DNA of 64,000 nt from the IMG/VR virus record IMGVR_UViG_3300021963_006848, positions 33,039 to 97,038 of that record. One strand, written 5' to 3'. A program made the position numbers and the translations under genes. The DNA comes from a virus. Below are positions 1 to 64,000 of the stretch, piece after piece. Numbering within the stretch: position 1 is the first letter of the stretch; each line of letters opens with the position of its first letter. The notes below the pieces were generated by a model. The model was not told where the DNA came from. It was given only the letters and a program-made list of their open reading frames with translations, and searched no databases.

Positions 1-375
1 AGTTCTGAAATCGAAGACTTGTTGTTGAACTTCTCCGTTACCTATCTTTAAGTCTAGTTGCAACTTTCCATCCCACTCTGCATCGTGTACTAAGTCGAAC
101 AAATAGAGGTTTATTAAAGTTAGTTGCTGCTTATTAAATATCATTTTGAAGAGATTTTCTATTACTTGTATGAACTTCTCTTCATACACTGTTGGATCTA
201 ATCCAATCTCCTCCTCCATAAAGTCTCTCCTATCTTCTATTTCTCTTAAAATAGTCAAGGTTTCCATAAACAGCTTCTTATTCATAAGGTCTCTATCTTG
301 TTCTTTAAGCTTGAGCTTAAAATTAACTTTTAAATAATTCTTTACAATTGATCTTATTGCAGTTTTCTCATTCAT
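1..375 (-). CDS. Hypothetical protein, C-terminus cut by window edge
   Basis: An open frame runs from an ATG at 375 to the window edge without a stop, giving 125 codons of an incomplete protein that starts MNEKTAIRSIVKNYLK. It is rich in Lys, Glu and Leu and looks helical; I see no motif, signal peptide or membrane segment. It is the next co-directional gene after 416-799, 40 bases downstream. The product is not recognised. The frame has phage-like composition and no competing frame on the plus strand, which supports it as a real gene. Confidence 0.65.
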   Translation of the reverse strand, partial: MNEKTAIRSIVKNYLKVNFKLKLKEQDRDLMNKKLFMETLTILREIEDRRDFMEEEIGLDPTVYEEKFIQVIENLFKMIFNKQQLTLINLYLFDLVHDAEWDGKLQLDLKIGNGEVQQQVFDFRT

Positions 376-415
376 GTTTAATCAATTTAAAGTAACTTAT
401 TCTAATTACCTACTC

Positions 416-799
416 TTAAGCTGTTAGCTTATCCTCTGGTGCTTCTTCTGGAGCAGCGGTTCCTGGGTTCTGTCCAGATAATGCTTGACGTACAATCTTA
501 TCAATATACTCTATGTAGATAAAGAAACCTACAATAGTCTTATCCTTTAAGTTACGGTCTCTCTCTACTCTCATACCAAACTCTGCTAGACCTTTTTCAA
601 GTCTTTCTTCTAGTTCAATAGCAATATCATTTTGCTCTGTCGGAGTGATAGCTCCAAACTGAGTAGGTAGGAACTGCACCTTAATACCTTTCTTTTGAGG
701 ATCTTCGTTTACGTCTACCTTTAGAATAAAAGAATGTCCAGCAAAGTTTACTTTTGCTGCTTCACTTATTACTTGTTTAATTTCTTTAATATACTTCAT
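416..799 (-). CDS. Hypothetical phage protein, 127 aa
   Basis: Small acidic protein with a mixed alpha/beta appearance (start MKYIKEIKQVISEAAKVNF) and an Ala/Pro/Glu-rich tail of about 20 residues that looks disordered. No signal peptide, membrane segment or catalytic motif is visible. A CTATTTAT motif at 828-835, 28 bases upstream of the ATG, resembles the motif found ahead of other presumed late genes, so it may be expressed late as a virion-related protein. That role is inference from the promoter-like site only. I do not recognise the family. Confidence 0.75.
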   Translation of the reverse strand: MKYIKEIKQVISEAAKVNFAGHSFILKVDVNEDPQKKGIKVQFLPTQFGAITPTEQNDIAIELEERLEKGLAEFGMRVERDRNLKDKTIVGFFIYIEYIDKIVRQALSGQNPGTAAPEEAPEDKLTA

Positions 800-827
800 A
801 GTGTCTGAAATGTTTTCAATTATGTAA

Positions 828-835
828 ATAAATAG
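828..835 (-). promoter_or_regulatory. CTATTTAT motif, putative late promoter
   Basis: On the minus strand CTATTTAT lies 28 bases before the ATG at 799. The same motif, usually CTATTTATA, recurs at 17210, 29771, 33182, 36948 and 51324, always a short distance ahead of a minus-strand start. Its complement is identical to the T4 late promoter core TATAAATA, but here the orientation is reversed. It is a candidate for a phage-specific promoter element; function is inferred from recurrence. Confidence 0.35.
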
Positions 836-836
836 C

Positions 837-2024
837 TTAGGATACTTGTATTAGAGAATTTTGAGACTCAACTAATCGTAAGATTGTTACTGTTAAGTTA
901 CCTAACTTAAACTTGCCGTTATGCCCTTGTTCTTTCATTATTTCTGGAAGTATTTGAAGAGCTTGATAGTCTTGGTTAGTAAAGGCTTTGCCGTCTATCT
1001 CTACTACAATATCATCATAGTCAAATGGATTTTGATAACCTAATGTAAAGACTCTCTTATGTAAATCATAGCTAGTTCTCTTATGTTCATATTCATAATA
1101 AGATGCAAATAATACTCCCATCTCATCATCTATGTAAATTCTATCGCACCAAGGTTCTAAAGTATCTAATAACTTTAAATTACAGCTCTTAACTGCATAG
1201 GCAATGTTGTACTTAGGGCTAACGATTGGCTTCATTAGCGACGTGTGATTAACGTTAGACCCCCATTTGCGAATGAACTCTCTAGTAGAATTATTCATAA
1301 GCTGTTGCCATTCTTCGTCTTTCTTTTCTCCTACACTTCCATGTTGGAATTGTCCTCCTCTTCCTGTAAAGTGGTATACTAAGCTAGACCAAGGCTGTAT
1401 AAAGCTGAATCCGGCTAAAAGCATTCTATTGAAGATATCTGAATCTTCTCTGGCTGATTTTAGAATAGGATCATGTCCTCCTAATGTTGAGAAATCTTCT
1501 TTATACATCATCCATGGAGCAAAAATACCTTCTGTTACTTCGCTTGAATTATTCTCTCTAGCTACGAATGTATTAAAAGCTTCTTCTTTAAACTCTTCTG
1601 GCCATACTCCAAAGTCCATCAGAATCTTTTCTCCTGCGTTTGGGTGTAGAGGTGGTTCAATTCGAGTAGAACAAACTACTGTCTTCTTTTGTAACTGATT
1701 CCATGCTTGTAGGTCTGCGTTTTTTCCTAATATCATATCAGCATGGAATATCATAAAAGCAGCTGTTGTGCTCTTATCTATACAGTAGTCATATGCTTTC
1801 CCTATACCGTAGAGTTCTTTACCTAGTTTAGGATTTACAAAATAGGTTATTTCGTATTTATCTTTATTTTCACGCAACCATTCAACTGTACCGTCGTTGT
1901 CTGAATCTACAAATACAATTATATCGTGATCTGGTCTAAATGCATTCTTCCTAATAGAAGGTATACAGGTCTTTAAGTACCTTAAGTTATTCTTACTAGG
2001 GATGCAAAATGTTATTTTTTCCAT
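837..2024 (-). CDS. Glycosyltransferase family 2-like protein
   Basis: GT-A type glycosyltransferase, predicted to move a sugar from a nucleotide donor. The N-terminus (ITFCIPSKNNLRYLKTCI) is the usual GT2 start; a DSD metal/nucleotide motif lies at residues 40-42 (VFVDSDNDGT), a second acidic motif (HADM) near 95, and an acceptor-site region with ARED near 190. At 395 residues it is longer than a single GT2 domain; residues about 270-395 form an extra domain I do not recognise. It is the last gene of a long glycosyltransferase operon and shares one base (TAATG) with the gene before it. Sugar and acceptor are unknown. Confidence 0.8.
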   Translation of the reverse strand: MEKITFCIPSKNNLRYLKTCIPSIRKNAFRPDHDIIVFVDSDNDGTVEWLRENKDKYEITYFVNPKLGKELYGIGKAYDYCIDKSTTAAFMIFHADMILGKNADLQAWNQLQKKTVVCSTRIEPPLHPNAGEKILMDFGVWPEEFKEEAFNTFVARENNSSEVTEGIFAPWMMYKEDFSTLGGHDPILKSAREDSDIFNRMLLAGFSFIQPWSSLVYHFTGRGGQFQHGSVGEKKDEEWQQLMNNSTREFIRKWGSNVNHTSLMKPIVSPKYNIAYAVKSCNLKLLDTLEPWCDRIYIDDEMGVLFASYYEYEHKRTSYDLHKRVFTLGYQNPFDYDDIVVEIDGKAFTNQDYQALQILPEIMKEQGHNGKFKLGNLTVTILRLVESQNSLIQVS

Positions 2025-2854
2025 TATTTTATTCCATTTACCATTCCGTAAGCATCAAAGGTTGGAAGACCGTTCCACTTACTATAAAATTTTCTTACGT
2101 TTTCTGCTTCAGCTCTTTTTTGTCTCTCTGAAGATTGACCTCCATTCTCTTCTAATCGATGGCTTCCTCTTGCTCCAAAATGCCATACTACAGATTTAGA
2201 AGGCATTACAAACTCTACCCCTACTTGCTTCATTCTTAAAAATAAATCCATATCATCCCAGCTAGTAGGAGCAAATAGAGGATCATTTCCTCCAACCTCG
2301 TCCCATACAGCCTTCTTAACTAACCCCGATACTCCTTCTCCTTTTGGTATCTGGAAGTCATTAAGTAAAGCAAATTCTTTAGCATATTCTTCTAATCTTT
2401 CTTTGTCGAAATCGTTTGCGAAAGCGCCAAAATCAGATGGATCAACTAACAATGTTCCCCAACGAGTTGGAGAGTTAAACATATTAGGTTCTATTCTAAA
2501 AGAATTAACCCATAATTTTTTATCAGGATTAGCTTCATGTACTTTCATTAATTCTAAATCCCAATTCTCTGTAACATAGAAGTCTGAGTGAAGGAAGTTA
2601 ATATACTCTGTTTCACATTTCTCAGCGATAAAATTCATTCCCTGTCCTAACCCAGAAGGCTCTAAGTCTTTTATATAGACTGTTAGGTTGTACTTTACTC
2701 CATTATCTGCTAACCATTGGTAAGTTCCATCTGTACAATTCTCTGCATGAATAATAAATGGAGCGTCTTTGTAGTAGCTATTCTTCCTAACAGATTCAAC
2801 TGCTAGTTTTAAGTACGGTAGATTGTTGTAAGTACTAATACAATGTGTTAACAT
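2024..2854 (-). CDS. Glycosyltransferase family 2-like protein
   Basis: 276-residue GT2-type protein, start MLTHCISTYNNLPYLKLAV. The motif HAENCTDGT marks the donor-binding strand, LHSDFYVTENWD the metal-binding DxD position, and TSWDDMDLFLRM the usual ED acceptor motif near residue 208. The ending is a full GT2 catalytic domain without membrane segments, so it probably works in the cytoplasm. It overlaps the preceding gene by 7 bases and the following one by 1, which indicates translational coupling. It appears paralogous to 837-2024 in its second half (VWHFGARGS versus VYHFTGRGG). Donor and acceptor cannot be read from the sequence. Confidence 0.82.
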   Translation of the reverse strand: MLTHCISTYNNLPYLKLAVESVRKNSYYKDAPFIIHAENCTDGTYQWLADNGVKYNLTVYIKDLEPSGLGQGMNFIAEKCETEYINFLHSDFYVTENWDLELMKVHEANPDKKLWVNSFRIEPNMFNSPTRWGTLLVDPSDFGAFANDFDKERLEEYAKEFALLNDFQIPKGEGVSGLVKKAVWDEVGGNDPLFAPTSWDDMDLFLRMKQVGVEFVMPSKSVVWHFGARGSHRLEENGGQSSERQKRAEAENVRKFYSKWNGLPTFDAYGMVNGIK

Positions 2855-3627
2855 AGTGATTCTTTTTTCCAGTCAATAAAATATGCCATCCATTTTTCTT
2901 CTGCATGAGTTGAATATGCAGTAATCGGGCTTAATAACTTCTTTCCTTTTTTGGCTAGCATTTTAAAATTAGCACCACCCATTGGTAGAGGCTGCCCTGC
3001 ATGTAGTTTAAAAAAATCGTCATAATCTTCAACTACGTTCTTAGCTGTAGTAGCCCACGTCATTGTAGTACTATCTACTGTTCGCCAATGTGTTGACTTA
3101 CTTATGTAGATGGTATCTTGTTTACCAACATTATAGATTACTCCTGGTTTTCTAATACCGTTTTCTTCTACGTCTACCATTTCATGTCCCCATTCGTATC
3201 TAGGATCTTTTAAATTCTGATACTTATCTGGATGGTCATAAAGTGTTACATAATCTGCTTTTAGATCTTCAAAAGCTTCCATTAAGATCTCGTAAGCACC
3301 TCTTCTATGTAAGTAATCATCTTCTAGAAAATAGAAGATAGTATCCTCAGGTGCTAATCCTTCTTTTATTATGTTGTAAGCTAAATCTATACTAGCTAAA
3401 AATGAACCGGTGTTGCCGTTATTAGTAAGGTAGATATTCTCTTCTTGAACATACTTCCTGACCATATCGTGAGTTTCTTCCGTAACATTATCACACAGTA
3501 TTATCAGATTCTTATTTGTAAACTCTCGTACATAGACCCTTAAACAGTCTTCCTTACTTGCGTAATCAGGTTTTACTTTTTCTGGATTACTGTAATCGCT
3601 AATTCTATATATTGTTACTAGATTCAT
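2848..3627 (-). CDS. Glycosyltransferase-like protein
   Basis: 259-residue protein with a GT-A like layout: a nucleotide-binding half (NLIILCDNVTEETHD) followed by FYFLEDDYLHRRGAYE, where LEDD is in the position of the DxD metal-binding motif near residue 102. No membrane segment or signal peptide. It overlaps its upstream neighbour by 23 bases and its downstream neighbour by 7. It probably adds one sugar in the same glycan as the neighbouring enzymes. The family is less typical than classical GT2; a DUF-type glycosyltransferase of cyanophage and marine phage genomes is a reasonable alternative label. Confidence 0.65.
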   Translation of the reverse strand: MNLVTIYRISDYSNPEKVKPDYASKEDCLRVYVREFTNKNLIILCDNVTEETHDMVRKYVQEENIYLTNNGNTGSFLASIDLAYNIIKEGLAPEDTIFYFLEDDYLHRRGAYEILMEAFEDLKADYVTLYDHPDKYQNLKDPRYEWGHEMVDVEENGIRKPGVIYNVGKQDTIYISKSTHWRTVDSTTMTWATTAKNVVEDYDDFFKLHAGQPLPMGGANFKMLAKKGKKLLSPITAYSTHAEEKWMAYFIDWKKESLC

Positions 3628-4498
3628 ATACCTGTCTTAAAAATGTTATCATTGCTTCTTCACTCTTCTTTGCATATTCTTTAAACAGCTCGTCATTTCG
3701 AGTAGCTGAAGTATTTGCTCTCTTCTTTGGATGCCAGTAGTTATGTCCTTTTAGTCTTGTAGTTACGCAAATCTGAGGTATTAATTTGGCTTTGAAAAAA
3801 TTCTCTGCACAAGTATCTTCTCTTACAAAATGCATATCCGCAGGTATCCAAGGATAAGGAACTCCTTTAGAAATACAAAGAAGAGCTCCGTCTATTTTTA
3901 GCGGTACTTGCTGTAACACTATGTCGCTCTCTTGATTAAACCTATCTAATTGATCTTGTGTTATTACGTCTTTATATTTCAATGGCGACTTTAATAATTC
4001 AATACAATCTGCTCTATGTTCTGTTCCGCATTTACACGGTTTACTATATCCTTGTAAATTATTATGCGTTACAATATCCCAGCTATCATCCCACATTGGT
4101 CTAGAAGCAAAGGTTAGTAAGTGAGGAGTATCTATCTCAGTTTGCTGTAGTATATAAAAGAAATCTACAGGAAGAAGCGTATCTGTTTCTCCCCAAACTG
4201 TATACTTAGCTGCAGGGTTGTATATCTCTCGTCTCCAATCGGCTATATTATAGAAAGCTGATCTGTTATCTTTCTCCCAGATCTCAACTCTACTCATTAG
4301 AGGATGGTCTATAAACTTTGCTACCATCTCATCTACAGTTACCTCTTGTGGTTGTTCTAAATAAGTCTGTTTATTGATACAAAACTTTAAACGTACATCT
4401 AAACCTGGTGCTTGTTCTAAAGCAGCTTGTATAGAGTCTAGAGTTTCGTTAACCATCTCTGCTTCGTACCACATTATATGCATTTGGAATAGTATCAT
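3605..4498 (-). CDS. Putative glycosyltransferase
   Basis: 297-residue cytoplasmic protein. The N-terminus (MILFQMHIMWYEAEMVNETL) resembles the first Rossmann-like strand of GT-A enzymes that read 'MVNETLDSI'; WGETDTLLP near residue 103 could be the metal-binding acidic motif. A CKCGTEHRADC segment near 155 could bind a metal, but only three Cys are available. The C-terminal half contains KGHNYWHPKKR. The gene sits inside the glycosyltransferase operon and overlaps both neighbours (4 and 23 bases). The call is from weak motifs plus context, so the specific function is open. Confidence 0.5.
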   Translation of the reverse strand: MILFQMHIMWYEAEMVNETLDSIQAALEQAPGLDVRLKFCINKQTYLEQPQEVTVDEMVAKFIDHPLMSRVEIWEKDNRSAFYNIADWRREIYNPAAKYTVWGETDTLLPVDFFYILQQTEIDTPHLLTFASRPMWDDSWDIVTHNNLQGYSKPCKCGTEHRADCIELLKSPLKYKDVITQDQLDRFNQESDIVLQQVPLKIDGALLCISKGVPYPWIPADMHFVREDTCAENFFKAKLIPQICVTTRLKGHNYWHPKKRANTSATRNDELFKEYAKKSEEAMITFLRQVYESSNNI

Positions 4499-5295
4499 AG
4501 TTGCTCTAGAGTTATACGTTCGAATCGTTTATCTGCAGGATTATTATTTGACAATATACGAACTTTTATTTCATTTTCCAAGAACCAATCATACATTTTA
4601 TCCGTACACTCAATTGTGTGAAGTAACTCTTCATACTCAGGACCTCCTCCTACATCTACTTTATAAAGATCTTTAGCATGTTGGTCGATCCAATTAGTAT
4701 CAACTGACATTAAATTGTTAGAAGGATACTTGCTTAAATCTCCAATATCCCAACCTATTGTAACTATATCTTTACATCCTAAATGTAATGCTAAAGGAAA
4801 ACCTGATTCATACATTATACCTGGGCCCCATACTAATTTACCTTCTCCGTATAATTTCCAATTATCAAAGTTTCTAGTATACGCAGTAGTCTGATCTTTA
4901 GTAACCCAGGGTGTTGAGTAGACAGGAATAGCTAAGTCTATACGTTGGTCCCATTGTTGGATACGGTCTAACTCTCCTTGTATATTCATAGCAGTCAACT
5001 GCCAATGTCTAATTGTATTCTCAGAAAAGTATTCGTAAGGCTGGTAATTATATACAGACAGTAAATGAAAATCTACTACCTCTTTTATATACTCATAAGA
5101 TTGCTTACAAGCAATTACTAGCTTACCTTCTAACTTTTCTATTAAGGAATCTCTATCATGAGATAAAAGAGAAGGACCGCATGTAACTAAGTATGCAGTC
5201 TCTCCTTTATAAGTGTCTTTTAATAGCTGTATTCTTTCGAAGGAATCTTCTTGAGATCTTAGCTTAGCTAATACGCTTGGTGTTGCTGAATTCAT
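4495..5295 (-). CDS. DUF115/Maf-like protein, possible nonulosonate transferase
   Basis: 266-residue protein. Residues 30-60 read TAYLVTCGPSLL...EKLEGKLVIACKQSYEYI, the glycine-proline-serine loop typical of the DUF115 (6-hydroxymethylpterin pyrophosphokinase MptE-like/MAF_flag10) family. In flagellated bacteria Maf proteins are implicated in transferring sialic-acid-like sugars to flagellin Ser/Thr. The neighbours are a CMP-sugar cytidylyltransferase and a NeuB homologue, so a role in transferring a nonulosonic acid is plausible inference. It overlaps the cytidylyltransferase gene by 32 bases. No membrane segments. The DUF115 assignment is moderately sure; the substrate is not. Confidence 0.55.
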   Translation of the reverse strand: MNSATPSVLAKLRSQEDSFERIQLLKDTYKGETAYLVTCGPSLLSHDRDSLIEKLEGKLVIACKQSYEYIKEVVDFHLLSVYNYQPYEYFSENTIRHWQLTAMNIQGELDRIQQWDQRIDLAIPVYSTPWVTKDQTTAYTRNFDNWKLYGEGKLVWGPGIMYESGFPLALHLGCKDIVTIGWDIGDLSKYPSNNLMSVDTNWIDQHAKDLYKVDVGGGPEYEELLHTIECTDKMYDWFLENEIKVRILSNNNPADKRFERITLEQL

Positions 5296-5971
5296 TATAT
5301 AAAACCTCTCCTACTTTAAATTGCCAGTCGTAGTCGATATCGAATGCTTCTAATTCTGGCATTGTGAATAATTTAATTCCTCCTGGTGCTTGAAAGTCTC
5401 CCATAAATCTATCTTGAGCGATAAGATCTAATCTAGAAGCATATAATACGTGAGCTGCTTCATAGGTAGGTTCTACTGCTTTAGTATTCATTATAGTCTG
5501 ATCTTCAGGCCATGGTGTAACTAAAGCACCTTCTTTATTCCAATAGTATTGCTTTTTTTCTATAACTGCAAAAAGGTTTTCTTCTTCTTGAACTATAAAC
5601 TGTCTTACAAAGGAATCAATAGTATCTGTTGTTAGTAGAGGATTACATCCGGAAATTAGAACTACATACTTATACCAAGGTGGTAATTTATCATGCCATT
5701 CATAAATCTTCTGTAAACTATTATCGTTGTTTGCTGATTCGTGGCTTCTCCCAAATACGTAAACTCCTTTTTGTGCTGCTATATTAGATAGCTCTTCTTC
5801 GTGTACTGAAGCAACAATGTTATTACGTGGAATTACATCGGAATCCAATAACTTATCTAATACTAATTCAAATAGATTTGTATCTGCGAAAGGCTTGATC
5901 ATCTTTCGAGGTACTCTTTGACTATTAAGTCTTGCCTGTACTACGAATGCAATTTCTGCTATATCTTTCAT
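5264..5971 (-). CDS. Acylneuraminate cytidylyltransferase-like protein
   Basis: 235-residue nucleotidyltransferase of the CMP-sialic acid synthetase/SpsF type, expected to activate a sugar as its CMP derivative. The start IAFVVQARLNSQRVPRKMIKPF matches the family's A-R-x-x-S-x-R-x-P-x-K nucleotide-binding loop. The metal site region is around VVLISGCNPLLTTDTID (family consensus often LQ-T-P-L), near residue 105. It follows the sialyltransferase-like gene and precedes the Maf-like gene, with NeuB three genes upstream, so CMP-activation of a nonulosonic acid is the likely job. A manno-octulosonate or other cytidylyltransferase cannot be excluded. Confidence 0.7.
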   Translation of the reverse strand: MKDIAEIAFVVQARLNSQRVPRKMIKPFADTNLFELVLDKLLDSDVIPRNNIVASVHEEELSNIAAQKGVYVFGRSHESANNDNSLQKIYEWHDKLPPWYKYVVLISGCNPLLTTDTIDSFVRQFIVQEEENLFAVIEKKQYYWNKEGALVTPWPEDQTIMNTKAVEPTYEAAHVLYASRLDLIAQDRFMGDFQAPGGIKLFTMPELEAFDIDYDWQFKVGEVLYNEFSNTKRIS

Positions 5972-6657
5972 ATTAGTTTTTTTGTTTCTTCTGTTAATGG
6001 AAAAAATTCTCTACTGATAGGTGTTCCTATATTGTAATCAAATCCTTCTCCTAGATTTTGTAAAGTTTCATGTCCTCTAACTCCTTTCAATACTGTATAA
6101 GCATCTGTAAAAATACTTAAATAAGACATTGGATGTCCTTCGTAATCTCTCCTAGTATCTGTAGGCTTTAATCCTTTATGTTTAGTGAAGGCATGTATGT
6201 TACTAAAATCTTTATTAAATCCATCAAACCCAGCAAAGTAAATTATATGAGCTTCTGTAGATAAAGCAAGCTGTATTAACCTAAAAGCGGCTCCAGATTT
6301 GTAAGCTGGGCGGTTATTATCTTTGAAAAACTGTAACTCTGTTTCGTGAATAGGTATATTGATAGTTTCTTTAAACTTACGAAACTCTGAAGTGTTTTGC
6401 TTGCCGCGGTAATGAGAAGTTTCGAAAACTACTGTTGTATTACTATTAGTAAGTTTCTTAATTAACCTTTCTTCTTTAAGGGGAGTTGTGTACGCAAGTA
6501 CGTAGAAATCAATCTCTTGATTCAAAACTCTAGGCTCTAAATAGAAATCGTTACATGTCCATAAATAATCGTAAGGAAGATTCTCCCACTTAGTATCTAA
6601 AGTAGATTGCCCTCCTCCTAGTATTAATATTTTTTTATCTTTATACTTTGCTAGCAT
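5968..6657 (-). CDS. Putative GT42/DUF115-like sialyltransferase
   Basis: 229-residue protein. The N-terminus KKILILGGGQSTLDTKW...LPYDYLWTCNDFYLEPR resembles the start of the Campylobacter CstII family (G-N-G-P-S-L, then L-P-x-D and C-N-Q-F-Y-F-E-D). Further on, IIYFAGFDGFNKDFSN matches the region after the active-site strand in those enzymes, and RPAYKSGAAFRLIQLAL resembles their G-x-x-A-I-x-x-A segment. If correct, it would transfer a CMP-activated sialic-acid-like sugar. The CMP-sugar synthetase gene follows with a 4-base overlap, which fits. DUF115 proteins share the same glycine-rich start, so the call is provisional. Confidence 0.5.
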   Translation of the reverse strand: MLAKYKDKKILILGGGQSTLDTKWENLPYDYLWTCNDFYLEPRVLNQEIDFYVLAYTTPLKEERLIKKLTNSNTTVVFETSHYRGKQNTSEFRKFKETINIPIHETELQFFKDNNRPAYKSGAAFRLIQLALSTEAHIIYFAGFDGFNKDFSNIHAFTKHKGLKPTDTRRDYEGHPMSYLSIFTDAYTVLKGVRGHETLQNLGEGFDYNIGTPISREFFPLTEETKKLI

Positions 6658-7372
6658 TATTTTTCTTTTTAAGAGTGCTCCAGAAAGTATGAGTACTGCC
6701 TTCTGCTTCTCTTACTTTTCCTCTGTATCTGTAGTTAAAAATATAATGGTATCCGCTATCATACTGTTCGGACAGCGGTCCAATAAACTCAAAATTATTA
6801 AAAATTTCTTCCCATTGAGATTTTTTCTTTATCTCATGAGAAAGATGTAGATTAGTCTTTTTGTCTACTTTAGAAGGTTCAAACCACGGTGATAAACTAA
6901 ATGCAAAAATACCTTCATCTGATAAATGGTTATATACGTTCTTTGCAAATGTAGCTAAATTTTCTGGAGCTATATGTTCAATAACTTCCCATGCATTTAT
7001 CAGATCAAACTTAACTTCTTTTTCAGATTCTAATATTTGAAAAGGTTTACTGATATCACAAGTAAATAAATTCTTATTATGTAACTTAGTCCAATTGTCT
7101 ACCTGATTAATTACAGGCCAGTTACTTCCTTCTAATCCGACTGTTAAACATCCTCTTTTTAAAAAATCAGATACAAGGTAACCACTTGCGGCTCCTAAGT
7201 CTAAAACTCTTAAGTCTGGTTTTTTAAAGTAATCTACAACTTCATCTGCAAACGGATTAAATCCATCCGACCAGGTATAATAAGGACCCCCTAAGATATT
7301 CTTAGTACCTTGGGGGTAAATATGGTCCGGTGAATCTACCGCTATCGGAAAGTCTGTGAGTACTTTAAACAT
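6641..7372 (-). CDS. SAM-dependent methyltransferase
   Basis: 243-residue class I methyltransferase. Motif I is DLGAASGYLVSDFLKRG near residue 56, the acidic SAM-ribose position is GLEGSNWP, and LINAWEVIEHIAPENL is the motif IV/post-IV block typical of Methyltransf_11/23 enzymes acting on small molecules or sugars. It lies between the NeuB gene (1-base overlap) and the sialyltransferase-like gene (17-base overlap), so it may O-methylate a surface sugar or cap a glycan. It lacks a target-recognition domain, which argues against DNA methylation. The acceptor is unknown. Confidence 0.75.
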   Translation of the reverse strand: MFKVLTDFPIAVDSPDHIYPQGTKNILGGPYYTWSDGFNPFADEVVDYFKKPDLRVLDLGAASGYLVSDFLKRGCLTVGLEGSNWPVINQVDNWTKLHNKNLFTCDISKPFQILESEKEVKFDLINAWEVIEHIAPENLATFAKNVYNHLSDEGIFAFSLSPWFEPSKVDKKTNLHLSHEIKKKSQWEEIFNNFEFIGPLSEQYDSGYHYIFNYRYRGKVREAEGSTHTFWSTLKKKNNASKV

Positions 7373-8223
7373 TATCCTCTTAGTTTAGCTCGTACTGGTT
7401 TTTCTGATTCTGTAACTTGTATAACACCGTCGCCAAAAGCTTCTTCTAATTCTCTAATACCACTTACAAGTTTAAATAATCCTTGCGGCTCTACCGATGC
7501 TAAATGATCAGAACCCCACATTTGTCTATCTAATGTAATATGTCGTTCTATAATAGAAGCTCCTAAGTAAACTGCAGCTACTGTTGTACCTAATCTAAAC
7601 TCATGACCTGAGTAACCAATTTCAAAGTCTGGATATTCTGCACTTAGAGTCTGAATACCAGAAAGGTTTAGTTCATTGATTGGAGCTGGATAGGTAGAGT
7701 TACAATGTAGTAATCCAATCGTATGAGGATTATTGTGGATTAACTTAGCTTTACGTAACACTGCTACTGCGTTATCAATTTCTTCTCTTGTAGACATACC
7801 TGTCGAAAAGATAACTCTTTTACCTGAAGCTACGCACCCTTCTAATAACTCGTTATTTGTTAACATTGCTGATGGTACTTTCAAAAACGGGACATCGTAC
7901 TGTTTTAAGAATTCTAGAGAATCCATATCCCAAGGAGATGCAGACCATTCAATACCGTGAGATTTACAATGAGCATCAATAGCGTCATACTCAGCTTTTT
8001 CAAACTCTACCTTATACTTATAGTCTAAGTAAGTCATTTGACCCCATGGAGTATCCCTCATTACATTTTTTTGATGCTCAGGTACACATACGTCTGGGTT
8101 TCTCTTTTGAAACTTAACTGCATCACATCCAGCGGCGGCTGCAATATCAATTAGTCTTAATGCGTTTTTCAAGTCGCCGTTATGGTTAATTCCAATCTCG
8201 GCAATGATGTAAGTCTTTTTCAT
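7372..8223 (-). CDS. neuB: N-acetylneuraminate/nonulosonate synthase (NeuB family)
   Basis: Condenses phosphoenolpyruvate with an N-acetylated hexose to make a nine-carbon sialic-acid-like sugar. The diagnostic start YIIAEIGINHNGD (residues 5-17), the AVKFQKR strand near 35, SASPWDMDSLEFL near 93, KVPSAMLTNN near 115 and STGMST near 140 all match the NeuB TIM barrel. At 283 residues it ends after the barrel; the usual C-terminal SAF/antifreeze-like domain, which closes the active site in dimeric NeuB, is absent. It is followed by methyltransferase, sialyltransferase-like, cytidylyltransferase and Maf-like genes. Neu5Ac, legionaminic or pseudaminic type product cannot be told apart here. Confidence 0.85.
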   Translation of the reverse strand: MKKTYIIAEIGINHNGDLKNALRLIDIAAAAGCDAVKFQKRNPDVCVPEHQKNVMRDTPWGQMTYLDYKYKVEFEKAEYDAIDAHCKSHGIEWSASPWDMDSLEFLKQYDVPFLKVPSAMLTNNELLEGCVASGKRVIFSTGMSTREEIDNAVAVLRKAKLIHNNPHTIGLLHCNSTYPAPINELNLSGIQTLSAEYPDFEIGYSGHEFRLGTTVAAVYLGASIIERHITLDRQMWGSDHLASVEPQGLFKLVSGIRELEEAFGDGVIQVTESEKPVRAKLRG

Positions 8224-8226
8224 ATT

Positions 8227-8538
8227 TTAATCTAAGTAAATTTCTTCAATTCTACAACTCTTATCACAGATAAGTAAATCATATGGAGGTTTTTCTCCTA
8301 CTATGAGGTTATGAAATTTACAACCCCAAGTATTTAATTGGAATAGAGTTAAGTCTTCGTATTCTGGAATTCTATCTCGATGTACAGACCCTCTTGCAGT
8401 CCAGTAGGTAATTGTATTACCTTCATCGTACAGCTTATTAATTTTTTCTATATTACTAAGGTTAGGAAGTGCGTACTGGTATTCTCTTTCTCCTTCGTAA
8501 TAGCAAATCGTTTCATCGATGTCTACGTATATGTTCAT
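8227..8538 (-). CDS. HAD-like phosphatase, small capsule type
   Basis: 103-residue protein beginning MNIYVDIDETIC, the DxDxT nucleophile motif of haloacid dehalogenase phosphatases (Asp6, Asp8). ITYWTARGS near residue 46 supplies the motif II Thr/Ser, and PPYDLLICDKS gives Lys and the second Asp. It matches the short, cap-less HAD proteins found in capsule and lipopolysaccharide gene clusters, and may dephosphorylate a sugar phosphate, for example in the nonulosonate branch encoded next door. It is 3 bases upstream of neuB in transcription order's neighbour spacing and probably co-expressed. Substrate is inferred from context. Confidence 0.7.
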   Translation of the reverse strand: MNIYVDIDETICYYEGEREYQYALPNLSNIEKINKLYDEGNTITYWTARGSVHRDRIPEYEDLTLFQLNTWGCKFHNLIVGEKPPYDLLICDKSCRIEEIYLD

Positions 8539-8540
8539 AA

Positions 8541-9167
8541 CTATAAAGTTTCGTAATAACTATTTTGTCTCTCTTGACGAGCTATATCTTTTGGATGATA
8601 TAGAGCTAAACTCTGTTCAGCTGGTAATGGTGCATATGTCTTAAAGCCTTCTAACCTTTCGTGTACTTTGTTAACCCATTTGATCTCAGGTTTATTTTTC
8701 CAAATTCTCCATTGATAGTCAGGCCAATTAACTCTGCCGTTAATATCAACATACCAGCCCCATTTATTAATATGCTCCATTGTAAGTCCTTCTACGGTAT
8801 TTACTCTAGGAACTAAAAGAACTTCTAGATCAGTATTTTCTTCTAGAATTCCTGGAAGAGCATCTATTAAGTACTTATGTGGTATTTCATCAGCATCAAT
8901 CTGAAAAATGTAATCACCGGTGCAGTAAGATGTTAGTTTATTTTTCCAATCTGCAAAATGACCTTCAAACCATAAACCTCTCCAAAACTGAATATTAGGG
9001 TAGATATTCATCTTAGTTAACCATTCAGCTACTCGCTCATCACCGTTCTTTTGATCATATAAAATAATTACTTCATCTTGTACTCTTTTATTTTCTTTTA
9101 AAAAAGTAACAAGCTTCTGAATTTCTTCATACTCATTGCAGACAGTTATTGCATAACTAATTTTCAT
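8541..9167 (-). CDS. Glycosyltransferase family 2 protein
   Basis: 208-residue GT2 enzyme. The start MKISYAITVCNEYEEIQKLV, the donor-site strand DEVIILYDQKNGDER and the metal-binding motif IFQIDADEIPH (residues about 88-98) are typical of the LPS core/O-antigen GT2 group. WYVDINGRVNWPDYQWRIW and WVNKVHERLEGF match the C-terminal signature W-x-x-x-x-H-E of that group. It is short but complete for this subfamily, without membrane segments. It sits in the glycosyltransferase operon with 1-2 base gaps on both sides. Donor sugar unknown. Confidence 0.85.
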   Translation of the reverse strand: MKISYAITVCNEYEEIQKLVTFLKENKRVQDEVIILYDQKNGDERVAEWLTKMNIYPNIQFWRGLWFEGHFADWKNKLTSYCTGDYIFQIDADEIPHKYLIDALPGILEENTDLEVLLVPRVNTVEGLTMEHINKWGWYVDINGRVNWPDYQWRIWKNKPEIKWVNKVHERLEGFKTYAPLPAEQSLALYHPKDIARQERQNSYYETL

Positions 9168-9168
9168 A

Positions 9169-9618
9169 CTATAACTCTACTTGAAAGAATCCAATATATT
9201 CTAATGCATCCATGAAATCTCTTTGTCCAAACTTTTTCAAGTTCTGCATATCCATCTTAAAGTTATGACCTTCAGGATACTTCTTACTATCTAACTCTTC
9301 TTGAGTTAGTTTAATAGCACGTACTCCAGCCCAAGACCATTCTTTAGATGTAGTACCATCTAAAAATACCATTCCTTTTTCTGGTATAGTGATCGTAGCA
9401 GGTAACCATGCTAGGTTTGTATCATCTACAAACTTAAGATCTTTGTATAACTCTGGAGAAGATTCTACAGCTGTTTTTACAACTGCTCCATTTTCTTGCA
9501 TTACTGTTGATGTAGTAAAACCACATGCCATACAAAGCCATGTCTTAGTCTTATCGTCTATATGCTGTTCATAACAAGCATTACCTCCACATCTTTTACA
9601 GGTTGTTAACGTATCCAT
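9169..9618 (-). CDS. Hypothetical protein with N-terminal zinc ribbon
   Basis: 149-residue protein. Cys7-x2-Cys10 and Cys29-x2-Cys32 (TCKRCGG and LCMACGF) form a classical zinc ribbon; the rest is a soluble domain ending in KKFGQRDFMDALEYIGFFQV. The family, seen in T4-like marine phages as far as I recall, has no assigned function to me. It lies between two glycosyltransferase genes in the same operon with single-base spacing, so it is expressed with them, but nothing in its sequence shows a sugar-related activity. A nucleic-acid or protein-binding role through the ribbon is possible. Confidence 0.7.
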   Translation of the reverse strand: MDTLTTCKRCGGNACYEQHIDDKTKTWLCMACGFTTSTVMQENGAVVKTAVESSPELYKDLKFVDDTNLAWLPATITIPEKGMVFLDGTTSKEWSWAGVRAIKLTQEELDSKKYPEGHNFKMDMQNLKKFGQRDFMDALEYIGFFQVEL

Positions 9619-9619
9619 A

Positions 9620-10897
9620 TTAATCTATTTTTTCTAATTTTGGTAAATTTAATTTAGGGAGCATTAGCTCTATCTGTTTAGGGAACACCGGTACGTAATT
9701 TGTTAGGATCTCGTCCAAAGCTTCTTTCATCTTATCAAAGCTGAAATTAGTTCTATTTTTATACCCTAACTTCTTAGCATTAACTCGATACTTATCATAA
9801 TTTTTATACAACTCTTTCATTGCCACAATTGCATGATTATCATAAGGAAAAAACCAACTACTACCTTCAACTAAAACTTCTTCTGCTATTGAGCTTTTAT
9901 GTAGAGGTTTTAATTCTCCACCAACTAAAATCGATAACTCCTTATCAAGAAAATCTATATGTCCAGACCAAGCTGATGCGATAATAGGTTTATTTACTAA
10001 GCTAAATTCTAATAGAGGTCTGCCGAAGCCTTCTCCTTTAGTTAAGCTAACCATAGCTTTTACTTTAGCGTTATTATACAACTCATTCATTTCTTCATCT
10101 GTCAAGTCTCCATGAAGTAAGTATATATTAGGTAAAGTACCTTTAACTTCGTTTCTGATCTTTTCTATATTGTTTAAGATCTTATTTCTATCCATAATAG
10201 AAGATGTAACCATACTTACCTTTAATATAAGAGCTGGTGGATTAGGCTTATTTTTAAATGCTTCTAAGAACAATCTAACAAGCAATCCGATATTCTTTCT
10301 ATCATGACCTAATGCTCCGGGTAGCCAATGCCCTACTGCTAAAAAACAAAAGGCTTCAGGTATGTCATTTTTTAAATTAAACCTAGTAGGTAATTCTAAT
10401 GGACGGTACTTATTTGTATCTGCGCCCTCAAATAGAATCTCAATAGGTTTAGTTACTTCAATTTTCTCTCTAGTACCTCTTGCTGTATCTGTCATATCGT
10501 ACTTACTTTCTTCAAATACTAACTTAGAATGTGCTGAAGATGTTAGTACTAAGTCCATTACATTACACCCCATTACCCATTGAGGAGAAGCTAATGTAGT
10601 CTCTATACCGGCAGTTACTCCAATATTAAACTTACCTACTCTTTGAAACTCATTAGGTACAGTAATCTGAATCCAAATATCCGGTTCATAAGTTAACTGC
10701 GGTATAATAAGGCTTGCTAGGTCGTCTCGTTTATGATCATCTAAATAACCCTGTCTTGTATTCCCCCATCGTTGAGATAAGATACGTACATCGTATTTCT
10801 CTAATGCTAATAAAGCTTGTACAAAATCTCTTGCTCTAGCTCCATATCCGGAGTAGGTATCTACTGGGCAGCTTACTACAACCTTTATCTTACTCAT
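9620..10897 (-). CDS. Glycosyltransferase family 4 (GT-B fold)
   Basis: 425-residue GT-B enzyme. The N-terminal half starts KVVVSCPVDTYSGYGARARDFVQAL, with the glycine-rich loop of the acceptor domain. The C-terminal half has YLLHGDLTDEEMNELYNNAKVKAMVSLTKGEGFGRPLLEF, the E-x7-E donor-binding motif of GT4 (KGEGFGRPLLE, residues about 288-298). No membrane segment. It overlaps the preceding GT4 gene by 8 bases. It would add a sugar from a nucleotide donor, retaining configuration, if it follows the family rule. Donor and acceptor unknown. Confidence 0.85.
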   Translation of the reverse strand: MSKIKVVVSCPVDTYSGYGARARDFVQALLALEKYDVRILSQRWGNTRQGYLDDHKRDDLASLIIPQLTYEPDIWIQITVPNEFQRVGKFNIGVTAGIETTLASPQWVMGCNVMDLVLTSSAHSKLVFEESKYDMTDTARGTREKIEVTKPIEILFEGADTNKYRPLELPTRFNLKNDIPEAFCFLAVGHWLPGALGHDRKNIGLLVRLFLEAFKNKPNPPALILKVSMVTSSIMDRNKILNNIEKIRNEVKGTLPNIYLLHGDLTDEEMNELYNNAKVKAMVSLTKGEGFGRPLLEFSLVNKPIIASAWSGHIDFLDKELSILVGGELKPLHKSSIAEEVLVEGSSWFFPYDNHAIVAMKELYKNYDKYRVNAKKLGYKNRTNFSFDKMKEALDEILTNYVPVFPKQIELMLPKLNLPKLEKID

Positions 10898-12344
10898 AAC
10901 TATATTTACTTAATTTATGTTGAATGTAATTTTTATCTAATTTGTCTACTCGGATAATATCGTACTTACCTCTAGGTGTAAACGTATTAAAAGTTTCATC
11001 TATTGCTGCAATTACGTTCTTACCCATGTTGGTAGCTGTCATCATCGCTTCATCAGATAGTACCCACTCTCGTCCAGCTGCTCCTCTCTTTACTCTTTCC
11101 TCAGGACTCATGTTATAAACTTTCTCTATTGCGAGTGCTATATCTTCTGGTGAACTTCTATCGTCAAAGATATAAGGTGTTTGTGGGGATCCTACTAACG
11201 ATAAGTTAGATGGGAAAACCGGTACAGCCCATTCTCCGCATTCTTTGATAGTACCTCTATGATTAGATGGAAAGTCTTTAGTTAATTCGACCCATTTACC
11301 ATCTTTAGAGAATCTCATCTGGTCTTGCATTCCACCGGTTACGTTAGCAATAATCATAGTACCTGTCATCATAGACTCTGTTAAGGATAATCCCCAACCT
11401 TCGTTAGCTGAAGTAAGTACTGTTACGTCTGCTAAGTTATAAAGCAGGTTCATTTGTGCTGTGTTTAATCTCTCTGCTGAGAAGAATACATTCACATAAG
11501 AAGGATCACATAAAGCTTCTTTTACTGCTGCAAGATCTGTACCGTTTTGGTCTACTACTTGAGTATGCATAACTAAAGCACATTTCTTAGCTGCTTCTTC
11601 TCCGATGTTATCACAGAAGAACCTATAAGCTAAAATTAGATCTTCTACTTTCTTTCTATGTATGTTTCGTGAATTAAAGAATACTACATATTGTATATCT
11701 TTTCCTTTAAATACCTCTTTTTTAAACTCTACAAACTTATCCCAATCTTCATAACTTTCAGTAATAGGGAAGAAGTACTTTTCATTTACTCCGTGAGGTA
11801 CGTACTTAATAACCTTATCTTCAGCTTTATCTCCTAATACAAGCTCGTTAATTAATTTTGTCTGTTTAGAGATAGCCATTAATAAATCTACCGATTCATA
11901 GTAAGGCTTGTTATACATTGGAGTAGGATAATTATCCCAGATATTCAAATAGAAAATAGGTATTTTAGACCTGATTTCTCTCTCCATATCAAACAACCAT
12001 ATCCAATATCGAGGATCTGTAAAAATAAAGATAGCATCGGGTTTTTCATCCTTTAATAATTTTCTAAGCTTAAACGGATCTCCATATCCTGTGCTTGGAT
12101 AAATTTTAACAGAAGCATCTTCTACCCCTGTTTCTTTTGAAGTATCTTCAGATAGGTCTATGATTGTACCTTCTTCTTTGTGTTGAACAGCAGCTCCAAG
12201 ATTTACCCAATTATAACGATGAGCAGTAGCTAGTACAATTTCTTTAGCCATTGTACCTACACCTGAATGTACTCTAATATCATCGCATAAAAGTAAAATC
12301 TTTTTACGCTCTTCTTTCTTCAAATAACCAATTCTTTCTTGCAT
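10890..12344 (-). CDS. Glycosyltransferase family 4 (GT-B fold)
   Basis: 484-residue GT-B enzyme. KKILLLCDDIRVHSGVGTMAKEIV near the start is the acceptor-domain loop; in the C-terminal half NLADVTVLTSANEGWGLSLTESMMTGT (residues about 305-331) is the E-x7-E signature of GT4. YVPHGVNEKYFFP near 190 is the usual linker strand with PHG. It is longer than its neighbour at 9620-10897, with which it shares 8 bases, and the two may act in sequence. This is the first enzyme of the glycosyltransferase operon after the small gene at 12350-12538. Confidence 0.87.
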   Translation of the reverse strand: MQERIGYLKKEERKKILLLCDDIRVHSGVGTMAKEIVLATAHRYNWVNLGAAVQHKEEGTIIDLSEDTSKETGVEDASVKIYPSTGYGDPFKLRKLLKDEKPDAIFIFTDPRYWIWLFDMEREIRSKIPIFYLNIWDNYPTPMYNKPYYESVDLLMAISKQTKLINELVLGDKAEDKVIKYVPHGVNEKYFFPITESYEDWDKFVEFKKEVFKGKDIQYVVFFNSRNIHRKKVEDLILAYRFFCDNIGEEAAKKCALVMHTQVVDQNGTDLAAVKEALCDPSYVNVFFSAERLNTAQMNLLYNLADVTVLTSANEGWGLSLTESMMTGTMIIANVTGGMQDQMRFSKDGKWVELTKDFPSNHRGTIKECGEWAVPVFPSNLSLVGSPQTPYIFDDRSSPEDIALAIEKVYNMSPEERVKRGAAGREWVLSDEAMMTATNMGKNVIAAIDETFNTFTPRGKYDIIRVDKLDKNYIQHKLSKYSYE

Positions 12345-12349
12345 GTAAC

Positions 12350-12538
12350 TTATTTAACTTTTGTGTCTGTTTGATCGTGAATTTTTTCTCTAAACTCCTT
12401 ATCTGTAATATAAAGAAAAATCGCTCGTGAAGCAAGCTTTTGAAAAGAAAATTTGTACTTTACACAGGTAAATTTAAACTGCTGCAATAAATCTTCTTCC
12501 AACTGAACTGTTGTTAGTTTTTTAGGACCATTACTCAT
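12350..12538 (-). CDS. Small ribbon-helix-helix-like protein, 62 aa
   Basis: 62-residue basic protein: a short strand KLTTVQLEEDLLQQFKFTC followed by two helices (SFQKLASRAIFLYI, DKEFREKIHDQ). This is the layout of a ribbon-helix-helix DNA-binding protein such as Arc/MetJ-type regulators of phages. It lies just upstream of the glycosyltransferase operon in the direction of transcription and could regulate it. An AT-only stretch at 12541-12575 precedes the start and includes TATTTATA at 12561-12568. DNA binding is inferred from shape only. Confidence 0.6.
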   Translation of the reverse strand: MSNGPKKLTTVQLEEDLLQQFKFTCVKYKFSFQKLASRAIFLYITDKEFREKIHDQTDTKVK

Positions 12539-12580
12539 AACTTATAGTATTATATACATATATAAATATATAGAAAATAC

Positions 12581-13513
12581 CTAAACACCTTGTGGGCATA
12601 TAGGATTATTTCTGAAAACGCAAAATCTACAACTACTCTCAGATGGAGTAGCTTGAAAATCTTTATCAAAAAAGTTTCCAGCTTCGTCTAATGTCTCTTT
12701 GACAAACTTAGTCATCATAGCAACAGCTTCACCTCTTTTTATTTTACCAGATGGTGGTTTGAATTCTTGGATACGTCTTTGCATCGAAGCAAACTCAGCT
12801 TCCATTGGAACTTTTCTTTTTAAAATATAATAGACAACTTCAATCTTATCAATATCGATATCAAATTGCTTAGCAAAGAACTCTTTATACAAGAGTACTT
12901 GAGCAATCTTAGTATTATCTTTCTTTACATAATCTGACCAACCTGAAGTAGATGTCTTTAAATCTATAATATACCACTTGTCTACTGTTTCGTTATATAA
13001 AACAATATCGATTAATCCTTTGAAAAATACACCAGGTCTTAACTCTTGATATAGTAAAGTTTCTATACCTGCTAGATAAGTATTCTTATTAGAAAAATAT
13101 AAGACTCTCTTCTTCTTTAAAAAATCAAGAATATGAATTCCATCTAAGTAAAATAGATTCATCTCATTCTGATCTGAAAAATGCTCATGACTATACATTA
13201 CTTTCTGAGCTTTGTAGGCTTTCACCATATTCTCTTGAAGTAGACTATGTAGGTCCATTTCATTAGCTTTCTTTATAGTATCATTATAAAGTACATCTAA
13301 CCAGGACTGTATAGTTTCATGCATAGCTGTACCAAATACAGCATGTATAGAAGGTTTGTAAGGTGCTAAATTTTTAACATAAGTTAAATACCATTGCTTT
13401 GGACATGTTTCAAAACTTGATAATTGACTATAGGAGATATGTTTATTAGCCCTAGTTTGTTTTATTTTACTTTCCTGTACTAGCTTGACTAGTTGTGGTA
13501 TTTTCTTGGGCAT
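12581..13513 (-). CDS. PD-(D/E)XK nuclease, RecB/Cas4-like
   Basis: 310-residue nuclease of the PDDEXK_1 (RecB/AddB nuclease domain) type. Residues 27-45, SYSQLSSFETCPKQWYLTY, form the motif with the first iron-sulphur or structural Cys. The His of FGTAMHE (near 67), the Asp-x11-Asp-x-Lys region FKGLIDIVLYNE...YIIDLKTST (about 165-185), and the terminal CRFCVFRNNPICP cluster complete the family pattern; the four Cys may hold an Fe-S cluster as in Cas4/AddB. It probably processes DNA ends in phage recombination or replication. Its start overlaps the preceding gene by 47 bases, so a later start is possible. Confidence 0.8.
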   Translation of the reverse strand: MPKKIPQLVKLVQESKIKQTRANKHISYSQLSSFETCPKQWYLTYVKNLAPYKPSIHAVFGTAMHETIQSWLDVLYNDTIKKANEMDLHSLLQENMVKAYKAQKVMYSHEHFSDQNEMNLFYLDGIHILDFLKKKRVLYFSNKNTYLAGIETLLYQELRPGVFFKGLIDIVLYNETVDKWYIIDLKTSTSGWSDYVKKDNTKIAQVLLYKEFFAKQFDIDIDKIEVVYYILKRKVPMEAEFASMQRRIQEFKPPSGKIKRGEAVAMMTKFVKETLDEAGNFFDKDFQATPSESSCRFCVFRNNPICPQGV

Positions 13514-13685
13514 AACCTTTTAATTTTTCTACGTAAACCGCAGCGTCTAATAATTCTTCCTGTAAATGTGTTAACCAGTCTAAAAAGTTGAGATCATCTC
13601 TCTCCATCGTTACACCGTACTTCCGGAAGCCTACATCAGCCCTCTCTAATAATCTCTTGGCAATAGCCTCTTCTATTTTGCTCAT
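13467..13685 (-). CDS. MazG-like helical protein, 72 aa
   Basis: 72-residue protein: IAKRLLERADVGFRKYGVT...LDWLTHLQEELLDAAVYVEKL is a single module seen in many phages and annotated as MazG-like or dATP/dGTP pyrophosphohydrolase-like. The EE-x-x-DA pair at about residues 40-45 resembles the metal-binding E-E-x-x-D/E of all-alpha NTP pyrophosphatases, but the protein is short and the second helix pair is missing, so catalysis is uncertain. A well-formed promoter lies upstream at 13708-13739. Confidence 0.65.
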   Translation of the reverse strand: MSKIEEAIAKRLLERADVGFRKYGVTMERDDLNFLDWLTHLQEELLDAAVYVEKLKGYAQENTTTSQASTGK

Positions 13686-13707
13686 TATATAACTTTTATT
13701 TATTCTT

Positions 13708-13739
13708 TAAAGATATGAAAAATTACGCAGGGTAACAAC
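13708..13739 (-). promoter_or_regulatory. Bacteroidota-type promoter (GTTG-N20-TATCTTTA)
   Basis: On the minus strand GTTG (13739-13736) is followed after exactly 20 bases by TATCTTTA (13715-13708), the TAnnTTTG-like -7 element of Bacteroidota sigma factor. The ATG of the 72-aa gene is at 13685. Spacing is identical to eight other promoters in this window. Confidence 0.65.
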
Positions 13740-13745
13740 TTTACT

Positions 13746-14933
13746 TTATAGGTACCTAATCGTATTGTCTTCGTCTGGTTTTATATTCTTAGACACCCAA
13801 CCTTCTTTCCCGTTAGAATACTGTACTCTCATTCTGGAAGGAGTCTTCTGTAAAATCTTAACTATTTTTATTTGCTCAGGATGATCTTTGATTTCCTTTC
13901 CGGATTCATCTACGATCTTCCAGTCATCTTCTAATAGCTTCTCTTCTTCTAATCTGATAGGTTCTTCTTGGATCTCTCCTTGTATCTTACTCTCTTTATA
14001 CCTTTGTGCTGCTTCTTGCAATGCTTCGTTAGGTTTAAAGATCTCATCATCATCTAAACCATCAGCTATTGTAGCATCCCATTCTTTCATCTCTTCATGA
14101 TAAGCTTTCTCTTCATACAAGGTCTCTTTTGGTTTTAACTGAGCAAATGCAAAATTAGCTGCAATTACTAGTGAGATTGCTAGAGGGTCGAATACGAATA
14201 TGATAATAAGGAGTAGATAGTTAACGATTTGGTCCATAGGAGCTCCGGTAAGTCCGGAAATATACTTCAAAGGTCCTAATTCAGCAGCTATATCACTACC
14301 TGTTTTTACTTCTATAATTTGATTATCTAACTCAAAAATTTTAGTATTGATATCATCAAGCTTTATATTAAGAGCTTCTTGTCTAGTATTAGAAGCATCT
14401 AATTGTCTTTCTAAAGACTTTCTATCAGCAGAACTACTTGACTGTATTAAGTTACCTTTCTTATCTACATAACTAGTTTTGTTATTAGCTAGCCCTGATT
14501 GAAGATTAGTCATACTAGTTACTAACCCTTCTTTCTCTTTTACAAGCAAGTCTCTTTGACCTATGTAATTAGTTCTTTTAGTTTCTAATAGAGTAACTTG
14601 TGCGTCTACAGTACCAGCTCTATTAGCTGTTTCTTGGTATGCACCAGATAAAAACCCATAAATACCCATTGATGTAATCAACATAAGTACTATGGTTGCA
14701 ATTGAGAGATAAGCTCTAAGTACCTTATTTAAAGTATCCCAATACTGGTACAATAGAGATGCTATTACTAATTTAGCAACTTCTAAAGAAGAAGCCATAA
14801 TAATAACTTGCAAAGAAGCTCCAGCAAAAAGCTTACCGAGACCTGATACTGAATAAAAGGCCGCCGATAAGCTTACTGATAATGCTGAAAATGCAATAAT
14901 GAAGGGGAATATACCTTTACGTAACTTTTCCAT
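13746..14933 (-). CDS. Multi-pass membrane protein with coiled coil
   Basis: 395-residue integral membrane protein. Hydrophobic helices lie at about residues 8-30, 36-60, 72-95 and 232-262; between them residues 105-225 are a long coiled coil (LLETKRTNYIGQRDLLVKEK and similar heptads), and the C-terminal 130 residues are charged and cytosolic-looking. I have seen this architecture in T4-like phages of marine bacteria but know no function. It sits between the lysis cassette and polA-side genes, so a role in lysis timing or in remodelling the inner membrane is possible inference. Confidence 0.75.
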   Translation of the reverse strand: MEKLRKGIFPFIIAFSALSVSLSAAFYSVSGLGKLFAGASLQVIIMASSLEVAKLVIASLLYQYWDTLNKVLRAYLSIATIVLMLITSMGIYGFLSGAYQETANRAGTVDAQVTLLETKRTNYIGQRDLLVKEKEGLVTSMTNLQSGLANNKTSYVDKKGNLIQSSSSADRKSLERQLDASNTRQEALNIKLDDINTKIFELDNQIIEVKTGSDIAAELGPLKYISGLTGAPMDQIVNYLLLIIIFVFDPLAISLVIAANFAFAQLKPKETLYEEKAYHEEMKEWDATIADGLDDDEIFKPNEALQEAAQRYKESKIQGEIQEEPIRLEEEKLLEDDWKIVDESGKEIKDHPEQIKIVKILQKTPSRMRVQYSNGKEGWVSKNIKPDEDNTIRYL

Positions 14934-14939
14934 TTATTT

Positions 14940-15350
14940 TTATTTAACCAACAACAGCAAAGTAGACACGATAGCTACTCCAGATCCAATCTTGTAGAAA
15001 AATACTCGTGTATTAGCTGCTTTTAAAGCTCTTTCTAAATCCTTAGAAAGCTGTTGTTGTAGTTTAAACTGCTCATCTTTTCTAAGAATAATCTCATTAA
15101 GATTCACAATTTTACTTGATTGCGTTACTATAATACTATCTTTAAGAGCTACCTTTTGTTCAGTAGCTGCTAAAGTTTGATGTAGGTTAGTGATCTCTAC
15201 TTGAGAACCATCACCCTTAATCAGATCCTTAATTACGAGACGTGCTATCGGCTTGCGCAGTTGTATCGCTGATGAGTCCTTTGTAACGTTCTGTGAAAAA
15301 ACGCTCAAGCTCGTCATCAGTATAAGAATCGACAGAGTTAACTTTTTCAT
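14940..15350 (-). CDS. Exported coiled-coil protein with C-terminal anchor, spanin-like
   Basis: 136-residue protein. Residues 1-19 are a Sec signal peptide ending VFSQ, a Bacteroidota-style cleavage site, with no lipobox Cys. Residues about 50-110 form a coiled coil and 116-135 (FYKIGSGVAIVSTLLLLVK) a C-terminal membrane helix. The start lies inside the preceding TM/coiled-coil gene in another frame, with 122 bases of overlap. Overlapping exported coiled-coil genes directly after an endolysin gene are the hallmark of Rz/Rz1 spanins, so it may be the outer partner. A single-component spanin normally has a lipobox, which is missing. Confidence 0.55.
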   Translation of the reverse strand: MKKLTLSILILMTSLSVFSQNVTKDSSAIQLRKPIARLVIKDLIKGDGSQVEITNLHQTLAATEQKVALKDSIIVTQSSKIVNLNEIILRKDEQFKLQQQLSKDLERALKAANTRVFFYKIGSGVAIVSTLLLLVK

Positions 15351-15612
15351 TTGTTTCTTGTTTAATTAATACTAATTTGTCTTTTAAGCTCTGAATTTTA
15401 TCGTCCTGAATTGATACTTCAGTTTCGTATTCAGCAATTTGATCATCTAGTTTGCCGTTCTCAACATATATAGAATCTACTGTATGTTGAAGAGAGTCGA
15501 TCTTAACCTCATATCCTTTAACATCTACCTTTATAGGTGCTTGTACAAAGAACAGGATATAAGCAGCCAAGACCGCTATGATCCCTATTAAGATAATATT
15601 TGTTTTCTTCAT
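15229..15612 (-). CDS. Inner-membrane coiled-coil protein, i-spanin-like
   Basis: 127-residue protein with an N-terminal membrane anchor (residues 5-25, IILIGIIAVLAAYILFFV) followed by a periplasmic coiled coil (VDSIYVENGKLDDQIAEYE, then DDKIQSLKDKLVLIKQ). This is the classical architecture of an inner-membrane spanin (Rz type) that spans the periplasm and helps fuse membranes at lysis. It lies 51 bases after the endolysin gene and overlaps the next exported gene by 122 bases. No other function fits as well, but spanins share shape and not sequence, so confidence is moderate. Confidence 0.6.
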   Translation of the reverse strand: MKKTNIILIGIIAVLAAYILFFVQAPIKVDVKGYEVKIDSLQHTVDSIYVENGKLDDQIAEYETEVSIQDDKIQSLKDKLVLIKQETNEKVNSVDSYTDDELERFFTERYKGLISDTTAQADSTSRN

Positions 15613-15663
15613 TTTTTACCTTTTAATAATTTACGAAAAAATGCTCAGACGAGCAACTTTTTC

Positions 15664-16278
15664 TTATGCTTTAACGTATCCGTAGTACTTTAACGTTTTA
15701 GCTTTTCTATCCTCTAATCCATGAGTACCACCGTTAACTCTTTTTGTAAGAGCTAAAATAGCAGCTTCGTTTACACCTTGATCACAAATAGACCATAATT
15801 TATTCTTATCGAAAAAGAATAAAGCTGATTCAAATGAATAGTCAGTAGCAACTAAATCTGGATTAGTTAAGATCTCAGGTTTGTTGATATGCTTAGAAAA
15901 TTGAGTGTAGTTGTCTTTACCAGTCAATTGGATTGCTCCACGACCACGGAACTTCCAACCATCACCTGATGCTTCATCACCATTACCCATACGAGAAGCA
16001 TAAACGCGGTTAGCGATTTTCTCTGGTTGGCGAGCATAAGATTCTTCTAAGTTACCTGGGAAATACTTTCCAAAGATACCCTGTAAGCCTTGAGCTGAAT
16101 AGTTCAAGTTTTCATTGTATACTTTAAAGTCACCTGTCTCATGTCCTGTTTGAGCAAAGAAGTGTGCTGCTCTTTCCGGAGTAAGATTGTAAAATTTCAT
16201 TGCTGCTTTCATAGTACCTGGACCGAAAGCTCCATCAGCTGTTAAGCCTAATTTGGTTTGTAGTGCTTTTAAACTCAT
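15664..16278 (-). CDS. Endolysin, glycoside hydrolase family 19 type
   Basis: 204-residue lysozyme/chitinase-fold (GH19) endolysin that cuts peptidoglycan glycan strands. Residues 1-30 (LQTKLGLTADGAFGPGTM) look like a shortened peptidoglycan-binding repeat. AHFFAQTGHETGDF (about 38-51) carries the catalytic Glu; NLNYSAQGLQGIFGKYFP and WKFRGRGAIQLTGKDNY (about 107-125) are GH19 signatures. No signal peptide, so it needs the holin upstream. Followed by two spanin-like genes, it is the centre of the lysis cassette. Confidence 0.88.
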   Translation of the reverse strand: MSLKALQTKLGLTADGAFGPGTMKAAMKFYNLTPERAAHFFAQTGHETGDFKVYNENLNYSAQGLQGIFGKYFPGNLEESYARQPEKIANRVYASRMGNGDEASGDGWKFRGRGAIQLTGKDNYTQFSKHINKPEILTNPDLVATDYSFESALFFFDKNKLWSICDQGVNEAAILALTKRVNGGTHGLEDRKAKTLKYYGYVKA

Positions 16279-16296
16279 TTTAGTTCTATTTTATAA

Positions 16297-16539
16297 TTAT
16301 TCTTCGTTATTTTCTGCTTTTTTACCAAAGATTTTACCAACTTCTGCAATACCGAATGCACCTAATGTGATGTATACGAATGAATTGAAGATGATAGGTT
16401 CAATTACTAATGGGTTACCTAAAAAACCTGTTACGATGTCTGCTGCTGCGAATACTACCATTACTGCGAATGATGCAAATCCAACGATTGATTTTTCGTT
16501 GTAATCATTACTGTCTTTGAAAATGTCTTTAAATGCCAT
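16297..16539 (-). CDS. Putative holin, 80 aa
   Basis: 80-residue membrane protein with two hydrophobic helices, about residues 18-40 (SIVGFASFAVMVVFAAADI) and 48-68, a charged N-terminus and a Lys/Glu-rich tail (KIFGKKAENNEE). This is class II holin-like. The endolysin gene follows 18 bases later, which strengthens the call. Holins are not conserved in sequence, so the assignment rests on topology, size and position. Confidence 0.65.
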   Translation of the reverse strand: MAFKDIFKDSNDYNEKSIVGFASFAVMVVFAAADIVTGFLGNPLVIEPIIFNSFVYITLGAFGIAEVGKIFGKKAENNEE

Positions 16540-16616
16540 AGCTTTTAATTTTAAGTTTTAAGTTAAGCTACAACCATGCACTCTAATGCTTTTACGCAAC
16601 TCTTTGTTATAAATAG

Positions 16617-16654
16617 GCCAAAAAGAAAAGGAGCACGAAATTAATCGTACTCCT
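16617..16654 (-). terminator. Rho-independent terminator
   Basis: On the minus strand AGGAG-x-ACGA (from 16654) and its complement TCGT-x-CTCCT form a 9-pair hairpin with one mismatch and a 6-base AATTAA-type loop, followed by TTTTCTTTTT. It ends transcription coming from the zinc-ribbon gene (16710) before the holin gene. A second hairpin, GACCGGG/CCCGGTC (16663-16694), lies just upstream. Confidence 0.8.
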
Positions 16655-16709
16655 CTCTATATGACCGGGCCTTGCTCCTACCCTCCTCCCGGTCAAGCTT
16701 TTAAAAAAT

Positions 16710-16934
16710 CTACTTGCTGAGTTCTTGTACTTCTTGTGGTAGGAATTCAACATTAACATGGCCGCAGGCCGTGCAAGCAAAAACCGGAATCGGTACATAA
16801 GATGGTACCCCAGTTCCTGTTAATAACCCAGATGCTTTTCTAAGATGAAGGACTTGATTGAAAAAATGTCCCCCGCATTCGTCGCATAAAACCGGGCTTG
16901 TTTGGTCGATACCAATATTTAATTTTTGTTCCAT
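16710..16934 (-). CDS. Double zinc-ribbon phage protein, 74 aa
   Basis: 74-residue protein with two Cys pairs, Cys17-x2-Cys20 (VLCDECGG) and Cys54-x2-Cys57 (FACTACGH), forming one zinc ribbon across a loop (SGLLTGTGVPSYVPIPVF). As I recall this short conserved protein is common in T4-like phages of marine bacteria, without known function. The ATG overlaps nothing, and a strong terminator follows its stop. It is co-directional with the 83-aa membrane protein directly upstream (2-base gap). Confidence 0.75.
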   Translation of the reverse strand: MEQKLNIGIDQTSPVLCDECGGHFFNQVLHLRKASGLLTGTGVPSYVPIPVFACTACGHVNVEFLPQEVQELSK

Positions 16935-16936
16935 TA

Positions 16937-17188
16937 TTAACGTGGTTGTTTGTAGTATTCACCTTTGATAGGTCCTTCTGTTGCAGAAGCAGTTTCCTTC
17001 TTCTTACGTGGCGCGGATTTTTTCTTAGGTTTAGCAGCTTTTTCAACTTCGGCTTGTGCCTCTGCTTGAACTTCTTTAGCTCCTTCTACGATGTTAGCAA
17101 TTGTTTCGGCGGTATTTTTTGCCGAAGTCTTCAAGTAAATAAACCCACCGATTAATACGATGGCAGCGAAAATTACAATAATTGTCAT
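16937..17188 (-). CDS. Single-pass membrane protein with basic tail, 83 aa
   Basis: 83-residue protein: membrane helix at residues 2-20 (IIVIFAAIVLIGGFIYLK), a helical Glu/Ala segment (TIANIVEGAKEVQAEAQAE) and a strongly basic Lys/Arg/Pro tail (KPKKKSAPRKKKE). The layout resembles small inner-membrane proteins of T4-like phages. The basic tail could bind nucleic acid or acidic phospholipid. A CTATTTATA motif (17210-17218) lies 22 bases upstream of the ATG. Function unknown. Confidence 0.65.
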   Translation of the reverse strand: MTIIVIFAAIVLIGGFIYLKTSAKNTAETIANIVEGAKEVQAEAQAEVEKAAKPKKKSAPRKKKETASATEGPIKGEYYKQPR

Positions 17189-17209
17189 GGTTTTTGAATT
17201 GATTGTTTA

Positions 17210-17218
17210 TATAAATAG
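17210..17218 (-). promoter_or_regulatory. CTATTTATA motif, putative late promoter
   Basis: Minus-strand CTATTTATA lies about 22 bases ahead of the ATG at 17188. It matches the recurring candidate late-promoter element described at 828-835. Confidence 0.4.
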
Positions 17219-17227
17219 TTTAATTGT

Positions 17228-17725
17228 TTAAAATTTAGGTACCGGAGTAGGCTTGATCCTATACTTGTCATCCATGTGTAAGAAGAACTTATGCAAGTCC
17301 CCATCCCAATTCAACATCTCATCCTCTACCTGCTCCTTTGTTACTCTATAGTTTCTTGTAAACTCTCTAATCAACTCTTCCAACTTCTTATTCTCCTCCT
17401 TCTCGTGATCTTCAAGTAATCTCTTCCGTCTTGCTCTCATCAAAGATGACTCCTCCACCCACTTGGCGTAATCTGGTGACATCTTCTCCCACATCTCATT
17501 TAGGTTATGCTCGCACAATTCGGCTTGATACTTCCAATGAGGGTAATCGTAGTCTCCGTTCTTAATCCTATCTCCTAAGAATGCTCTCGAGGATAAGGGC
17601 TTATTAACTGATTCATACATTCTCCACCACGTAAAAGGATTATAATTCAATTTTCGTAATCCTTTAAGCTTTGTATTGAGGAGCTGCTCACGGGTGTGAA
17701 CGGGGTTATACATCTGCTGTTTCAT
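17228..17725 (-). CDS. Hypothetical helical protein, 165 aa
   Basis: 165-residue, highly charged, helical protein rich in Trp, Tyr, Glu and Lys (for example NPFTWWRMYESV and a run of Glu/Lys near residues 105-125). No motif or membrane segment. The preferred start is the ATG at 17725; the -7 element of its promoter ends only 4 bases before this ATG, so the message may be leaderless. It lies between the groEL unit and the small membrane protein. Function not recognised. Confidence 0.7.
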   Translation of the reverse strand: MKQQMYNPVHTREQLLNTKLKGLRKLNYNPFTWWRMYESVNKPLSSRAFLGDRIKNGDYDYPHWKYQAELCEHNLNEMWEKMSPDYAKWVEESSLMRARRKRLLEDHEKEENKKLEELIREFTRNYRVTKEQVEDEMLNWDGDLHKFFLHMDDKYRIKPTPVPKF

Positions 17726-17729
17726 ATAA

Positions 17730-17761
17730 TAAAGATACGAAATAAAATGATAAGATACAAC
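17730..17761 (-). promoter_or_regulatory. Bacteroidota-type promoter (GTTG-N20-TATCTTTA)
   Basis: GTTG at 17761-17758, 20-base spacer ending TTCG, TATCTTTA at 17737-17730 on the minus strand. The ATG at 17725 follows 4 bases later, which leaves no room for an ordinary leader. Confidence 0.65.
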
Positions 17762-17763
17762 TA

Positions 17764-17849
17764 CTAAATTTCCGGAGACATCTCCATATTCGCGCGGGAC
17801 ACCTTCGGTGAAGAGAGGGACAGACGCCCCCCTGCTTCCCCCTCCGGTT
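17764..17849 (-). other. GC-rich structured segment after groEL
   Basis: These 86 bases after the groEL stop are much richer in G and C than the surroundings. On the minus strand CCGGAG and CTCCGG can close the whole segment; inside are CACC-GAA-GGTG and GGAGA-TG-TCTCC hairpins and two G runs (GGGGG, GGGGGG). There is no clean T run, so it is not an obvious terminator. It may protect or process the 3' end of the groES-groEL message. Confidence 0.35.
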
Positions 17850-19475
17850 TTACATCATACCGCCAAAGTCGTTTTTCTCTTCTTTATCTTTTTTGATATT
17901 AGAGATAACTGCTTCGGTTAGTAAGATTGTACCTGCTACCGATGCGGCGTTTTCTAGTGCTAAACGTGTAACCTTAGCCGGATCGATAATACCTTCGTCA
18001 AACATATTTACTACCTCTTCTGTGCGTGGATTATATCCTACCCATTTATCATTCTTATCGTTAATCTTTGTAATTACTTCTGAGATTTGCTCTAAGCTAT
18101 ACCCTGCATTTTGTAATATCTTTACAAATGGCTGACGGCAAGCTAACTTAACAAACTGGGCACCTAAGTCCTGAGAAGAATGGTTTGTAACTACCGGGTT
18201 TTCATCTAGGTACTTAGAAGCATTTAATAATGCAATTCCTCCTCCAGGTAAGATACCTTCTTCTAGAGCTGCTCGTGTAGCGTGCAAAGCATCGTCTACT
18301 CGGTCTTTCTTCTCTTTCATCTCTACTTCAGTATGACCACCTACATATACAATCGCTACTCCGCCAATAAACTTAGCTAAACGATCTTGTAGATTTTCTT
18401 TTTCGAATGGAGATTTAGCTTCGTCGATTTGAGTCTTTAATTCTTCTACTCGACCTGTAATGGCTGCATCTTCTCCTGAAGCATCAATAATTGTAGTAGT
18501 GTCTTTTCCTACCGTTACTTTCTTAGCTTTACCTAACCACTCAGGGTTAAACTTCTCTAACTTCATTGCTTTCTCTGAAGAGATTACCTGGCCACCTGTC
18601 AATATCGCAATATCTTCTAGAACTGCTTTTCTACGATCTCCAAATTCAGGAGCTTTAACAGCTACACATGATAAGATACCTCTCATCTTGTTAACTACTA
18701 ATGTAGATAATGCTTCTCCGTCAATATCATCAGCGATGATTAATAGAGATTTATTCTGCGAAGAACATGCTTCTAATACAGGGAGTAACTCTTTAACAGA
18801 GTTTAATCGCTTGTCTGTAATTAAGATCAACGGACTTTGAAGAACGGCTTGCATAGTGCTATTATCTGTTACAAAGTACGGGGACTTATAACCTCTGCCG
18901 AATTGCATACCTTCTACTGTTTCCAGATAGGTTTCTCCGGTACGTGATTCCTCGATTGTAACAACTCCATCTCTGCCAACTTTGTCCATGGCAGTGGAAA
19001 TCAACTCACCTACTTCGGTGTCGTTATTAGCTGAGATGGTAGCAACCTGTTTAAGCTGTCCTTCGTCCGTGATTTCTTTAGAGTAATTTTCTGTCAAGTA
19101 TTCAACTACTGCTGATACTGCTTTATCTACTCCTCTTTTAATTTCTACTACGTTATCTGAGTCGTCAATTGGTGAATTAGCAATAGCATAAGCTAACAAG
19201 GTAGATGTTGTTGTACCATCTCCTGCTTCGTCAGCAGTCTTAATCGATGCTTGCTTTACTAACTGCGCTCCAATGTTAGGAACTCTTTCCTCTAATTCAA
19301 TAGCTTTTGCTACTGTAACACCATCTTTTGTCGAAACAGGACTGCCCATTTCTTGTTCGATGATAACGTTACGTCCTGATGGACCTAATGTTGCTACAAC
19401 TGCATCTGCTAATTGTTTAACTCCTTGCAATAACTCTTCACGAGCTACTTTTGAATATGTTACTTTCTTTTCCAT
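17850..19475 (-). CDS. groEL: Chaperonin GroEL (60 kDa)
   Basis: 541-residue chaperonin subunit forming the double ring that folds proteins with ATP. LADAVVATLGPSGRNVIIEQ (residues about 22-41), SPVSTKDGVTVAKAIELEE, DEAGDGTTTSTLLAYAI with the catalytic Asp (about 82-98), and GILPGGGIALLNA near 400 match GroEL. The C-terminus ends in a minimal GGMM tail where bacterial proteins have longer GGM repeats. It is full-length and lies directly after groES with a 1-base overlap. Phage copies are thought to help fold virion proteins; that role is inference here. Confidence 0.95.
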   Translation of the reverse strand: MEKKVTYSKVAREELLQGVKQLADAVVATLGPSGRNVIIEQEMGSPVSTKDGVTVAKAIELEERVPNIGAQLVKQASIKTADEAGDGTTTSTLLAYAIANSPIDDSDNVVEIKRGVDKAVSAVVEYLTENYSKEITDEGQLKQVATISANNDTEVGELISTAMDKVGRDGVVTIEESRTGETYLETVEGMQFGRGYKSPYFVTDNSTMQAVLQSPLILITDKRLNSVKELLPVLEACSSQNKSLLIIADDIDGEALSTLVVNKMRGILSCVAVKAPEFGDRRKAVLEDIAILTGGQVISSEKAMKLEKFNPEWLGKAKKVTVGKDTTTIIDASGEDAAITGRVEELKTQIDEAKSPFEKENLQDRLAKFIGGVAIVYVGGHTEVEMKEKKDRVDDALHATRAALEEGILPGGGIALLNASKYLDENPVVTNHSSQDLGAQFVKLACRQPFVKILQNAGYSLEQISEVITKINDKNDKWVGYNPRTEEVVNMFDEGIIDPAKVTRLALENAASVAGTILLTEAVISNIKKDKEEKNDFGGMM

Positions 19476-19786
19476 TAGTTTACTAATTCTGTTTTTTCTT
19501 TTACTGTTGCTAAAATTTCTCTATCTTGTGTGATGTAGTATTCATCTCCTTCAAATTCGATACGGATTGTACCGATCTTAGGAACTAATACAATATCTCC
19601 TACTTTAGCATTAACTCGAATATAATGTCCAAATTCAGATTGACGTCCTGGTCCTATAGCTATTACTTGACCCATTTCTGGACGTTCTTTACCCATATCT
19701 GGAATTACGATATTACCATACATTTGCTCATCTTCCTCGATAGGTTTAATAAGCACACGGTCATTTTGAGGTTCTAATACTTTCAT
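19475..19786 (-). CDS. groES: Co-chaperonin GroES
   Basis: 103-residue co-chaperonin that caps GroEL. PQNDRVLIKPIEEDEQMYGNIVIPD (residues 5-29) holds the mobile loop region ending in I-V-I-P, followed by PEMGQVIAIGPGR and VGDIVLVPKIGTIRIEFEGDEYYI, the beta-barrel core of the family. It is first in the groES-groEL unit, with a promoter at 19812-19842, and shares one base with groEL. The length is close to that of host GroES. Highly typical sequence. Confidence 0.92.
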   Translation of the reverse strand: MKVLEPQNDRVLIKPIEEDEQMYGNIVIPDMGKERPEMGQVIAIGPGRQSEFGHYIRVNAKVGDIVLVPKIGTIRIEFEGDEYYITQDREILATVKEKTELVN

Positions 19787-19811
19787 GATGTTTATAACTT
19801 GTTTATTAAAT

Positions 19812-19842
19812 TTAATATACGAACTATTACTTTAAAATCAAA
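19812..19842 (-). promoter_or_regulatory. Promoter for groES-groEL (TTTG-N19-TATATTAA)
   Basis: TTTG at 19842-19839 and TATATTAA at 19819-19812 on the minus strand, preceded by the recurring TTCG. The groES ATG is at 19786. No CIRCE inverted repeat is visible, so regulation appears phage-driven and not HrcA-dependent. Confidence 0.6.
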
Positions 19843-19859
19843 CTCTAGGGCAGAGTTTT

Positions 19860-20267
19860 TTACTTAATTTTTAAAGTTTTTGGTTTAGCTTTTTCCGAAA
19901 TAGGGATAGCAATTTCTAACAAACCATTTTCAAGCTTAGCTTCTGCTTTACTTAGATCATACTTTGCTGAGATTTTGTATCCTAGATCGAAAGAACGTCT
20001 TGCTAGACCTCTATGTATTGTTCCGGGATGTAACGTATCATCTTCTTCCGGTTTTTTATAACTAATTTTGAGAATATCTTCTTCGATATTCACTTTTACA
20101 TCTTCCTTTGTAAGACCGGTACATGCGACTTCGAAGTGAAGTTTGTCGTCGGTGTAGAAAATGTTTAAGGGGTGTGGTTGTTTTGCCGTTGCGGCCGAGA
20201 GAAATCCACTTGTTGGGTGGAAAAAATTGTGAAATAAGATGTCGAATTCATTGAAATTTGTACTCAT
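19860..20267 (-). CDS. Small heat-shock protein, Hsp20/alpha-crystallin
   Basis: 135-residue holdase chaperone. The alpha-crystallin domain spans about residues 35-125: FEVACTGLTKEDVKVNIEED, then ISYKKPEEDD, GLARRSFDLGYKISAKYDLS and the A-x-x-x-N-G-L-L motif in AKLENGLLEIAIP. The tail EKAKPKTLKIK includes the I-x-I-like assembly motif position. The N-terminal arm is short (about 35 residues). It is next to groES-groEL and forms a phage protein-quality module with them. T4-like marine phages often carry Hsp20. Confidence 0.92.
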   Translation of the reverse strand: MSTNFNEFDILFHNFFHPTSGFLSAATAKQPHPLNIFYTDDKLHFEVACTGLTKEDVKVNIEEDILKISYKKPEEDDTLHPGTIHRGLARRSFDLGYKISAKYDLSKAEAKLENGLLEIAIPISEKAKPKTLKIK

Positions 20268-20283
20268 TTGATTTACAGTTTGT

Positions 20284-20300
20284 GAGGTCCTAAGATCCTC
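20284..20300 (-). other. Stem-loop in hsp20 leader
   Basis: GAGG(A)TC-TTAG-GACCTC on the minus strand forms a 6-pair stem with one bulged A, 17 bases before the hsp20 ATG at 20267. It is too weak and has no T run to be a terminator; it could modulate translation with temperature, but that is speculation. Confidence 0.25.
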
Positions 20301-20357
20301 GGTTTAACATTTGGTTAATATAACTACTCGCCCTAGAGTCGATTTAATATAAATATC

Positions 20358-20702
20358 TTATGTCCAAAAAACCTGCACACCAATAATAGCGCATGCAAGT
20401 AAAAGACATACGAATGTTTTGGTTGTAACCGGTTCATTAAATAATGCATAACTCATTATATAAAAAACTATAATACCTATTCCAAACCCTATCAAACGGC
20501 TTGGCCAGATCTCTCCATTAAAAGCAGCTACAAATTTTTCTACTGATTTAATGAATAGAATAGAAATAGGAATTGATATTAATAAGACCCAAAATGGATA
20601 TTTAGCATACCACCCCCACTTTATATTTCCTTGGAGTTGTAGGAACGTTATGATTTGAGCCAACGTTCCATACAATGCTCCTTCTAGTAATAATTTATAC
20701 AT
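20358..20702 (-). CDS. Four-helix membrane protein, 114 aa
   Basis: Small integral membrane protein with four hydrophobic segments (about residues 4-22, 32-52, 68-88 and 95-113), ending CLLLACAIIGVQVFWT. The start MYKLLLEGAL at 20702 is preferred because it places the first helix at the N-terminus; an ATG at 20720 would add six residues and overlap polA by 11 bases. EMR/DMT-like half-transporters and small phage membrane proteins share this size. No function can be assigned. It follows polA immediately and is likely in the same transcript. Confidence 0.65.
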   Translation of the reverse strand: MYKLLLEGALYGTLAQIITFLQLQGNIKWGWYAKYPFWVLLISIPISILFIKSVEKFVAAFNGEIWPSRLIGFGIGIIVFYIMSYALFNEPVTTKTFVCLLLACAIIGVQVFWT

Positions 20703-20709
20703 AATAATT

Positions 20710-23025
20710 TTAGTGCCCATCTCTCCAGTTATCAGAAATCTCTGGTGGTGCTTTTAGGGTTACACCCGGAAGAACTGTTGTAGTCTCCATGATGTTTCGT
20801 ACTATAGGCGCAAACATCTCTGCGTCTTTTTCCGATACGTTTATAATTAACTGGTCATGTACTTGAGCTTGCACTCTAGCATCAATGCCTAGTTCTTTTG
20901 CTTTACGGTTAATTTGAACTGCTGCTCGGTTTACTACCGCAGCTGCTAATGACTGTAATTGAAAGTTAAGACAGTTATTAAGGCCGTTTCGATAGTCTCT
21001 ATAAAGAGCCATCACATCATCTTTACCGTACTGAGTTGCTAGTTCATTTCTAAACTTCCAATCCATAATCTTTTCTCCGTATCTATCGTAAATTCGTTTT
21101 ACTTTAGGTAAGTGACGAATACGCCCTACGTAGTTAGTAATAAATCCATGCTCTTTAACTTGCTTTCTAGAGTTCTCTCTCCAAGACTTTAACTCAGGGA
21201 AACCATCTAGATAACCTTGTACGAGTTTCTCAGCTTCTTTTTGAGGGATACCTAAAGTCATACCTAATGCATAAGCCTCCATACCGTAAGCAATTCCTAA
21301 CGAGTAAGCCTTAGCTTGATTACGTTTAACAGGGTCAAGTTTCTTAAGATAGTTAGGAGCTTTCTTATCTGGAGATACGCCTTCTAGTTTTTCAGTCTGA
21401 ATAGCAACAGTAGAATAGAAGTCCCAACCATTATTAAAGATCTCTTGTAGTTTAATATCACCAGCTACAGAAGCAAAACAGTGAGGTTCTAGAGACTCGT
21501 AATCGGCGTCAATTACCTTACGTCCTTCACCAGCAATCAAAAATGCACGAACTATATTAGTATACTTTACAATAATAGGAGCATCTTCCCCCTCTTCTTT
21601 CGGTTTAGGTAATTGTTGAGCATCTGAACCGTAACGTCCGGATACTGTACCGTTCTGCTTGAAGTAGAAATAATAACGTCCGTCTTCTGAGCCGTCAATA
21701 AAGCGGTCAATGTAGGTAGATTTAATCTTTAGAAGCTTATTATAGATTCGTAAGTTTTCTGCCCAAGTATATTCTTTAGATAAGTCCTCTAACATCTCCA
21801 TATCAAATTGATCAGTTCCTTTAGTAGTCTTAGACTTAGCTTTGATACCCATATACTTGAATACAATCTCACCTAGGTGTTTTTTAGATTGAATGTTAAT
21901 ATACTCACCGTCGTTAGTTTCTTTCCACATCGCCATTGAAATACGAGCAACCTCTAATGGATCTAGCAATTTAACATCCCCGGTAAGTAAGAATTCTTTA
22001 TAGATAGAATCTTCTAGTTCAGAAACAGTCTTATTAGTAATAGAGTATTTACCAGTCTTCTCAGATCGAGGTAAAGGTAGAGAGTACCTTTTACATAACT
22101 CTTGAGCCCAGTTACCTTTATTAGTAGGAGGGTAGTTACTAAATGCAGTATCCATTACCCAATTCTTACCATCATCGGTAGCTAATAGACTCTTCATTAC
22201 GATCTTCTTATTTTCAATAAGATCTGCCTGTATCTCACTGTGAACTTGACGTAATAAATCCATATCAAGATCAACGCCATACTCTTCCATCGGAACAGTA
22301 ACTTCACGGTAGATAGGCATAACCTCTTCTTCAAAGAAGAACTTTTCTAGATTCTCTTGTTTTAGTTTATCTAAGTATAGGTTGCAAATACGTAACGTTA
22401 AATCGGTATCGGCAGCAGCATACTTAGATAGTATCTCCATATCGGCTTTGTAGATCTCGTAGTTTTCTTTCGTAACAGATCCTCCGTTAGCTTTTATAGA
22501 TTCTTTAAGTTCTATCTGCTCTTTGTTGGCTGCTTCTTCTACATCTAAACCTAATGCTTTCTGATTCATAATAGCAATTGATTTCAATCCAAATGGATTA
22601 CCAAAACCAAAAGCTCCATCTTCTTGAACCGTATGAACAAGTAACCCAGTATCTACCCAAAGATCTTCTAACAGGTCAATACCGTAATAGTTTTTTACAA
22701 ATCGAGTATCGAAAGAGGCGTTATGCATTACAAGCTTTTTACCTTTTAACATTGGTAGTAGCTTCTTAGTAATAGCATGAGCTCCTCTACCACCGATTAG
22801 ACATTCCTCTAACTGCTGTGTAGTAGCGTTCCACATTTGAGTAGGTAGGTAAAAACCTATACCTTCATCTCCGGATACTGACCAACCTACTATGCTACCT
22901 TTTCGCATATTAAGAGAGTCAGTCTCGGTATCGAATGCTATAACTTCAGAAGCATTAATATGTTCGATCAGTAGGTCTACTAATTCAATAGAGTCTACGG
23001 TGTAGTATTTTTTTTCTATATTCAT
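20710..23025 (-). CDS. polA: DNA polymerase I-like (family A), replicative
   Basis: 771-residue family A polymerase with a 3'-5' exonuclease domain and no 5' nuclease. Exo I is FDTETDS (residues 31-37), exo II lies in VMHNASFDTRFV near 97-108, and exo III in YAAADTDLT near 200. Polymerase motif A is DADYESLEPHCFA, motif B RNQAKAYSLGIAYGMEAYAL, motif C QVHDQL near 732. The final residue of motif C is Gln where most family members have Glu (HDE), and motif A has SLE where PolI has QIE. Probably the phage replicative polymerase. It shares one base with the nuclease-like gene upstream. Confidence 0.93.
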   Translation of the reverse strand: MNIEKKYYTVDSIELVDLLIEHINASEVIAFDTETDSLNMRKGSIVGWSVSGDEGIGFYLPTQMWNATTQQLEECLIGGRGAHAITKKLLPMLKGKKLVMHNASFDTRFVKNYYGIDLLEDLWVDTGLLVHTVQEDGAFGFGNPFGLKSIAIMNQKALGLDVEEAANKEQIELKESIKANGGSVTKENYEIYKADMEILSKYAAADTDLTLRICNLYLDKLKQENLEKFFFEEEVMPIYREVTVPMEEYGVDLDMDLLRQVHSEIQADLIENKKIVMKSLLATDDGKNWVMDTAFSNYPPTNKGNWAQELCKRYSLPLPRSEKTGKYSITNKTVSELEDSIYKEFLLTGDVKLLDPLEVARISMAMWKETNDGEYINIQSKKHLGEIVFKYMGIKAKSKTTKGTDQFDMEMLEDLSKEYTWAENLRIYNKLLKIKSTYIDRFIDGSEDGRYYFYFKQNGTVSGRYGSDAQQLPKPKEEGEDAPIIVKYTNIVRAFLIAGEGRKVIDADYESLEPHCFASVAGDIKLQEIFNNGWDFYSTVAIQTEKLEGVSPDKKAPNYLKKLDPVKRNQAKAYSLGIAYGMEAYALGMTLGIPQKEAEKLVQGYLDGFPELKSWRENSRKQVKEHGFITNYVGRIRHLPKVKRIYDRYGEKIMDWKFRNELATQYGKDDVMALYRDYRNGLNNCLNFQLQSLAAAVVNRAAVQINRKAKELGIDARVQAQVHDQLIINVSEKDAEMFAPIVRNIMETTTVLPGVTLKAPPEISDNWRDGH

Positions 23026-23489
23026 TATGCAAATTTTTCGATTAAAGGATTCTTATCTACTGGTAACCATACTCCAATGCTGCCATCTTTTAAATGAGAC
23101 GTCTTAATACTACGATCTTTTAATCGTTTATCAATGTAACCTCTCATCTCGTTGACGCTATAAAAGTATATATTCTTAGTATATACACTGTAGCAAAATA
23201 TCCAATCAGACTTAGTTGTATTAAACCAACCTAACTTACCGGTGCCTTTATAAAGCTCCATAAACGTAAGTCCTGATTCACCGATATTAGCCTTTGCATC
23301 ACCTCTATCCCAGGTGTTAGTCTTTCGATTAAAAAATTCGAAATCTAAACCTTTTTGTTGATAGCCTTTGAATGCAGAGTAATCGGTTAGGTCTTTTACT
23401 TCTGTAATCTGACTTAGAGCTTGAATAACTGCGTATTCCCCTACTCTACCCTTCTCTAACTTTAATTGAAAATCTTCTTTTGTAGCCAT
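23025..23489 (-). CDS. Putative PD-(D/E)XK-like endonuclease, 154 aa
   Basis: The ATG at 23489 (MATKEDFQLKLEKGRVGEY) is chosen because an upstream ATG at 23543 lies within a terminator hairpin and before the promoter -7 element at 23513-23520. Residues about 15-22 (GRVGEYAV) hold a Glu, and KGLDFEFFNRKTNTWDRGDAKAN has Asp and D-x-K about 25 residues apart, the pattern of restriction-enzyme-fold nucleases and resolvases. It is directly upstream of polA, so a replication or recombination role is likely. The fold assignment is by motif spacing alone. Confidence 0.55.
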   Translation of the reverse strand: MATKEDFQLKLEKGRVGEYAVIQALSQITEVKDLTDYSAFKGYQQKGLDFEFFNRKTNTWDRGDAKANIGESGLTFMELYKGTGKLGWFNTTKSDWIFCYSVYTKNIYFYSVNEMRGYIDKRLKDRSIKTSHLKDGSIGVWLPVDKNPLIEKFA

Positions 23490-23512
23490 ATTATAACCTT
23501 TATTATTATACC

Positions 23513-23544
23513 TTAATGTACGAAAAAAAAGGGGAAGTTCCAAC
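23513..23544 (-). promoter_or_regulatory. Promoter for nuclease-polA unit, overlapping a terminator
   Basis: GTTG at 23544-23541, 20-base spacer, TACATTAA at 23520-23513 on the minus strand. The GTTG lies in the loop and the spacer contains the 3' arm and T run of the terminator that ends the upstream DNA-modification operon. Confidence 0.7.
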
Positions 23545-23553
23545 TGCTTCCCC
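23523..23553 (-). terminator. Rho-independent terminator of the dpd operon
   Basis: GGGGAAG (23553-23547), a 9-base loop, CTTCCCC (23537-23531) and eight T (23530-23523) on the minus strand: a textbook intrinsic terminator seven bases after the stop of 23560-23823. It shares sequence with the next promoter. Confidence 0.9.
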
Positions 23554-23559
23554 TATTAT

Positions 23560-23823
23560 TTAATACTCTCCGTAAAGATCAAATTTCTCTGGTTCCGGAG
23601 GGGTAACTGTGATTTCCTGCTCACGGATTGCATAAAGCTTTCCGGCAAGTGGATCTAATCTATATGCTCCTTTAAACTTAGTCTTACGTAGGTAGGTTGT
23701 CAATGTTGGAACCAACCCTTCTATAACAACTCCTAAATCTATGTTCAGCTCCCAGTTATCACCAGGAGGAACACGGGTAGCAATATGCTCTGTGAATTCT
23801 TGTTTAATTACTTCTGTTGCCAT
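23560..23823 (-). CDS. Hypothetical protein, 87 aa, last gene of dpd operon
   Basis: 87-residue soluble protein (start MATEVIKQEFTEHIATRVPP) with a Pro/Glu-rich C-terminus ending FDLYGEY. No motif is visible. Its ATG overlaps the queF stop (1 base), and a strong terminator follows, so it belongs to the 7-deazaguanine operon by transcription. Whether it takes part in modification is unknown; it could equally serve replication with the next unit. Confidence 0.6.
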   Translation of the reverse strand: MATEVIKQEFTEHIATRVPPGDNWELNIDLGVVIEGLVPTLTTYLRKTKFKGAYRLDPLAGKLYAIREQEITVTPPEPEKFDLYGEY

Positions 23824-24737
23824 TATTGACGTAACGTTTTAGCGATAGTGTATTCTGGTTCTGTAAAGAAATCTGGGATGTAGCTCTGATGAGTAGCTCG
23901 GATAGGGTTAATATCTAAACCTCCTCTACGGGTGTATAAACATGCTACCATTAACTGCTCTGGTTTATATGCATCAGTTAAATGCTTGAATACCATTTCA
24001 CAAATCTCTTCATGGAAGTGGGATACAGTTCTATGAGATACAATATACTTTGCTAAAGACTCAGGAGAAGGCATATTCGTACCTTCCATACGGATGTAAA
24101 CATCGCCCCAGTCTGGTTGATTTGTTACTCTACAGTTTGAACGTAATAAGTTAGACTTATACCGTACTTCTGCTGTTCCTACTTCTGCAACGAATTTAGT
24201 TTCTAACTGACTAGCATCAGATTTAAAGGAAGTAAAATCTACTTGATCTAAATCAGCTGCATCAGCTAAATCTACATAACCTTCGAATGTAATTGGATTA
24301 GCTTCTTCTATCGTTGAATAGAAACTAACTGTAGTAGTGGTATTTAGTAACTCATCTAAATCTCTCTTTACCCTAGCTTCAATACCTGCAATACAATCTG
24401 CTGCTGTTTCTCCGATACGAGTCATATTAAATGAGTTTAGGTATAGTTTAATAGATTTAGACTCTACGTGAAACTCTGAAGAAGCAGGGCATACAATCTT
24501 CAACATACCTGCTACAGGCTGTCCTTTAGTTGTAATGGCTGAAACCTCATATGCATTCCATGTATCTACTCCTACGAATTCTTTACCAGATAACTCATAA
24601 GCTTCTCGATTTAAGTATCGAGGAATCTTTACTAACAATTCCGGATCATAGGTATCTTTATAACCTTCACCACCGACTTTACCTAAATGCTTACCGGCAA
24701 TGGCTACTACTGCTTCTTGATTTTTTTCGTTTGACAT
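23823..24737 (-). CDS. queF: 7-cyano-7-deazaguanine reductase QueF (long type)
   Basis: 304 residues, two-domain (E. coli-like) QueF, which reduces preQ0 nitrile to preQ1 amine with NADPH. The QueF motif ESKSIKLYLNSFN (residues 92-104) is complete; the catalytic Cys202 and Asp209 lie in SNCRVTNQPDWGD; HFHEEICEMVF (about 240-250) holds the substrate Glu; RRGGLDINPIR follows. Phage DNA modification pathways that stop at preQ0 lack this enzyme, so its presence predicts a preQ1-derived base. It is in the operon with dpdA and the formyltransferase. Confidence 0.92.
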   Translation of the reverse strand: MSNEKNQEAVVAIAGKHLGKVGGEGYKDTYDPELLVKIPRYLNREAYELSGKEFVGVDTWNAYEVSAITTKGQPVAGMLKIVCPASSEFHVESKSIKLYLNSFNMTRIGETAADCIAGIEARVKRDLDELLNTTTTVSFYSTIEEANPITFEGYVDLADAADLDQVDFTSFKSDASQLETKFVAEVGTAEVRYKSNLLRSNCRVTNQPDWGDVYIRMEGTNMPSPESLAKYIVSHRTVSHFHEEICEMVFKHLTDAYKPEQLMVACLYTRRGGLDINPIRATHQSYIPDFFTEPEYTIAKTLRQ

Positions 24738-24738
24738 A

Positions 24739-25257
24739 TTATTTTATAAAATTTAAAATTTGATCTACTCTTTGCATAGGTGAACCAGTTATAGTTAAGT
24801 AAGGTTGTCTAACTGTTTCTAATTCTGATTTAAAACGTTCATCTATCTTCTTTCTCCACTCTTCATTAACACTTCTCACTCCATCATCTACTGATTCGAA
24901 TTCAATAGGAAAATAAACATAATGTGTGTATTCTCCTTTGATTCTATTCCAAGTATCTTGAATAAAGTCATGAGTACCTCTATCTATACCATCCATGAAA
25001 CAAGTATAAACTAAAACGTCCATATAGCATCTATCTAAGACTAAGTTATAAGGCTTAAGTAAAGCTTCTAAGTGAAAAGAACTAATAGCTAACTGAGTAG
25101 CATCACTGCCATACTCGTTAATAGGAAAACCATAACTTGCTACAGTTCGAGTAGATTCATTTATAAACTCATACTTAGGTAATTTATTCTTAAGAAGCTC
25201 ATATACCGTAGTCTTACCTGTGCTACTTGCTCCTACTAATGCTATTCTTTTTATCAT
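24739..25257 (-). CDS. P-loop AAA_28-type ATPase/kinase
   Basis: 172-residue P-loop protein. Walker A is GASSTGKTT (residues 9-17); YNLVLDRCYMDVLVYTCF near 70-87 resembles the D-R-x nucleoside-kinase/NadR-like region that binds a small phosphorylated substrate. This AAA_28/NadR-like family occurs in many phages. Within this operon it lies between the formyltransferase and queF genes with 1-4 base spacing, so a role in handling a nucleoside or cofactor for the modified base is possible. No direct evidence for the substrate. Confidence 0.65.
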   Translation of the reverse strand: MIKRIALVGASSTGKTTVYELLKNKLPKYEFINESTRTVASYGFPINEYGSDATQLAISSFHLEALLKPYNLVLDRCYMDVLVYTCFMDGIDRGTHDFIQDTWNRIKGEYTHYVYFPIEFESVDDGVRSVNEEWRKKIDERFKSELETVRQPYLTITGSPMQRVDQILNFIK

Positions 25258-25820
25258 GACAAAACTACTTTTAAAAACTTATACCACATATACAATGCCT
25301 TATCTCTTAATGTAAGATAAAAAGCTCGTTCATCCAACCCTTCTTGTAAAAATTCTTCATAATCTATAACCTCTCCTTCGTCAACTCCAGCAGTTACTTT
25401 ATGTAAAACTGCTCCTGCAGTTACATACTGCTTATACGATCTTTCTTGAGGATCTTTACCTTTTAATTCTGGATACTTTGTAATTAGTCCTGGGTGTCCG
25501 TTAAAGATTCTATATCTATCACAAATCTCAGGAGGCATTACTCTCAACCACCCGTGCAAGGTAACTACTAGTTTCTCAGGAGGAGCTAAATGACTAAATA
25601 GGTACTCGTAATCCTGTAATGTAGGTTTATTCGGAGTTACATAGAAAAAAGGTAATTTTAGTATCCTCTCATCTACCTTACGTAAATGTTCTGGTCTTTC
25701 ATTAGTTACAATCAAATTAGGCCATCTACCTAATTTCTCAGACAATGCTACTATCTCAGAACCTGTTTGAGAGAAGAAAGCTACCCACTGATTGCTAGTA
25801 TTTGGTTGATCCGTTTGCAA
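25254..25820 (-). CDS. dpdN: Formyltransferase, likely dPreQ1 N-formyltransferase (DpdN-like)
   Basis: 188-residue PurN/Fmt-fold formyltransferase. The catalytic triad of the family is present: Asn107 and His109 in FNGHPGLITKYP and Asp147 in AGVDEGEVI, with GAVLHKV (136-142) as the second conserved strand. It overlaps dpdA by 26 bases and is followed by a kinase-like gene and queF. A dPreQ1 formyltransferase named DpdN has been proposed for phages whose DNA carries 7-(formylamino)methyl-7-deazaguanine; context makes that the best reading. An alternative is a PurN-like purine enzyme, but 188 residues with a divergent N-terminus next to dpdA argues against it. Confidence 0.68.
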   Translation of the reverse strand: MQTDQPNTSNQWVAFFSQTGSEIVALSEKLGRWPNLIVTNERPEHLRKVDERILKLPFFYVTPNKPTLQDYEYLFSHLAPPEKLVVTLHGWLRVMPPEICDRYRIFNGHPGLITKYPELKGKDPQERSYKQYVTAGAVLHKVTAGVDEGEVIDYEEFLQEGLDERAFYLTLRDKALYMWYKFLKVVLS

Positions 25821-26598
25821 ATTGTCTAAATCTTTGAATGTTAAATAATACCTTACTTACGTCTTCTACATTAGCATTAATCATCTCAAATAATTTTTGA
25901 GACTCTTTATCCCATAAACCTTCTTCTTTATACTCAATCCCTTTAATACCATGAACTACCGGGTTAGACGTATCTAGTGAATAAATCCAGTCGTAATTTG
26001 CATGCTTATAGAATGCAAACTCTTGAGGTAATCCACATCCAAGTAAATGGTGAGGTTTATCTACATTAATAACACCGTCTTTGAGTAGATCTCCAAGTAA
26101 CTTCACACGTCCTAACATCCAGCTAACATACTTATTAGGATGTGGTACTGATTGTGTATAATACGAGTAGTCAAAAGATATAGCTATCATATCTACGTTA
26201 GCTACCTTATCCATATGTTGATAACATTCAACTATCTGCTTATATGTTCTTCCTTGAACTACCCCTATCTTTTTATTTTTAATTTCCGAGTACTTACTAT
26301 TCCACATATCCATAGAAGCCATAGTTTTAACACTATCTTCTAATACGTCTGGCACTATATACCAAGTAGGGTTTAGTTTCTTAATCCACCATGCAAATTC
26401 TTCTGAATCAAATGCATTTCCTAATTCAAAAATAGAATTATCTAGAATTACCTCTCTACCTTTCTCAATAGCATCATAAAATAAGTCATAGTACTCATAA
26501 TCTTCTGCAAATAAATGCACTAAAGCATAATCGTAGTCTGTATACTGTTGAACAGTTTCAAAAATACTTTTTGGAGATTCGTGAGCTATCTTAATCAT
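25795..26598 (-). CDS. dpdA: DNA guanine transglycosylase DpdA (TGT-like)
   Basis: 267-residue TIM-barrel transglycosylase that swaps guanine in DNA for a 7-deazaguanine. LDNSIFELG (residues 52-60) corresponds to the substrate-binding D-[NS]-G/S of tRNA-guanine transglycosylases, VPDVLEDS (82-89) holds the second Asp, GVVQG (112-116) is the G-x-[VI]-Q-G motif, HLLGCGLPQ (184-192) matches H-L-L-G-I/C-G, and SLDTSN (207-212) the nucleophile region S-x-D-S/T. There is no Cys3-His zinc site of bacterial Tgt. It is flanked by the small gene 26591-26785 (8-base overlap) and the formyltransferase gene. Confidence 0.82.
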   Translation of the reverse strand: MIKIAHESPKSIFETVQQYTDYDYALVHLFAEDYEYYDLFYDAIEKGREVILDNSIFELGNAFDSEEFAWWIKKLNPTWYIVPDVLEDSVKTMASMDMWNSKYSEIKNKKIGVVQGRTYKQIVECYQHMDKVANVDMIAISFDYSYYTQSVPHPNKYVSWMLGRVKLLGDLLKDGVINVDKPHHLLGCGLPQEFAFYKHANYDWIYSLDTSNPVVHGIKGIEYKEEGLWDKESQKLFEMINANVEDVSKVLFNIQRFRQFANGSTKY

Positions 26599-26785
26599 TT
26601 GTTATATCGTTTAGAGTTTTTTGAACATCTTGCAATTGCTCTGCTAACTTGTCAAGTAAATCATCTGCTTGCTTTGTTAGGTCAACATTATTTAACAGAG
26701 AAATAACTGCCGATAAGGGCACCATTTCAGTCTGGTATGCTTGTACATAGACAGCATGCTTTTTTATATCTTCTATTAACGACAT
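26591..26785 (-). CDS. Small helical protein, 64 aa
   Basis: 64-residue acidic, helical protein; the second half (LTKQADDLLDKLAEQLQDVQKTLND) is a heptad-like coiled coil. Its stop overlaps dpdA by 8 bases and its start shares one base with the mazG-like gene, so it is translated with the operon. It may be a structural partner or a small regulator of one of the neighbours. Not recognised. Confidence 0.6.
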   Translation of the reverse strand: MSLIEDIKKHAVYVQAYQTEMVPLSAVISLLNNVDLTKQADDLLDKLAEQLQDVQKTLNDITND

Positions 26786-27255
26786 TAGAAAAACTTTTTT
26801 AGATTTGGTTTAAAATAATTTACCGACTTCATTACCTTTCTATCTCTAGTTCGGTATACAATATAGAAGTCTCCTACCTTCTCGTAATGACAAGGCTCTC
26901 CTTGCTGCTCAGAGCGTATATTAACAGTCTCGATAGCCTCTTCTTCTGACTTACAAGCTTTAGACATATTAGATGCTTGAACTTCCGCATAAGCGTCATT
27001 AAACTTATCTTTAAGTCCGTGTAACATTACACCATTACCTAACGATACGTAAGTAATATCACATAAAGCATCTAATACTTCTACAATATCACCTTTCTCA
27101 CATGCTTCTTTATACTCTTCTAGTTCTTCTAGAATAAAGTTATATACAAATTCCCACTCTTTACGTTCAGGTATAACTGGGGTATAGTTATTTGGTTTAC
27201 CGAAGGTAGCGTTAAACAGCTCTACTTCGTTCACAAAAGGTACGTTATTTTTCAT
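26785..27255 (-). CDS. MazG-like/PRA-PH superfamily NTP pyrophosphatase
   Basis: 156-residue all-alpha NTP pyrophosphatase. FILEELEEYKEACEKGD (about residues 38-54) supplies E-E-x-x-E and EVLDALCDITYVSLG the second acidic pair (D-x-x-D), the metal site of the superfamily. The C-terminal 50 residues (HYEKVGDFYIVYRTRDRKV) form an extra strand-rich tail. First gene of the dpd operon, it might remove non-modified or noncanonical (d)NTPs. Its ATG at 27255 lies 4 bases from the -7 element, so the message is probably leaderless. Confidence 0.72.
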   Translation of the reverse strand: MKNNVPFVNEVELFNATFGKPNNYTPVIPERKEWEFVYNFILEELEEYKEACEKGDIVEVLDALCDITYVSLGNGVMLHGLKDKFNDAYAEVQASNMSKACKSEEEAIETVNIRSEQQGEPCHYEKVGDFYIVYRTRDRKVMKSVNYFKPNLKKFF

Positions 27256-27259
27256 ATAC

Positions 27260-27291
27260 TTAATTTACGAAATTAATCAATAGGAAGCAAC
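27260..27291 (-). promoter_or_regulatory. Promoter of the mazG-dpdA-queF operon
   Basis: GTTG (27291-27288), 20-base spacer ending TTTCG, TAAATTAA (27267-27260) on the minus strand, directly after the folE stop. The operon it starts runs to the terminator at 23523-23553. Confidence 0.7.
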
Positions 27292-27294
27292 TTA

Positions 27295-28005
27295 TTAGTT
27301 GCGACATTTTCCTGCTAATTCTATATTCTTATAGAACTCAGCTCTACAAGAATCTTCTTTTAAAAATGCTCCTGAAAGTTTAGCTGTCTGCATTGAAGCA
27401 CCATTATGTTTAGTACCTCGGCAAGATACACAATTGTGTGTTGCATCTACCATTACAGCTACTCCTTCGTTACCTTCGCAGATCTTATCAATAGCATGAT
27501 GAATAGCTACTGTTAATTGCTCTTGGATAGCTCCTCGACGACCGAAGTATTCTACAATACGGTTTAGTTTAGATAATCCAATAACCTTACCGTCTTTACC
27601 TGGAATATAAGCTACACTAACTCGACCTTGAATAGTCTGGTGATGATGTGAACACATCGAAGTTAAAGGAATGTTACTTTCCTGTACTAATCCGTCATAA
27701 CCGTCTGATGGGAATGCTGTAATTTCTGGTGGTGCTGAGAATCGACCTGCCCATAGGTCATTTACGTATGCTTTTGCTACTCGACGTGGAGTATCAGATG
27801 AGTTTGGATCATTTCTCCAATCACACCCTAAAGCATCTAAGAACTTACCGAATGCTTCTGCAGCGTTTGAGATAATTTCATATTTCTCAGAGTCGGTAAG
27901 ATGAACATCTACCATTTTACTAATTTTTTGCTTTTCAGCTAACTGTGTGGATAAACCATTTGCGTAACCTGCTTCGGTTACCTCTAACGAATACTTCTTC
28001 TTCAT
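27295..28005 (-). CDS. folE: GTP cyclohydrolase I FolE
   Basis: 236-residue enzyme making dihydroneopterin triphosphate from GTP, the first step to 7-deazaguanines. CSHHHQTIQGRVSVAYIPG (residues 118-136) carries zinc ligands Cys118 and His121; GLSKLNRIVEYFGRRGAIQEQLT (143-165) is the family signature; HNCVSCRG has the third ligand Cys192. The N-terminal 30 residues are extra. It is a single-gene unit with its own promoter and a leader that carries a 26-base element shared with the queD-queE operon. Confidence 0.93.
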   Translation of the reverse strand: MKKKYSLEVTEAGYANGLSTQLAEKQKISKMVDVHLTDSEKYEIISNAAEAFGKFLDALGCDWRNDPNSSDTPRRVAKAYVNDLWAGRFSAPPEITAFPSDGYDGLVQESNIPLTSMCSHHHQTIQGRVSVAYIPGKDGKVIGLSKLNRIVEYFGRRGAIQEQLTVAIHHAIDKICEGNEGVAVMVDATHNCVSCRGTKHNGASMQTAKLSGAFLKEDSCRAEFYKNIELAGKCRN

Positions 28006-28016
28006 TTTATATGTTT

Positions 28017-28042
28017 GTTTTTAAAGTGGTGCTACGACACTA
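28017..28042 (-). repeat. 26-bp leader repeat, copy 1 (folE leader)
   Basis: An exact 26-base match to 31311-31336. On the minus strand it begins TAGTGTCGTAGCACC and ends TTTAAAAAC; AGTG and CACT can pair around a 9-base loop, followed by an A-rich tail. It fills the folE 5' leader, ending 12 bases before the ATG. The other copy is in the leader of the queD-queE operon. Size, hairpin and A-rich tail recall class I preQ1 riboswitches, but the known consensus is not matched exactly. Confidence 0.75.
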
Positions 28043-28049
28043 CTATAAC

Positions 28050-28081
28050 TTAATTTACGAAAACTTTGCTTAAGATCCAAA
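28050..28081 (-). promoter_or_regulatory. folE promoter (TTTG-N20-TAAATTAA)
   Basis: TTTG at 28081-28078, 20-base spacer ending TTCG, TAAATTAA at 28057-28050, minus strand. This copy has the full Bacteroidota -33 box TTTG. Start of transcription is predicted near 28045, immediately before the repeated leader element. Confidence 0.72.
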
Positions 28082-28504
28082 TTATTTCAAGTAATCTTGA
28101 ACGTAATCACTGTCTTTATTTTCCCAGGGGAATACTAACCATCTAGCATCATCGATTAACTCGCAATACTTATCCGGAACGTACTTACTATTATGCCTAA
28201 ATGCTAATGATAAAGTTAAAAATTCATAAGCATCAATTTCTGCAAAAGTAATACCTGTATCGCATATATCATCTACTACTAGAGTTTTATGTCTCAGTCG
28301 AGTAGGTAGTAATTTAGCGTCTGCTAAACTTATATAATTAATTTTGTACCTATGTGAAATTAGAACTGCAGGAATTAAACCTCCTCTAGGTAAACCTGTA
28401 ACGTATGCTATAGGTTCTTGACAATCTAGCCACATTCCAATTTTATCAATTTGACTCTCCACCCACTCCCAGGTAAGGTCTCTTGTAATAATTACTTCTC
28501 TCAT
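28082..28504 (-). CDS. Type I phosphoribosyltransferase
   Basis: 140-residue PRTase. KTLVVDDICDTGITFAEI (residues about 72-89) is the PRPP-binding motif of type I phosphoribosyltransferases, and YVTGLPRGGLIPAVLISH near 34-51 supplies the flexible-loop/diphosphate region G-x-x-R-G-G. It is short, like hypoxanthine/xanthine PRTases. It overlaps the upstream gene by 4 bases and ends just before the folE promoter. It may salvage purines or act on a 7-deazapurine base; the second idea rests only on its place at the end of the queD-queE operon. Confidence 0.75.
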   Translation of the reverse strand: MREVIITRDLTWEWVESQIDKIGMWLDCQEPIAYVTGLPRGGLIPAVLISHRYKINYISLADAKLLPTRLRHKTLVVDDICDTGITFAEIDAYEFLTLSLAFRHNSKYVPDKYCELIDDARWLVFPWENKDSDYVQDYLK

Positions 28505-28899
28505 TTATTAGAAGTAGTGTAGCTAATTGAACTTCCGGACGGATATCCTAAAGTAGTTGATGTTTTTGTAAATGGCGGTGTAGCATATGTAATTGAACCA
28601 CCACCCGGTGTTGTTGTAACTACTGCCTGCGTAGTACATGTTCCTGATAATCCTATCGGGTTAGTAAGTGGTACATCTCCTACATAAAATGGATTTACCT
28701 TATGAGGTTCTTGCCATCTTGGATATGATTCATGTACTCTAAAAGTGTTGTGATCTGAAATGATACCTCCAAGTGGTATTGAATCGTCTACTTCTTTTAA
28801 CTTATCTTTTAATGCATCCCATTGTTTTGGAGTTGGTGCGTACTCGTGGCAAGCTTCTACAAAACCTTGCATCCATGTAACAAATTCTTTTGATGTCAT
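28501..28899 (-). CDS. Hypothetical phage protein, 132 aa
   Basis: 132-residue protein. Residues 1-45 are helical (FVTWMQGFVEACHEYAPTPKQWDALKDKL shape), a module I have seen in many short phage proteins without function. The C-terminal 50 residues are Gly/Ser/Thr-rich with TTPGGGSITYATPP and YPSGSSISYTT, which look disordered and repeat-like. Co-directional and 4 bases overlapping with the phosphoribosyltransferase gene. Confidence 0.6.
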   Translation of the reverse strand: MTSKEFVTWMQGFVEACHEYAPTPKQWDALKDKLKEVDDSIPLGGIISDHNTFRVHESYPRWQEPHKVNPFYVGDVPLTNPIGLSGTCTTQAVVTTTPGGGSITYATPPFTKTSTTLGYPSGSSISYTTSNK

Positions 28900-28904
28900 A
28901 ACTT

Positions 28905-29504
28905 TTAATTACAATTTATTTTATATTCTTGCCATTTTTTAGTAGGCGGTTGATTCGGAAAATAATAACATTCAGTTTTACCGCTCTTAGTAAATTTAAT
29001 TACTTTATAAAATGCATCAGGTACTGTGGCATTTGTAGGTAGTTTGATAGACTTATCGCTGAAAATTGCTCTAACTGTTACTTCTAACACTTCTGTATCT
29101 GCCCATACTCTCTCTTGTGCTTCCAATAGTCGCCACTCTCCTCTATTTAATCTTTCATTCTGTAAAGCAGAATTTAGATAGGTAAAAGTCTGTTTTAAGT
29201 TCTCTTTGGAGTCGGTAAAATGTGCAGCAGGAGCCATATGTCCTTTATCGTATATGTTTGCTGCGTAGTCATTATTATCAGATGTATGGTAATCTTTCTC
29301 TGTGTAGAAATCTAACCCTTTTCTATCTGCTACTTTTACTATAGGTCTTGCAGTGTATTTAACCCAGAGAGGCTGTTCTTTAGTCTCTGAATACATTACT
29401 TCAAATATTGGAGTTTTAACTAGTACTGAATCTCGTAATTGCCCGTAAGCAGTTGTTAATGTTAATAAAAATGCTAAAAGAAGCAAATTCGATTTTCTTC
29501 CCAT
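28905..29504 (-). CDS. Exported DNA/RNA non-specific endonuclease (NUC1-like)
   Basis: 199-residue secreted nuclease of the beta-beta-alpha-metal family. Signal peptide residues 1-21 (LLLLAFLLTLTTAYGQ) with Bacteroidota-style cleavage before Gln. YDKGHMAPAAHF near 88-99 is the D-R-G-H catalytic motif with Lys in place of Arg; FTYLNSALQNERLNRGEWRLLE has the magnesium-binding Asn and the N-R-G-x-W-x-x-L-E signature. It would act in the periplasm or outside. Its place in the queD-queE operon is unexpected; degradation of incoming or host-released DNA is a plausible inference. Confidence 0.8.
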   Translation of the reverse strand: MGRKSNLLLLAFLLTLTTAYGQLRDSVLVKTPIFEVMYSETKEQPLWVKYTARPIVKVADRKGLDFYTEKDYHTSDNNDYAANIYDKGHMAPAAHFTDSKENLKQTFTYLNSALQNERLNRGEWRLLEAQERVWADTEVLEVTVRAIFSDKSIKLPTNATVPDAFYKVIKFTKSGKTECYYFPNQPPTKKWQEYKINCN

Positions 29505-29764
29505 CTGTAATTGTTTAACTGTTTATAATCGGTTTCTGATAAAATTGTAACATTTTGAGTATCTACAGGATGTTCATCTATGTAGTTAATTAACTCTAGG
29601 AAAGTTACAGGACCAAATTCTATTTCGTCGTAATCTTCTGTTATTAAGTGAAGGTTACCGTTCTGTACTTTATAATCCCATACAATCAAACCATCTACTA
29701 GTATTTCAACATCTCCCATGTTGTCTATACCCACTTCAAATTTTAATATATCTTCTAAGTTCAT
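29474..29764 (-). CDS. Hypothetical acidic protein, 96 aa
   Basis: The start at 29764 (MNLEDILKFEVGIDNMGD) is chosen over an upstream ATG at 29845 that would run through queE; the CTATTTATA motif at 29771-29779 precedes this ATG. The protein is acidic and alternates short strands (DVEILVDGLIVWDYKV), with the C-terminus overlapping the nuclease gene by 31 bases. No motif is recognised. Confidence 0.55.
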   Translation of the reverse strand: MNLEDILKFEVGIDNMGDVEILVDGLIVWDYKVQNGNLHLITEDYDEIEFGPVTFLELINYIDEHPVDTQNVTILSETDYKQLNNYRWEENRICFF

Positions 29765-29770
29765 AGTAAA

Positions 29771-29779
29771 TATAAATAG
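29771..29779 (-). promoter_or_regulatory. CTATTTATA motif, putative late promoter
   Basis: Minus-strand CTATTTATA ends 6 bases before the ATG at 29764, inside the queE-proximal spacer. Copy of the recurring candidate element; so close to the ATG that a transcript would be leaderless. Confidence 0.35.
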
Positions 29780-29783
29780 AGGT

Positions 29784-30566
29784 TTACACAGCTCTCTTGG
29801 TATCAAAAGCAATAATATGCTCTCTACCTGTAAATCGGTATGCATTTTGAGTACACCATTCTATAACTAAAGGATATACTCTAATTAGCTCTTGACGATT
29901 ATCTCCTGGAGGCATTATAATTACCTTATTTTTAGGTATCTCTAACTCATCCAACCAAGCTCTTGTCTCTAACCATTCTTCAGGTCTCTCTACTGGATTA
30001 GCTACGATTTTAACGTGGTAATCTTTATGGTATGCCAATGTCTCTTTAATTGCTTCTTTATTGAGACGATGCCTGTTGTGCGTGTCAATAAGCTTCTGGT
30101 CCGTAACTGCACCTTGAGGAGTAAGTACCCCCAATACAGGCACACTATTGGTAAACTTAGGACTAAGACTAATAAGGTCAATAGGATAGTCGGTAGCGAG
30201 GAAATGGCTCCCTTCAGTCTCGATGGTAATAATGATACCTCTTTCATGAGCAAAATGTGTTAATTCGTTAACTAAAGCTGGATGCATTGTTGGTGAACCC
30301 CCTGTTAACATCATCTCCTTCACTTCTGGGTTCTCATCGTATATCTTAACGATATCGTTGAAATTATAAATACCTTTTTCTGGATGTATACTGGTATACC
30401 AAGAGTCACACCATCCGCCTTCTCCAAAGTAACAACGGTGAGTACAACCTGTAGTTCTAATTGCTACAGTTGGGTAGCCAGCTCTTGAACCTTCTGATTG
30501 TACGCAAGTGTACAATTCTACGATAGGTAACTTTTTACTATAATCTGTAATTCTTCCTAAACTCAT
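29784..30566 (-). CDS. queE: 7-carboxy-7-deazaguanine synthase QueE (radical SAM)
   Basis: 260-residue radical SAM enzyme converting 6-carboxy-tetrahydropterin to 7-carboxy-7-deazaguanine. The cluster ligands are Cys41, Cys45 and Cys53 in GCTHRCYFGEGGWCDS, with five residues inserted compared with the compact C-x3-C-x2-C form; MMLTGGSPTMHP and IETEGSHF (near 90 and 118) are the SAM and substrate loops. KIVANPVERPEEW and MPPGDNRQEL close the barrel. It follows queD by 11 bases. The inserted cluster loop is as I recall typical of phage QueE. Confidence 0.9.
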   Translation of the reverse strand: MSLGRITDYSKKLPIVELYTCVQSEGSRAGYPTVAIRTTGCTHRCYFGEGGWCDSWYTSIHPEKGIYNFNDIVKIYDENPEVKEMMLTGGSPTMHPALVNELTHFAHERGIIITIETEGSHFLATDYPIDLISLSPKFTNSVPVLGVLTPQGAVTDQKLIDTHNRHRLNKEAIKETLAYHKDYHVKIVANPVERPEEWLETRAWLDELEIPKNKVIIMPPGDNRQELIRVYPLVIEWCTQNAYRFTGREHIIAFDTKRAV

Positions 30567-30577
30567 TATTTTTTATT

Positions 30578-31039
30578 TTATGCTTGATAAGATGCAGAAT
30601 TTCTTTCGTGTTCGTAAACTTCTACTTTTACAGCTTTTACTCGTCCTTCGGTTTCTGCTTCTAAGAACTCATTAATTTCGTTATACAGATACTCTGCAAA
30701 TCTTTCACATCCTGTTGCAGGAAGTATACGTAACTGTATTATACCGTCTTCATCCATCTGCTTAAAGTTCTCTAAATATGGATCATCCTCTGCTACTATT
30801 GTAGTATGGTCTAATAAGTAGTTAAAGAAGTCTTTAGGTGAACTACCGTACATAGTAGTCTTTGCTCTCTTCATTCCACCAAAGTCCCATACCCAGTTAC
30901 GTTCGTCTAATTCTCCTTCGAACCATACTCTAAAAGATACTGCGTATCCATGTAAATACTTACAGTGAGTTCCTTCTGCTTTCCATTGACGAAAACAAGT
31001 AGAGTATCCGTCAAATAATTTTGTTGATTGAAATTTCAT
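30578..31039 (-). CDS. queD: 6-carboxy-tetrahydropterin synthase QueD, divergent
   Basis: 153-residue QueD-like pterin synthase, the second step to 7-deazaguanines. The catalytic Cys26, LHGY (29-32), DFGG (52-55), LDHT (76-79), LPATGCERFAEYLY and VEVYEHERNSASY match the family. Of the three zinc His, only His30 is plain: the first position reads Phe (CFRQW) and the HGH motif reads HGY. Cys15 or His79 might compensate. It is second in an operon with the small membrane protein and queE. Confidence 0.85.
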   Translation of the reverse strand: MKFQSTKLFDGYSTCFRQWKAEGTHCKYLHGYAVSFRVWFEGELDERNWVWDFGGMKRAKTTMYGSSPKDFFNYLLDHTTIVAEDDPYLENFKQMDEDGIIQLRILPATGCERFAEYLYNEINEFLEAETEGRVKAVKVEVYEHERNSASYQA

Positions 31040-31049
31040 ATTGTATAAT

Positions 31050-31304
31050 TTAAACTAATTCTTCGTAAATTCCAACTAGTTCGGAAACAATTAACAATAC
31101 GGCTGCAATCTCTATTGAAAAAAATAGAGCTACATATCCTGCAATCCTAATACCGGATTTAAGGAAACTTACTAGTTGGTGTTTTTTTGGATCGGGAAGT
31201 TTTTGACCTTTTATTACTAAATCGTCATAAAAAGTTACTGCAGGTTTTACTTTTTTACCTTTCAGATTTCGAGATGCGTGTACTACATCATGCGGGTTTG
31301 TCAT
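31050..31304 (-). CDS. Small membrane protein, 84 aa
   Basis: 84-residue protein: a basic N-terminus (NPHDVVHASRNLKGKKVKP), then one or two hydrophobic helices at about residues 48-80 (IRIAGYVALFFSIEIAAVLL) and an acidic end. First gene after the promoter at 31347-31378, it is led by the 26-base leader repeat. Its presence at the head of the queD-queE operon does not imply a modification role. Not recognised. Confidence 0.65.
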   Translation of the reverse strand: MTNPHDVVHASRNLKGKKVKPAVTFYDDLVIKGQKLPDPKKHQLVSFLKSGIRIAGYVALFFSIEIAAVLLIVSELVGIYEELV

Positions 31305-31310
31305 GGGTGT

Positions 31311-31336
31311 GTTTTTAAAGTGGTGCTACGACACTA
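31311..31336 (-). repeat. 26-bp leader repeat, copy 2 (queD-queE operon leader)
   Basis: Exact copy of 28017-28042, in the same orientation and leader position, 6 bases before the ATG at 31304. The bases flanking the two copies differ, so conservation is limited to the leader element. Candidate shared regulatory RNA or operator for the deazaguanine genes. Confidence 0.75.
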
Positions 31337-31346
31337 TTGTCTAAAA

Positions 31347-31378
31347 CTAATGTACGAATAATTATCTTACGAAACAAC
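31347..31378 (-). promoter_or_regulatory. Promoter of the queD-queE operon
   Basis: GTTG (31378-31375), 20-base spacer ending TTCG, TACATTAG (31354-31347), minus strand. It drives 31304, queD, queE and the genes to 28082. Confidence 0.7.
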
Positions 31379-31383
31379 TTTTA

Positions 31384-31500
31384 CTAAAAATTCTTATAAA
31401 TAAAAGGGTCTCTTTTTTTTAATTCTTCTATTTTCTTCTTAAACTCTCTTTTCTTTTTCCAGTTTTTGAAAAGTTTCTTTATAGTATCTAAAAATTTCAT
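31384..31500 (-). CDS. Very small basic protein, 38 aa
   Basis: A 38-codon frame starts with an ATG that overlaps the carbamoyltransferase stop (ATGA) and ends at 31384. The protein begins MKFLDTIKKLFKNWKKK and ends KKRDPFIYKNF, strongly basic with an aromatic tail; a similar R/K-D-P-F-I-Y ending occurs in short proteins of T4-like phages, as I recall. The overlapping start argues for translational coupling. It is shorter than most annotation cut-offs. Function unknown. Confidence 0.55.
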   Translation of the reverse strand: MKFLDTIKKLFKNWKKKREFKKKIEELKKRDPFIYKNF

Positions 31501-33176
31501 TTGTGTTTCATTTTAATAATGAGGTAGTTATCTATTACAAGAAAATCCATCTTACTATCTAAAAATCTCTCTACTGCTTGCTTTGGTGTTATAGTAATTG
31601 TCTGATCCTTAAAATTAAAAGATGTATTTAAACATATAGGATAACCTGATATACGTTTCAATGCTAAAAGCAATTGGTAATACCTTGGGTTTTGTTCTTT
31701 AGTAACTGTTTGAACTCTTGCTGTATTATCAATATGAGTAATAGAAGGTAGTCTGTGGTTCTTTTTAACTTCTACAACTTGATTCATATAAGGTACCGGT
31801 TCTTTTATATCGAAAAATATTTTAGCGTCTTCTTCTATACATGAAGGAGCGAAAGGTCTAAAGCTTTCTCTCTTTTTGATAACTTTGTTGATTTTATCTT
31901 TAATACCTGGATGAAGAGGTGAAGCAAGTATAGACCTATTACCTAGAGCTCTTGCTCCAAATTCCATATTACCTTGGAACCATCCTACTATATTCCCGCT
32001 ATGGATTATAGATGCTACCTTATTCAGAAGTCTCTCTTCTGTAGGGTATCTAAAGTAGTATATCTTGTTACCAAAGTACTCTAATTGAGTACGTATACTT
32101 ACTTCATTGAAAGAAGGACCTGTGTAAGGAACGCTATTATCCTTTCTAGGACCTTTATAAGATGCTAAGCATGCACCAATAGCAGAACCTGCATCTGAAG
32201 GTGCAAATGGTATGTGGATTGATGAATAATGTTTATATGCTTTTGTGTTAGCTAATCCATTATACGCACATCCGCCTCCTAAACAGAGATTATCAGAATT
32301 AACTAATTCTTTAGCTTTCTCTAGAATTCTATTAAACTGCTTTTCGTAAATAAACTGTACAGCTGCTGCTAGATCATAATCATCTTGTGTAATTTCATCT
32401 TCCGGAAGGCGAGGACCTCTACCTAATACATTACATAGGTCAGAAGTAAACATTATCTTATCTGAATACTCCCAAGTAAAGTATTCTGGGTAAAATGAAA
32501 AAATTGATTCTTTTTCGAATTTAAAAAGCTTATGAAGGAATGGAACATACTTACTAGCATCTCCATATCCAGCCATACCCATAACTTTGTACTCACCTTC
32601 GTTAGGTTTGAAGCCAAGAAATGCGGTAAAGGTAGAGTAGAATAATCCTAAAGATTCTGGGAAGTTAATAGCAAATACTTTTTCTATAGAACTATCTTTT
32701 GCTTTTGAAATTGTAACTGTTTCAAACTCTCCAACTCCGTCTATAGTTACAACTGCCGCTTCTTTGTAAGGGCTAGTAAAATAGGAAAATGCTGCGTGAG
32801 ATAAATGGTGTTCAACATACCTAACAGGGCCTTGGTATAGGAAATGTTTTGCTAATAAAAAGTTAGGATTGTGAAGTTCTTTTCTCTCTTTGAGAAATTT
32901 TAATCTTCTAAAGAATGTACGAAAAGGATATTTGTTAAAAGATTTGAGTACTCTTGCTCTCTTTAATTCTGGAATCTCATACCAGCAAACTTCGTCAATG
33001 TCGTTTATTGTAAGTTTACTTGCTCTTAAAACCCATTTGATCGCATCTACTGGAAAACTATCGTCATGTTTGATACCTGATAGCTTTTCTTGTTCAATGG
33101 CATAAAGAACCTTACCGTCTTTAACGATGCATGCTGCAGAGTCGTGGTAAAATGCTGAAATGCCTAGTTGTATCAT
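31497..33176 (-). CDS. O-carbamoyltransferase (NodU/CmcH family)
   Basis: 559-residue carbamoyltransferase transferring a carbamoyl group from carbamoyl phosphate, through carbamoyl-adenylate, to a hydroxyl, often on a sugar. The Kae1-like N-terminal domain has GISAFYHDSAACIV (residues 4-17), EQEKLSGIKHD and the metal-binding HHLSHAAFSYF near 121-131; the YrdC-like C-terminal part has GARALGNRSIL and YPICLNTSFN. One of three such genes here; it is 50-60 residues longer and diverged from the other two. A CTATTTATA element lies 6 bases upstream of the ATG. It is upstream of the small 38-aa gene. Confidence 0.88.
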   Translation of the reverse strand: MIQLGISAFYHDSAACIVKDGKVLYAIEQEKLSGIKHDDSFPVDAIKWVLRASKLTINDIDEVCWYEIPELKRARVLKSFNKYPFRTFFRRLKFLKERKELHNPNFLLAKHFLYQGPVRYVEHHLSHAAFSYFTSPYKEAAVVTIDGVGEFETVTISKAKDSSIEKVFAINFPESLGLFYSTFTAFLGFKPNEGEYKVMGMAGYGDASKYVPFLHKLFKFEKESIFSFYPEYFTWEYSDKIMFTSDLCNVLGRGPRLPEDEITQDDYDLAAAVQFIYEKQFNRILEKAKELVNSDNLCLGGGCAYNGLANTKAYKHYSSIHIPFAPSDAGSAIGACLASYKGPRKDNSVPYTGPSFNEVSIRTQLEYFGNKIYYFRYPTEERLLNKVASIIHSGNIVGWFQGNMEFGARALGNRSILASPLHPGIKDKINKVIKKRESFRPFAPSCIEEDAKIFFDIKEPVPYMNQVVEVKKNHRLPSITHIDNTARVQTVTKEQNPRYYQLLLALKRISGYPICLNTSFNFKDQTITITPKQAVERFLDSKMDFLVIDNYLIIKMKHK

Positions 33177-33181
33177 ACTCT

Positions 33182-33190
33182 TATAAATAG
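33182..33190 (-). promoter_or_regulatory. CTATTTATA motif, putative late promoter
   Basis: Minus-strand CTATTTATA ends 5 bases before the carbamoyltransferase ATG at 33176. Copy of the recurring candidate element; a transcript starting just downstream would be leaderless. Confidence 0.35.
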
Positions 33191-33214
33191 AACTTTATTA
33201 TTTTTTACTAGACG

Positions 33215-33288
33215 TGGACCAACCTGGGCTCGAACCAGGGACCTACTGATTATGAGTCAGTTGCTCTAACCAACTGAGCTATAAGTCC
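33215..33288 (-). tRNA. tRNA-Met (CAU), elongator type
   Basis: Minus-strand cloverleaf of 74 nt with anticodon stem ACTGA/TCAGT and loop CTCATAA (anticodon CAU), T arm CCTGG-TTCGAGC-CCAGG, acceptor GGACTTA paired with TTGGTCC (one mismatch), discriminator A. The D arm AGCTCAGTTGGTTAGAGC and the G1 start match elongator Met tRNAs and not initiator. A lysidine-type tRNA-Ile cannot be ruled out. No encoded CCA. Confidence 0.88.
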
Positions 33289-33300
33289 AAGTACCTACCA

Positions 33301-33358
33301 GATGAATATTTTATCCCCATATGGGCCACGGCCATTAAGTGCGTTACTTTCATTCATC
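33301..33358 (-). ncRNA. Structured RNA segment between tRNAs
   Basis: Minus-strand GATGAAT (33358-33352) pairs with ATTCATC (33307-33301) to close a multibranched segment containing AAGT-AACGC-ACTT, GGCC-GT-GGCC and CCCATATGGG. It lies between the tRNA-like RNA and tRNA-Met. Could be a processing signal or part of a longer RNA. Confidence 0.35.
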
Positions 33359-33392
33359 GGCCATCACACAGTTTCACTGCTTAAGGTAAGTG

Positions 33393-33561
33393 CTGTAGAG
33401 GAAGGAGTCGAACCTTCACGCGGCGATTCAATAAATGACATTCTTGCTAGCTAGCGTGTGGTCAACCCATTATCATTTATCTATCTCTTATCCGCACCCT
33501 CGAGACGGGAGGGCATGTCTGCCACGACCGGGGACACCCCAATCCATTCCACCACTCTACA
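33393..33561 (-). ncRNA. Giant tRNA-like RNA (169 nt), Leu-type body
   Basis: The 7-bp acceptor TGTAGAG/CTCTACA, discriminator G, and T arm GAAGG-TTCGACT-CCTTC are perfect, and T-G-G-T-G-G-A-A at the D arm with GACATG matches the neighbouring tRNA-Leu. A 22-nt hairpin (GATTGGGG-TGT-CCCCGGTC) is inserted in the D loop, and the variable arm is stretched to about 80 nt with GCGG/CCGC and ATAAATGA/TCATTTAT helices. The anticodon stem CCCTC/GAGGG has loop CCGTCTC, so position 33 is C, not U. Probably not an ordinary tRNA. Confidence 0.65.
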
Positions 33562-33577
33562 ATAAAAAAAAGAAACG

Positions 33578-33663
33578 TACCTCGAGCCAGAGTCGAACTG
33601 GCACGGGCGTTTCTGCCCACAAGATTTTAAGTCTTGCATGTCTACCTATTTCATCATCGAGGC
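33578..33663 (-). tRNA. tRNA-Leu (UAA)
   Basis: 86-nt class II tRNA on the minus strand: acceptor GCCTCGA/TCGAGGT (G-U at the end), anticodon stem CAAGA/TCTTG with loop CTTAAAA (anticodon UAA), long variable arm GGGC-AGAAAC-GCCC, T arm GCCAG-TTCGACT-CTGGC, discriminator A. The CGTACC/GGTACG flank extends the acceptor pairing. Directly after the large ncRNA. Confidence 0.93.
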
Positions 33664-34559
33664 AGGTACGTTAATTTTAAGTAAGCCTGAGACTACAGCT
33701 CTAACGCTAGATCTTTTGAGGTATTATCTTAATTCCCCTCTTGTCCAGAGACTTTTGATCTCTATTCTAGCAATGCTGGTTATTTAGGTGAACCACTCCT
33801 TGAGCTACTTATTATTTGGACTACTCTCTCCCTACTCGTCTCTATTCAAATCTGCCGACCTGATTAACCCTTGCGAGGCTATAGAACTTTCTAGAGAATC
33901 ACTCTTGACTTGCGATCTTAAGTGGCACTGAACAGCTCAGTACTATGTAAGCATCTTTCGTCCGTAGCTGGCAAGCGCTTTTGCTTTTATGATTATGTAT
34001 TTTTGAAAATGCAATAATTCAAAAGTTAGCGACTTGTGGATTGTAAAGGTAGCGGCCTGCCCTAAGCTCTCTTAACTTTTGATCAAGAGAATACTTAACT
34101 ACCTTTTGAAGTGTCCCCACCTCCATACTTTAAGATATCTTCATAACTAACATCTTGGTAGATGCTTGCTAAGGTAGATAACAGCACCACCTGTACACCT
34201 ACTTGCCTTTCAGCTTTAAGATACCTCTTATATTGAGCAACGCAATAATATACTTGGATAAGTATACTTCTTGCAAATACCCTACAGGTTAATCTTATTA
34301 CTCTTCCGAGCTCAACTAAACGACCCACATCGCCTAGTCACTAAACCACTTTCCCTAAAGTGTTACCCTCAGTACTTAAGGTTTAATGATACCCTGCTTG
34401 CATACTTAAGCTCTTGCGAGCCGCAAACTACCTCAGTCAAAGCAGTTCACTTTACACCGGTTTCCCGGTTTATTTACCGACTATATGCCGCCGAATGTTA
34501 TTTATGATTTAGCCGAAGCTTCATCAATGGATAACAATGTTTTCAAAGAACGTTTTATT
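33664..34559 (-). ncRNA. Candidate large ornate non-coding RNA (~0.9 kb)
   Basis: No convincing protein is encoded in these 896 bases; they run from a promoter (34564-34595) straight into tRNA-Leu. The RNA has a boxA-like sequence GTTCTTTGAAAAC at its start, GNRA-capped hairpins ACCGG-GAAA-CCGGT (34456-34469) and GCTC-GCAA-GAGC (34410-34421), a stem CACTTT/AAAGTG (34347-34362) and many shorter stems. GOLLD and ROOL RNAs of phages and prophages share the size, structural richness and position next to tRNAs. The family is not identified; a new class is possible. Confidence 0.7.
34539..34552 (-). promoter_or_regulatory. boxA-like antitermination motif
   Basis: Minus-strand CGTTCTTTGAAAAC, about 8 nt into the predicted large RNA transcript, matches the rRNA leader boxA (T-G-T-T-C-T-T-T-G-A-A-A-A-C) bound by NusB-S10. 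It would let RNA polymerase read a long, untranslated, structured transcript. Confidence 0.6.
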
Positions 34560-34563
34560 TAAT

Positions 34564-34595
34564 TTAAGATAAGAACTTTATTTCGTATCTCCAAC
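34564..34595 (-). promoter_or_regulatory. Promoter of the large RNA-tRNA transcript
   Basis: GTTG (34595-34592), exactly 20 bases, TATCTTAA (34571-34564), minus strand. The -7 box is preceded by TTCT, not TTCG. It sits in the gap after the 75-aa gene (stop at 34600) and points into the non-coding region. Confidence 0.65.
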
Positions 34596-34599
34596 TAAT

Positions 34600-34827
34600 T
34601 TAGTAAATTTTATTTTCCTGATTTCTTCTAGCTTCTTCTGCTTCTTTGTACATATTAATCCATGTCAAAGATACATCTACAGGAGCTAAAACCCAAGCCA
34701 TAACTAAAACCATAATTGAGTCTAGTTCTGGAGAATTACCCATACTATCTACACCAACTCTTTTATACTTTTTATGTAATTGTATAAAACAGTAAATGAT
34801 ACAAATGATATAGTAGGGGACAAACAT
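34600..34827 (-). CDS. Small membrane protein, 75 aa
   Basis: 75-residue protein with a hydrophobic N-terminus (residues 2-18, FVPYYIICIIYCFIQLH) and a second helix near 38-57 (IMVLVMAWVLAPVDVSLTW), then a charged tail (EAEEARRNQENK). Its promoter lies 18 bases upstream. Positive residues between the helices suggest a hairpin in the inner membrane. Holin or superinfection-related roles fit the size, but nothing specific can be claimed. Confidence 0.6.
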   Translation of the reverse strand: MFVPYYIICIIYCFIQLHKKYKRVGVDSMGNSPELDSIMVLVMAWVLAPVDVSLTWINMYKEAEEARRNQENKIY

Positions 34828-34844
34828 ATAACTTCTTATTTAAT

Positions 34845-34876
34845 TTAATATACGAACGTTAGTTCTAAATTGCAAC
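34845..34876 (-). promoter_or_regulatory. Promoter (GTTG-N20-TATATTAA)
   Basis: GTTG at 34876-34873 and TATATTAA at 34852-34845 on the minus strand with a 20-base spacer ending TTCG. ATG of the 75-aa gene at 34827. Best example of the consensus in this window. Confidence 0.75.
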
Positions 34877-34885
34877 TTTTTTTTA

Positions 34886-35092
34886 TTAAAATTTTCCCGG
34901 CCTGAAATAGGGTATATAAGCTTTTCCTCTAATAGCACGTTGCTGATTGAAAGGGTGTGTTCTGAAGTAATACCCTCTGATTTTGTTTCGATGGTTCCAT
35001 AGTCGCTTTTCATGAATCGACATTTTCATTGGCATCCATACACAGCTACTTAGTAGTAATATAACACTCATTAATAATAATAACTTTTTCAT
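34886..35092 (-). CDS. Small lipoprotein, 68 aa
   Basis: 68-residue protein with a lipoprotein signal: residues 1-17 MKKLLLLMSVILLLSSC, lipobox L-S-S-C at Cys17. The mature part is very basic and aromatic (RLWNHRNKIRGYYFRTH). Phage lipoproteins often block superinfection or act as outer spanins; this one is too short for a coiled-coil spanin, so superinfection exclusion is a guess. Follows the epimerase gene by 2 bases. Confidence 0.65.
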   Translation of the reverse strand: MKKLLLLMSVILLLSSCVWMPMKMSIHEKRLWNHRNKIRGYYFRTHPFNQQRAIRGKAYIPYFRPGKF

Positions 35093-35094
35093 AA

Positions 35095-35940
35095 TTATAA
35101 CTGTTTAATGTATTCTAGTAATCTGTCTTCTGGTTGCCATCCAAGTCTTTCTATGGCGTCTTTATTTTCTCTTAAAGTCTCTCTGTAGTTACCTTTTTGT
35201 TCTCTCATGTAGACTTTAACGCAGTTAAATTTTTCTACAAACATATTAGCAACTTGATTTATAGAGTAATTTTTACCTGTTCCTAATTCCCAAGCATCTT
35301 CGTGTTTTTCATCACTCTCTGCAACTTTAATTAATCCATCTACAATATCTCTTATATGAGTGAAATCTCGTCTCTGTTCTCCATCACCTACTATGGTGAT
35401 AGGGTAGTTTTTAGCAACTTGACCTCTCCATCTACCTATAACTGCTGCCCAATCTCCTTCTAAAATTTCATTAGGTCCGTATACATTGTAGAATCTTACA
35501 ATTTCAGCATCTAAGTTAAACACCTGCTTATACATCTTTATAATTTCTTCCCCCATGTGTTTAGAACATGCATATGGAGACTGCAAAGGGTTATGCCATC
35601 TAGAAGAAGATCCTGCATATATAACTTTAGCTTCTATTTGATGAGCAAACTTACATACATCCAAAGTTCCTTGAGTATTAACTCTAAAGGTTTCTTGTGG
35701 GTTAGCAAAGGAAGGCTGTATTCTACTTAAAGCAGCTAAGTGATAGATAAGATCGAAATCTTTATCCATTAAGTCTATTCGCTCTATATCACCATACCAG
35801 TAATGGCAACCTGGGATTTCGTATTCTTTAAACCCTACAGAAAGGTCATCTAATGAAGTGACAGAATGTCCTTCTATTACCAACCTTTTTATAAGGTTAC
35901 TTCCTACAAATCCATTTCCTCCAGTAACTAATATCTTCAT
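35095..35940 (-). CDS. NAD-dependent nucleotide-sugar epimerase/dehydratase
   Basis: 281-residue extended SDR enzyme. The start at 35940 (MKILVTGGNGFVGSNLI) gives the family's T-G-G-x-G-F-V-G NAD-binding loop at the N-terminus; an earlier ATG at 35988 would extend into tRNA-fMet. YHLAALS (about 72), YAGSSS and the active-site SPYACSKHMGEE (Tyr-x3-Lys) and IVRFYNVYGPNE are present. Similar to UDP-glucose 4-epimerase/dTDP-glucose dehydratase; its product could feed the glycosyltransferase operon. Exact substrate unknown. Confidence 0.8.
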   Translation of the reverse strand: MKILVTGGNGFVGSNLIKRLVIEGHSVTSLDDLSVGFKEYEIPGCHYWYGDIERIDLMDKDFDLIYHLAALSRIQPSFANPQETFRVNTQGTLDVCKFAHQIEAKVIYAGSSSRWHNPLQSPYACSKHMGEEIIKMYKQVFNLDAEIVRFYNVYGPNEILEGDWAAVIGRWRGQVAKNYPITIVGDGEQRRDFTHIRDIVDGLIKVAESDEKHEDAWELGTGKNYSINQVANMFVEKFNCVKVYMREQKGNYRETLRENKDAIERLGWQPEDRLLEYIKQL

Positions 35941-35955
35941 ATAAACCTTATCTAG

Positions 35956-36027
35956 TTGCGGGAGAAGGATTCGAACCTCCGACCCCAAGGTTATGAGCCT
36001 TGTGAGCTACCTCTGCTCTATCCCGCG
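35956..36027 (-). tRNA. tRNA-fMet (CAU), initiator
   Basis: 72-nt minus-strand tRNA starting CGCGGGA and ending CCCGC-A-A, so position 1 (C) faces A72, the unpaired end that marks initiator tRNAs. Anticodon stem AAGGC.. with loop CTCATAA and three G-C pairs below (GGCTCATAACC), T arm GGAGG-TTCGAAT-CCTTC. A phage-encoded initiator tRNA is uncommon. Immediately upstream of the epimerase start. Confidence 0.88.
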
Positions 36028-36035
36028 ATATAATG

Positions 36036-36108
36036 TACTCCGTAGGGGTTTCGAACCCCTAATCTCCTCCGTGAAAGGGAGGCGACTTAACCGTTTGTCC
36101 AACGGAGC
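36036..36108 (-). tRNA. tRNA-Glu (UUC)
   Basis: 73-nt minus-strand tRNA: acceptor GCTCCGT/ACGGAGT, anticodon stem CCTCC/GGAGG with loop CTTTCAC (anticodon UUC), T arm AGGGG-TTCGAAA-CCCCT, discriminator A. Fits tRNA-Glu closely. Seven bases separate it from the tmRNA. Confidence 0.92.
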
Positions 36109-36115
36109 GGAATTG

Positions 36116-36498
36116 TGGAGATGGAGGGAGTCGAACCCTCGTCCAAATACGGATTTAATAAACCTCATTCACAAGCTTAGTTAATTTTTCTAAATTAACA
36201 AAATATAAAGTTTGATAAATGTGGGAACCAAACTTTCAAACAACCTGGTCTCGAAATTATTTAATAGAGCTCCGACCTGTTACTCCAACTCTCACTTCTT
36301 TTTAAATTCCCATGAGTGATACGGGAAAGATTAGGCAGCTACTGCGTAATCAGCACCTACGAAAGCCATAGCGTCTTCGAAAGTGAAAGAAGATAATTCT
36401 TCTGCGTTTATTGTTTGATAGGTGTTTAAGGATTTCCATCTAATCCTGCTTGCATCAATTGTACCAACTCATCGTACCTGTCAAAACCGGGCATCCCC
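36116..36498 (-). ncRNA. ssrA: Phage tmRNA (ssrA)
   Basis: 383-nt transfer-messenger RNA. The 5' end GGGGATGCCCGGTTTTGACA and 3' end GAGGG-TTCGACT-CCCTC-CATCTCCA make the tRNA-Ala-like half (GGGGATG pairs with CATCTCC). The tag frame starts at GCA 36405 after TAAAC and stops at TAA 36331-36333; it encodes 24 residues beginning AEELSSFTFE and ending GADYAVAA, longer than the usual 8-15 but with the small-hydrophobic end recognised by ClpXP-like proteases. CCA is not encoded. Confidence 0.92.
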
Positions 36499-36503
36499 AA
36501 TTG

Positions 36504-36575
36504 AGCTTCCTCGAGGAATCGAACCCCGTTATCCTGAGTACAAATCAGGCGCATCACCATTTATGCTTAGGAAGC
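36504..36575 (-). tRNA. tRNA-Thr (UGU)
   Basis: 72-nt minus-strand tRNA: acceptor GCTTCCT/AGGAAGC, anticodon stem CCTGA/TCAGG with loop TTTGTAC (anticodon UGU), T arm CGGGG-TTCGATT-CCTCG, discriminator T. Five bases from the tmRNA 5' end, so the four RNAs Thr-tmRNA-Glu-fMet are probably one precursor. Confidence 0.92.
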
Positions 36576-36619
36576 AATTTAGGAAAGGAGAAGATGGTTG
36601 CGTGGACATCTCCTTTTAT

Positions 36620-36708
36620 GATTGGCATTACTTAGGTGTATTTTTCCCAACTCCGATGATACCCGCCAAAATACACTCTCGAGCCATTGATACCATCATT
36701 CCCCAATC
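36620..36708 (-). ncRNA. Structured RNA candidate upstream of the tmRNA cluster
   Basis: Between the lipoprotein gene (36725) and tRNA-Thr, minus-strand GATTGG (36708-36703) pairs with CCAATC (36625-36620) and encloses GTGTATTTT/AAAATACAC (36676-36668 with 36644-36636). A further weak stem GGAGATG/CATCTTCTCC lies at about 36577-36613. May be a leader for the tRNA-tmRNA precursor, or a degenerate tRNA. Confidence 0.35.
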
Positions 36709-36724
36709 AACCTAAAAGGTTTTT

Positions 36725-36913
36725 TTACTTTACTTCAGTTTCAGCTTTTGGAGCTTCTTCAGCAGGAATTTCTGCTACTGTAGAATCTGTTGCTGTTACT
36801 GCAGCTGTATCTACTGCTACTGCTGTTGAGTCTGTTGCTACTGCTTCTGATTTACCGTTACCGCATGATGCTAATGTAACTACTAAAGCTGTTGCTAAGA
36901 TTACTTTTTTCAT
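36725..36913 (-). CDS. Small lipoprotein, Ala/Thr/Val-rich, 62 aa
   Basis: 62-residue lipoprotein: signal MKKVILATALVVTLASC with lipobox L-A-S-C at Cys17, then G-N-G-K-S and a low-complexity tail of Ala, Val, Thr, Ser, Asp and Glu (VATDSTAVAVDTAAVTATDS). The Bacteroidota lipoprotein export signal often has acidic residues after Cys+2; here Lys-Ser follow, so final location is uncertain. A CTATTTATA element lies 35 bases upstream. Function unknown. Confidence 0.68.
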   Translation of the reverse strand: MKKVILATALVVTLASCGNGKSEAVATDSTAVAVDTAAVTATDSTVAEIPAEEAPKAETEVK

Positions 36914-36947
36914 AATTGTTTTTGTTTTTGTTTAAATTTACTGATAT

Positions 36948-36956
36948 ATAAATAGT
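36948..36956 (-). promoter_or_regulatory. CTATTTATA motif, putative late promoter
   Basis: Minus-strand CTATTTATA lies 35 bases ahead of the lipoprotein ATG at 36913, directly after the queC stop. Copy of the recurring element. Confidence 0.4.
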
Positions 36957-37796
36957 TTACTTGATATGTTCTGCTAAAACTTTTTCTACATGGGATTTAG
37001 CTACTTCCCATTCAACTGGTCCTGTCTCGTCTTCGTATTGAACAGGATCTTTACGGCCCAACTTAATAAAAGCTTCAATACGCTCCACAGAGCTAGCAGA
37101 CTTATAGTCGCTATTACCAGAAGGGTAAGGCTTATATGAAGTGTTAGTTCTCTTGTACACCTCATCAAAGTCCAAACCGAGTGTTTCACATGCTTTAAGT
37201 CCATCTTCTAGAATACCAAATTTATCTGTATCTAAATAGGGAGTATAAAACTTAACACGTTCTGCATCCCAGTTACCAATTCTAAATGCTTCCATATCTG
37301 CATCTCTAAACTCTTGACGACAGTCAGGGTAGATTGCATGATCTCCAGCATGAATACCTAGAGAAATAAAGGTATCTTCTTTTGTTTCGTTCGCTACTGA
37401 TAAAGCTACTGCTTGTACTAATGAACTAAAGATCTTATTACGATTAGGTACAACAGTATCTTTCATGTTATCTTGTTCGTAATGACCTTCCGGTACATCT
37501 TTACCTCCTTCAACTAATGCTGAGTTTAGTAGTTCTTTCAACCCATCTAATTTAATAATCTGATGTGTTGGTGGGAGAAAAGAATAATTCTTATCGTTAT
37601 CAAACGGTGGATGCATAGCATTCCATATCTCATTAATATACTCTACTAATGATGTTGCACGTTCTAACTCTACTCTATGTTTCTGACCGTAATCAAAAGA
37701 CAAAGTAGTAACTCTGTAGCCATTTGCTAACAAATGTAGTAATAAAGTAGAGGAGTCCATCCCTCCAGATAAGGACAATACAGCATTCTTCGCCAT
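36957..37796 (-). CDS. queC: 7-cyano-7-deazaguanine synthase QueC, without zinc ribbon
   Basis: 279-residue PP-loop ATPase that converts 7-carboxy-7-deazaguanine to preQ0. The PP loop LSLSGGMDSSTLLLHLL is at residues 7-23, SFDYGQKHRVEL near 33, VVPNRNKIFSSL near 120 and ALSVA/IYPDCRQEFRDAD near 140-170. The C-terminal four-Cys zinc site of ordinary QueC is missing: the segment reads YKRTNTSYKPYPSGNSDYKS where C-Y-...-C-x2-C-x2-C is expected. It is separate from the other deazaguanine genes, next to the RNA cluster. Confidence 0.86.
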   Translation of the reverse strand: MAKNAVLSLSGGMDSSTLLLHLLANGYRVTTLSFDYGQKHRVELERATSLVEYINEIWNAMHPPFDNDKNYSFLPPTHQIIKLDGLKELLNSALVEGGKDVPEGHYEQDNMKDTVVPNRNKIFSSLVQAVALSVANETKEDTFISLGIHAGDHAIYPDCRQEFRDADMEAFRIGNWDAERVKFYTPYLDTDKFGILEDGLKACETLGLDFDEVYKRTNTSYKPYPSGNSDYKSASSVERIEAFIKLGRKDPVQYEDETGPVEWEVAKSHVEKVLAEHIK

Positions 37797-37848
37797 AATA
37801 CGTAAAATTTAAAATATGCCAGGTATTAATAGGATATAGGCAAATCCT

Positions 37849-38163
37849 TTATTCGAAGGAGACAATATGCTCCATTCTGGTAGTAATTGCATCCCACTTC
37901 TGCATATATTCTTTTACAGATGTGTATCTTGTCTTCTCACCAGAATTTAATAACTCTTTAGCTACTGTACGTAAAGCACCGTTAAATGTAGAAGGATAGC
38001 TTACAGTTCTAATATAAGCAGTATTCTTCTCACCTTTAATTACTCTTTCGAAGACAGTAAAGCCACCTGCTCCTGATTTCGCTTTCGAAATAAAGAAAGG
38101 TTCCATTGCTGGGTCTTCAATAATAATGTCCTCTTTTGGGATCGTGTTTGGATTTCTTAACAT
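37849..38163 (-). CDS. Hypothetical phage protein, 104 aa
   Basis: 104-residue soluble protein, start MLRNPNTIPKEDIIIEDPAM. FFISKAKSGAGGFTVFERV, then VSYPSTFNGALRTVAKELL, form a conserved small domain found in many tailed phages as I recall, without known function. Not in the deazaguanine family. A promoter-like GTCG-N20-TATCTTTA lies at 38185-38216. Confidence 0.65.
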   Translation of the reverse strand: MLRNPNTIPKEDIIIEDPAMEPFFISKAKSGAGGFTVFERVIKGEKNTAYIRTVSYPSTFNGALRTVAKELLNSGEKTRYTSVKEYMQKWDAITTRMEHIVSFE

Positions 38164-38179
38164 AACTGATTACTTTTAT

Positions 38180-38443
38180 TTAATTAAAGATAAGAACTTT
38201 TAGCTCATTTTCCGACAATCCACCTACTTTTTTAGCAACAATTTTTCCCTCTTTAACAACAACTGTTGTCGGTAGGGACATAATCTTATATTCTGCAGCT
38301 TTTCCGGAAACATCCTTATCTACATCTACTTCTAGAAACTCTACTCCGGTTTCTACATTCTCTGTCACTACTTTGCTCCAGATAGGAGCGTATGCTCTAC
38401 ATGGACCACACCATGTTGCGTGGAATCTAATTACTTCTGTCAT
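38180..38443 (-). CDS. Thioredoxin
   Basis: 87-residue thioredoxin with active site CGPC in ATWCGPCRAYAPIW (residues about 10-23), followed by EFLEVDVDKDVSG and the cis-Pro strand IMSLPTTVVVKEGKIV (about 56-71). It is short compared with the usual 105 residues because the last helix is trimmed. It likely reduces the phage ribonucleotide reductase, or a polymerase factor as in T7, though the polymerase lacks an obvious thioredoxin-binding insertion. Confidence 0.88.
   Translation of the reverse strand: MTEVIRFHATWCGPCRAYAPIWSKVVTENVETGVEFLEVDVDKDVSGKAAEYKIMSLPTTVVVKEGKIVAKKVGGLSENELKVLIFN
38185..38216 (-). promoter_or_regulatory. Promoter-like site (GTCG-N20-TATCTTTA)
   Basis: GTCG (38216-38213) and TATCTTTA (38192-38185), minus strand, same 20-base spacing, preceded by TTCT. 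It lies inside the end of the thioredoxin gene, 22 bases before the ATG at 38163. The -33 box differs from GTTG/TTTG at one place. Confidence 0.4.
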
Positions 38444-38469
38444 ATATGTTATAATGTACGATTTATATC

Positions 38470-38501
38470 TTAAGATACGAATAAATACTCAGAAAAGCAA
38501 C
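38470..38501 (-). promoter_or_regulatory. Promoter of the thioredoxin gene
   Basis: GTTG (38501-38498), 20 bases ending TTCG, TATCTTAA (38477-38470), minus strand; thioredoxin ATG at 38443. A second CGTACATTA follows at about 38461-38453 and could be an alternative -7 box. Confidence 0.65.
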
Positions 38502-38502
38502 T

Positions 38503-39855
38503 TTATAATGCAAATCTACTACCTATGGTAAAGTTATAGGAAGGATTTTGATTGAATCCGGTATCTCCAATAACTAATGCACCAAAGTTTACTTTGAATC
38601 TTCTGGAAAGGTTAAAATCAAAGTTACTTCCTAGAATATAGTTATAAGTTTCTACTCCTATTACTGTTTTTGAATCAACCATATAAAGGGATCCTAAATT
38701 CGACCAGGCAAACATAGGAGATATGGTAACTCTCTTAGTTACAAACGGTTTAGTAACAAATGCTGTGGCAATTTGTGCAATGCTGGTATTATCTTTTACA
38801 AAAGTACCTGCAAAAGTTAATGCATAACCGCCTACTATTCCTTTTGGCCCCATTAAAATTAAACTATTCGTTACGTTAGGGCTAAAAACTCCAAACATAC
38901 TTGCTGCTGATACACTACTTGAGAGTATCATTACCGGTTTGTAATCTTGATCTAAGAATATCTTAGAGTAGTTAAGAGATAAGTTAAATTGCTGAAGATT
39001 ATCCCATAACATAAAAGTAGCTCCGTAAGATTCTAAACCAGTTAGACTACTTTTTGACACTCCCATTGTCATCATATTAGTGAATTTACCGTCTGGTGTT
39101 AATCCAGAAGCTATATTTGCACTAACAATAGGAGGATTTATTGGTCTCTTTTTTTCTTCTTTCTTTTCTTCTTTTTTCTCCTCTTTCTTTTCTTCTTTTG
39201 ATTCTTCCTTCTTTTCTTCTTTTTTCTCTTCTGATTTTGACTCTTCTTTTTTCTCTTCGCTCTTAGATTCAGTTTTCTTTTCTTCAGTTTTACTTTCTGT
39301 TTTAGATTCAGTTTTAGTTTCAGTTTTAGTTTCAGTTTTAGTCTCCGATGAAGAATTGTTGTTATTACCAGATGATGAACTACTAGATGAAGAAGATCCT
39401 CCGCTTGCTGGTGGAGGTGTAGAAGACCCACTACTTGATGCTGGAGGTGTTACTGGTGGAGGTGGTGGAGGTGGAGGTATAGTAGCAGCGGCTGTAGCAG
39501 CAGCATTTGATGCAGAAGCGGCTGCTTGAGAAGCAGTACTAGCTGCTTGCGTTACTGTATTCTGTATAACTTGTGTTACTACAGTACTGGTTGGGCAAGG
39601 TCTATTTTGTACCTCTAGTATTGTTTTGTTTATCCAAGATTGTGCAACTCCTTGCTGTACTTCTTGTGCTGTAAAAGTCCTTACTTGATCATAAAAAGCT
39701 ACAATAGCACTACCACTAACATAAGTAGTAGTCACTGTTTTAACCTGACCTGAACATTTATCTATATACGTTTGTACTACAACCTGACCATTAGCGGCTT
39801 TGGTTGCTAGTAAAACTATAACTAATATCGTAAACTTGGTTATCCATTTTCTCAT
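38503..39855 (-). CDS. Exported outer-membrane barrel-like protein with Lys/Glu/Thr repeats
   Basis: 450-residue protein. Signal peptide at residues 1-23 (ILVIVLLATKAANGQ), a Cys-containing domain to about 105, an Ala/Pro/Ser/Gly stretch, then a long repeat tract of T-E-T-K, T-E-S-K and E-E-K-K units (about 165-235). Residues 245-450 alternate in strands (SKSSLTGLESYGATFMLWDN, VNFGALVIGDTGFNQ) and end in FTIGSRFAL, an outer-membrane beta-barrel ending. The tract resembles a charged linker. Encoded just before thioredoxin; probably a host-envelope modifier or superinfection factor. Confidence 0.7.
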   Translation of the reverse strand: MRKWITKFTILVIVLLATKAANGQVVVQTYIDKCSGQVKTVTTTYVSGSAIVAFYDQVRTFTAQEVQQGVAQSWINKTILEVQNRPCPTSTVVTQVIQNTVTQAASTASQAAASASNAAATAAATIPPPPPPPPVTPPASSSGSSTPPPASGGSSSSSSSSSGNNNNSSSETKTETKTETKTESKTESKTEEKKTESKSEEKKEESKSEEKKEEKKEESKEEKKEEKKEEKKEEKKRPINPPIVSANIASGLTPDGKFTNMMTMGVSKSSLTGLESYGATFMLWDNLQQFNLSLNYSKIFLDQDYKPVMILSSSVSAASMFGVFSPNVTNSLILMGPKGIVGGYALTFAGTFVKDNTSIAQIATAFVTKPFVTKRVTISPMFAWSNLGSLYMVDSKTVIGVETYNYILGSNFDFNLSRRFKVNFGALVIGDTGFNQNPSYNFTIGSRFAL

Positions 39856-39868
39856 TATGTCATACTAC

Positions 39869-39886
39869 CATAACCGTGAGGTTATG
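39869..39886 (-). other. Hairpin in leader of the barrel gene
   Basis: CATAACC-TCAC-GGTTATG on the minus strand, a perfect 7-bp stem 14 bases before the ATG at 39855. No T run follows. The rest of the 135-base gap (39856-39990) holds AT-rich sequence and no clear promoter. Confidence 0.35.
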
Positions 39887-39990
39887 TTGCTGTTATCTGT
39901 TAATAAATTAATAACACATAAACCTAGCTTTTTACTAGTACAACATTTTAAATTTTTACAACTTAGCTATATTAAACGTAAACTTCTTAA

Positions 39991-40713
39991 TTAATTTTTA
40001 AAAATTCCTTTTTTTACCATTCTATCTAGAATTCTGGCACAAGCTATATCTAGAGCTTTCTTAGTTGCTATTGAAATAGTAGATTGGTTAAATTTAACTT
40101 CATCTACTGTTGCATCTGAAAGTAAAGTCAATTCTCTTGTAGTTTTTGCTTCTCCTAAACCTGATGCACTAAATACTACTCCAGTTTCAGCATTTGTAAA
40201 GCGAACTTGTAAACCTAAACGAGTAACTACCATGTTTTTTACTCCATCCTTTAAGTTAATAGTTTCATCTTCTGAAATTGAGTAATCATACACCTCTATT
40301 GTAACAAAATACTCAGCTAAATTGATTTTACCTCTACCGTCAAGTTTATTTTCAGATATTCCTGCTTGAGAAGCCTGAAATTGCTTAACCATACGGTTTT
40401 TAATCTCAGTTTTATCTTCTGTAAACTTAAATCGATTAAGGTTCTCAAGATACTCCATTGTAATGTTAGCTACACCTAATCCTACGCGTTTCTCTTTAAG
40501 TTCTGGGTACATTTCATATACTTCATCACTAATACCAGCTTTTAGTATCTGGATAGGGATTTGAGGTCCTTCGTAGTCTAAGAACTTACTAATATCAATC
40601 GCGGTTTCGAATGATGCTTTGTATTGCTCAGTTTGAGTTTTACCTACTGTTTGAGCAATAACACTTACACTGCTTAATAAAAAGCAGCTTAATAATAGAC
40701 TTAATCTTTTCAT
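39991..40713 (-). CDS. CsgG-like exported protein
   Basis: 240-residue protein with a Sec signal (MKRLSLLLSCFLLSSVSVIAQ). KRVGLGVANITMEYLENLNRF and KINLAEYFVTIEVYDYSISED..., then LGLQVRFTNAETGVVFSASGLGE and SIATKKALDIACARILDRMV, follow the strand-helix pattern of the CsgG curli-secretion channel family, forms of which occur in T4-like marine phages. E. coli CsgG is a lipoprotein; here no lipobox after the signal is clear, so channel formation is unproven. May help export the adhesin-like proteins encoded nearby. Confidence 0.55.
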   Translation of the reverse strand: MKRLSLLLSCFLLSSVSVIAQTVGKTQTEQYKASFETAIDISKFLDYEGPQIPIQILKAGISDEVYEMYPELKEKRVGLGVANITMEYLENLNRFKFTEDKTEIKNRMVKQFQASQAGISENKLDGRGKINLAEYFVTIEVYDYSISEDETINLKDGVKNMVVTRLGLQVRFTNAETGVVFSASGLGEAKTTRELTLLSDATVDEVKFNQSTISIATKKALDIACARILDRMVKKGIFKN

Positions 40714-40721
40714 ACATTGTT

Positions 40722-40949
40722 TTATTTTTCTGGTCCTTCATATCCCCAGTTTCTAGGATCATGGGTGTACCTTCCATCAATTCTAACTGTAAGTTCGTCT
40801 GTTACAACAGATAGCTTTTCTTCTTGACCAAGAGCCATTCCGGCAACAAAGTAAAGTTGAAAACTAAGTGCGAAACACACCCAACATAACACTAGACCTA
40901 CTGATGCGTAGGCTGCAAAATCTCCGATTTTGGATAACATCTTTTTCAT
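40722..40949 (-). CDS. Small membrane protein, 75 aa
   Basis: 75-residue protein: membrane helix at residues 11-38 (AAYASVGLVLCWVCFALSF) and a polar C-terminus (ELTVRIDGRYTHDPRNW). First residues MKKMLSKIGDF are basic, suggesting N-in topology. It is followed by CsgG-like protein and preceded by two other small membrane proteins, forming a group of small envelope genes. Function not recognised. Confidence 0.6.
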   Translation of the reverse strand: MKKMLSKIGDFAAYASVGLVLCWVCFALSFQLYFVAGMALGQEEKLSVVTDELTVRIDGRYTHDPRNWGYEGPEK

Positions 40950-40969
40950 ATACGTTTTTTTTTAATTGT

Positions 40970-41305
40970 TTACTCTTCTGTTGATGCTGCTGCTCCTCCT
41001 GTGTTAGATAAAGAAACTCCGTCTTCTTCGTCCATTTTTTGAACTAACATCTTATCTTTATCTGTATCAGAGAACCAGTAGTCTATAATTTTACCATACG
41101 ACCCAATGAAAGCTCCTAATAAAAGTAAAAGAAGTTCTTTCCATTCCTGTCCAACAACTGTTTCCATGTGTATTGATAATACAATACCAAATGTTGTGAA
41201 CATAAAAGTAACTAAGACGATTAAAGTCATTAACCATCTTCTTTTCATCATTAAGTTTAGCAGGTCTTTGAATCCGCTTGGTTGATTTTCCATATTATTT
41301 ACCAT
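40970..41305 (-). CDS. Membrane protein with two helices, 111 aa
   Basis: 111-residue protein: helices at about residues 22-48 (WLMTLIVLVTFMFTTFGIVL) and 56-78 (LLLLLLGAFIGSYGKIIDYW), charged ends. As I recall, similar short proteins in T4-like phages carry a 'holin-like' or membrane-anchor label. It overlaps the next gene by 7 bases. Could be a second holin-like protein, but the lysis cassette is elsewhere. Confidence 0.6.
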   Translation of the reverse strand: MVNNMENQPSGFKDLLNLMMKRRWLMTLIVLVTFMFTTFGIVLSIHMETVVGQEWKELLLLLLGAFIGSYGKIIDYWFSDTDKDKMLVQKMDEEDGVSLSNTGGAAASTEE

Positions 41306-41628
41306 TTAGGGGCTTCTTCTTTAAATTCATCTCCTTCCTTTTTCTTAGGTTTAGGTTCTGCTTTAGCAGCTGGATTAGCAGCTGGTTTTTCAATTACTCT
41401 TTCTTTGATGATAGTATTAGTACCACCTGCAGCTTGTTGCTGTTGGTTAGAGTTTGTAATGTTAATTACTGGAGCTGCTTGTTGTACTGGAGCTGGTTCA
41501 TCACCACCTGTTAATTGGGTTACTCCCCAAGTACCAACACCCATAATAGCGGTAGTTGCTACACCGATAATGGTCTTTTTTAATCCAGACCAAGTACCGT
41601 CATTGTTTTGTTCTAATTCTTCTGACAT
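41299..41628 (-). CDS. Small membrane protein, Ala/Pro/Lys-rich tail, 109 aa
   Basis: 109-residue protein with one hydrophobic helix near residues 17-40 (KKTIIGVATTAIMGVGTWGVTQL), a central Gln/Asn/Thr-rich stretch (ITNSNQQQQAAGGTNT) and a Lys/Pro/Ala tail (AANPAAKAEPKPKKKEGDE). Similar tails occur in 16937-17188. Function unknown; expressed with the neighbouring small membrane proteins. Confidence 0.6.
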   Translation of the reverse strand: MSEELEQNNDGTWSGLKKTIIGVATTAIMGVGTWGVTQLTGGDEPAPVQQAAPVINITNSNQQQQAAGGTNTIIKERVIEKPAANPAAKAEPKPKKKEGDEFKEEAPKW

Positions 41629-41640
41629 TTTTATTAATTT

Positions 41641-42006
41641 TTAAAGTTTGTTAAAATCTGTTATTCCTAATTGATTATTATTTGAATCAAATAGTCCAAT
41701 TCTGTAAGCTGATGAAGGTAATGCTGAAGTGTATACTTTAAGTATATTATCACCTGCTTTTACCATCATAGTTTCTTTAGATACTACCTTATTGGATATA
41801 TCAAAGATTTTTATTGTTACTAATTGTGAAACCTCCATCTTAACATTCATCGCAACTTCTGTTGTTACGAATGCAGATTCTAATTTGATACCAACTGCAT
41901 CTTTAATTTGCAATTGTTCCTTAACTTGTTGTTCAGGTAATATATCATCTTTGTAACAACCTGTTAAACTAAGCATTACTAATGCTACTAAAGTTAATTT
42001 TCTCAT
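41641..42006 (-). CDS. Lipoprotein with T9SS-CTD-like C-terminus
   Basis: 121-residue lipoprotein: signal with lipobox L-T-G-C at Cys17 (MRKLTLVALVMLSLTGC). Residues about 65-121 (VTIKIFDISNKVVSKETMMV...GDNILKVYTSALPSSAYRI) resemble the beta-sandwich C-terminal domain that directs Bacteroidota proteins to type IX secretion (I-x-I-x-D-x-x-G-x-x-V...). A lipid anchor plus such a domain is odd. Paired with the similar 42008-42349. Confidence 0.55.
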   Translation of the reverse strand: MRKLTLVALVMLSLTGCYKDDILPEQQVKEQLQIKDAVGIKLESAFVTTEVAMNVKMEVSQLVTIKIFDISNKVVSKETMMVKAGDNILKVYTSALPSSAYRIGLFDSNNNQLGITDFNKL

Positions 42007-42007
42007 C

Positions 42008-42349
42008 TTATTTAATTATTATTGTTGTTTTACTTATCTCTTTTTTAGTAACATCTTCTAGTAACAAATATAAATACGTAGACTGTATTGAGTTCGTGTA
42101 AATCTTCTTAACATTTTCCCCAAGCTGTCCTATAAATTTCTCTCTACTGATTACTTGACCGCTTTCTTTATCGACTAGTGTTAATGTATACGTTCCAGCA
42201 GATGGTAAATCAAAGTAAATTGATTGTCCGTTTACTACTCTACTTTCACCAACACTAAATATCTTTTCAACAGGTGGAGTTGGAGTTGGTAATTCTGGTT
42301 TAGTACATCCTACTAATAAAATCAACGATATGTAAAGTATGTATTTCAT
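42008..42349 (-). CDS. Lipoprotein with T9SS-CTD-like C-terminus
   Basis: 113-residue lipoprotein, signal ending L-V-G-C at Cys15, then a Pro/Thr linker (KPELPTPTPPVEK) and a beta-domain (GTYTLTLVDKESGQVISREK...GENVKKIYTNSIQSTYLYL) similar to that of 41641-42006. The two may be paralogues or partners. It shares one base with the adhesin gene upstream, so they are translated together. Not otherwise recognised. Confidence 0.55.
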   Translation of the reverse strand: MKYILYISLILLVGCTKPELPTPTPPVEKIFSVGESRVVNGQSIYFDLPSAGTYTLTLVDKESGQVISREKFIGQLGENVKKIYTNSIQSTYLYLLLEDVTKKEISKTTIIIK

Positions 42350-44649
42350 TAGTTTAACTTAATTTTTAACTGCTTACCGTCTTTATTTACTGCATCAGTA
42401 TTTGAAACTGAGGTTAGTCCTAATATCCCATTTAATCCAATTAATGGTAAAAATGTAATTTTATATTCAGTCGTCTTATCTAATACAGTAGATCCATCTG
42501 TTATTAATGAACCTAATGTCACATAAGTACCTCTATCGGTACCGAAGTTTGTTGGGTTGCCTTTTGTATTAAACTCTACTTTTTCAAATTTTAAAGCAGT
42601 GTTGTCGTAGTTTATATTAAACTGCGTTCCAACTAACTCTTGCTGCAATGGGTCTACTGATAATGTTACAACTAACTTACCGCCTATATTTTCACCTATT
42701 AGGTACGCGTTGATTTGATTAGAAACAGTATTTACTGCTAAGCTCATACTCTTTACTGAGTTGTTCGCTATAGTACCTACGCTTTGCTGTGCTGAATGTG
42801 ATAAGTTTACATCACCTAACCAAGTTACGCTTATGTTATAGGTGTTGTTAAGGTTCCCTAACGTAAAAGGTATTAAATTACGGGTAGAGTTAAATTGAGT
42901 TCCCCAATTTGATACTGTTATCGCATCATATTCTGACTTATTGTATAACTTCATCAGATAAGTTAGTGCAGTAGATTGAGACAACGGCTGTACGCCTGTA
43001 AGATGTTGTAATAACTTATAGGTATCTGCTTCATTGAATACCCCGTTTCCGTCAACATCTGCGTTTAAGTATTGAATACCGTTTGTTAAACCTAATCCAC
43101 TTTGATTTCCAAACAATCCACCATCAGCTAATTCTTTGAATGCTAAATAAACATCTGATACACCAACTATGTTACTATATAATGTATTTAGTTCTGTTTG
43201 ATTAGAATGGGTTAATTCCATTCCATGTGGTTTATATGTTAATATAGATGAAAAAGCAAATTCAGCCTGTAATCCATAAAATCCATTTCCTGCTCTTATG
43301 TTTGATGCAAAAGATGAACCACTAAAATTGAATTGAGTTGCAGTATAAACATACACCTCTGTCCAACCATTAGGGTCATATGAATTAAACGTTACTGGTC
43401 CATTCCATAAATCAAATAATTGTAAACTACTAATTTTAGTGGGGTCTGATACTATACCATTTACTTCTCTGCTATCAATTCCAATTCTATATCGCTGGTT
43501 AGTTACATCATATTGATAAATTACACACCACTCAACTTGTCCAGAGGTTGTAGTTGCTCTAACACCACCATTTGATACTCTTACGGTATCCAATAAACTC
43601 GTCAAATCAACTTTACCCAAACCACTTAATTGTCTAGCAGTTCCGTTTACTATATTCCAAGTATTATTTGTATATGTATATCCTCTAGCTGTGAATTTTG
43701 TTTCATCCACATTACCACCAAAATCAACATTGAATGATGCTCTCAATACTTCTCCGTTTGAATGGGTTACACTATTGGTATAGAATTCAGTAAATGTTGC
43801 ATCATCAGGATTAGTCCAAGTTCCAAATTCAACAACATAAGCACAACTGAAATTATTAGGTAAATCATTCCATTGAGAACCACCACCCCATTTAGTTACT
43901 GCGTAATCTTCGTTACCACTATTGTTTGGTTCACCACCTGCCCAGTTATTATATTGTCCTTGTATGTTTCCGTTAAGTTGTCCGTTTGCTGTTTTGATTA
44001 AAGTTCCGGCTTCGGGTCCAGCATCGATTCTCCATTGTCCCTCAGCTACTTCATCGGTTAATGCAAACCATATATTAGCTTGTGGAACATTATTAAAAAT
44101 AAATTGGTCTTCTGATGAAGATGTTATTGTTACTAAATATCCTTGTTGACCTTTGAATGTTTGTTGAGCAGATAATGTTCTTGCATTTGTATAAGTTGCT
44201 CCGGTTGATATTGGTCTATAAAAATGGCCGTTCACACCATTATAAAAATAACCAACAGGATTTACAGTTGCTGCTACTGATAATTGAACATTACCAACTA
44301 CTGAACCTGTGTTTACTTTTAGATTTGCTAATGCTATATTGATATTAGCCATTGTACCTGTTACCACTAAACGAGTTTTATTACCAGGTAAGGTAAACCC
44401 ACTTGCCGGTGTTAATCCATCTAATCTATCTAAGTAGAATGTAGTTCCAGCTGATGGATTAATTAAACTGATTGAAGCAAGTAGTGTTGAAGTTGAATTA
44501 AATCCACTCAATACAAATCCACTTCCATCTTGTGCATTTGTAGATGGAGTAAAGGATTTAGAGTCTGGAGCAGATACACTCTGTCCAACCCCCAAAAATG
44601 GTGTCAATAATAACAGTAATATAACTAATAAGTTTTTCATACTATTCAA
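42349..44649 (-). CDS. Large exported adhesin: C-type lectin, dockerin-like and cohesin-like domains
   Basis: 766-residue exported protein. Signal peptide about residues 1-22 (LLVILLLLLTPFLGVGQ). A C-type lectin-like domain near 155-285 (AQQTFKGQQGYLVTITSSSE, then WNDLPNNFSCAYVVEFG). A dockerin-like calcium loop NADVDGNGVFNEADTYKLL near 530, and a C-terminal cohesin-like sandwich (LVVTLSVDPLQQELVGTQFN, ending KLKIKLN). The combination suggests a sugar-binding, self-assembling surface protein. The lectin call is moderately sure; cohesin-dockerin pairing is inference. Confidence 0.65.
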   Translation of the reverse strand: MNSMKNLLVILLLLLTPFLGVGQSVSAPDSKSFTPSTNAQDGSGFVLSGFNSTSTLLASISLINPSAGTTFYLDRLDGLTPASGFTLPGNKTRLVVTGTMANINIALANLKVNTGSVVGNVQLSVAATVNPVGYFYNGVNGHFYRPISTGATYTNARTLSAQQTFKGQQGYLVTITSSSEDQFIFNNVPQANIWFALTDEVAEGQWRIDAGPEAGTLIKTANGQLNGNIQGQYNNWAGGEPNNSGNEDYAVTKWGGGSQWNDLPNNFSCAYVVEFGTWTNPDDATFTEFYTNSVTHSNGEVLRASFNVDFGGNVDETKFTARGYTYTNNTWNIVNGTARQLSGLGKVDLTSLLDTVRVSNGGVRATTTSGQVEWCVIYQYDVTNQRYRIGIDSREVNGIVSDPTKISSLQLFDLWNGPVTFNSYDPNGWTEVYVYTATQFNFSGSSFASNIRAGNGFYGLQAEFAFSSILTYKPHGMELTHSNQTELNTLYSNIVGVSDVYLAFKELADGGLFGNQSGLGLTNGIQYLNADVDGNGVFNEADTYKLLQHLTGVQPLSQSTALTYLMKLYNKSEYDAITVSNWGTQFNSTRNLIPFTLGNLNNTYNISVTWLGDVNLSHSAQQSVGTIANNSVKSMSLAVNTVSNQINAYLIGENIGGKLVVTLSVDPLQQELVGTQFNINYDNTALKFEKVEFNTKGNPTNFGTDRGTYVTLGSLITDGSTVLDKTTEYKITFLPLIGLNGILGLTSVSNTDAVNKDGKQLKIKLN

Positions 44650-46303
44650 TTACTAAGTCTATTTTGTTTCCTTTAGCATCTACTGCGTCAGATAATACAA
44701 AGTAGAATAATCCTGCAGTATTACTTAACTGTACTTTAGGAGTAAATACTAACTTATATGGAGTGCCTGTCTTAATTCTAGATGTTTTAACTTGGTCAAT
44801 AGAACCAAATGTTAACCTACCGTTTTTATCTGTTGAAAAGTTTGTGATAGTAGAACCTGCATCAAATATGATATTTTCTAAAGTTAATTTAGATTCATCA
44901 TAATTCATAATAACTTCTAATCCTGCTAGTTCCTCTTTTGTCAAAGTAGTTGTTAATACAACTTTTCCATTCTCTAATGTAGATGTTACGCTCAATTTTG
45001 CAGTTTCAACTGCTTTATTTTGATAAGCCATTACTATATTAGAAGATGTTGACATACTCTTAACAACTAATGCGTCTGTTTTATTTGCTGCATTTGTGTA
45101 TATACCGCTACTTATTCTACTTGCTATTACTGCCGGATCTGATGAATGTGACCAGTTCAAATCTCCACCCCATGCAAATACTGCATGAACTTCTTTTGTA
45201 GGTGAATCAATTAATACTTTATTTTTAACAACACCGTCTAACCAACTTTGATTAAGTAAACCACTATACCATCTTACCGAAGTTGATGTACTTGAAGGAA
45301 TCATAGCTGGTGTATCTACATTAACACCCATTACGTGTGCAAATAAGTAGTATGAATCATTTTCGCTGAATTCAGTTTTATTTTTTGTGATAAGACCGAC
45401 TTTCTTTTCTAAGTTCGGATAAGTAAAGAAGTTAGCAGTTCCGTTGATATCAGTCTGTGAGTGTCCTAAAAATGCCTTATAAGCATCAGATACAGTTACT
45501 ATGTTATTCATCCAGCTCTTTTGAAATGCTGGACCTACAAACACACCTACTGAATCACCTACTTTAACCTGTGTAGTAAATAAAGCCTCACCACTAGCAT
45601 CTAATGGTAATTGAGCAATAGGGGGTAATGACCAGTTTATATCTCCACTACCGTCGGTTTTTAATCTCATCAATTGAACACTATGATCAGTAATCGTATA
45701 TCCTTGTGGGAATAATACTTTTACTTTAAACTGAGAGGTATTACCTATTATACCGGTTAGAGATATATTTGTATTACTTCTAGTTACAGGGGAAATGTAC
45801 GTCCCATCAGTATTAATAGAGTATGCTAAGTCTAACTTATGAATATCGTTATATGTGTTCTGATCTTTTAATACAAACTTCTGAGTTGCTATATCACCAT
45901 CTATAGATGCATCGGTTCTCTGAATAGTCAACTGTCCAACGTTCCAGTCATTATTTACTGTATATGCCCAAGGGGTAGCTTGGTATTGTTGGTATAAGCT
46001 AGTAACAGCAACATTTGGTGCTGGAGTAAATGTGTAGTTATTCCATCCTGTATAGAATGTTTGAACGGATGTTCCTTGTGAGAATACTGTACTATTTGGC
46101 ACCATAGCCAAAGCTTTGTTATTAAACGAGTATCTCAACCAGAAATAACGAGGGGCTGTAGTACCTTTTGTTACAGTATACTTAACTGTTAAGGTATCAC
46201 CTACTTTCAGATTAGTTGTTGGACTAATAGTTTGGTTAACTGAAAGTTGTGCAAATGAGTTTAATGATGTAAATAAAGCTAGAATTACTAAAAGGTTCTT
46301 CAT
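44642..46303 (-). CDS. Large exported protein with cohesin-like C-terminus
   Basis: 553-residue exported protein: signal peptide about residues 1-19 (NLLVILALFTSLNSFAQ), beta-rich N-terminal domain (VKVGDTLTVKYTVTKGTTAP), middle domain of about 250 residues, and a cohesin-like end (KVVLTTTLTKEELAGLEVIM, KLTLENIIFDAGSTI). VFAWGGDLNWSHSSDP resembles VTWLGDVNLSHSAQQ in the 766-residue protein, so the two are paralogous in part. The adhesin gene follows with an 8-base overlap. Probably part of an exported fibre or matrix. Confidence 0.6.
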   Translation of the reverse strand: MKNLLVILALFTSLNSFAQLSVNQTISPTTNLKVGDTLTVKYTVTKGTTAPRYFWLRYSFNNKALAMVPNSTVFSQGTSVQTFYTGWNNYTFTPAPNVAVTSLYQQYQATPWAYTVNNDWNVGQLTIQRTDASIDGDIATQKFVLKDQNTYNDIHKLDLAYSINTDGTYISPVTRSNTNISLTGIIGNTSQFKVKVLFPQGYTITDHSVQLMRLKTDGSGDINWSLPPIAQLPLDASGEALFTTQVKVGDSVGVFVGPAFQKSWMNNIVTVSDAYKAFLGHSQTDINGTANFFTYPNLEKKVGLITKNKTEFSENDSYYLFAHVMGVNVDTPAMIPSSTSTSVRWYSGLLNQSWLDGVVKNKVLIDSPTKEVHAVFAWGGDLNWSHSSDPAVIASRISSGIYTNAANKTDALVVKSMSTSSNIVMAYQNKAVETAKLSVTSTLENGKVVLTTTLTKEELAGLEVIMNYDESKLTLENIIFDAGSTITNFSTDKNGRLTFGSIDQVKTSRIKTGTPYKLVFTPKVQLSNTAGLFYFVLSDAVDAKGNKIDLVIE

Positions 46304-46773
46304 TATAAAAGTTGGTTTATTATTCCTTCACAAGTTTTTTTCAAAGCAGCTGAGATGTCTGAATCAGATATCTTACCTCCTTTGTCGAGAATAACAACAG
46401 ACGTAACTAATGTCTTAGCCTGTTCTTTTATAATAACGCTTTTCTTTTTCTTACCGTTTTCGTATAACGTACCCTTTGCAATGATTTCAGTGATATCGGA
46501 AGTTTTTCCGTATACTGCAATCTGTGTAGTCACTTTTTTAACATCAAAATATAGCAACTCAACTTGTAGAGTTATAGTTGCATTTGGTGCTAAATCAAAA
46601 CCTTTATCTTGAATAACTTCTTCTAGAATATTTTTTACTCCAAAAGAAAGGTCTCTGCTTCCGGCATGAGGACCCATTAAAATTTTATTTTCTACGTCTC
46701 CTACTTTAACTGCATTTTGAGCATATAAAGTACTATTGAATATCAATAGAAAACTTATTAACAAAAATTTCAT
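46303..46773 (-). CDS. Exported protein of the CsgG-associated type, 156 aa
   Basis: 156-residue protein with Sec signal (MKFLLISFLLIFNSTLYAQ), then DLSFGVKNILEEVIQDKGFD and LQVELLYFDVKKVTTQIAVYG, a strand-helix pattern that in marine T4-like phages accompanies CsgG-like genes. The end SAALKKTCEGIINQLL is helical. It is first in the exported adhesin operon. Periplasmic or outer-membrane location; role in secretion of the adhesins is inferred from the neighbours. Confidence 0.5.
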   Translation of the reverse strand: MKFLLISFLLIFNSTLYAQNAVKVGDVENKILMGPHAGSRDLSFGVKNILEEVIQDKGFDLAPNATITLQVELLYFDVKKVTTQIAVYGKTSDITEIIAKGTLYENGKKKKSVIIKEQAKTLVTSVVILDKGGKISDSDISAALKKTCEGIINQLL

Positions 46774-46873
46774 AAGTATATGTTATGTTAGCTGTTAGCA
46801 CAACGATTCTTACGAAACTTTTATTCTAGTATAAATATCGGGGATTTGTATTTACTGTATTACTTTTTACTAC

Positions 46874-47617
46874 TTATGAGTAGCAAACTACACCGTATTG
46901 TGTATAGTAGGAACAACCACCATACGTGGTTACACTGCCTATACGAGCACATACTGTTGTATTATTGAATGGGCCTAAGAAAATTTGAGTAGTAGATCCA
47001 AAACAAGGTGTATACTGTACCCATCCTCCGCAAGATCCTCCGTTTAGTTGATATAGAGAACAACCTAAAGTGGGGGCAGGATAGCTTGCTGGCGGTGCAA
47101 CAGGTGATGGTGTTGGGCTAGGAGTAACTGGGCTAGGAGTTACAGGAGCAGCTGTTGGTGCAGCTGTTGGTGACGGAGTAACTGGTGCGGCAGTAGGAGC
47201 TGCTGTTGGTGAAGCTGTAGGACTAGCTGTTGGTGAAGCTGTCGGGCTAGGAGTAACTGGGCTAGGAGTAGGAGATTCTGATGGTGGTGCAGTAGGAGCA
47301 GGAGTAACTGGTGCAGGAGTTACTGGAGCTGGTGTTACCGGTGCAGCAGTTGGTGCTGCAGTTGGTGCTGCTGTAGGAGCAGGTGTAGGTACTATAGAAT
47401 ACACAAATAAATCTTCTGTACTACATTTACCTGTACTTTTAACATATAACACGTGGTACAGAGTATCTACATCTATATAATACCCGTCTACTAACTGCTG
47501 TCTTGTTACTCCAGTTGCAATTCTATTAGGGGCTGATATAGCTGTATGATATACATCAAAAGGTCCTACTGTAGATCCTGCTGTTGTAATCTGTATTTTA
47601 AGTGTTCTTGTTGCCAT
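46874..47617 (-). CDS. Fibre-like protein with Pro/Thr/Ala repeat stalk, 247 aa
   Basis: Residues 1-78 are a beta-sandwich ([20 protein letters not shown]...[19 protein letters not shown]) paralogous to the start of 47625-48398. Residues about 80-190 are repeats of T-A-A-P, V-T-P-A-P and S-P-T units; 195-247 is a Cys-rich cap ([17 protein letters not shown], six Cys). No signal peptide, so it is likely a virion fibre. Every second or third residue of the stalk is Pro in an A/S/T/V-P context, the preferred form of arabinogalactan-protein glycomodules. Confidence 0.7.
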
Positions 47618-47624
47618 TTAACTA

Positions 47625-48398
47625 CTATTGAATAGCTTCTATTTGACCTGATCCTGGAGCTGGTGTTTCACCTCCATAACCTATAGTTGGTGCGAATCCG
47701 CCTCCTCCTCCGCCTCCACCTCCGGTAGGTGCTGGTGCAGTTGGTGCAGGGGTTGTTGGTTCAGGTGTAACTGGACTAGGTGTTACAGGAGATGTATATG
47801 TTGTAGGTGCTGGAGTAACAGGGCTAGGTGTTACTGGTGAAGCAGTTGGTGCTGTATAAGTAGGAGATATAGTTGGTGGTGCTGCTGGCGCTGTTGTTGG
47901 TTCCGGAGTTACCGGAGCAGGAGTTACTGGTGAAGGAGTTACAGGAGCAGGAGTTACAGGAGCAGGAGTTACTGGTGAAGGAGTAACAGGAGCTGGAGTA
48001 ACTGGTGCTGCTGTTGGTTCCGGAGTTACTGGTGCTGGAGTAACTGGTGCTGGAGTAACTGGACTAGGTGTAGTTGGAGCTGCTGTTGGAGCCGCTGTAG
48101 GACTAGGTGTAGGAGCGGCAGTTGGACTTGGAGTCGGAGCTGCTGTAGGTGCAGCTGTTGGTGCTCCTGTTGGTACAGTTAAATTAGCTACTCCTGTATT
48201 ACCACATACACCATTACTAACTACATAGAAGTCGTTTGTACCATCTGGTACAGTTATATTAAATGGAGTAGTCATCTGGGTTCTTGTAAGTCCAGAGATT
48301 ACTAGATTAGACGGATTATTTGGATCAGTATGATAGAGTGAAAACGGACCTGCGTCTGTTCCTATCGATGTTCCTGTTATAGTTACTGTTATTGGCAT
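47625..48398 (-). CDS. Fibre-like protein with Pro/Thr/Ala repeat stalk, 257 aa
   Basis: N-terminal domain (VTITGTSIGTDAGPFSLYHTD...FYVVSNGVCGNTGVA, residues 1-75) like that of the 247-aa protein; then about 150 residues of P-T-A-A-P, P-S-P-T and V-T-P-A-P repeats; a Gly-rich end (GGGGGGGGGFAPTIGYGG). No signal peptide. A promoter-like TTTG-N19-TATATTAA is at 48409-48439, so it starts a transcription unit with 46874-47617. Phage fibres of Bacteroidota hosts often carry this N-terminal domain, as I recall. Confidence 0.7.
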   Translation of the reverse strand: MPITVTITGTSIGTDAGPFSLYHTDPNNPSNLVISGLTRTQMTTPFNITVPDGTNDFYVVSNGVCGNTGVANLTVPTGAPTAAPTAAPTPSPTAAPTPSPTAAPTAAPTTPSPVTPAPVTPAPVTPEPTAAPVTPAPVTPSPVTPAPVTPAPVTPSPVTPAPVTPEPTTAPAAPPTISPTYTAPTASPVTPSPVTPAPTTYTSPVTPSPVTPEPTTPAPTAPAPTGGGGGGGGGFAPTIGYGGETPAPGSGQIEAIQ

Positions 48399-48408
48399 CT
48401 TTCTTTAT

Positions 48409-48439
48409 TTAATATAACGATTTCTAATAAATAGTCAAA
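48409..48439 (-). promoter_or_regulatory. Promoter of the two short fibre genes
   Basis: TTTG (48439-48436), 19 bases, TATATTAA (48416-48409), minus strand, ATG at 48398. A CTATTTATT element overlaps it at 48426-48434, so both promoter classes may act here. Confidence 0.6.
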
Positions 48440-48441
48440 CT

Positions 48442-48657
48442 TTAAATTGCTGAAAGTATCTCAGCTTTTTTAGCTATGTATTCCTCTTCTGTTGCAGTTA
48501 TGAAAGGTCCTTGTGCTAATACATTATCGTATAATGTAGAATTACCTCCATCATGTCTGATTAACATCTGACCTTCTTTGACTAAACATACTGTCAAGCT
48601 TTTTGTTTCGTCGTCTAATTTTATTACTCTATCTGAGTCTTTCAAGTATTGTATCAT
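48442..48657 (-). CDS. Small hypothetical protein, 71 aa
   Basis: 71-residue soluble protein (MIQYLKDSDRVIKLDDETKS), with an acidic C-terminal helix (EEEYIAKKAEILSAI). No motif. It lies between the large and short fibre genes, 13 bases after the large one. Could be a fibre chaperone or assembly factor because of position, but no sequence evidence supports it. Confidence 0.6.
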   Translation of the reverse strand: MIQYLKDSDRVIKLDDETKSLTVCLVKEGQMLIRHDGGNSTLYDNVLAQGPFITATEEEYIAKKAEILSAI

Positions 48658-48670
48658 AGTTTAATTTATT

Positions 48671-51298
48671 TTAAGGTTGTGGCACATCCCCACAATTTAT
48701 ACAGAAGTAATCACATGGTTCAAATTGTGCTTGACATCCGAATCCACAATCACAACTGTAAGTGCCTCCTGTTGGAGGTGGTATGTAGATTGGAGCTGCT
48801 TGTGGTGCTGGGGTATTTCCACAGAAGGCCATACATTCTGCATAAGAAGTAAATTCTCCTGCTCCTGGATTAGAATAACAATCTCCTGCTCCGTTACATG
48901 TCCAGTCGTAAGTTACTACTGGAGCAGCTGTTGGACTTGCTGTTGGACTTGCTGTTGGTTGAGCTGTAGGAGCTGGATAAGGAGCTGGTGTTACCGGGGC
49001 TGCTGTTGGACTTGCTGTAGGTGCAGGAGTTACCGGTGCTGCTGTTGGACTTGCTGTAGGTGCAGGAGTTACCGGTGCTGCTGTTGGTGCGCTAGTTGGA
49101 CTAGGGGTAACAGGAGCAGCAGTTGGTTCTGCAGTCGGACTAGGGGTAACAGGAGCTGCTGTTGGTGCACTAGTTGGGCTAGCAGTGACAGGAGCTGGAT
49201 ATACCGGACTAGGTGTAGTTGGTGCTGCTGTTGGAGCTGCTGTAGGACTAGCCGTAGGTGACGGAGTCACAGGAGCGGCAGTTGGAGCTGCTGTAGGTTC
49301 TGCAGTTGGTGACGGAGTCACAGGAGCGGCAGTTGGAGCTGCTGTAGGACTAGCAGTGACAGGAGCTGGATACACCGGACTAGGTGTAGTTGGTGCTGGT
49401 GTAACTGGTGCACTGGTTGGTGCGGCTGTTGGACTAGGTGTAATTGCTATACAGTATTGACTACATTCTTCTAAGGTACTATATACTCCAATTCCTGGTC
49501 CCATATACGTACATTGACCATCTACGCAATCCCAATCAAGTGATGCTGCAAAAGGAGCGGCTGTTGGACTAGCAGTTGGTGCTGCGGTTGGTTCAGCTGT
49601 AGGTGCCGGTGTTACTTCAGTAGGTGCTGGTGTTGTAGGAGATGGTGTTACTGGTGCAGGGGTACTAACTGGTGCTGGGTATCCAGGAGCTGGTGTTACT
49701 GGAGCTGGTGTTACTGGAGCTGCTGTTGGTCCTGGTGTTGGTGCAGGAGTTGGACTAGCAGTTACAGGAGCTGCTGTTGGTTCAGCAGTAGGACTTGGTG
49801 TCGATACTGGTGCTGGATAACCTGGAGCTGGTGTTACTGGTGATGGTGTAGTAGGAGATGGTGTTACTTCAGTAGGTGCTGGTGTTACTGGTGAAGCGTA
49901 CGAAGGACTAGTTACTGGAGCCGATACTGGGCTAGGAGTAACTGGTGACGGTGTTACTGGTGCAGGAGTAGTTTCTGATGGTGCTGAAGTTGGTGCTGCT
50001 GTCGGTGCTGCATAAGCAGGACTGGATACAGGAGCTGATACCGGGCTTGGTGTTACAGGGGCTGCTGTAGGAGCTGGTGTTGGACTTGGAGTTGTTAAAC
50101 ATCCGCCATTAGTAGTACAAGTACCACCTTGTTCAAATATGTAAGCTCCGCCTGTTACTTCTACTCCTCCTTGAATAAAGACTGGTATATTATATGGAGA
50201 AGTTAAGCTTACGCAAATTCCAGCAGTATACGTACCGTCTCCATTATTTATAGTTTCTAAACTATTGATTAACTGATCTGTTACTATATCATCATAAGAT
50301 GTTCTATATCTTACGTATAAGTCATTAGGTACAGAGCTATAAGTTATTGTAAAGCAATTACCTGTAGGTAATACTGGAGCTGGTGTTGGACTAGCAGTTG
50401 GTGCTGCGGTTGGTTCAGCTGTAGGTGACGGAGTCACAGGAGCTGGTGTTACTGGAGCTGGTGTTACTGGAGCTGGAGTAACTGGAGCATTAGTTGGTGC
50501 TGCTGTAGGTTCTGCAGTTGGTGACGGAGTCACAGGAGCTGGAGTTACCGGTGCGGCAGTAGGTTCAGCAGTTGGTGACGGAGTCACAGGAGCTGCTGTT
50601 GGAGCATTAGTCGGTGCTGGTGTTGGACTAGGAGTAGGAGCCGGTGTTGGACTAGGTGTTGGTGCAGCGGTAGGAGCGCTAGTTGGTGCTGGTGTTGGGG
50701 CAGGGGTGTTTAAGAGAGCAATAAACTTAATATCACATTCTGCACCTGTTATATCTAAAGTACAATCTCTTTCAAATACAGCATATAGAGTATTAATACT
50801 ACTACTATAAGGTACGTTAATTAAATGGTTGGTTGAATAAGTAGGAAAGTTAATATCAAATGCAGCGGCTCCTTGAGGGCGTGCTGAGTTCCATTTTCTA
50901 CCTGTTACCCATTTCTTAAGTACAAAGCCTGCTGATCCGGTAGCTAAATAACTAGCAGATGGATAAGGTTCATACATAAAAACTTTATTAGATCCAGAAA
51001 TACCACCTTCGTACTGTTGTGCATACGAAGAAGTAAGTGCCGGACCTACTAATCTAACAGCTCCTGTTGGGAACATTACTGCAGATCCATCTGTGTCTGA
51101 ACCTGTTACAAATGCATTGAAGTAGAAGCCCCATTTACCGCGAAAATAATCCATATCATCTTCGACTGTATAAAAGCCTTGTCTAGCTGGCCAGACATGT
51201 GAATGCAGACCCTGTAAATCATTCTCAACAAGAAAATCATTTAAGTGATCGTCAACATTTATTCCACTACCGGTATTGGGGAACTGATAACTTGGCAT
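48671..51298 (-). CDS. Large fibre protein, repeat-rich with Cys-rich domains, 875 aa
   Basis: Residues 1-200 form a folded N-terminal domain ([20 protein letters not shown]...[12 protein letters not shown]) that probably attaches to the virion. The rest alternates Pro-rich stalks ([14 protein letters not shown] units) with domains: near 318-405 a beta domain ([20 protein letters not shown]), near 605-635 and 815-845 paralogous small Cys modules ([14 protein letters not shown]...EECSQYC and [14 protein letters not shown]...AECMAFC), and a terminal Cys cluster ([19 protein letters not shown]). A likely receptor-binding fibre. DNA is tandemly repeated. Confidence 0.75.
48900..50730 (-). repeat. 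Degenerate tandem repeats coding for Pro/Thr/Ala stalks
   Basis: Plus-strand DNA shows repeating 6-18-bp units such as GGAGCTGGTGTTACTG and GCTGCTGTTGG, coding on the minus strand for V-T-P-A-P and P-T-A-A-P. Similar blocks lie at 47080-47390 and 47720-48170. The reading frame is open throughout. Units vary by synonymous changes, so the array is old and under protein-level selection, and may vary in length by recombination. Confidence 0.8.
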
Positions 51299-51323
51299 CT
51301 ACCTATACTAATTAATTATATTT

Positions 51324-51332
51324 TATAAATAG
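51324..51332 (-). promoter_or_regulatory. CTATTTATA motif, putative late promoter of the large fibre
   Basis: Minus-strand CTATTTATA lies 25 bases upstream of the fibre ATG at 51298, after the epimerase stop at 51336. It could add late expression to the operon's last genes. Confidence 0.4.
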
Positions 51333-51335
51333 CAA

Positions 51336-52307
51336 TTAAGACTCTATTTTACTTGCTATCCATTTATAAGTTTCAGTTAAACCTATATGTAGAGGTTGAG
51401 ATGGTGCCCAACCTAACTTCTCTTTAATCAAAGTGTTGTCTGATGTTCTACCCCTCACTCCTTGTGGACCTGGTATGTTCTTAATTTCAATATTCTTATT
51501 TGCTAGACTAGCTACTAACTTAGCTAACCCGTTCATTGAGATAATCTCTTCTGATCCTATATTGATAGGTTCTTTATAGTCCGAATTCATCAATCGTCGA
51601 ACACCTTCTACAGCTTCATCTATATAAAGGAACGAGCGGGTTTGTAAACCATCACCCCACACTTCGATTTGACCATTTGTAGGAGTTTTAGCAACTTTAC
51701 GACATATTGCTGCTGGTGCTTTCTCTTTTCCTCCGTCAAATGTACCTTCTGGTCCAAATATATTATGGAAGCGAGCGATTCGTATATCTATACCGTAATT
51801 TCGGTTATAAGTTGCGTATAAACGTTCAGAAAATAGCTTTTCCCATCCATACTCTGAATCAGGTTGTGCTGGATAAACTGAATCTTCTTTACAGTTCGGA
51901 TTTTCAGGGTCTAACTGGTTATGCTCGTTATAAACACAAGCAGATGATGCATAGAATATCTTTCTAACGTTTTTCTTTTGTGCTTCGTTTAAAACGTTCA
52001 GATTTATTAACATAGAGTTGTGAACTACATCTGCATCATGATCTCCGGTGTTAATATAGCCTGCTCCTCCCATATCTGCTGCTAATTGGTAAACCTCATC
52101 AAAGGGTTCTTGGAAAGGTGCGTACATTATAACCGATGTCTTCAAAGGATCTCGCAAATCAGCAATAACAAAGTCATCTGCTGTTGAATCTGAGAAGTCT
52201 GGGTATTTAATATCTACTCCTCTCACCCAGTATCCTTCTGATTTTAATCTTGTAACTAAATGTGAACCGATAAAACCACCGGCACCTAATACTAATGCTG
52301 TTTTCAT
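51336..52307 (-). CDS. GDP-mannose 3,5-epimerase-like enzyme
   Basis: 323-residue extended SDR closely resembling plant GDP-mannose 3,5-epimerase, which gives GDP-L-galactose or GDP-L-gulose. The start LGAGGFIGSHLVTRL, FYASSACVYN, YGWEK (Tyr-x3-Lys, about 153-157), RIARFHNIFGPEGTFDGG with KEKAPAAICRK, WGDGLQTRSFLYIDE and IPGPQGVRGRTSDN match the plant enzyme nearly word for word. It lies at the end of the hydroxyproline-glycosylation operon just before the fibre gene. It probably supplies the sugar for the fucosyltransferase-like domain; that link is inference. Confidence 0.83.
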   Translation of the reverse strand: MKTALVLGAGGFIGSHLVTRLKSEGYWVRGVDIKYPDFSDSTADDFVIADLRDPLKTSVIMYAPFQEPFDEVYQLAADMGGAGYINTGDHDADVVHNSMLINLNVLNEAQKKNVRKIFYASSACVYNEHNQLDPENPNCKEDSVYPAQPDSEYGWEKLFSERLYATYNRNYGIDIRIARFHNIFGPEGTFDGGKEKAPAAICRKVAKTPTNGQIEVWGDGLQTRSFLYIDEAVEGVRRLMNSDYKEPINIGSEEIISMNGLAKLVASLANKNIEIKNIPGPQGVRGRTSDNTLIKEKLGWAPSQPLHIGLTETYKWIASKIES

Positions 52308-52311
52308 TTTA

Positions 52312-53874
52312 TTATTTTTTAATATAGTAATCTTCTAATACTAATCCGTCCATTTGTGTGTTGTTCAACATCCAAACTGCATCTTTGTAGCTGTTTAGTA
52401 TTGGCTTACCTCCTATGTTAAAGGAAGTATTCAACAACACACCTACACCTGTTCTTTCATGTACTAAAGTTAATAAGTTGTAAAGGAATGGATTCTGTTC
52501 TTTAGTAACTGTCTGTACTCTAGCTGTTCCATCTACGTGGGTAACAGCTTTCAAGACATCTCTGTATTCTTCTCTAACTTTAGGACAAAAGGACATCCAT
52601 CTAGACTCCTGATTGAATTCAAAAAACTTGTTTACATCCTCTAATCTAACCACTGGTGCGAAAGGTCTGTAGTATTCTCTATTTTTTACCTTAGCATTCA
52701 AAGTATCTTTCATACCCGGTAGGCAAGGATTACATAAGATACTTCTGTTACCTAACGCTCGTGGTCCTACTTCTGATCTACCTCTAACTACTCCTATTAT
52801 TCTACCTTTTATAATCTCATCTGCTAAAGCTTCAGTAACTTTTTCTGCTTTATAGCTTTGTACGTAGTCTTGAAGTTGAAACTTATCCCAAGCTTCCGGA
52901 CCTGCGTATGTTGCATCAAAGGCTTCTTTAGGTTTAAGAAAATCTAACATGAATCCTAATGAAAGCCCACAGTCACTTGGATTTGGTGGTATAAAAGTCT
53001 TTGTTATGTTGTTTAATTTTGTATTATTCAGAATATTTAAACCACATCCTCCAGCGATTGCTAAATTATTATTAGCTTTTGCTATATCATCTTTACTTAC
53101 TTCGAAAAAAATATCTTCAAAAACTTTTTGAGAAGTGGCTGCTATATCTAGCTCTAGTTGACCACTAAGTTCATCTGGGAATCCTAGAGCTTCTTTCATT
53201 TTATTATAATTAAACTCTCTTAATTCCCTAGTACCGTGGTGTCCTGTATAAAACTCTCTCATAACAGTAATAAATTCTTCTCGAATATTTCCATATCCAC
53301 ATAATCCCATCAACTTACCTGCATAAACTAGGTAAGCTTTAACCCAATCTTCACGTTTAATAGAAGAACAATAATGTCCTATTTCAGCATACTTTTCTCC
53401 GATATTATAATCGTAATTCATCCAAGAAAATTTAACTCCTTCTTCTCTAGTAGCTGTATAAAAATTAAAACATCCATCGTTTCCTCCGCCGTCGTAGGTA
53501 ATTATTACAGCCTCCTGTAGGTCTGATTGGTAAAAAGCTCCGGAAGCATGACCAAACTGGTGAAATACTTCTACTAATTTCTTAGCATTAAAAAAAGATA
53601 AAAACTTACTTTCACTTCCTAAGTAGTTTATATAGGTACGGGTATCTTCTTGATTGCAGATTAAATGTTCGTATTCTTCTGCTCCGTACTTATCTTTAAA
53701 ATACTTTAGAATATCTTTTATTACATTGAAAGGTTCGTGAGCAGGTAAATACCAGATTAAACCTCCGTTTTTGATATTAGTGTAACGTTCTACTTCTAAT
53801 ACTTCTAATATCTTCCCATCTTTAGCTAAAGTAAGAGAAGCGTTATGTCCTGAATATAGTGCTAAATTATACAT
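52312..53874 (-). CDS. O-carbamoyltransferase (NodU/CmcH family)
   Basis: 520-residue carbamoyltransferase. ALYSGHNASLTLAKDGKILE (residues 4-23, H-N-A-S) starts the Kae1-like domain; HQFGHASGAFYQS near 110-122 and the Gly-rich TYDGGGNDGCF near 131 bind metal and nucleotide; the C-terminal YrdC-like part has EVGPRALGNRSIL and VGVLLNTSFNIGGKPI. It is about 60% like 55622-57166 by eye and co-operonic with it. It may carbamoylate a glycan of the fibres. It overlaps the GT60-like gene by 8 bases. Confidence 0.87.
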   Translation of the reverse strand: MYNLALYSGHNASLTLAKDGKILEVLEVERYTNIKNGGLIWYLPAHEPFNVIKDILKYFKDKYGAEEYEHLICNQEDTRTYINYLGSESKFLSFFNAKKLVEVFHQFGHASGAFYQSDLQEAVIITYDGGGNDGCFNFYTATREEGVKFSWMNYDYNIGEKYAEIGHYCSSIKREDWVKAYLVYAGKLMGLCGYGNIREEFITVMREFYTGHHGTRELREFNYNKMKEALGFPDELSGQLELDIAATSQKVFEDIFFEVSKDDIAKANNNLAIAGGCGLNILNNTKLNNITKTFIPPNPSDCGLSLGFMLDFLKPKEAFDATYAGPEAWDKFQLQDYVQSYKAEKVTEALADEIIKGRIIGVVRGRSEVGPRALGNRSILCNPCLPGMKDTLNAKVKNREYYRPFAPVVRLEDVNKFFEFNQESRWMSFCPKVREEYRDVLKAVTHVDGTARVQTVTKEQNPFLYNLLTLVHERTGVGVLLNTSFNIGGKPILNSYKDAVWMLNNTQMDGLVLEDYYIKK

Positions 53875-54793
53875 TAACTAGTTTTTTATTTATAAAATCA
53901 ATACCTGCATAATCTGCGTATTGTTGTAATGTTCTCTGTGTTCCTAATCCATACTTACCTAAATCTCCTCCTTCTATTAACATCCTAAGCCTTTCTATTG
54001 CAGCTCTATGTCTTGTATGTGCCTCGATGCTAGGTGCTGTATTGTAGTGTTTTTTAGGTACTGCATTATGTGTTCTATGCCATGCAACTATTTGCGAAGG
54101 TGTATATAAGTCGTAACCGTGAGTATAAGATCTAATAGCTAAAGCAAACTCTTCCCCAGTATAGTAGTGTTCTGGATCTTGCTCAACCTTGACTACCCAT
54201 TCACCGTCTGTAAATATAAAACCTCCATATAATAAGATAATACTTTTTGGCTGAAATCCAATGTTTATTTCATTTTCATATCCCCCATAGTTAGGCCAGT
54301 ATTCTGCTGTTAAGCTTGCAATCTTAGGAATGTTCATTCTATCTAAATTATTAAAATGTCGATATGAATGATCTACTCCAGTTTCATCATCTCTATGATA
54401 AGGAGGTGGTAAGAAGGATAGTAATGGTTTTATTCCTGTAGAAGCTAGAGCTTCATAATCTTTTATAAGAATCTCATCCCAATCTTGTATAAACCGAGTA
54501 TGTGAATCTACCTGTAAACTATATTTCTCTCCATTATAGTTAGTCTGTGCAATCTGTCTCGCCCAACATCCACCTTTTGATTCTTCATAAGGAAATTTTA
54601 TAACTTTTAAATTATAAAAATCTACAAGATCGTCTATACAACTCTTTCCTGTTTTAACTTTATCGTCGTATTGGAGGCACACTGAGAAGTATAAGTTTTC
54701 AGGATACTTAGCAGTCCTTATACAGTCTAAGATTGTAAAACGTATTTCATAATCTAAGTAACTAGCAATAGATATAAAAATTGTATTTTTCAT
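53867..54793 (-). CDS. GT60-like glycosyltransferase (Skp1 hydroxyproline GlcNAc-transferase type)
   Basis: 308-residue enzyme of the GlcNAc/GnT1 (PF11397-type, GT60) family. TIFISIASYLDYEIRFTI (residues 3-20) is the family start; ESKGGCWARQIAQ (about 90-102) and YSLQVDSHTRFIQDWDE (about 110-126) are its signature, with the Asp of Q-V-D-S-H as the metal site. In Dictyostelium this family puts GlcNAc on a hydroxyproline of Skp1. The neighbours include a P4H, so a hydroxyproline acceptor is plausible. Matches the C-terminal domain of 57168-59921. Confidence 0.72.
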   Translation of the reverse strand: MKNTIFISIASYLDYEIRFTILDCIRTAKYPENLYFSVCLQYDDKVKTGKSCIDDLVDFYNLKVIKFPYEESKGGCWARQIAQTNYNGEKYSLQVDSHTRFIQDWDEILIKDYEALASTGIKPLLSFLPPPYHRDDETGVDHSYRHFNNLDRMNIPKIASLTAEYWPNYGGYENEINIGFQPKSIILLYGGFIFTDGEWVVKVEQDPEHYYTGEEFALAIRSYTHGYDLYTPSQIVAWHRTHNAVPKKHYNTAPSIEAHTRHRAAIERLRMLIEGGDLGKYGLGTQRTLQQYADYAGIDFINKKLVNV

Positions 54794-54795
54794 GT

Positions 54796-55620
54796 TTAAT
54801 TTTTATATAGTTCTGTAAAAAATATTCCCCATTCCCCTACCCTGTTATATTGGTGTACTATGCAAAAAATATCTCTAGTCTTCTTATTTATAATTTTATC
54901 AGATTCTTTGATCGGTACCCCGTACTTATATGCGTTTGCAAATCCCCATTCGTAAAATACATTACTTGGACCTGCTACTCCGCAGTGGACAGCTAACCCG
55001 CTATCACTATTAACTATTTGAATACGATCTGTTAAAAAAGTAGAAAGTAGTGCTACATTTAATGCAGGCTGATCGGCACTTTGAAAATTTTGCTTTCTCG
55101 TAGCAACATACATATGTAGTAGGATATTAGTGATGGGGTGGGGTCTACCGAAGATAATTCCTGAGTTAATTATTTCTCTATTGTATAACTCTTGGGAAAA
55201 CTCAGTATGGTCTGTTTCTATAGCTCTCTTATTCCAAGGTTCATCTTTATGTTCAATACCTTCTGAGGTAAGTATTATATCTTTTGTTGCATTTTTTAAA
55301 AACCATTCGAAAGGATCTCTTTGAAAAACTACATCTACCGTATCTGTTAAAAGAACTATATCTTCCTGTGTTAAGTTCTTCAAGAATTCTCTAGCTTTGA
55401 AATGTCTTTCCCACTTACATATATTAGTGTCTGCTTCGTCTTTAGTAGGGCAATGTACTAACTTTACCCCTAGTTTTTCTAGTTCTGATATACTCCCAGG
55501 AATTTCTTGATCTAATACTAAAAGTACTATTTGACAATTGCAATACTTTAAAGCACTTTGTATCCAACCATTAATCCTTAGTTTATTACAATGTTTAATA
55601 GATCCTATCAAGTAGTTCAT
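54796..55620 (-). CDS. GT-A glycosyltransferase, LH3-GT-like
   Basis: 274-residue GT-A enzyme. DIVLLTDTVDVVFQRDPFEWF (residues about 86-106) holds the DxD-like T-D-T-V-D motif, and REIINSGIIFGRPHPITNIL the acceptor N-S-G loop, then SADQPALNVALL. This layout resembles the glycosyltransferase domain of lysyl hydroxylase 3 and related collagen glucosyl/galactosyltransferases. No membrane segment. It starts 2 bases after the carbamoyltransferase upstream and is followed 2 bases later by the GT60-like gene. The substrate is open. Confidence 0.6.
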   Translation of the reverse strand: MNYLIGSIKHCNKLRINGWIQSALKYCNCQIVLLVLDQEIPGSISELEKLGVKLVHCPTKDEADTNICKWERHFKAREFLKNLTQEDIVLLTDTVDVVFQRDPFEWFLKNATKDIILTSEGIEHKDEPWNKRAIETDHTEFSQELYNREIINSGIIFGRPHPITNILLHMYVATRKQNFQSADQPALNVALLSTFLTDRIQIVNSDSGLAVHCGVAGPSNVFYEWGFANAYKYGVPIKESDKIINKKTRDIFCIVHQYNRVGEWGIFFTELYKN

Positions 55621-55621
55621 G

Positions 55622-57166
55622 CTATAGTTTTTTAATATAATAGTCTTCTAATAAAAGAGCATCCATTTGTTTATTATCTAAAACCCAAAGTGCATCTTCA
55701 TACGTATTCAGAATTGGTTTTCCTGCTATATTAAAAGATGTATTTAAAATTACTCCTATACCTTTTTGGTTGTGCATTTCAGTCAGTAAGTCGTATAGAA
55801 ATTCATTTTGTTTTCTTGTGACCGTCTGTACTCTAGCAGTTCCGTCAACATGAGTAATAGCTTTTAAAATATCTTTATATTCGTCTTTAACTTCAGGACA
55901 AAAAGACATCCATCTTGATTCTTTATCCCAGTTAAAGTACTTATTTACATCTTCTAATCTAACTACTGGTGCGAAAGGTCTATAGTATTCCCGTCCTTTC
56001 ACTTTAGCATTTAGTGTATCTTTCATCTCTCCAATAGTTGGATCACATATGATACTCCTATTTCCTAAAGCTCTTGGACCGTGCTCTGATCTATCTCTAA
56101 CTACACCAACTATTTCTCCTTTTATTAATTTCTGAACTAGTTCTGCTATTTCAATTTTAGTACCTTTTCTCTCATAAAGTAATTTAGGAAGTAACTTTCT
56201 ATCCCAAACTTCCGGACCTAGGTAAGTTGTATCTACCGGTATGTGTGGTCTCATTTTGCTACAAACTAACCCTACTGCTAATCCTGTATCGTTTGGATTA
56301 GGAGTTACAAAAGTCTCTCTCTTCAGAGCTAGTTTAGTGTTTAGTAGTATATTTAACCCACATCCTCCGGTAATAATAAGCGGTAAGTCGTTATGGAGTT
56401 CTAAGATATTTCTTGTTTCTTCTTCAAATAACTGCTCAAAGACATACTGATTAGTTGCAGCTAAGTTCTTTGCATAGTTACCTTCATATCGTATCTGTTC
56501 CGACTCTATGTTGAATATCTTCATAAAGCGAGTTAATGCTTCACTTATATTATCTGTTGTATTAGAAGCATAGAATTCTCGAAAAGGTTGTACTAAGGAA
56601 TCATCTACTTTTCCAAAACCAGCTAATCCCATTAATTTTCCAGCATATACTAGATTACCTGTGTAAATCCATTCTTGTTTTATATCTGAGATGAAGTGAG
56701 CAGGCATCATATAAGAAACAGCGTAGTCTTTTTTACCCACGTATATCTTCTCTATAGGAGTTTCACTTCTTTTATCTCCTAAGTAAATGTTAAAGAAACC
56801 TTCATCACTTCCTCCATCAAAAGAAATAATTAAAGCTTTCTCAAAGTTTGATTGGTATAATCCGGAATATGCATGAGCTTCGTGATGAGGTAACCACTGG
56901 TAATTACCGGCTGGGAATATCTTCCACATCTCTTTATCTACCGAGTTATATACTACATTATCGTATTTTTCTACTCCGTATTTTGTCTTAAAATAGTCTT
57001 TAATTTCTGTAAGTAGTTCAACTATATTCTCATGATGTCCCCAATAAAAGAAAGCAGCATTTTTTACATTTATTAATCGCTCTAACTCTACTACTTCTAA
57101 AACTTCTCCTTTGTAGGAAATAGCTAAGCTAGCATTATGCGACCCAAAAAAACCTAAATTAAACAT
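55622..57166 (-). CDS. O-carbamoyltransferase (NodU/CmcH family)
   Basis: 514-residue carbamoyltransferase closely related to 52312-53874. GFFGSHNASLAIS (residues 5-17), the metal-binding HHEAHAYSGLYQS near 93-105, SFDGGSDEGFFN, and the YrdC-like C-terminus with EHGPRALGNRSII and IGVILNTSFNIAGKPI. The pair probably act on different positions or sugars, or form a hetero-oligomer. It is one base from the 917-residue transferase gene. All three copies in the window keep the active-site signature. Confidence 0.87.
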   Translation of the reverse strand: MFNLGFFGSHNASLAISYKGEVLEVVELERLINVKNAAFFYWGHHENIVELLTEIKDYFKTKYGVEKYDNVVYNSVDKEMWKIFPAGNYQWLPHHEAHAYSGLYQSNFEKALIISFDGGSDEGFFNIYLGDKRSETPIEKIYVGKKDYAVSYMMPAHFISDIKQEWIYTGNLVYAGKLMGLAGFGKVDDSLVQPFREFYASNTTDNISEALTRFMKIFNIESEQIRYEGNYAKNLAATNQYVFEQLFEEETRNILELHNDLPLIITGGCGLNILLNTKLALKRETFVTPNPNDTGLAVGLVCSKMRPHIPVDTTYLGPEVWDRKLLPKLLYERKGTKIEIAELVQKLIKGEIVGVVRDRSEHGPRALGNRSIICDPTIGEMKDTLNAKVKGREYYRPFAPVVRLEDVNKYFNWDKESRWMSFCPEVKDEYKDILKAITHVDGTARVQTVTRKQNEFLYDLLTEMHNQKGIGVILNTSFNIAGKPILNTYEDALWVLDNKQMDALLLEDYYIKKL

Positions 57167-57167
57167 A

Positions 57168-59921
57168 TTACCTTTTTAACTTTATATTAAAATAACTTTC
57201 TAAATCTTCTACCGTTCTAACATGTGTTTGTTTCAACAGAAAATCATTTACTAATTCTCGTGCATAGTCTTCTATATAGTACTTACCGTTGTGTTCTCTA
57301 TAAGGTTTATCAGTTGCTGCTACCTTAAAGTTATAATTATGCCATACTGTAGCTAAAGATGTTACTTTTAAATTCCACCCTTTCAAATAACTTAAAAAAG
57401 TTTGAAAGTCTTCTTCTCCATTAAACCTAATGTTATCAGGTAATCTTACTTCTTCTATCCACTGTCTTCTAGTAAATATGAATCCTGCTGCTGCCCATCG
57501 AGTATCAACTACTTCGTAATCATTCAAGGTAGGTAGGTTTTCAGCTATACATCTATTATCATCCGGACTTGTTTCTAGTAAAAATTTCCTAATACGTAAA
57601 GGTGTATTATTAGGTTTATTTAAGTACTCCTTTTCGTAATCTGGAACGTCGAAATGATTAGGATAGGTTGTTAGTATTACTTTGTCTTGCTCAATACTGT
57701 TATACTGGTTTATTAGTATTGCATCCCAGGCTTGTCTAAATCTACTATGTGAATCTACTTGAAGAAAGTAATCTTCGTTTCTCACAAGCTCATTCTTTAT
57801 TCTATTTCTTGCATATACAACCCCTTTAGCTTGCTCTTTAGGTGTGAAAATAATTCTCAAATTTGGAAAGTTATACTCTTTTAATTTAGCATAAGCTTCT
57901 TCTGTGTCTTGTATATTTACTCCTACAAAAACTCTACTAGGGTCAATAGCTTCTTCATATAAACTTTTTAAAGTATCTATAAGTTGAGAATCGCAGTAAC
58001 TTGCTATTGATACGAATATGTTACCATTTCCAAAACTCCAACTATCGTTATACTCTCTAAACCAGTTACCTTTAAAATGACATTCTGCAATAAATGGTAT
58101 TTGATGTCCTAGGTTAAATTTTTCAGTATTAATATAGTAATTTTTATCCTCAATGTCAGACATATACCCTCTCATTCTATAGATGTAAGAAGATAGTGTT
58201 GAATGACTATTACCTATAAACTTAATACTACGAGTACATATGAACTGCTCAATAATAGGAATCCAGTTATTATCAAATTCATTATAGATACTAACTTGAT
58301 TCTTTAAATCTTCATAGAAAGAAACTCGATAAAGACCCATGAGAGGTCTAAAAAATTCTTTATCCCTGTGGTCTGTTGCAATGTAAAGCTTACTTCCCTG
58401 AGGGATTATGTCTTTTATATTCTCTAAAATTTGCTCACAGCTAATAAATAATTCCTTATATTGGAAGTCATTTCTACGAATATGAATAGAGTAGTAATCT
58501 CTATCTCCTAACTTATTAATAAACTGCCAAGCTAAATCAAAAATATCTGTACGATATCTTACATGCTTAGCGATAAGTTTTTTGATCTCTACATCTAAAC
58601 TTGTAAATAAAGTCTGGTGAGTAACACCTAGAAGATTAGATTCAAGAAAAATAAATTCTTCATCTGTAAAGTATTCTTCACTTCTTAATACTGGGCGGTG
58701 TTTATGAAACTTAACAGGTGGGTTAATTTTTTCAAAATTCATGACGTGTAAAACTGCATCATAATCTAATACTTTGCATATACTTTTTACACTGTCGTAA
58801 TTATGTTCTAGTTCTTTTTCTTCACAGAACTTACTGAACGGTATAGAAATTACTCCTAAATCTGAAGTATCAAAAAAGGATTCCATACTAGAGTTCCCTT
58901 CTAGTAAGTACATTTTATATTCTGGTGTCAGAACAAGTTTTCGATTAGTTAAATATGCTATACATACTGCTAACTCTAACGACATTCTTATATTGTTGAA
59001 ACCACCAGGCCAAGGTCTAAATAAAATATAACCTTTGCTGCCATCGTAAAATTTAAAGATGCTAGAAAAATCCCACTTATTATAGTATATGTAATCTGTT
59101 CTATACTGATCTACGCTCGTAACCATCTTATTACTTACTTCGCTTATTATATTTGATAAATCGTATTTTTGTGTTTGATCAAAGGTATGATCTTGCTTAA
59201 AGAACAATTTGTTTCCTTGCTTATCTAAAATTACATTAGGGTAGTGTATTATACTTCCTATTGTGGACCTACCGGTATCGTTCCATGCAGTACAGGTTCC
59301 AATATCCTCAACTAAATCAACTTTTATATTAGAATCTTTAATTGCATAGTCCAATCCCCACATTTCTGCTTCCCATCTTCCTTCTTTCTTTCTGATCTGC
59401 TCACAATACTCTGTATATTTTTTGTAAAATTTCTTTAGAGTATTAAACTTCAAAGCAAATGGGTACATTATCCCTTGTGCATTATGAATATCTTTTTCTC
59501 GATCTTCCCATCCGTTTAGTGGAACAAAGTGAATAAACTTTTGACCGATAATATGATTGTCTTCTAATTCAAAATCAACTGCTTTAGTAAACAGCATATC
59601 TGGGTCCAGGAATAATAACTTATCATTATCTTGGAAGTAGTTATTTTCGCATAACCATTCTACAGATTTATATTTGTTAGGGATACCACCCCACCAGTCA
59701 TCGTTAGCTGTTTGCCAATTGTGAGCATAGTCTGGTTGATCTATTACTATAGCGTCAGATAAAAAACTAAAATCTGGATTTTCATGTCTGTGTCCGTAAT
59801 CTCCAGAGAGTAGTATAACTAACTTACCTTTTTGACCTACCTTCTTTAAAGACCAGTGTAATAGTTTTAACTGCCATGCTTGATACTCACATCTACTAGT
59901 TCCGACAACAATATAGTCCAT
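57168..59921 (-). CDS. Three-domain glycosyltransferase (HPAT/SERGT-like, fucosyltransferase-like, GT60-like)
   Basis: 917 residues with three transferase-like parts. (1) Residues 1-265: YQAWQLKLLHWSLKKVGQKG and LLFLDPDMLF (103-111), resembling plant hydroxyproline arabinosyl- and peptidyl-serine galactosyltransferases. (2) About 285-620: RPWPGGFNNIRMSLE (302-316), HIRRND (480-485) and FIGNSHSTLSSYIYRMRG (568-585), the GT-B fucosyltransferase/POFUT pattern. (3) 633-917: NIFVSIASYCDSQ, AKGVVYARNRIKNE (698-711) and LQVDSHSRFRQAWD (720-733), GT60 like 53867-54793. All three recall enzymes that decorate hydroxyproline or Ser/Thr. No membrane segments; start coupled to the P4H stop. Confidence 0.7.
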   Translation of the reverse strand: MDYIVVGTSRCEYQAWQLKLLHWSLKKVGQKGKLVILLSGDYGHRHENPDFSFLSDAIVIDQPDYAHNWQTANDDWWGGIPNKYKSVEWLCENNYFQDNDKLLFLDPDMLFTKAVDFELEDNHIIGQKFIHFVPLNGWEDREKDIHNAQGIMYPFALKFNTLKKFYKKYTEYCEQIRKKEGRWEAEMWGLDYAIKDSNIKVDLVEDIGTCTAWNDTGRSTIGSIIHYPNVILDKQGNKLFFKQDHTFDQTQKYDLSNIISEVSNKMVTSVDQYRTDYIYYNKWDFSSIFKFYDGSKGYILFRPWPGGFNNIRMSLELAVCIAYLTNRKLVLTPEYKMYLLEGNSSMESFFDTSDLGVISIPFSKFCEEKELEHNYDSVKSICKVLDYDAVLHVMNFEKINPPVKFHKHRPVLRSEEYFTDEEFIFLESNLLGVTHQTLFTSLDVEIKKLIAKHVRYRTDIFDLAWQFINKLGDRDYYSIHIRRNDFQYKELFISCEQILENIKDIIPQGSKLYIATDHRDKEFFRPLMGLYRVSFYEDLKNQVSIYNEFDNNWIPIIEQFICTRSIKFIGNSHSTLSSYIYRMRGYMSDIEDKNYYINTEKFNLGHQIPFIAECHFKGNWFREYNDSWSFGNGNIFVSIASYCDSQLIDTLKSLYEEAIDPSRVFVGVNIQDTEEAYAKLKEYNFPNLRIIFTPKEQAKGVVYARNRIKNELVRNEDYFLQVDSHSRFRQAWDAILINQYNSIEQDKVILTTYPNHFDVPDYEKEYLNKPNNTPLRIRKFLLETSPDDNRCIAENLPTLNDYEVVDTRWAAAGFIFTRRQWIEEVRLPDNIRFNGEEDFQTFLSYLKGWNLKVTSLATVWHNYNFKVAATDKPYREHNGKYYIEDYARELVNDFLLKQTHVRTVEDLESYFNIKLKR

Positions 59922-61175
59922 TTATTGAGGTACAAATTTATAATCTGCTAATGTATAATGTAAAAAGAAATTTCTAAAGAATTCTCCTTCAAAAGGTTCA
60001 ATACGTCCATGTTTATTAGTAGCAGATTCATATAGAATCATTTCCCCTGGTTCTGCATAAACTTTATGCCATCTACCTAAATGGTCTTGAATATCTAATG
60101 GCCAATCTCTATCTACCTGCTTATCTACTATTACTATAGATGATATGTGGTGAGTTACTAAAGTATCTGTATGTGGTTCTAGTATAGCCCCTCTTTTATA
60201 AGATCTGATACCGTAAATCCATTTCGGTACTAAACGTTCTTTATTACCTATAAACTCTTCGTGGATAGGTTGTAACTCTTCTGCAATAATCTCTCTAATA
60301 CGGGTAAAAGCATCCATACTAAAGATTTCTACCGGTGCATTTCCTTGATTATCGTGTATAAAATCAGTAATACCGTTCCAATGTTCTGCTCGTACTGTAG
60401 GTTTCAGTAAGTTGTATGCTTCTGTAATCAACTGGAAGGTCTTTTCAGGTACTTTTACAACTTTAAATCCTAGTTCAGAAAGCTTTGGTAAATCTTCTTT
60501 CTTTGAAAATACTTTTTGTACTGGTTGCTGTGGTTGTGTCATTTCTTGATATTCTTTTGCAAGTCTAGCATCTTCAGCACTATTGAATACATTTTCTCTA
60601 AACCATTTTGTAATAATTACTTTTCTACCTTTTCTTACAGGTAAACCTGCATGTAAAGCGGCTGAGTTTTCAGTTCCTGTACCGTTAGAGTTTTTCCAAA
60701 CTACTGCAGTACCTTTTACTGGTGTGAATGTCTTTTGTAAGGTAGGAAAATCTGTTTCACCTCCTTCTTCAACATCATTAAGGTATATCATAAACGTCCA
60801 TGTTCTTTGGCCGCTAGATAAACAATGGTTATGGTATGCTTCTTTACCAAAAGCATCTTGGTGGTGTCTAAATTCTTGACCTACCTCATATATTTGACCT
60901 TGTGTTGGTTCTGAATAAGGAGCTTCTATTCCTAGTTCTATATACATTTTTTGATTAACATTACTGATAATCGGATCTGTATCATGTAAAACTGCTGTAG
61001 AACTAGTACGGCCTTCATCGTATTTTATAGATTGGGTTCCACTGCCTGCTACGCTTGATCGAACACTTCCGTGTTCTGTTAGTCTTACAATATGATCACA
61101 TTCTTCGTTCGTTAAGAACTGAGGGATTGTGAATATTTCCAATCCATGGCTGTTTTCTATATATACTCTTTCCAT
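59922..61175 (-). CDS. Prolyl 4-hydroxylase-like Fe(II)/2-oxoglutarate dioxygenase
   Basis: 417 residues with two dioxygenase-like domains. N-terminal P4H domain (1-195): RTSSTAV, HHQD with His105 and Asp107, His175 and Lys185 ten apart (LHAGLPVRKGRK) for iron and 2-oxoglutarate, FMIYLNDVEEGGETDFP as family signature. C-terminal domain (230-417): HTD with His335 and Asp337, His389 and Arg401 (KHGRIEPFEGEFFRN), a second 2OG-type site. Likely hydroxylates Pro residues; fibre proteins of the same operon offer hundreds. Cyanophage P4H of the same size are known. No signal peptide. Confidence 0.85.
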   Translation of the reverse strand: MERVYIENSHGLEIFTIPQFLTNEECDHIVRLTEHGSVRSSVAGSGTQSIKYDEGRTSSTAVLHDTDPIISNVNQKMYIELGIEAPYSEPTQGQIYEVGQEFRHHQDAFGKEAYHNHCLSSGQRTWTFMIYLNDVEEGGETDFPTLQKTFTPVKGTAVVWKNSNGTGTENSAALHAGLPVRKGRKVIITKWFRENVFNSAEDARLAKEYQEMTQPQQPVQKVFSKKEDLPKLSELGFKVVKVPEKTFQLITEAYNLLKPTVRAEHWNGITDFIHDNQGNAPVEIFSMDAFTRIREIIAEELQPIHEEFIGNKERLVPKWIYGIRSYKRGAILEPHTDTLVTHHISSIVIVDKQVDRDWPLDIQDHLGRWHKVYAEPGEMILYESATNKHGRIEPFEGEFFRNFFLHYTLADYKFVPQ

Positions 61176-61192
61176 ATAAGGGTGTTTTATTA

Positions 61193-62908
61193 TTAACCAT
61201 CACAAGCTACACAATCTTCTGCAGTTCTACTACCAATGTCTCCGTTAATTACAGAATCTGTTCTTAGATAATATAAGGTTTTTATACCTAACTTCCAAGC
61301 CGTCTGGTGAACTAAGTTGATAAATCTTGGACTATCAGTTGGATCGAATGCTAAGTTTAAAGACTGAGTCTGATCGATATACTGCTGACGTATTGCAGCT
61401 TGTTCTACCAACTGTAGCTGGTTAATTTCAGCAAATGTTAAGAAGATTGGTTTATCCTCTGCAGGCATAACATCTTCTGGTAAATTTGCAATAGAACCTC
61501 TATCTTTCATAATCTGGTCCCATACTTCTTCTGTATTATGACCTCTTTCTAATAAATAGTTTTCTAGTTCAGGATTTTTACGAATAAAAGTTCCCTTTCC
61601 TGAATTAAATGTGTAGATATTCGCCGGTAATGGTTCAATACCTGCTGATACACCTCCTGATATAGTTGAATTTGAAACTGTTGGTGCAATTGCAAGTAAG
61701 TGGGTATTTCTCATACCTGTACCCTTACACCATACTGGTTCTCCATATTCATCAGCTAACTTTCTAGAAGCAGCTTCTGCTTGTGTTTTAATTTGAGAAA
61801 ATATCTGATGTGTAAAGCTATTTGCAGCAATACTAATAAAAGGTATCTTCTTTTGTTGTAATAATGTATGCCAGCCTAAAACTCCTAGTCCAATAGCTCT
61901 TCCTTTCTTAGCTGAACGATGTGCTCTGATTAAAGACTCTTTTCCGTTAGTCTTCACTAAAAACTCTTCCATTACTCCATCTAAGAAGTAGATTGCAGTT
62001 TCAATTAAATCAGTAGATTTCCATTCATCCCATTTAGCTAAGTTAACCGAGCTCAAGCAGCAAATAAAACTATGCTCTTCGTCAGTATGTAGAGTAATCT
62101 CTGAACATATATTAGTCATTGTAACTTCTAAATTATTCTTAATATATGCCGGAGGGTTAGCATTATTTACATTATCTTTAAACATAATATAAGGTTCCCC
62201 TGTCTCAACTCTAGCCTTTAGTATTTCTACCCAGACTTCCATTGCCTCAGGGTCTCTACGCTCGATCTTTTGCATAAAGTTATCATCCACTACAACGCAT
62301 TGATGTAGGTTTAGACACTGTCTATTCGGATCTCCTTTAGGTCGTCTAATCTGTAAAAATTCTTTAATATCTGGATGGTTAATATCTAGGTTTACGGAAG
62401 CCGCTCCTCTTCGAACTGCTCCTTGATTTGTTGCAATAATAGTAGAATCATAAATCTTAGCCCAAGGAATAACTCCTTCTGACTGTCCTAGATCTCCGTT
62501 ACCAATTTTGGAACCTCTTCCTCTGATTTTGGAAAGACCAATACCTACACCACCTCCTAAAGAAGTCAATCTCATCAATTCAGCATTTGTTAATCCAATA
62601 CCTCTAATAGAATCTGGAGTATCAATACCAAAGCAGGAAATAGGTAGTCCTTTGTCTGTACCCGTGTTAGATAAAACTGGAGAAGCTAAATTCAACCAAC
62701 CTTTCCACATATACTTAAAAAACTTGGCAGCTAAATCAGGTCGATCTAATCTTGCTGCAACTGTATCTGATACTCTCTTATATGCTTTTCGAGGAGTCTC
62801 TCCTGGAAGGAGGTATCCTTTAGATATTGTTGATAAAGAAATTTCGTTCATCCATTCAGGATAATCTTTTCCTGCTTCCCAGGCGGAAGTATCTACTTGT
62901 AGTGCCAT
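61193..62908 (-). CDS. nrdA: Ribonucleotide reductase alpha subunit, class I, short
   Basis: 571-residue NrdA that reduces ribonucleotides to deoxyribonucleotides. The N-terminus starts at the ten-strand barrel without an ATP-cone, hence the short length (usually about 760). SCFGIDTPDSIRGIGLTNAE, LGGGVGIGLSKIRGRGS, INHPDIKEFLQIRRPKGDP and NICSEITLHTDEEHSFICCLSSVNL contain the substrate site and Cys pairs; the C-terminal CVACDG holds the redox Cys pair renewed by thioredoxin. It follows nrdB by 22 bases. The missing cone implies no allosteric dATP switch. Confidence 0.93.
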   Translation of the reverse strand: MALQVDTSAWEAGKDYPEWMNEISLSTISKGYLLPGETPRKAYKRVSDTVAARLDRPDLAAKFFKYMWKGWLNLASPVLSNTGTDKGLPISCFGIDTPDSIRGIGLTNAELMRLTSLGGGVGIGLSKIRGRGSKIGNGDLGQSEGVIPWAKIYDSTIIATNQGAVRRGAASVNLDINHPDIKEFLQIRRPKGDPNRQCLNLHQCVVVDDNFMQKIERRDPEAMEVWVEILKARVETGEPYIMFKDNVNNANPPAYIKNNLEVTMTNICSEITLHTDEEHSFICCLSSVNLAKWDEWKSTDLIETAIYFLDGVMEEFLVKTNGKESLIRAHRSAKKGRAIGLGVLGWHTLLQQKKIPFISIAANSFTHQIFSQIKTQAEAASRKLADEYGEPVWCKGTGMRNTHLLAIAPTVSNSTISGGVSAGIEPLPANIYTFNSGKGTFIRKNPELENYLLERGHNTEEVWDQIMKDRGSIANLPEDVMPAEDKPIFLTFAEINQLQLVEQAAIRQQYIDQTQSLNLAFDPTDSPRFINLVHQTAWKLGIKTLYYLRTDSVINGDIGSRTAEDCVACDG

Positions 62909-62930
62909 TATGTAATTTAATTAAATGTTT

Positions 62931-63908
62931 TTAAAATGCTTTTGACCAATCCATATGACCTTTAGAGTAGTTTGTTACTCTACTTGCAAAAAAGTCTGTA
63001 TGCTGTTTGCCTGCAATTACTGCATCAAACCACTTCATTGTCTTTAATGCTCCTGCATCAATCTGGTCAGAAGGGATCAAAGGTTTTAAGCCTAGATCTC
63101 CCATTTTAGTATTAACCCTATGTTTAATAAAGTTTTTAAGATCATCTTTAGATAAATTCTCTAGATCTCCTAATTCAAAAACTTTATCGATAAAATCAAA
63201 CTCTAATTTTAAAGCTAAGTGAGCTGCTGTTTCGATTTCACCTTGTAACTTTTCTGTATTAATCTCTGGGTACTCTGAAAGTAGTTGACGGAATAACCAA
63301 CAACCTGCTTCTGAGTGAAGAGATTCATCTCGTACGGACCATTCTACAATCTGTCCAATACCTTTCAATTTATTTCTCATCTTAAACGATAATAATACCG
63401 CGAAAGAAGAAAATAAATTAACTCCTTCAGTAAATGCTGAGAAGATAGCTAAAGATTTAGCTCGTTCATGCCAATCTGGAGTACCGTCATGACTATCTCT
63501 AACATTCATTAGAGATTCAATCTTTGCTTTAGTAGCTTCGTCTTCTAAGAATTCTGCAAAGTTATCTAAACCTAACTGCTCGTTAAGTAGAGAATAAGCT
63601 TCTGCATGTATAGTTTCAAAAGATCCAAAAGTAACACCCATCATAATAACCTCAGGCTTTCTAAACCAGCTAGTTACTAGTCCTGTCCAGTAATCGTTAA
63701 CTACCGTCTCAGTCTGAGCAAAGCCTTTTAATATACCGCCGACTACATTCTTCTCGTGATCTTTTAGATTAGATTTCCAATCTGTAACATCTTGTGCCAT
63801 TGGTACTTCTGTGTGTAGCCAATGAGCCTGTTGTTGCTTTAACCAATAATCATACGCCTTTGGGTATTCAAATGGTTTATAAACAACTCTTTCATCTCTT
63901 AGTCCCAT
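62931..63908 (-). CDS. nrdB: Ribonucleotide reductase beta subunit, class I
   Basis: 325-residue ferritin-like NrdB that houses the radical cofactor. Metal ligands are in FAQTETVVNDYW (Glu near 68), FGSFETIHAEAYSLL (Glu and His, about 97-104), FSAFTEGVNLFSSFA and WSVRDESLHSEAGCWLF (Glu and His near 190). SLLNEQLG and the C-terminal tail (NYSKGHMDWSKAF) that contacts NrdA are present. The first gene of the long operon, preceded by a terminator at 63930-63975. Confidence 0.94.
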   Translation of the reverse strand: MGLRDERVVYKPFEYPKAYDYWLKQQQAHWLHTEVPMAQDVTDWKSNLKDHEKNVVGGILKGFAQTETVVNDYWTGLVTSWFRKPEVIMMGVTFGSFETIHAEAYSLLNEQLGLDNFAEFLEDEATKAKIESLMNVRDSHDGTPDWHERAKSLAIFSAFTEGVNLFSSFAVLLSFKMRNKLKGIGQIVEWSVRDESLHSEAGCWLFRQLLSEYPEINTEKLQGEIETAAHLALKLEFDFIDKVFELGDLENLSKDDLKNFIKHRVNTKMGDLGLKPLIPSDQIDAGALKTMKWFDAVIAGKQHTDFFASRVTNYSKGHMDWSKAF

Positions 63909-63929
63909 AGTATATTTTTAGTGTGTTAA

Positions 63930-63975
63930 ATAATAAAATCCCCGGTTGAGTTTAGCAGAAAATGCTTCCGGGGAT
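63930..63975 (-). terminator. Rho-independent terminator upstream of nrdB
   Basis: Minus-strand ATCCCCGG (63975-63968) pairs with CCGGGGAT (63945-63938), a 22-base loop, then TTTTATTATTT. It ends transcription from a gene beyond the window edge. A CTATTTATT motif lies just before it (63981-63989), and the nrdB ATG follows 21 bases later. Confidence 0.8.
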
Positions 63976-64000
63976 GTAGAAATAAATAGCATCTTCCTCT

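Follow-up and report, generated by a model that had tools for sequence, protein, structure and literature searches.

The window analyzed here is a 64,000-nucleotide stretch of DNA that represents bases 33039–97038 of a 97,038-base IMG/VR virus record. On its minus strand, approximately 0.9 kb (34552–33684) contain no credible gene, as the earlier note on this DNA had stated; this region is preceded by a promoter, contains a boxA, and is followed by tRNA genes. The features of this transcription unit, in the order of transcription, are as follows:

34564–34594, minus strand: promoter of Bacteroidota type, with TTG at 34594–34592, a spacer of 20 nt, and TATCTTAA at 34571–34564
34540–34551, minus strand: boxA, an exact GTTCTTTGAAAA, 6–9 nt into the inferred transcript
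34107–34500, minus strand: GOLLD 5′ domain (approximately 0.39 kb), outside the Rfam model, with full-length homology in 120 viral loci and helices that change on both sides
33684–34106, minus strand: GOLLD 3′ domain (RF02032, 271.5 bits, model positions 1–416)
33984–34038, minus strand: variable linker, which varies in length and sequence in the alignment and is enclosed by helix 34060–34056/33975–33971
33984–33983 with 33913–33912, minus strand: contact resembling bridge B7 of GOLLD
33577–33663, minus strand: tRNA-Leu(UAA), called by ARAGORN, 20 nt past the last GOLLD base
33391–33563, minus strand: tRNA-like RNA (TLE) with an acceptor and a T arm at its ends, from a 75-sequence alignment with covariation
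33214–33288, minus strand: tRNA-Met(CAU), called by ARAGORN and Rfam, the final gene of the unit

When 4227 Rfam models were compared with the window, 34106–33684 (minus strand) matched GOLLD (RF02032) over the full model (1–416) with 271.5 bits (gathering score, 150). The 0.9 kb stretch thus almost certainly represents a full-length GOLLD RNA of approximately 875 nt. GOLLD is a giant RNA of phages whose copies assemble into hollow cages as a closed 14-mer, and expression of this class goes up during phage lysis. The earlier note had suggested a member or relative of GOLLD or ROOL, or else a new class. The first of these proposals held, while ROOL was ruled out, as Rfam gave GOLLD and no ROOL match in this region at E ≤ 1; the outright Rfam assignment also disposes of a new RNA class. 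The locus further shows other traits of GOLLD, including a less-conserved 5′ region, a total length of >800 nt, and a variable linker.

To collect relatives, IMG/VR was scanned for two conserved strings and for one gapped string, public phages were searched by blastn, yielding two records of huge phages (of 634 and 642 kb), and nhmmer was run with a profile built from the first 45 relatives. A total of 146 GOLLD loci were obtained, 120 of which are homologous along the whole length; the non-redundant set at 95% contained 78 sequences, the window counted. All of the 20 relative records that were re-checked with the Rfam model scored above its cut-off. Among the relatives listed, the 5′ domain is conserved like the 3′ domain (identity of 64–82% vs. 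59–78%), and the 120 full-length sequences with an alignment of the 5′ domain represent content that is missing from the Rfam model. Six loci are homologous in the 3′ domain only and have another 5′ region, which agrees with published findings that GOLLD diverges in its 5′ region; blastn against phage isolates gave no match for a GOLLD with such a different 5′ region. A strict pattern run over all GTDB contigs had no match, and GOLLD was found in 0 of 198 Bacteroidota genomes, a weak result given that the control genomes were equally silent.

The structure alignment included 77 sequences, and its consensus of approximately 40 helices was extended by covarying pairs outside the consensus. In the resulting 236-pair structure, 95.7% of 18086 cells are paired and 181 of the 236 pairs show changes on both sides, with a covariation score of 0.547; shuffles presented 78.2% paired cells, 134.8 pairs changed on both sides, and a score of 0.210, and none of 500 shuffles reached the observed structure. 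Slid structures had 40–42% of cells paired and scores of 0.075–0.112, a control that is biased in favor of the structure for cells paired, as the structure was derived from the same 77 sequences; the number of both-side changes (3171) is far beyond that in the slid controls (≤608). Covariation among relatives, which the earlier note had looked to as a check, is thus abundant, consistent with the elaborate conserved secondary structure of GOLLD, and GNRA-type loops, which it had also pointed out, are present in hairpins 34472–34453 and 34214–34205, both of which occur in nearly all relatives. Two small ORFs of 77–78 aa lie within the GOLLD region (34095–34328 on the minus strand and 34271–34507 on the plus strand), and one could read the region as encoding small proteins, with the RNA structure being incidental. 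However, stop codons break the minus-strand ORF in 57/76 relatives and the plus-strand ORF in 74/76, and length modulo three differs in 29/77 and 56/77 relatives, respectively; compensatory changes at 181 pairs and the match of the region to GOLLD also argue against this reading, to which we assign a negligible probability. The minus-strand ORF had no Pfam match. Stop codons and shifts of frame among the relatives therefore rule out protein coding; conservation in a protein-coding frame, which the earlier note had named as evidence against an RNA, is absent in both frames.

Two pairings were identified beyond the nested fold (34060–34056/33975–33971 and 33984–33983/33913–33912). The first encloses the variable linker and shows both-side changes in 5/5 pairs (99.2% paired); in the published structure, the GOLLD linker is disordered inside the cage (PMC12286853). 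The second joins the loop of hairpin 33918–33906 to a stretch just past the linker, with 33983–33913 being C-G in 45 and G-C in 31 of the 77 sequences and the other pair being G-C in 75 and U-A in two. By cryo-EM, the L20-J13/15 kissing contact of GOLLD, first spotted by covariation, proved to be an inter-subunit contact (bridge B7; PMC12286853). The independent covariation at 33983–33913 fits this published contact in position and behavior; the conserved B7 contact (L20 with J13/15) was mapped here by position and the description in that paper rather than by alignment to the solved sequence. Covariation of the B7 type suggests the same quaternary assembly, and a cage probably forms in the lineage of the window.

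Transcription from the promoter at 34564–34594 would start at approximately 34560–34557. A sigma-70 scan did not call this promoter, ruling out an E. coli-type promoter; the "perfect" promoter of the earlier note is instead a Bacteroidota-type site. Its motif occurs three times in the window, at the GOLLD site, at 34875–34836, and at 19842–19803 upstream of groEL. Among the 68 relatives with a boxA matching at 10/12 positions or more, which were used for promoter and hairpin counts, a textbook TTG-N18-23-TAnnTTTG site precedes boxA in 43, as compared to 0.9 expected; the promoter is divergent in the clade of the window. Two of the similar promoter copies (34836–34875 and 34555–34594, minus strand) flank a 75-aa ORF (34600–34827), which is absent from the corresponding place in the sister sequence L042 (98.8% identical), where GOLLD lies directly behind the upstream promoter copy; the pattern is as if this ORF had been lost or gained via recombination between the promoter copies. 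The third copy (19803–19842, minus strand) is located upstream of the phage groEL gene (17850–19475).

The exact boxA GTTCTTTGAAAA, located 6–9 nt into the inferred transcript, is present in a single copy in the 64 kb window. Among 77 non-redundant sequences with upstream sequence (window included), a boxA just upstream of GOLLD is exact in 41 and matches at 11/12 positions or more in 56, as compared to 0.2–0.5% in shuffled upstream sequences; the relatives share phylogeny, and these counts do not represent independent events. In approximately nine of the 77, boxA reaches chance level only (≤9/12), and no boxA of the GTTCTTTGAAAA type was found in the six GOLLDs with another 5′ domain. The distance from boxA to the first GOLLD helix is variable (approximately 50–105 nt). 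In 39 of the 68 relatives (1.6 expected), boxA is directly adjoined by a hairpin with 5 bp or more; its stems vary in sequence yet stay paired, and its loops are AACG, AAAG, or AATG (i.e., AANG), as in TCAGGA-AAAG-TCCTGA, CTTGGT-AACG-ACCAAG, and AAATCAGA-AACG-TCTGATTT. This hairpin is absent from the window and its own clade.

In E. coli, the rRNA leader elements include boxB, boxA, and boxC (PMC10250234), of which boxA is the key one for the antitermination of rRNA transcription (PMC10250234, PMC7819879). In 16S rRNA upstream sequences taken from Bacteroidota genomes, a boxA matching at 11/12 positions or more was found within 250 nt upstream of 16S rRNA in 18 of 35 leaders (e.g., GTTCTTTGAAAATATTGAAG), as compared to 0.6% expected. 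Judging by promoter, boxA type, and kin, the phage probably infects a member of the Bacteroidota; the host family is uncertain because those Flavobacteriaceae whose rRNA leaders were examined have a variant boxA, GTTCATTGA. The unit presents the host-type boxA straight after the promoter that characterizes rRNA-type leaders, and GOLLD of these (probably Bacteroidota) phages begins with a promoter-boxA leader like that of host rRNA operons. The leader proposed in the earlier note is borne out in that boxA is conserved across the clade and matches host rRNA leaders. GOLLD itself is a known kind of RNA, and the rRNA-type leader appears to be the new part; a link between GOLLD and boxA was found in no paper, in a search that was thin on subscription papers and preprints, so this novelty is provisional.

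At its other end, GOLLD (last base 33684) continues directly into tRNA-Leu(UAA) (first base 33663), as had been noted previously, with no terminator called on the minus strand; a phage or prophage origin and nearby tRNAs are traits of GOLLD, found here in a virus record with a tRNA at 20 nt. Full flanks were available for 71 sequences, and in 27 of these a tRNA lies no more than 450 nt upstream or 300 nt downstream. Where a tRNA lies downstream, it starts 7–30 nt past GOLLD in 18/20 cases and is in sense orientation in 20/20, with tRNA-Met being the commonest. This spacing and orientation suggest that RNase P creates the GOLLD 3′ end, which we consider rather likely, with the 5′ end of tRNA-Leu as the presumed cut. 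A phage tmRNA with a long tag, AEELSSFTFEDAMAFVGADYAVAA, is located between tRNA genes at 36115–36498 (minus strand), and tmRNA genes recur near GOLLD in the relatives L042, L082, L081, L077, L074, L085, and L028. The region 23823–37796 (minus strand), near the GOLLD unit, also contains QueF and QueC genes (identified by Pfam) as well as FolE-, QueE-, and QueD-like genes (identified by sequence reading), which likely encode a 7-deazaguanine (DNA modification) pathway. Farther along, at 46874–51298 (minus strand), genes encoding proteins that consist largely of repeats (14 protein letters, not shown) adjoin probable tail/adhesin genes.

We infer, with good though not full confidence, that transcription of GOLLD relies on antitermination of the host rRNA type, that RNase P frees the RNA, and that it self-assembles. 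Host RNA polymerase would initiate at the host-type promoter, and boxA in the first nucleotides would bring in NusB-S10 (NusE) of the host, just as it does in rRNA operons. Thus modified, the polymerase would escape Rho termination across the untranslated 0.9 kb and continue into the tRNAs, and it may aid GOLLD folding; a cut by RNase P at tRNA-Leu would release the GOLLD 3′ end, and the freed RNA would self-assemble into a multimeric cage of the kind described for GOLLD.

That boxA works through Nus factors is likely in our view, and two other roles for it were weighed. The boxA-like string could be conserved as an initial-transcribed element of the promoter or as part of the GOLLD fold, unrelated to Nus factors; it lies close behind the promoter and adjoins conserved helices, and it is nearly invariant, so that covariation cannot show its role, and protein binding to it is a prediction. 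However, its distance to the first GOLLD helix is variable (see above), the string equals the host rRNA boxA, and a scan of the alignment gave no strongly covarying partner for boxA, leaving this explanation unlikely. A still less probable explanation is that the GOLLD boxA serves as a decoy that titrates NusB/S10 and shuts down host rRNA synthesis rather than aiding its own transcription. While the boxA of GOLLD is of the very type present in host rRNA leaders and ribosomes bind GOLLD in pull-downs (PMC12286853), there is a single boxA copy per RNA, and it heads a long untranslated unit that runs into tRNAs, the classical position of a cis-acting element. With rRNA-type antitermination as the preferred reading, a leader that is clade-wide and common to host rRNA operons indicates the probable mode of GOLLD transcription, singles out NusB/S10 as candidate partners, and allows a prediction of which host machinery processes GOLLD.

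The same unit carries a second structured RNA, the TLE, between tRNA-Leu and tRNA-Met; neither ARAGORN nor Rfam called it, and it is apparently an undescribed RNA. It was found in approximately 89 IMG/VR contigs (76 distinct sequences of approximately 125–180 nt, e.g., L348:1460-1631 and L114:1800-1957) in phage tRNA arrays, often abutting tRNA-Ser, and GOLLD is also present in 11 of 38 TLE contigs. The fold derived from 75 aligned sequences is a tRNA-like cloverleaf with a long variable arm, in which 23 of the 31 predicted pairs change on both sides. The RNA has an GGCAGACA that is invariant, and its "anticodon" loop consists of seven bases, (C/U)NGUCUC, the anticodon position being followed by a pyrimidine. 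Of 47 distinct variable-arm regions, 35 contain a perfect palindrome of at least 8 nt, as compared to 6% in shuffles. Palindromic loops that change in step have served as an argument for self-pairing of OLE and GOLLD (PMC12286853), and it is possible that the TLE self-pairs through its palindromic hairpin loop; the palindrome may alternatively be a DNA-level one. A broader and more tentative model, which we hold to be somewhat doubtful as a whole, is that these Bacteroidota phages carry a mock rRNA operon, in which an rRNA-type promoter, an AANG hairpin, and boxA would recruit Nus/S10 to protect the transcript and chaperone cage folding, tRNA processing would free the ends, and the same unit would supply a second, tRNA-like RNA that may self-pair via its palindromic hairpin loop.

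Among known systems, the GOLLD RNA env-38 solved by cryo-EM resembles the RNA described here in its full-model 3′ domain, its separate 5′ domain, its length of >800 nt, its phage-borne location beside tRNAs, its variable linker, and its B7-type contact (PMC12286853); the cage was demonstrated on another GOLLD than that of the window. The group of the window differs from GOLLD (RF02032) in having a host rRNA-type leader that consists of a promoter, a hairpin in many relatives, and boxA. ROOL is likewise large, linked to phages and tRNAs, and assembled into a multimeric cage, but the region has no ROOL match at E ≤ 1. In comparison to the leaders of bacterial rRNA operons, which mediate boxB-boxA antitermination (rrnTAC), the GOLLD leader drives a phage RNA, lacks the hairpin in the window, and has putative NusB/S10 binding; the two are alike in their promoter, in many relatives in a boxB-like hairpin upstream, in boxA GTTCTTTGAAAA, and in the long untranslated structured RNA with tRNAs that follows boxA.
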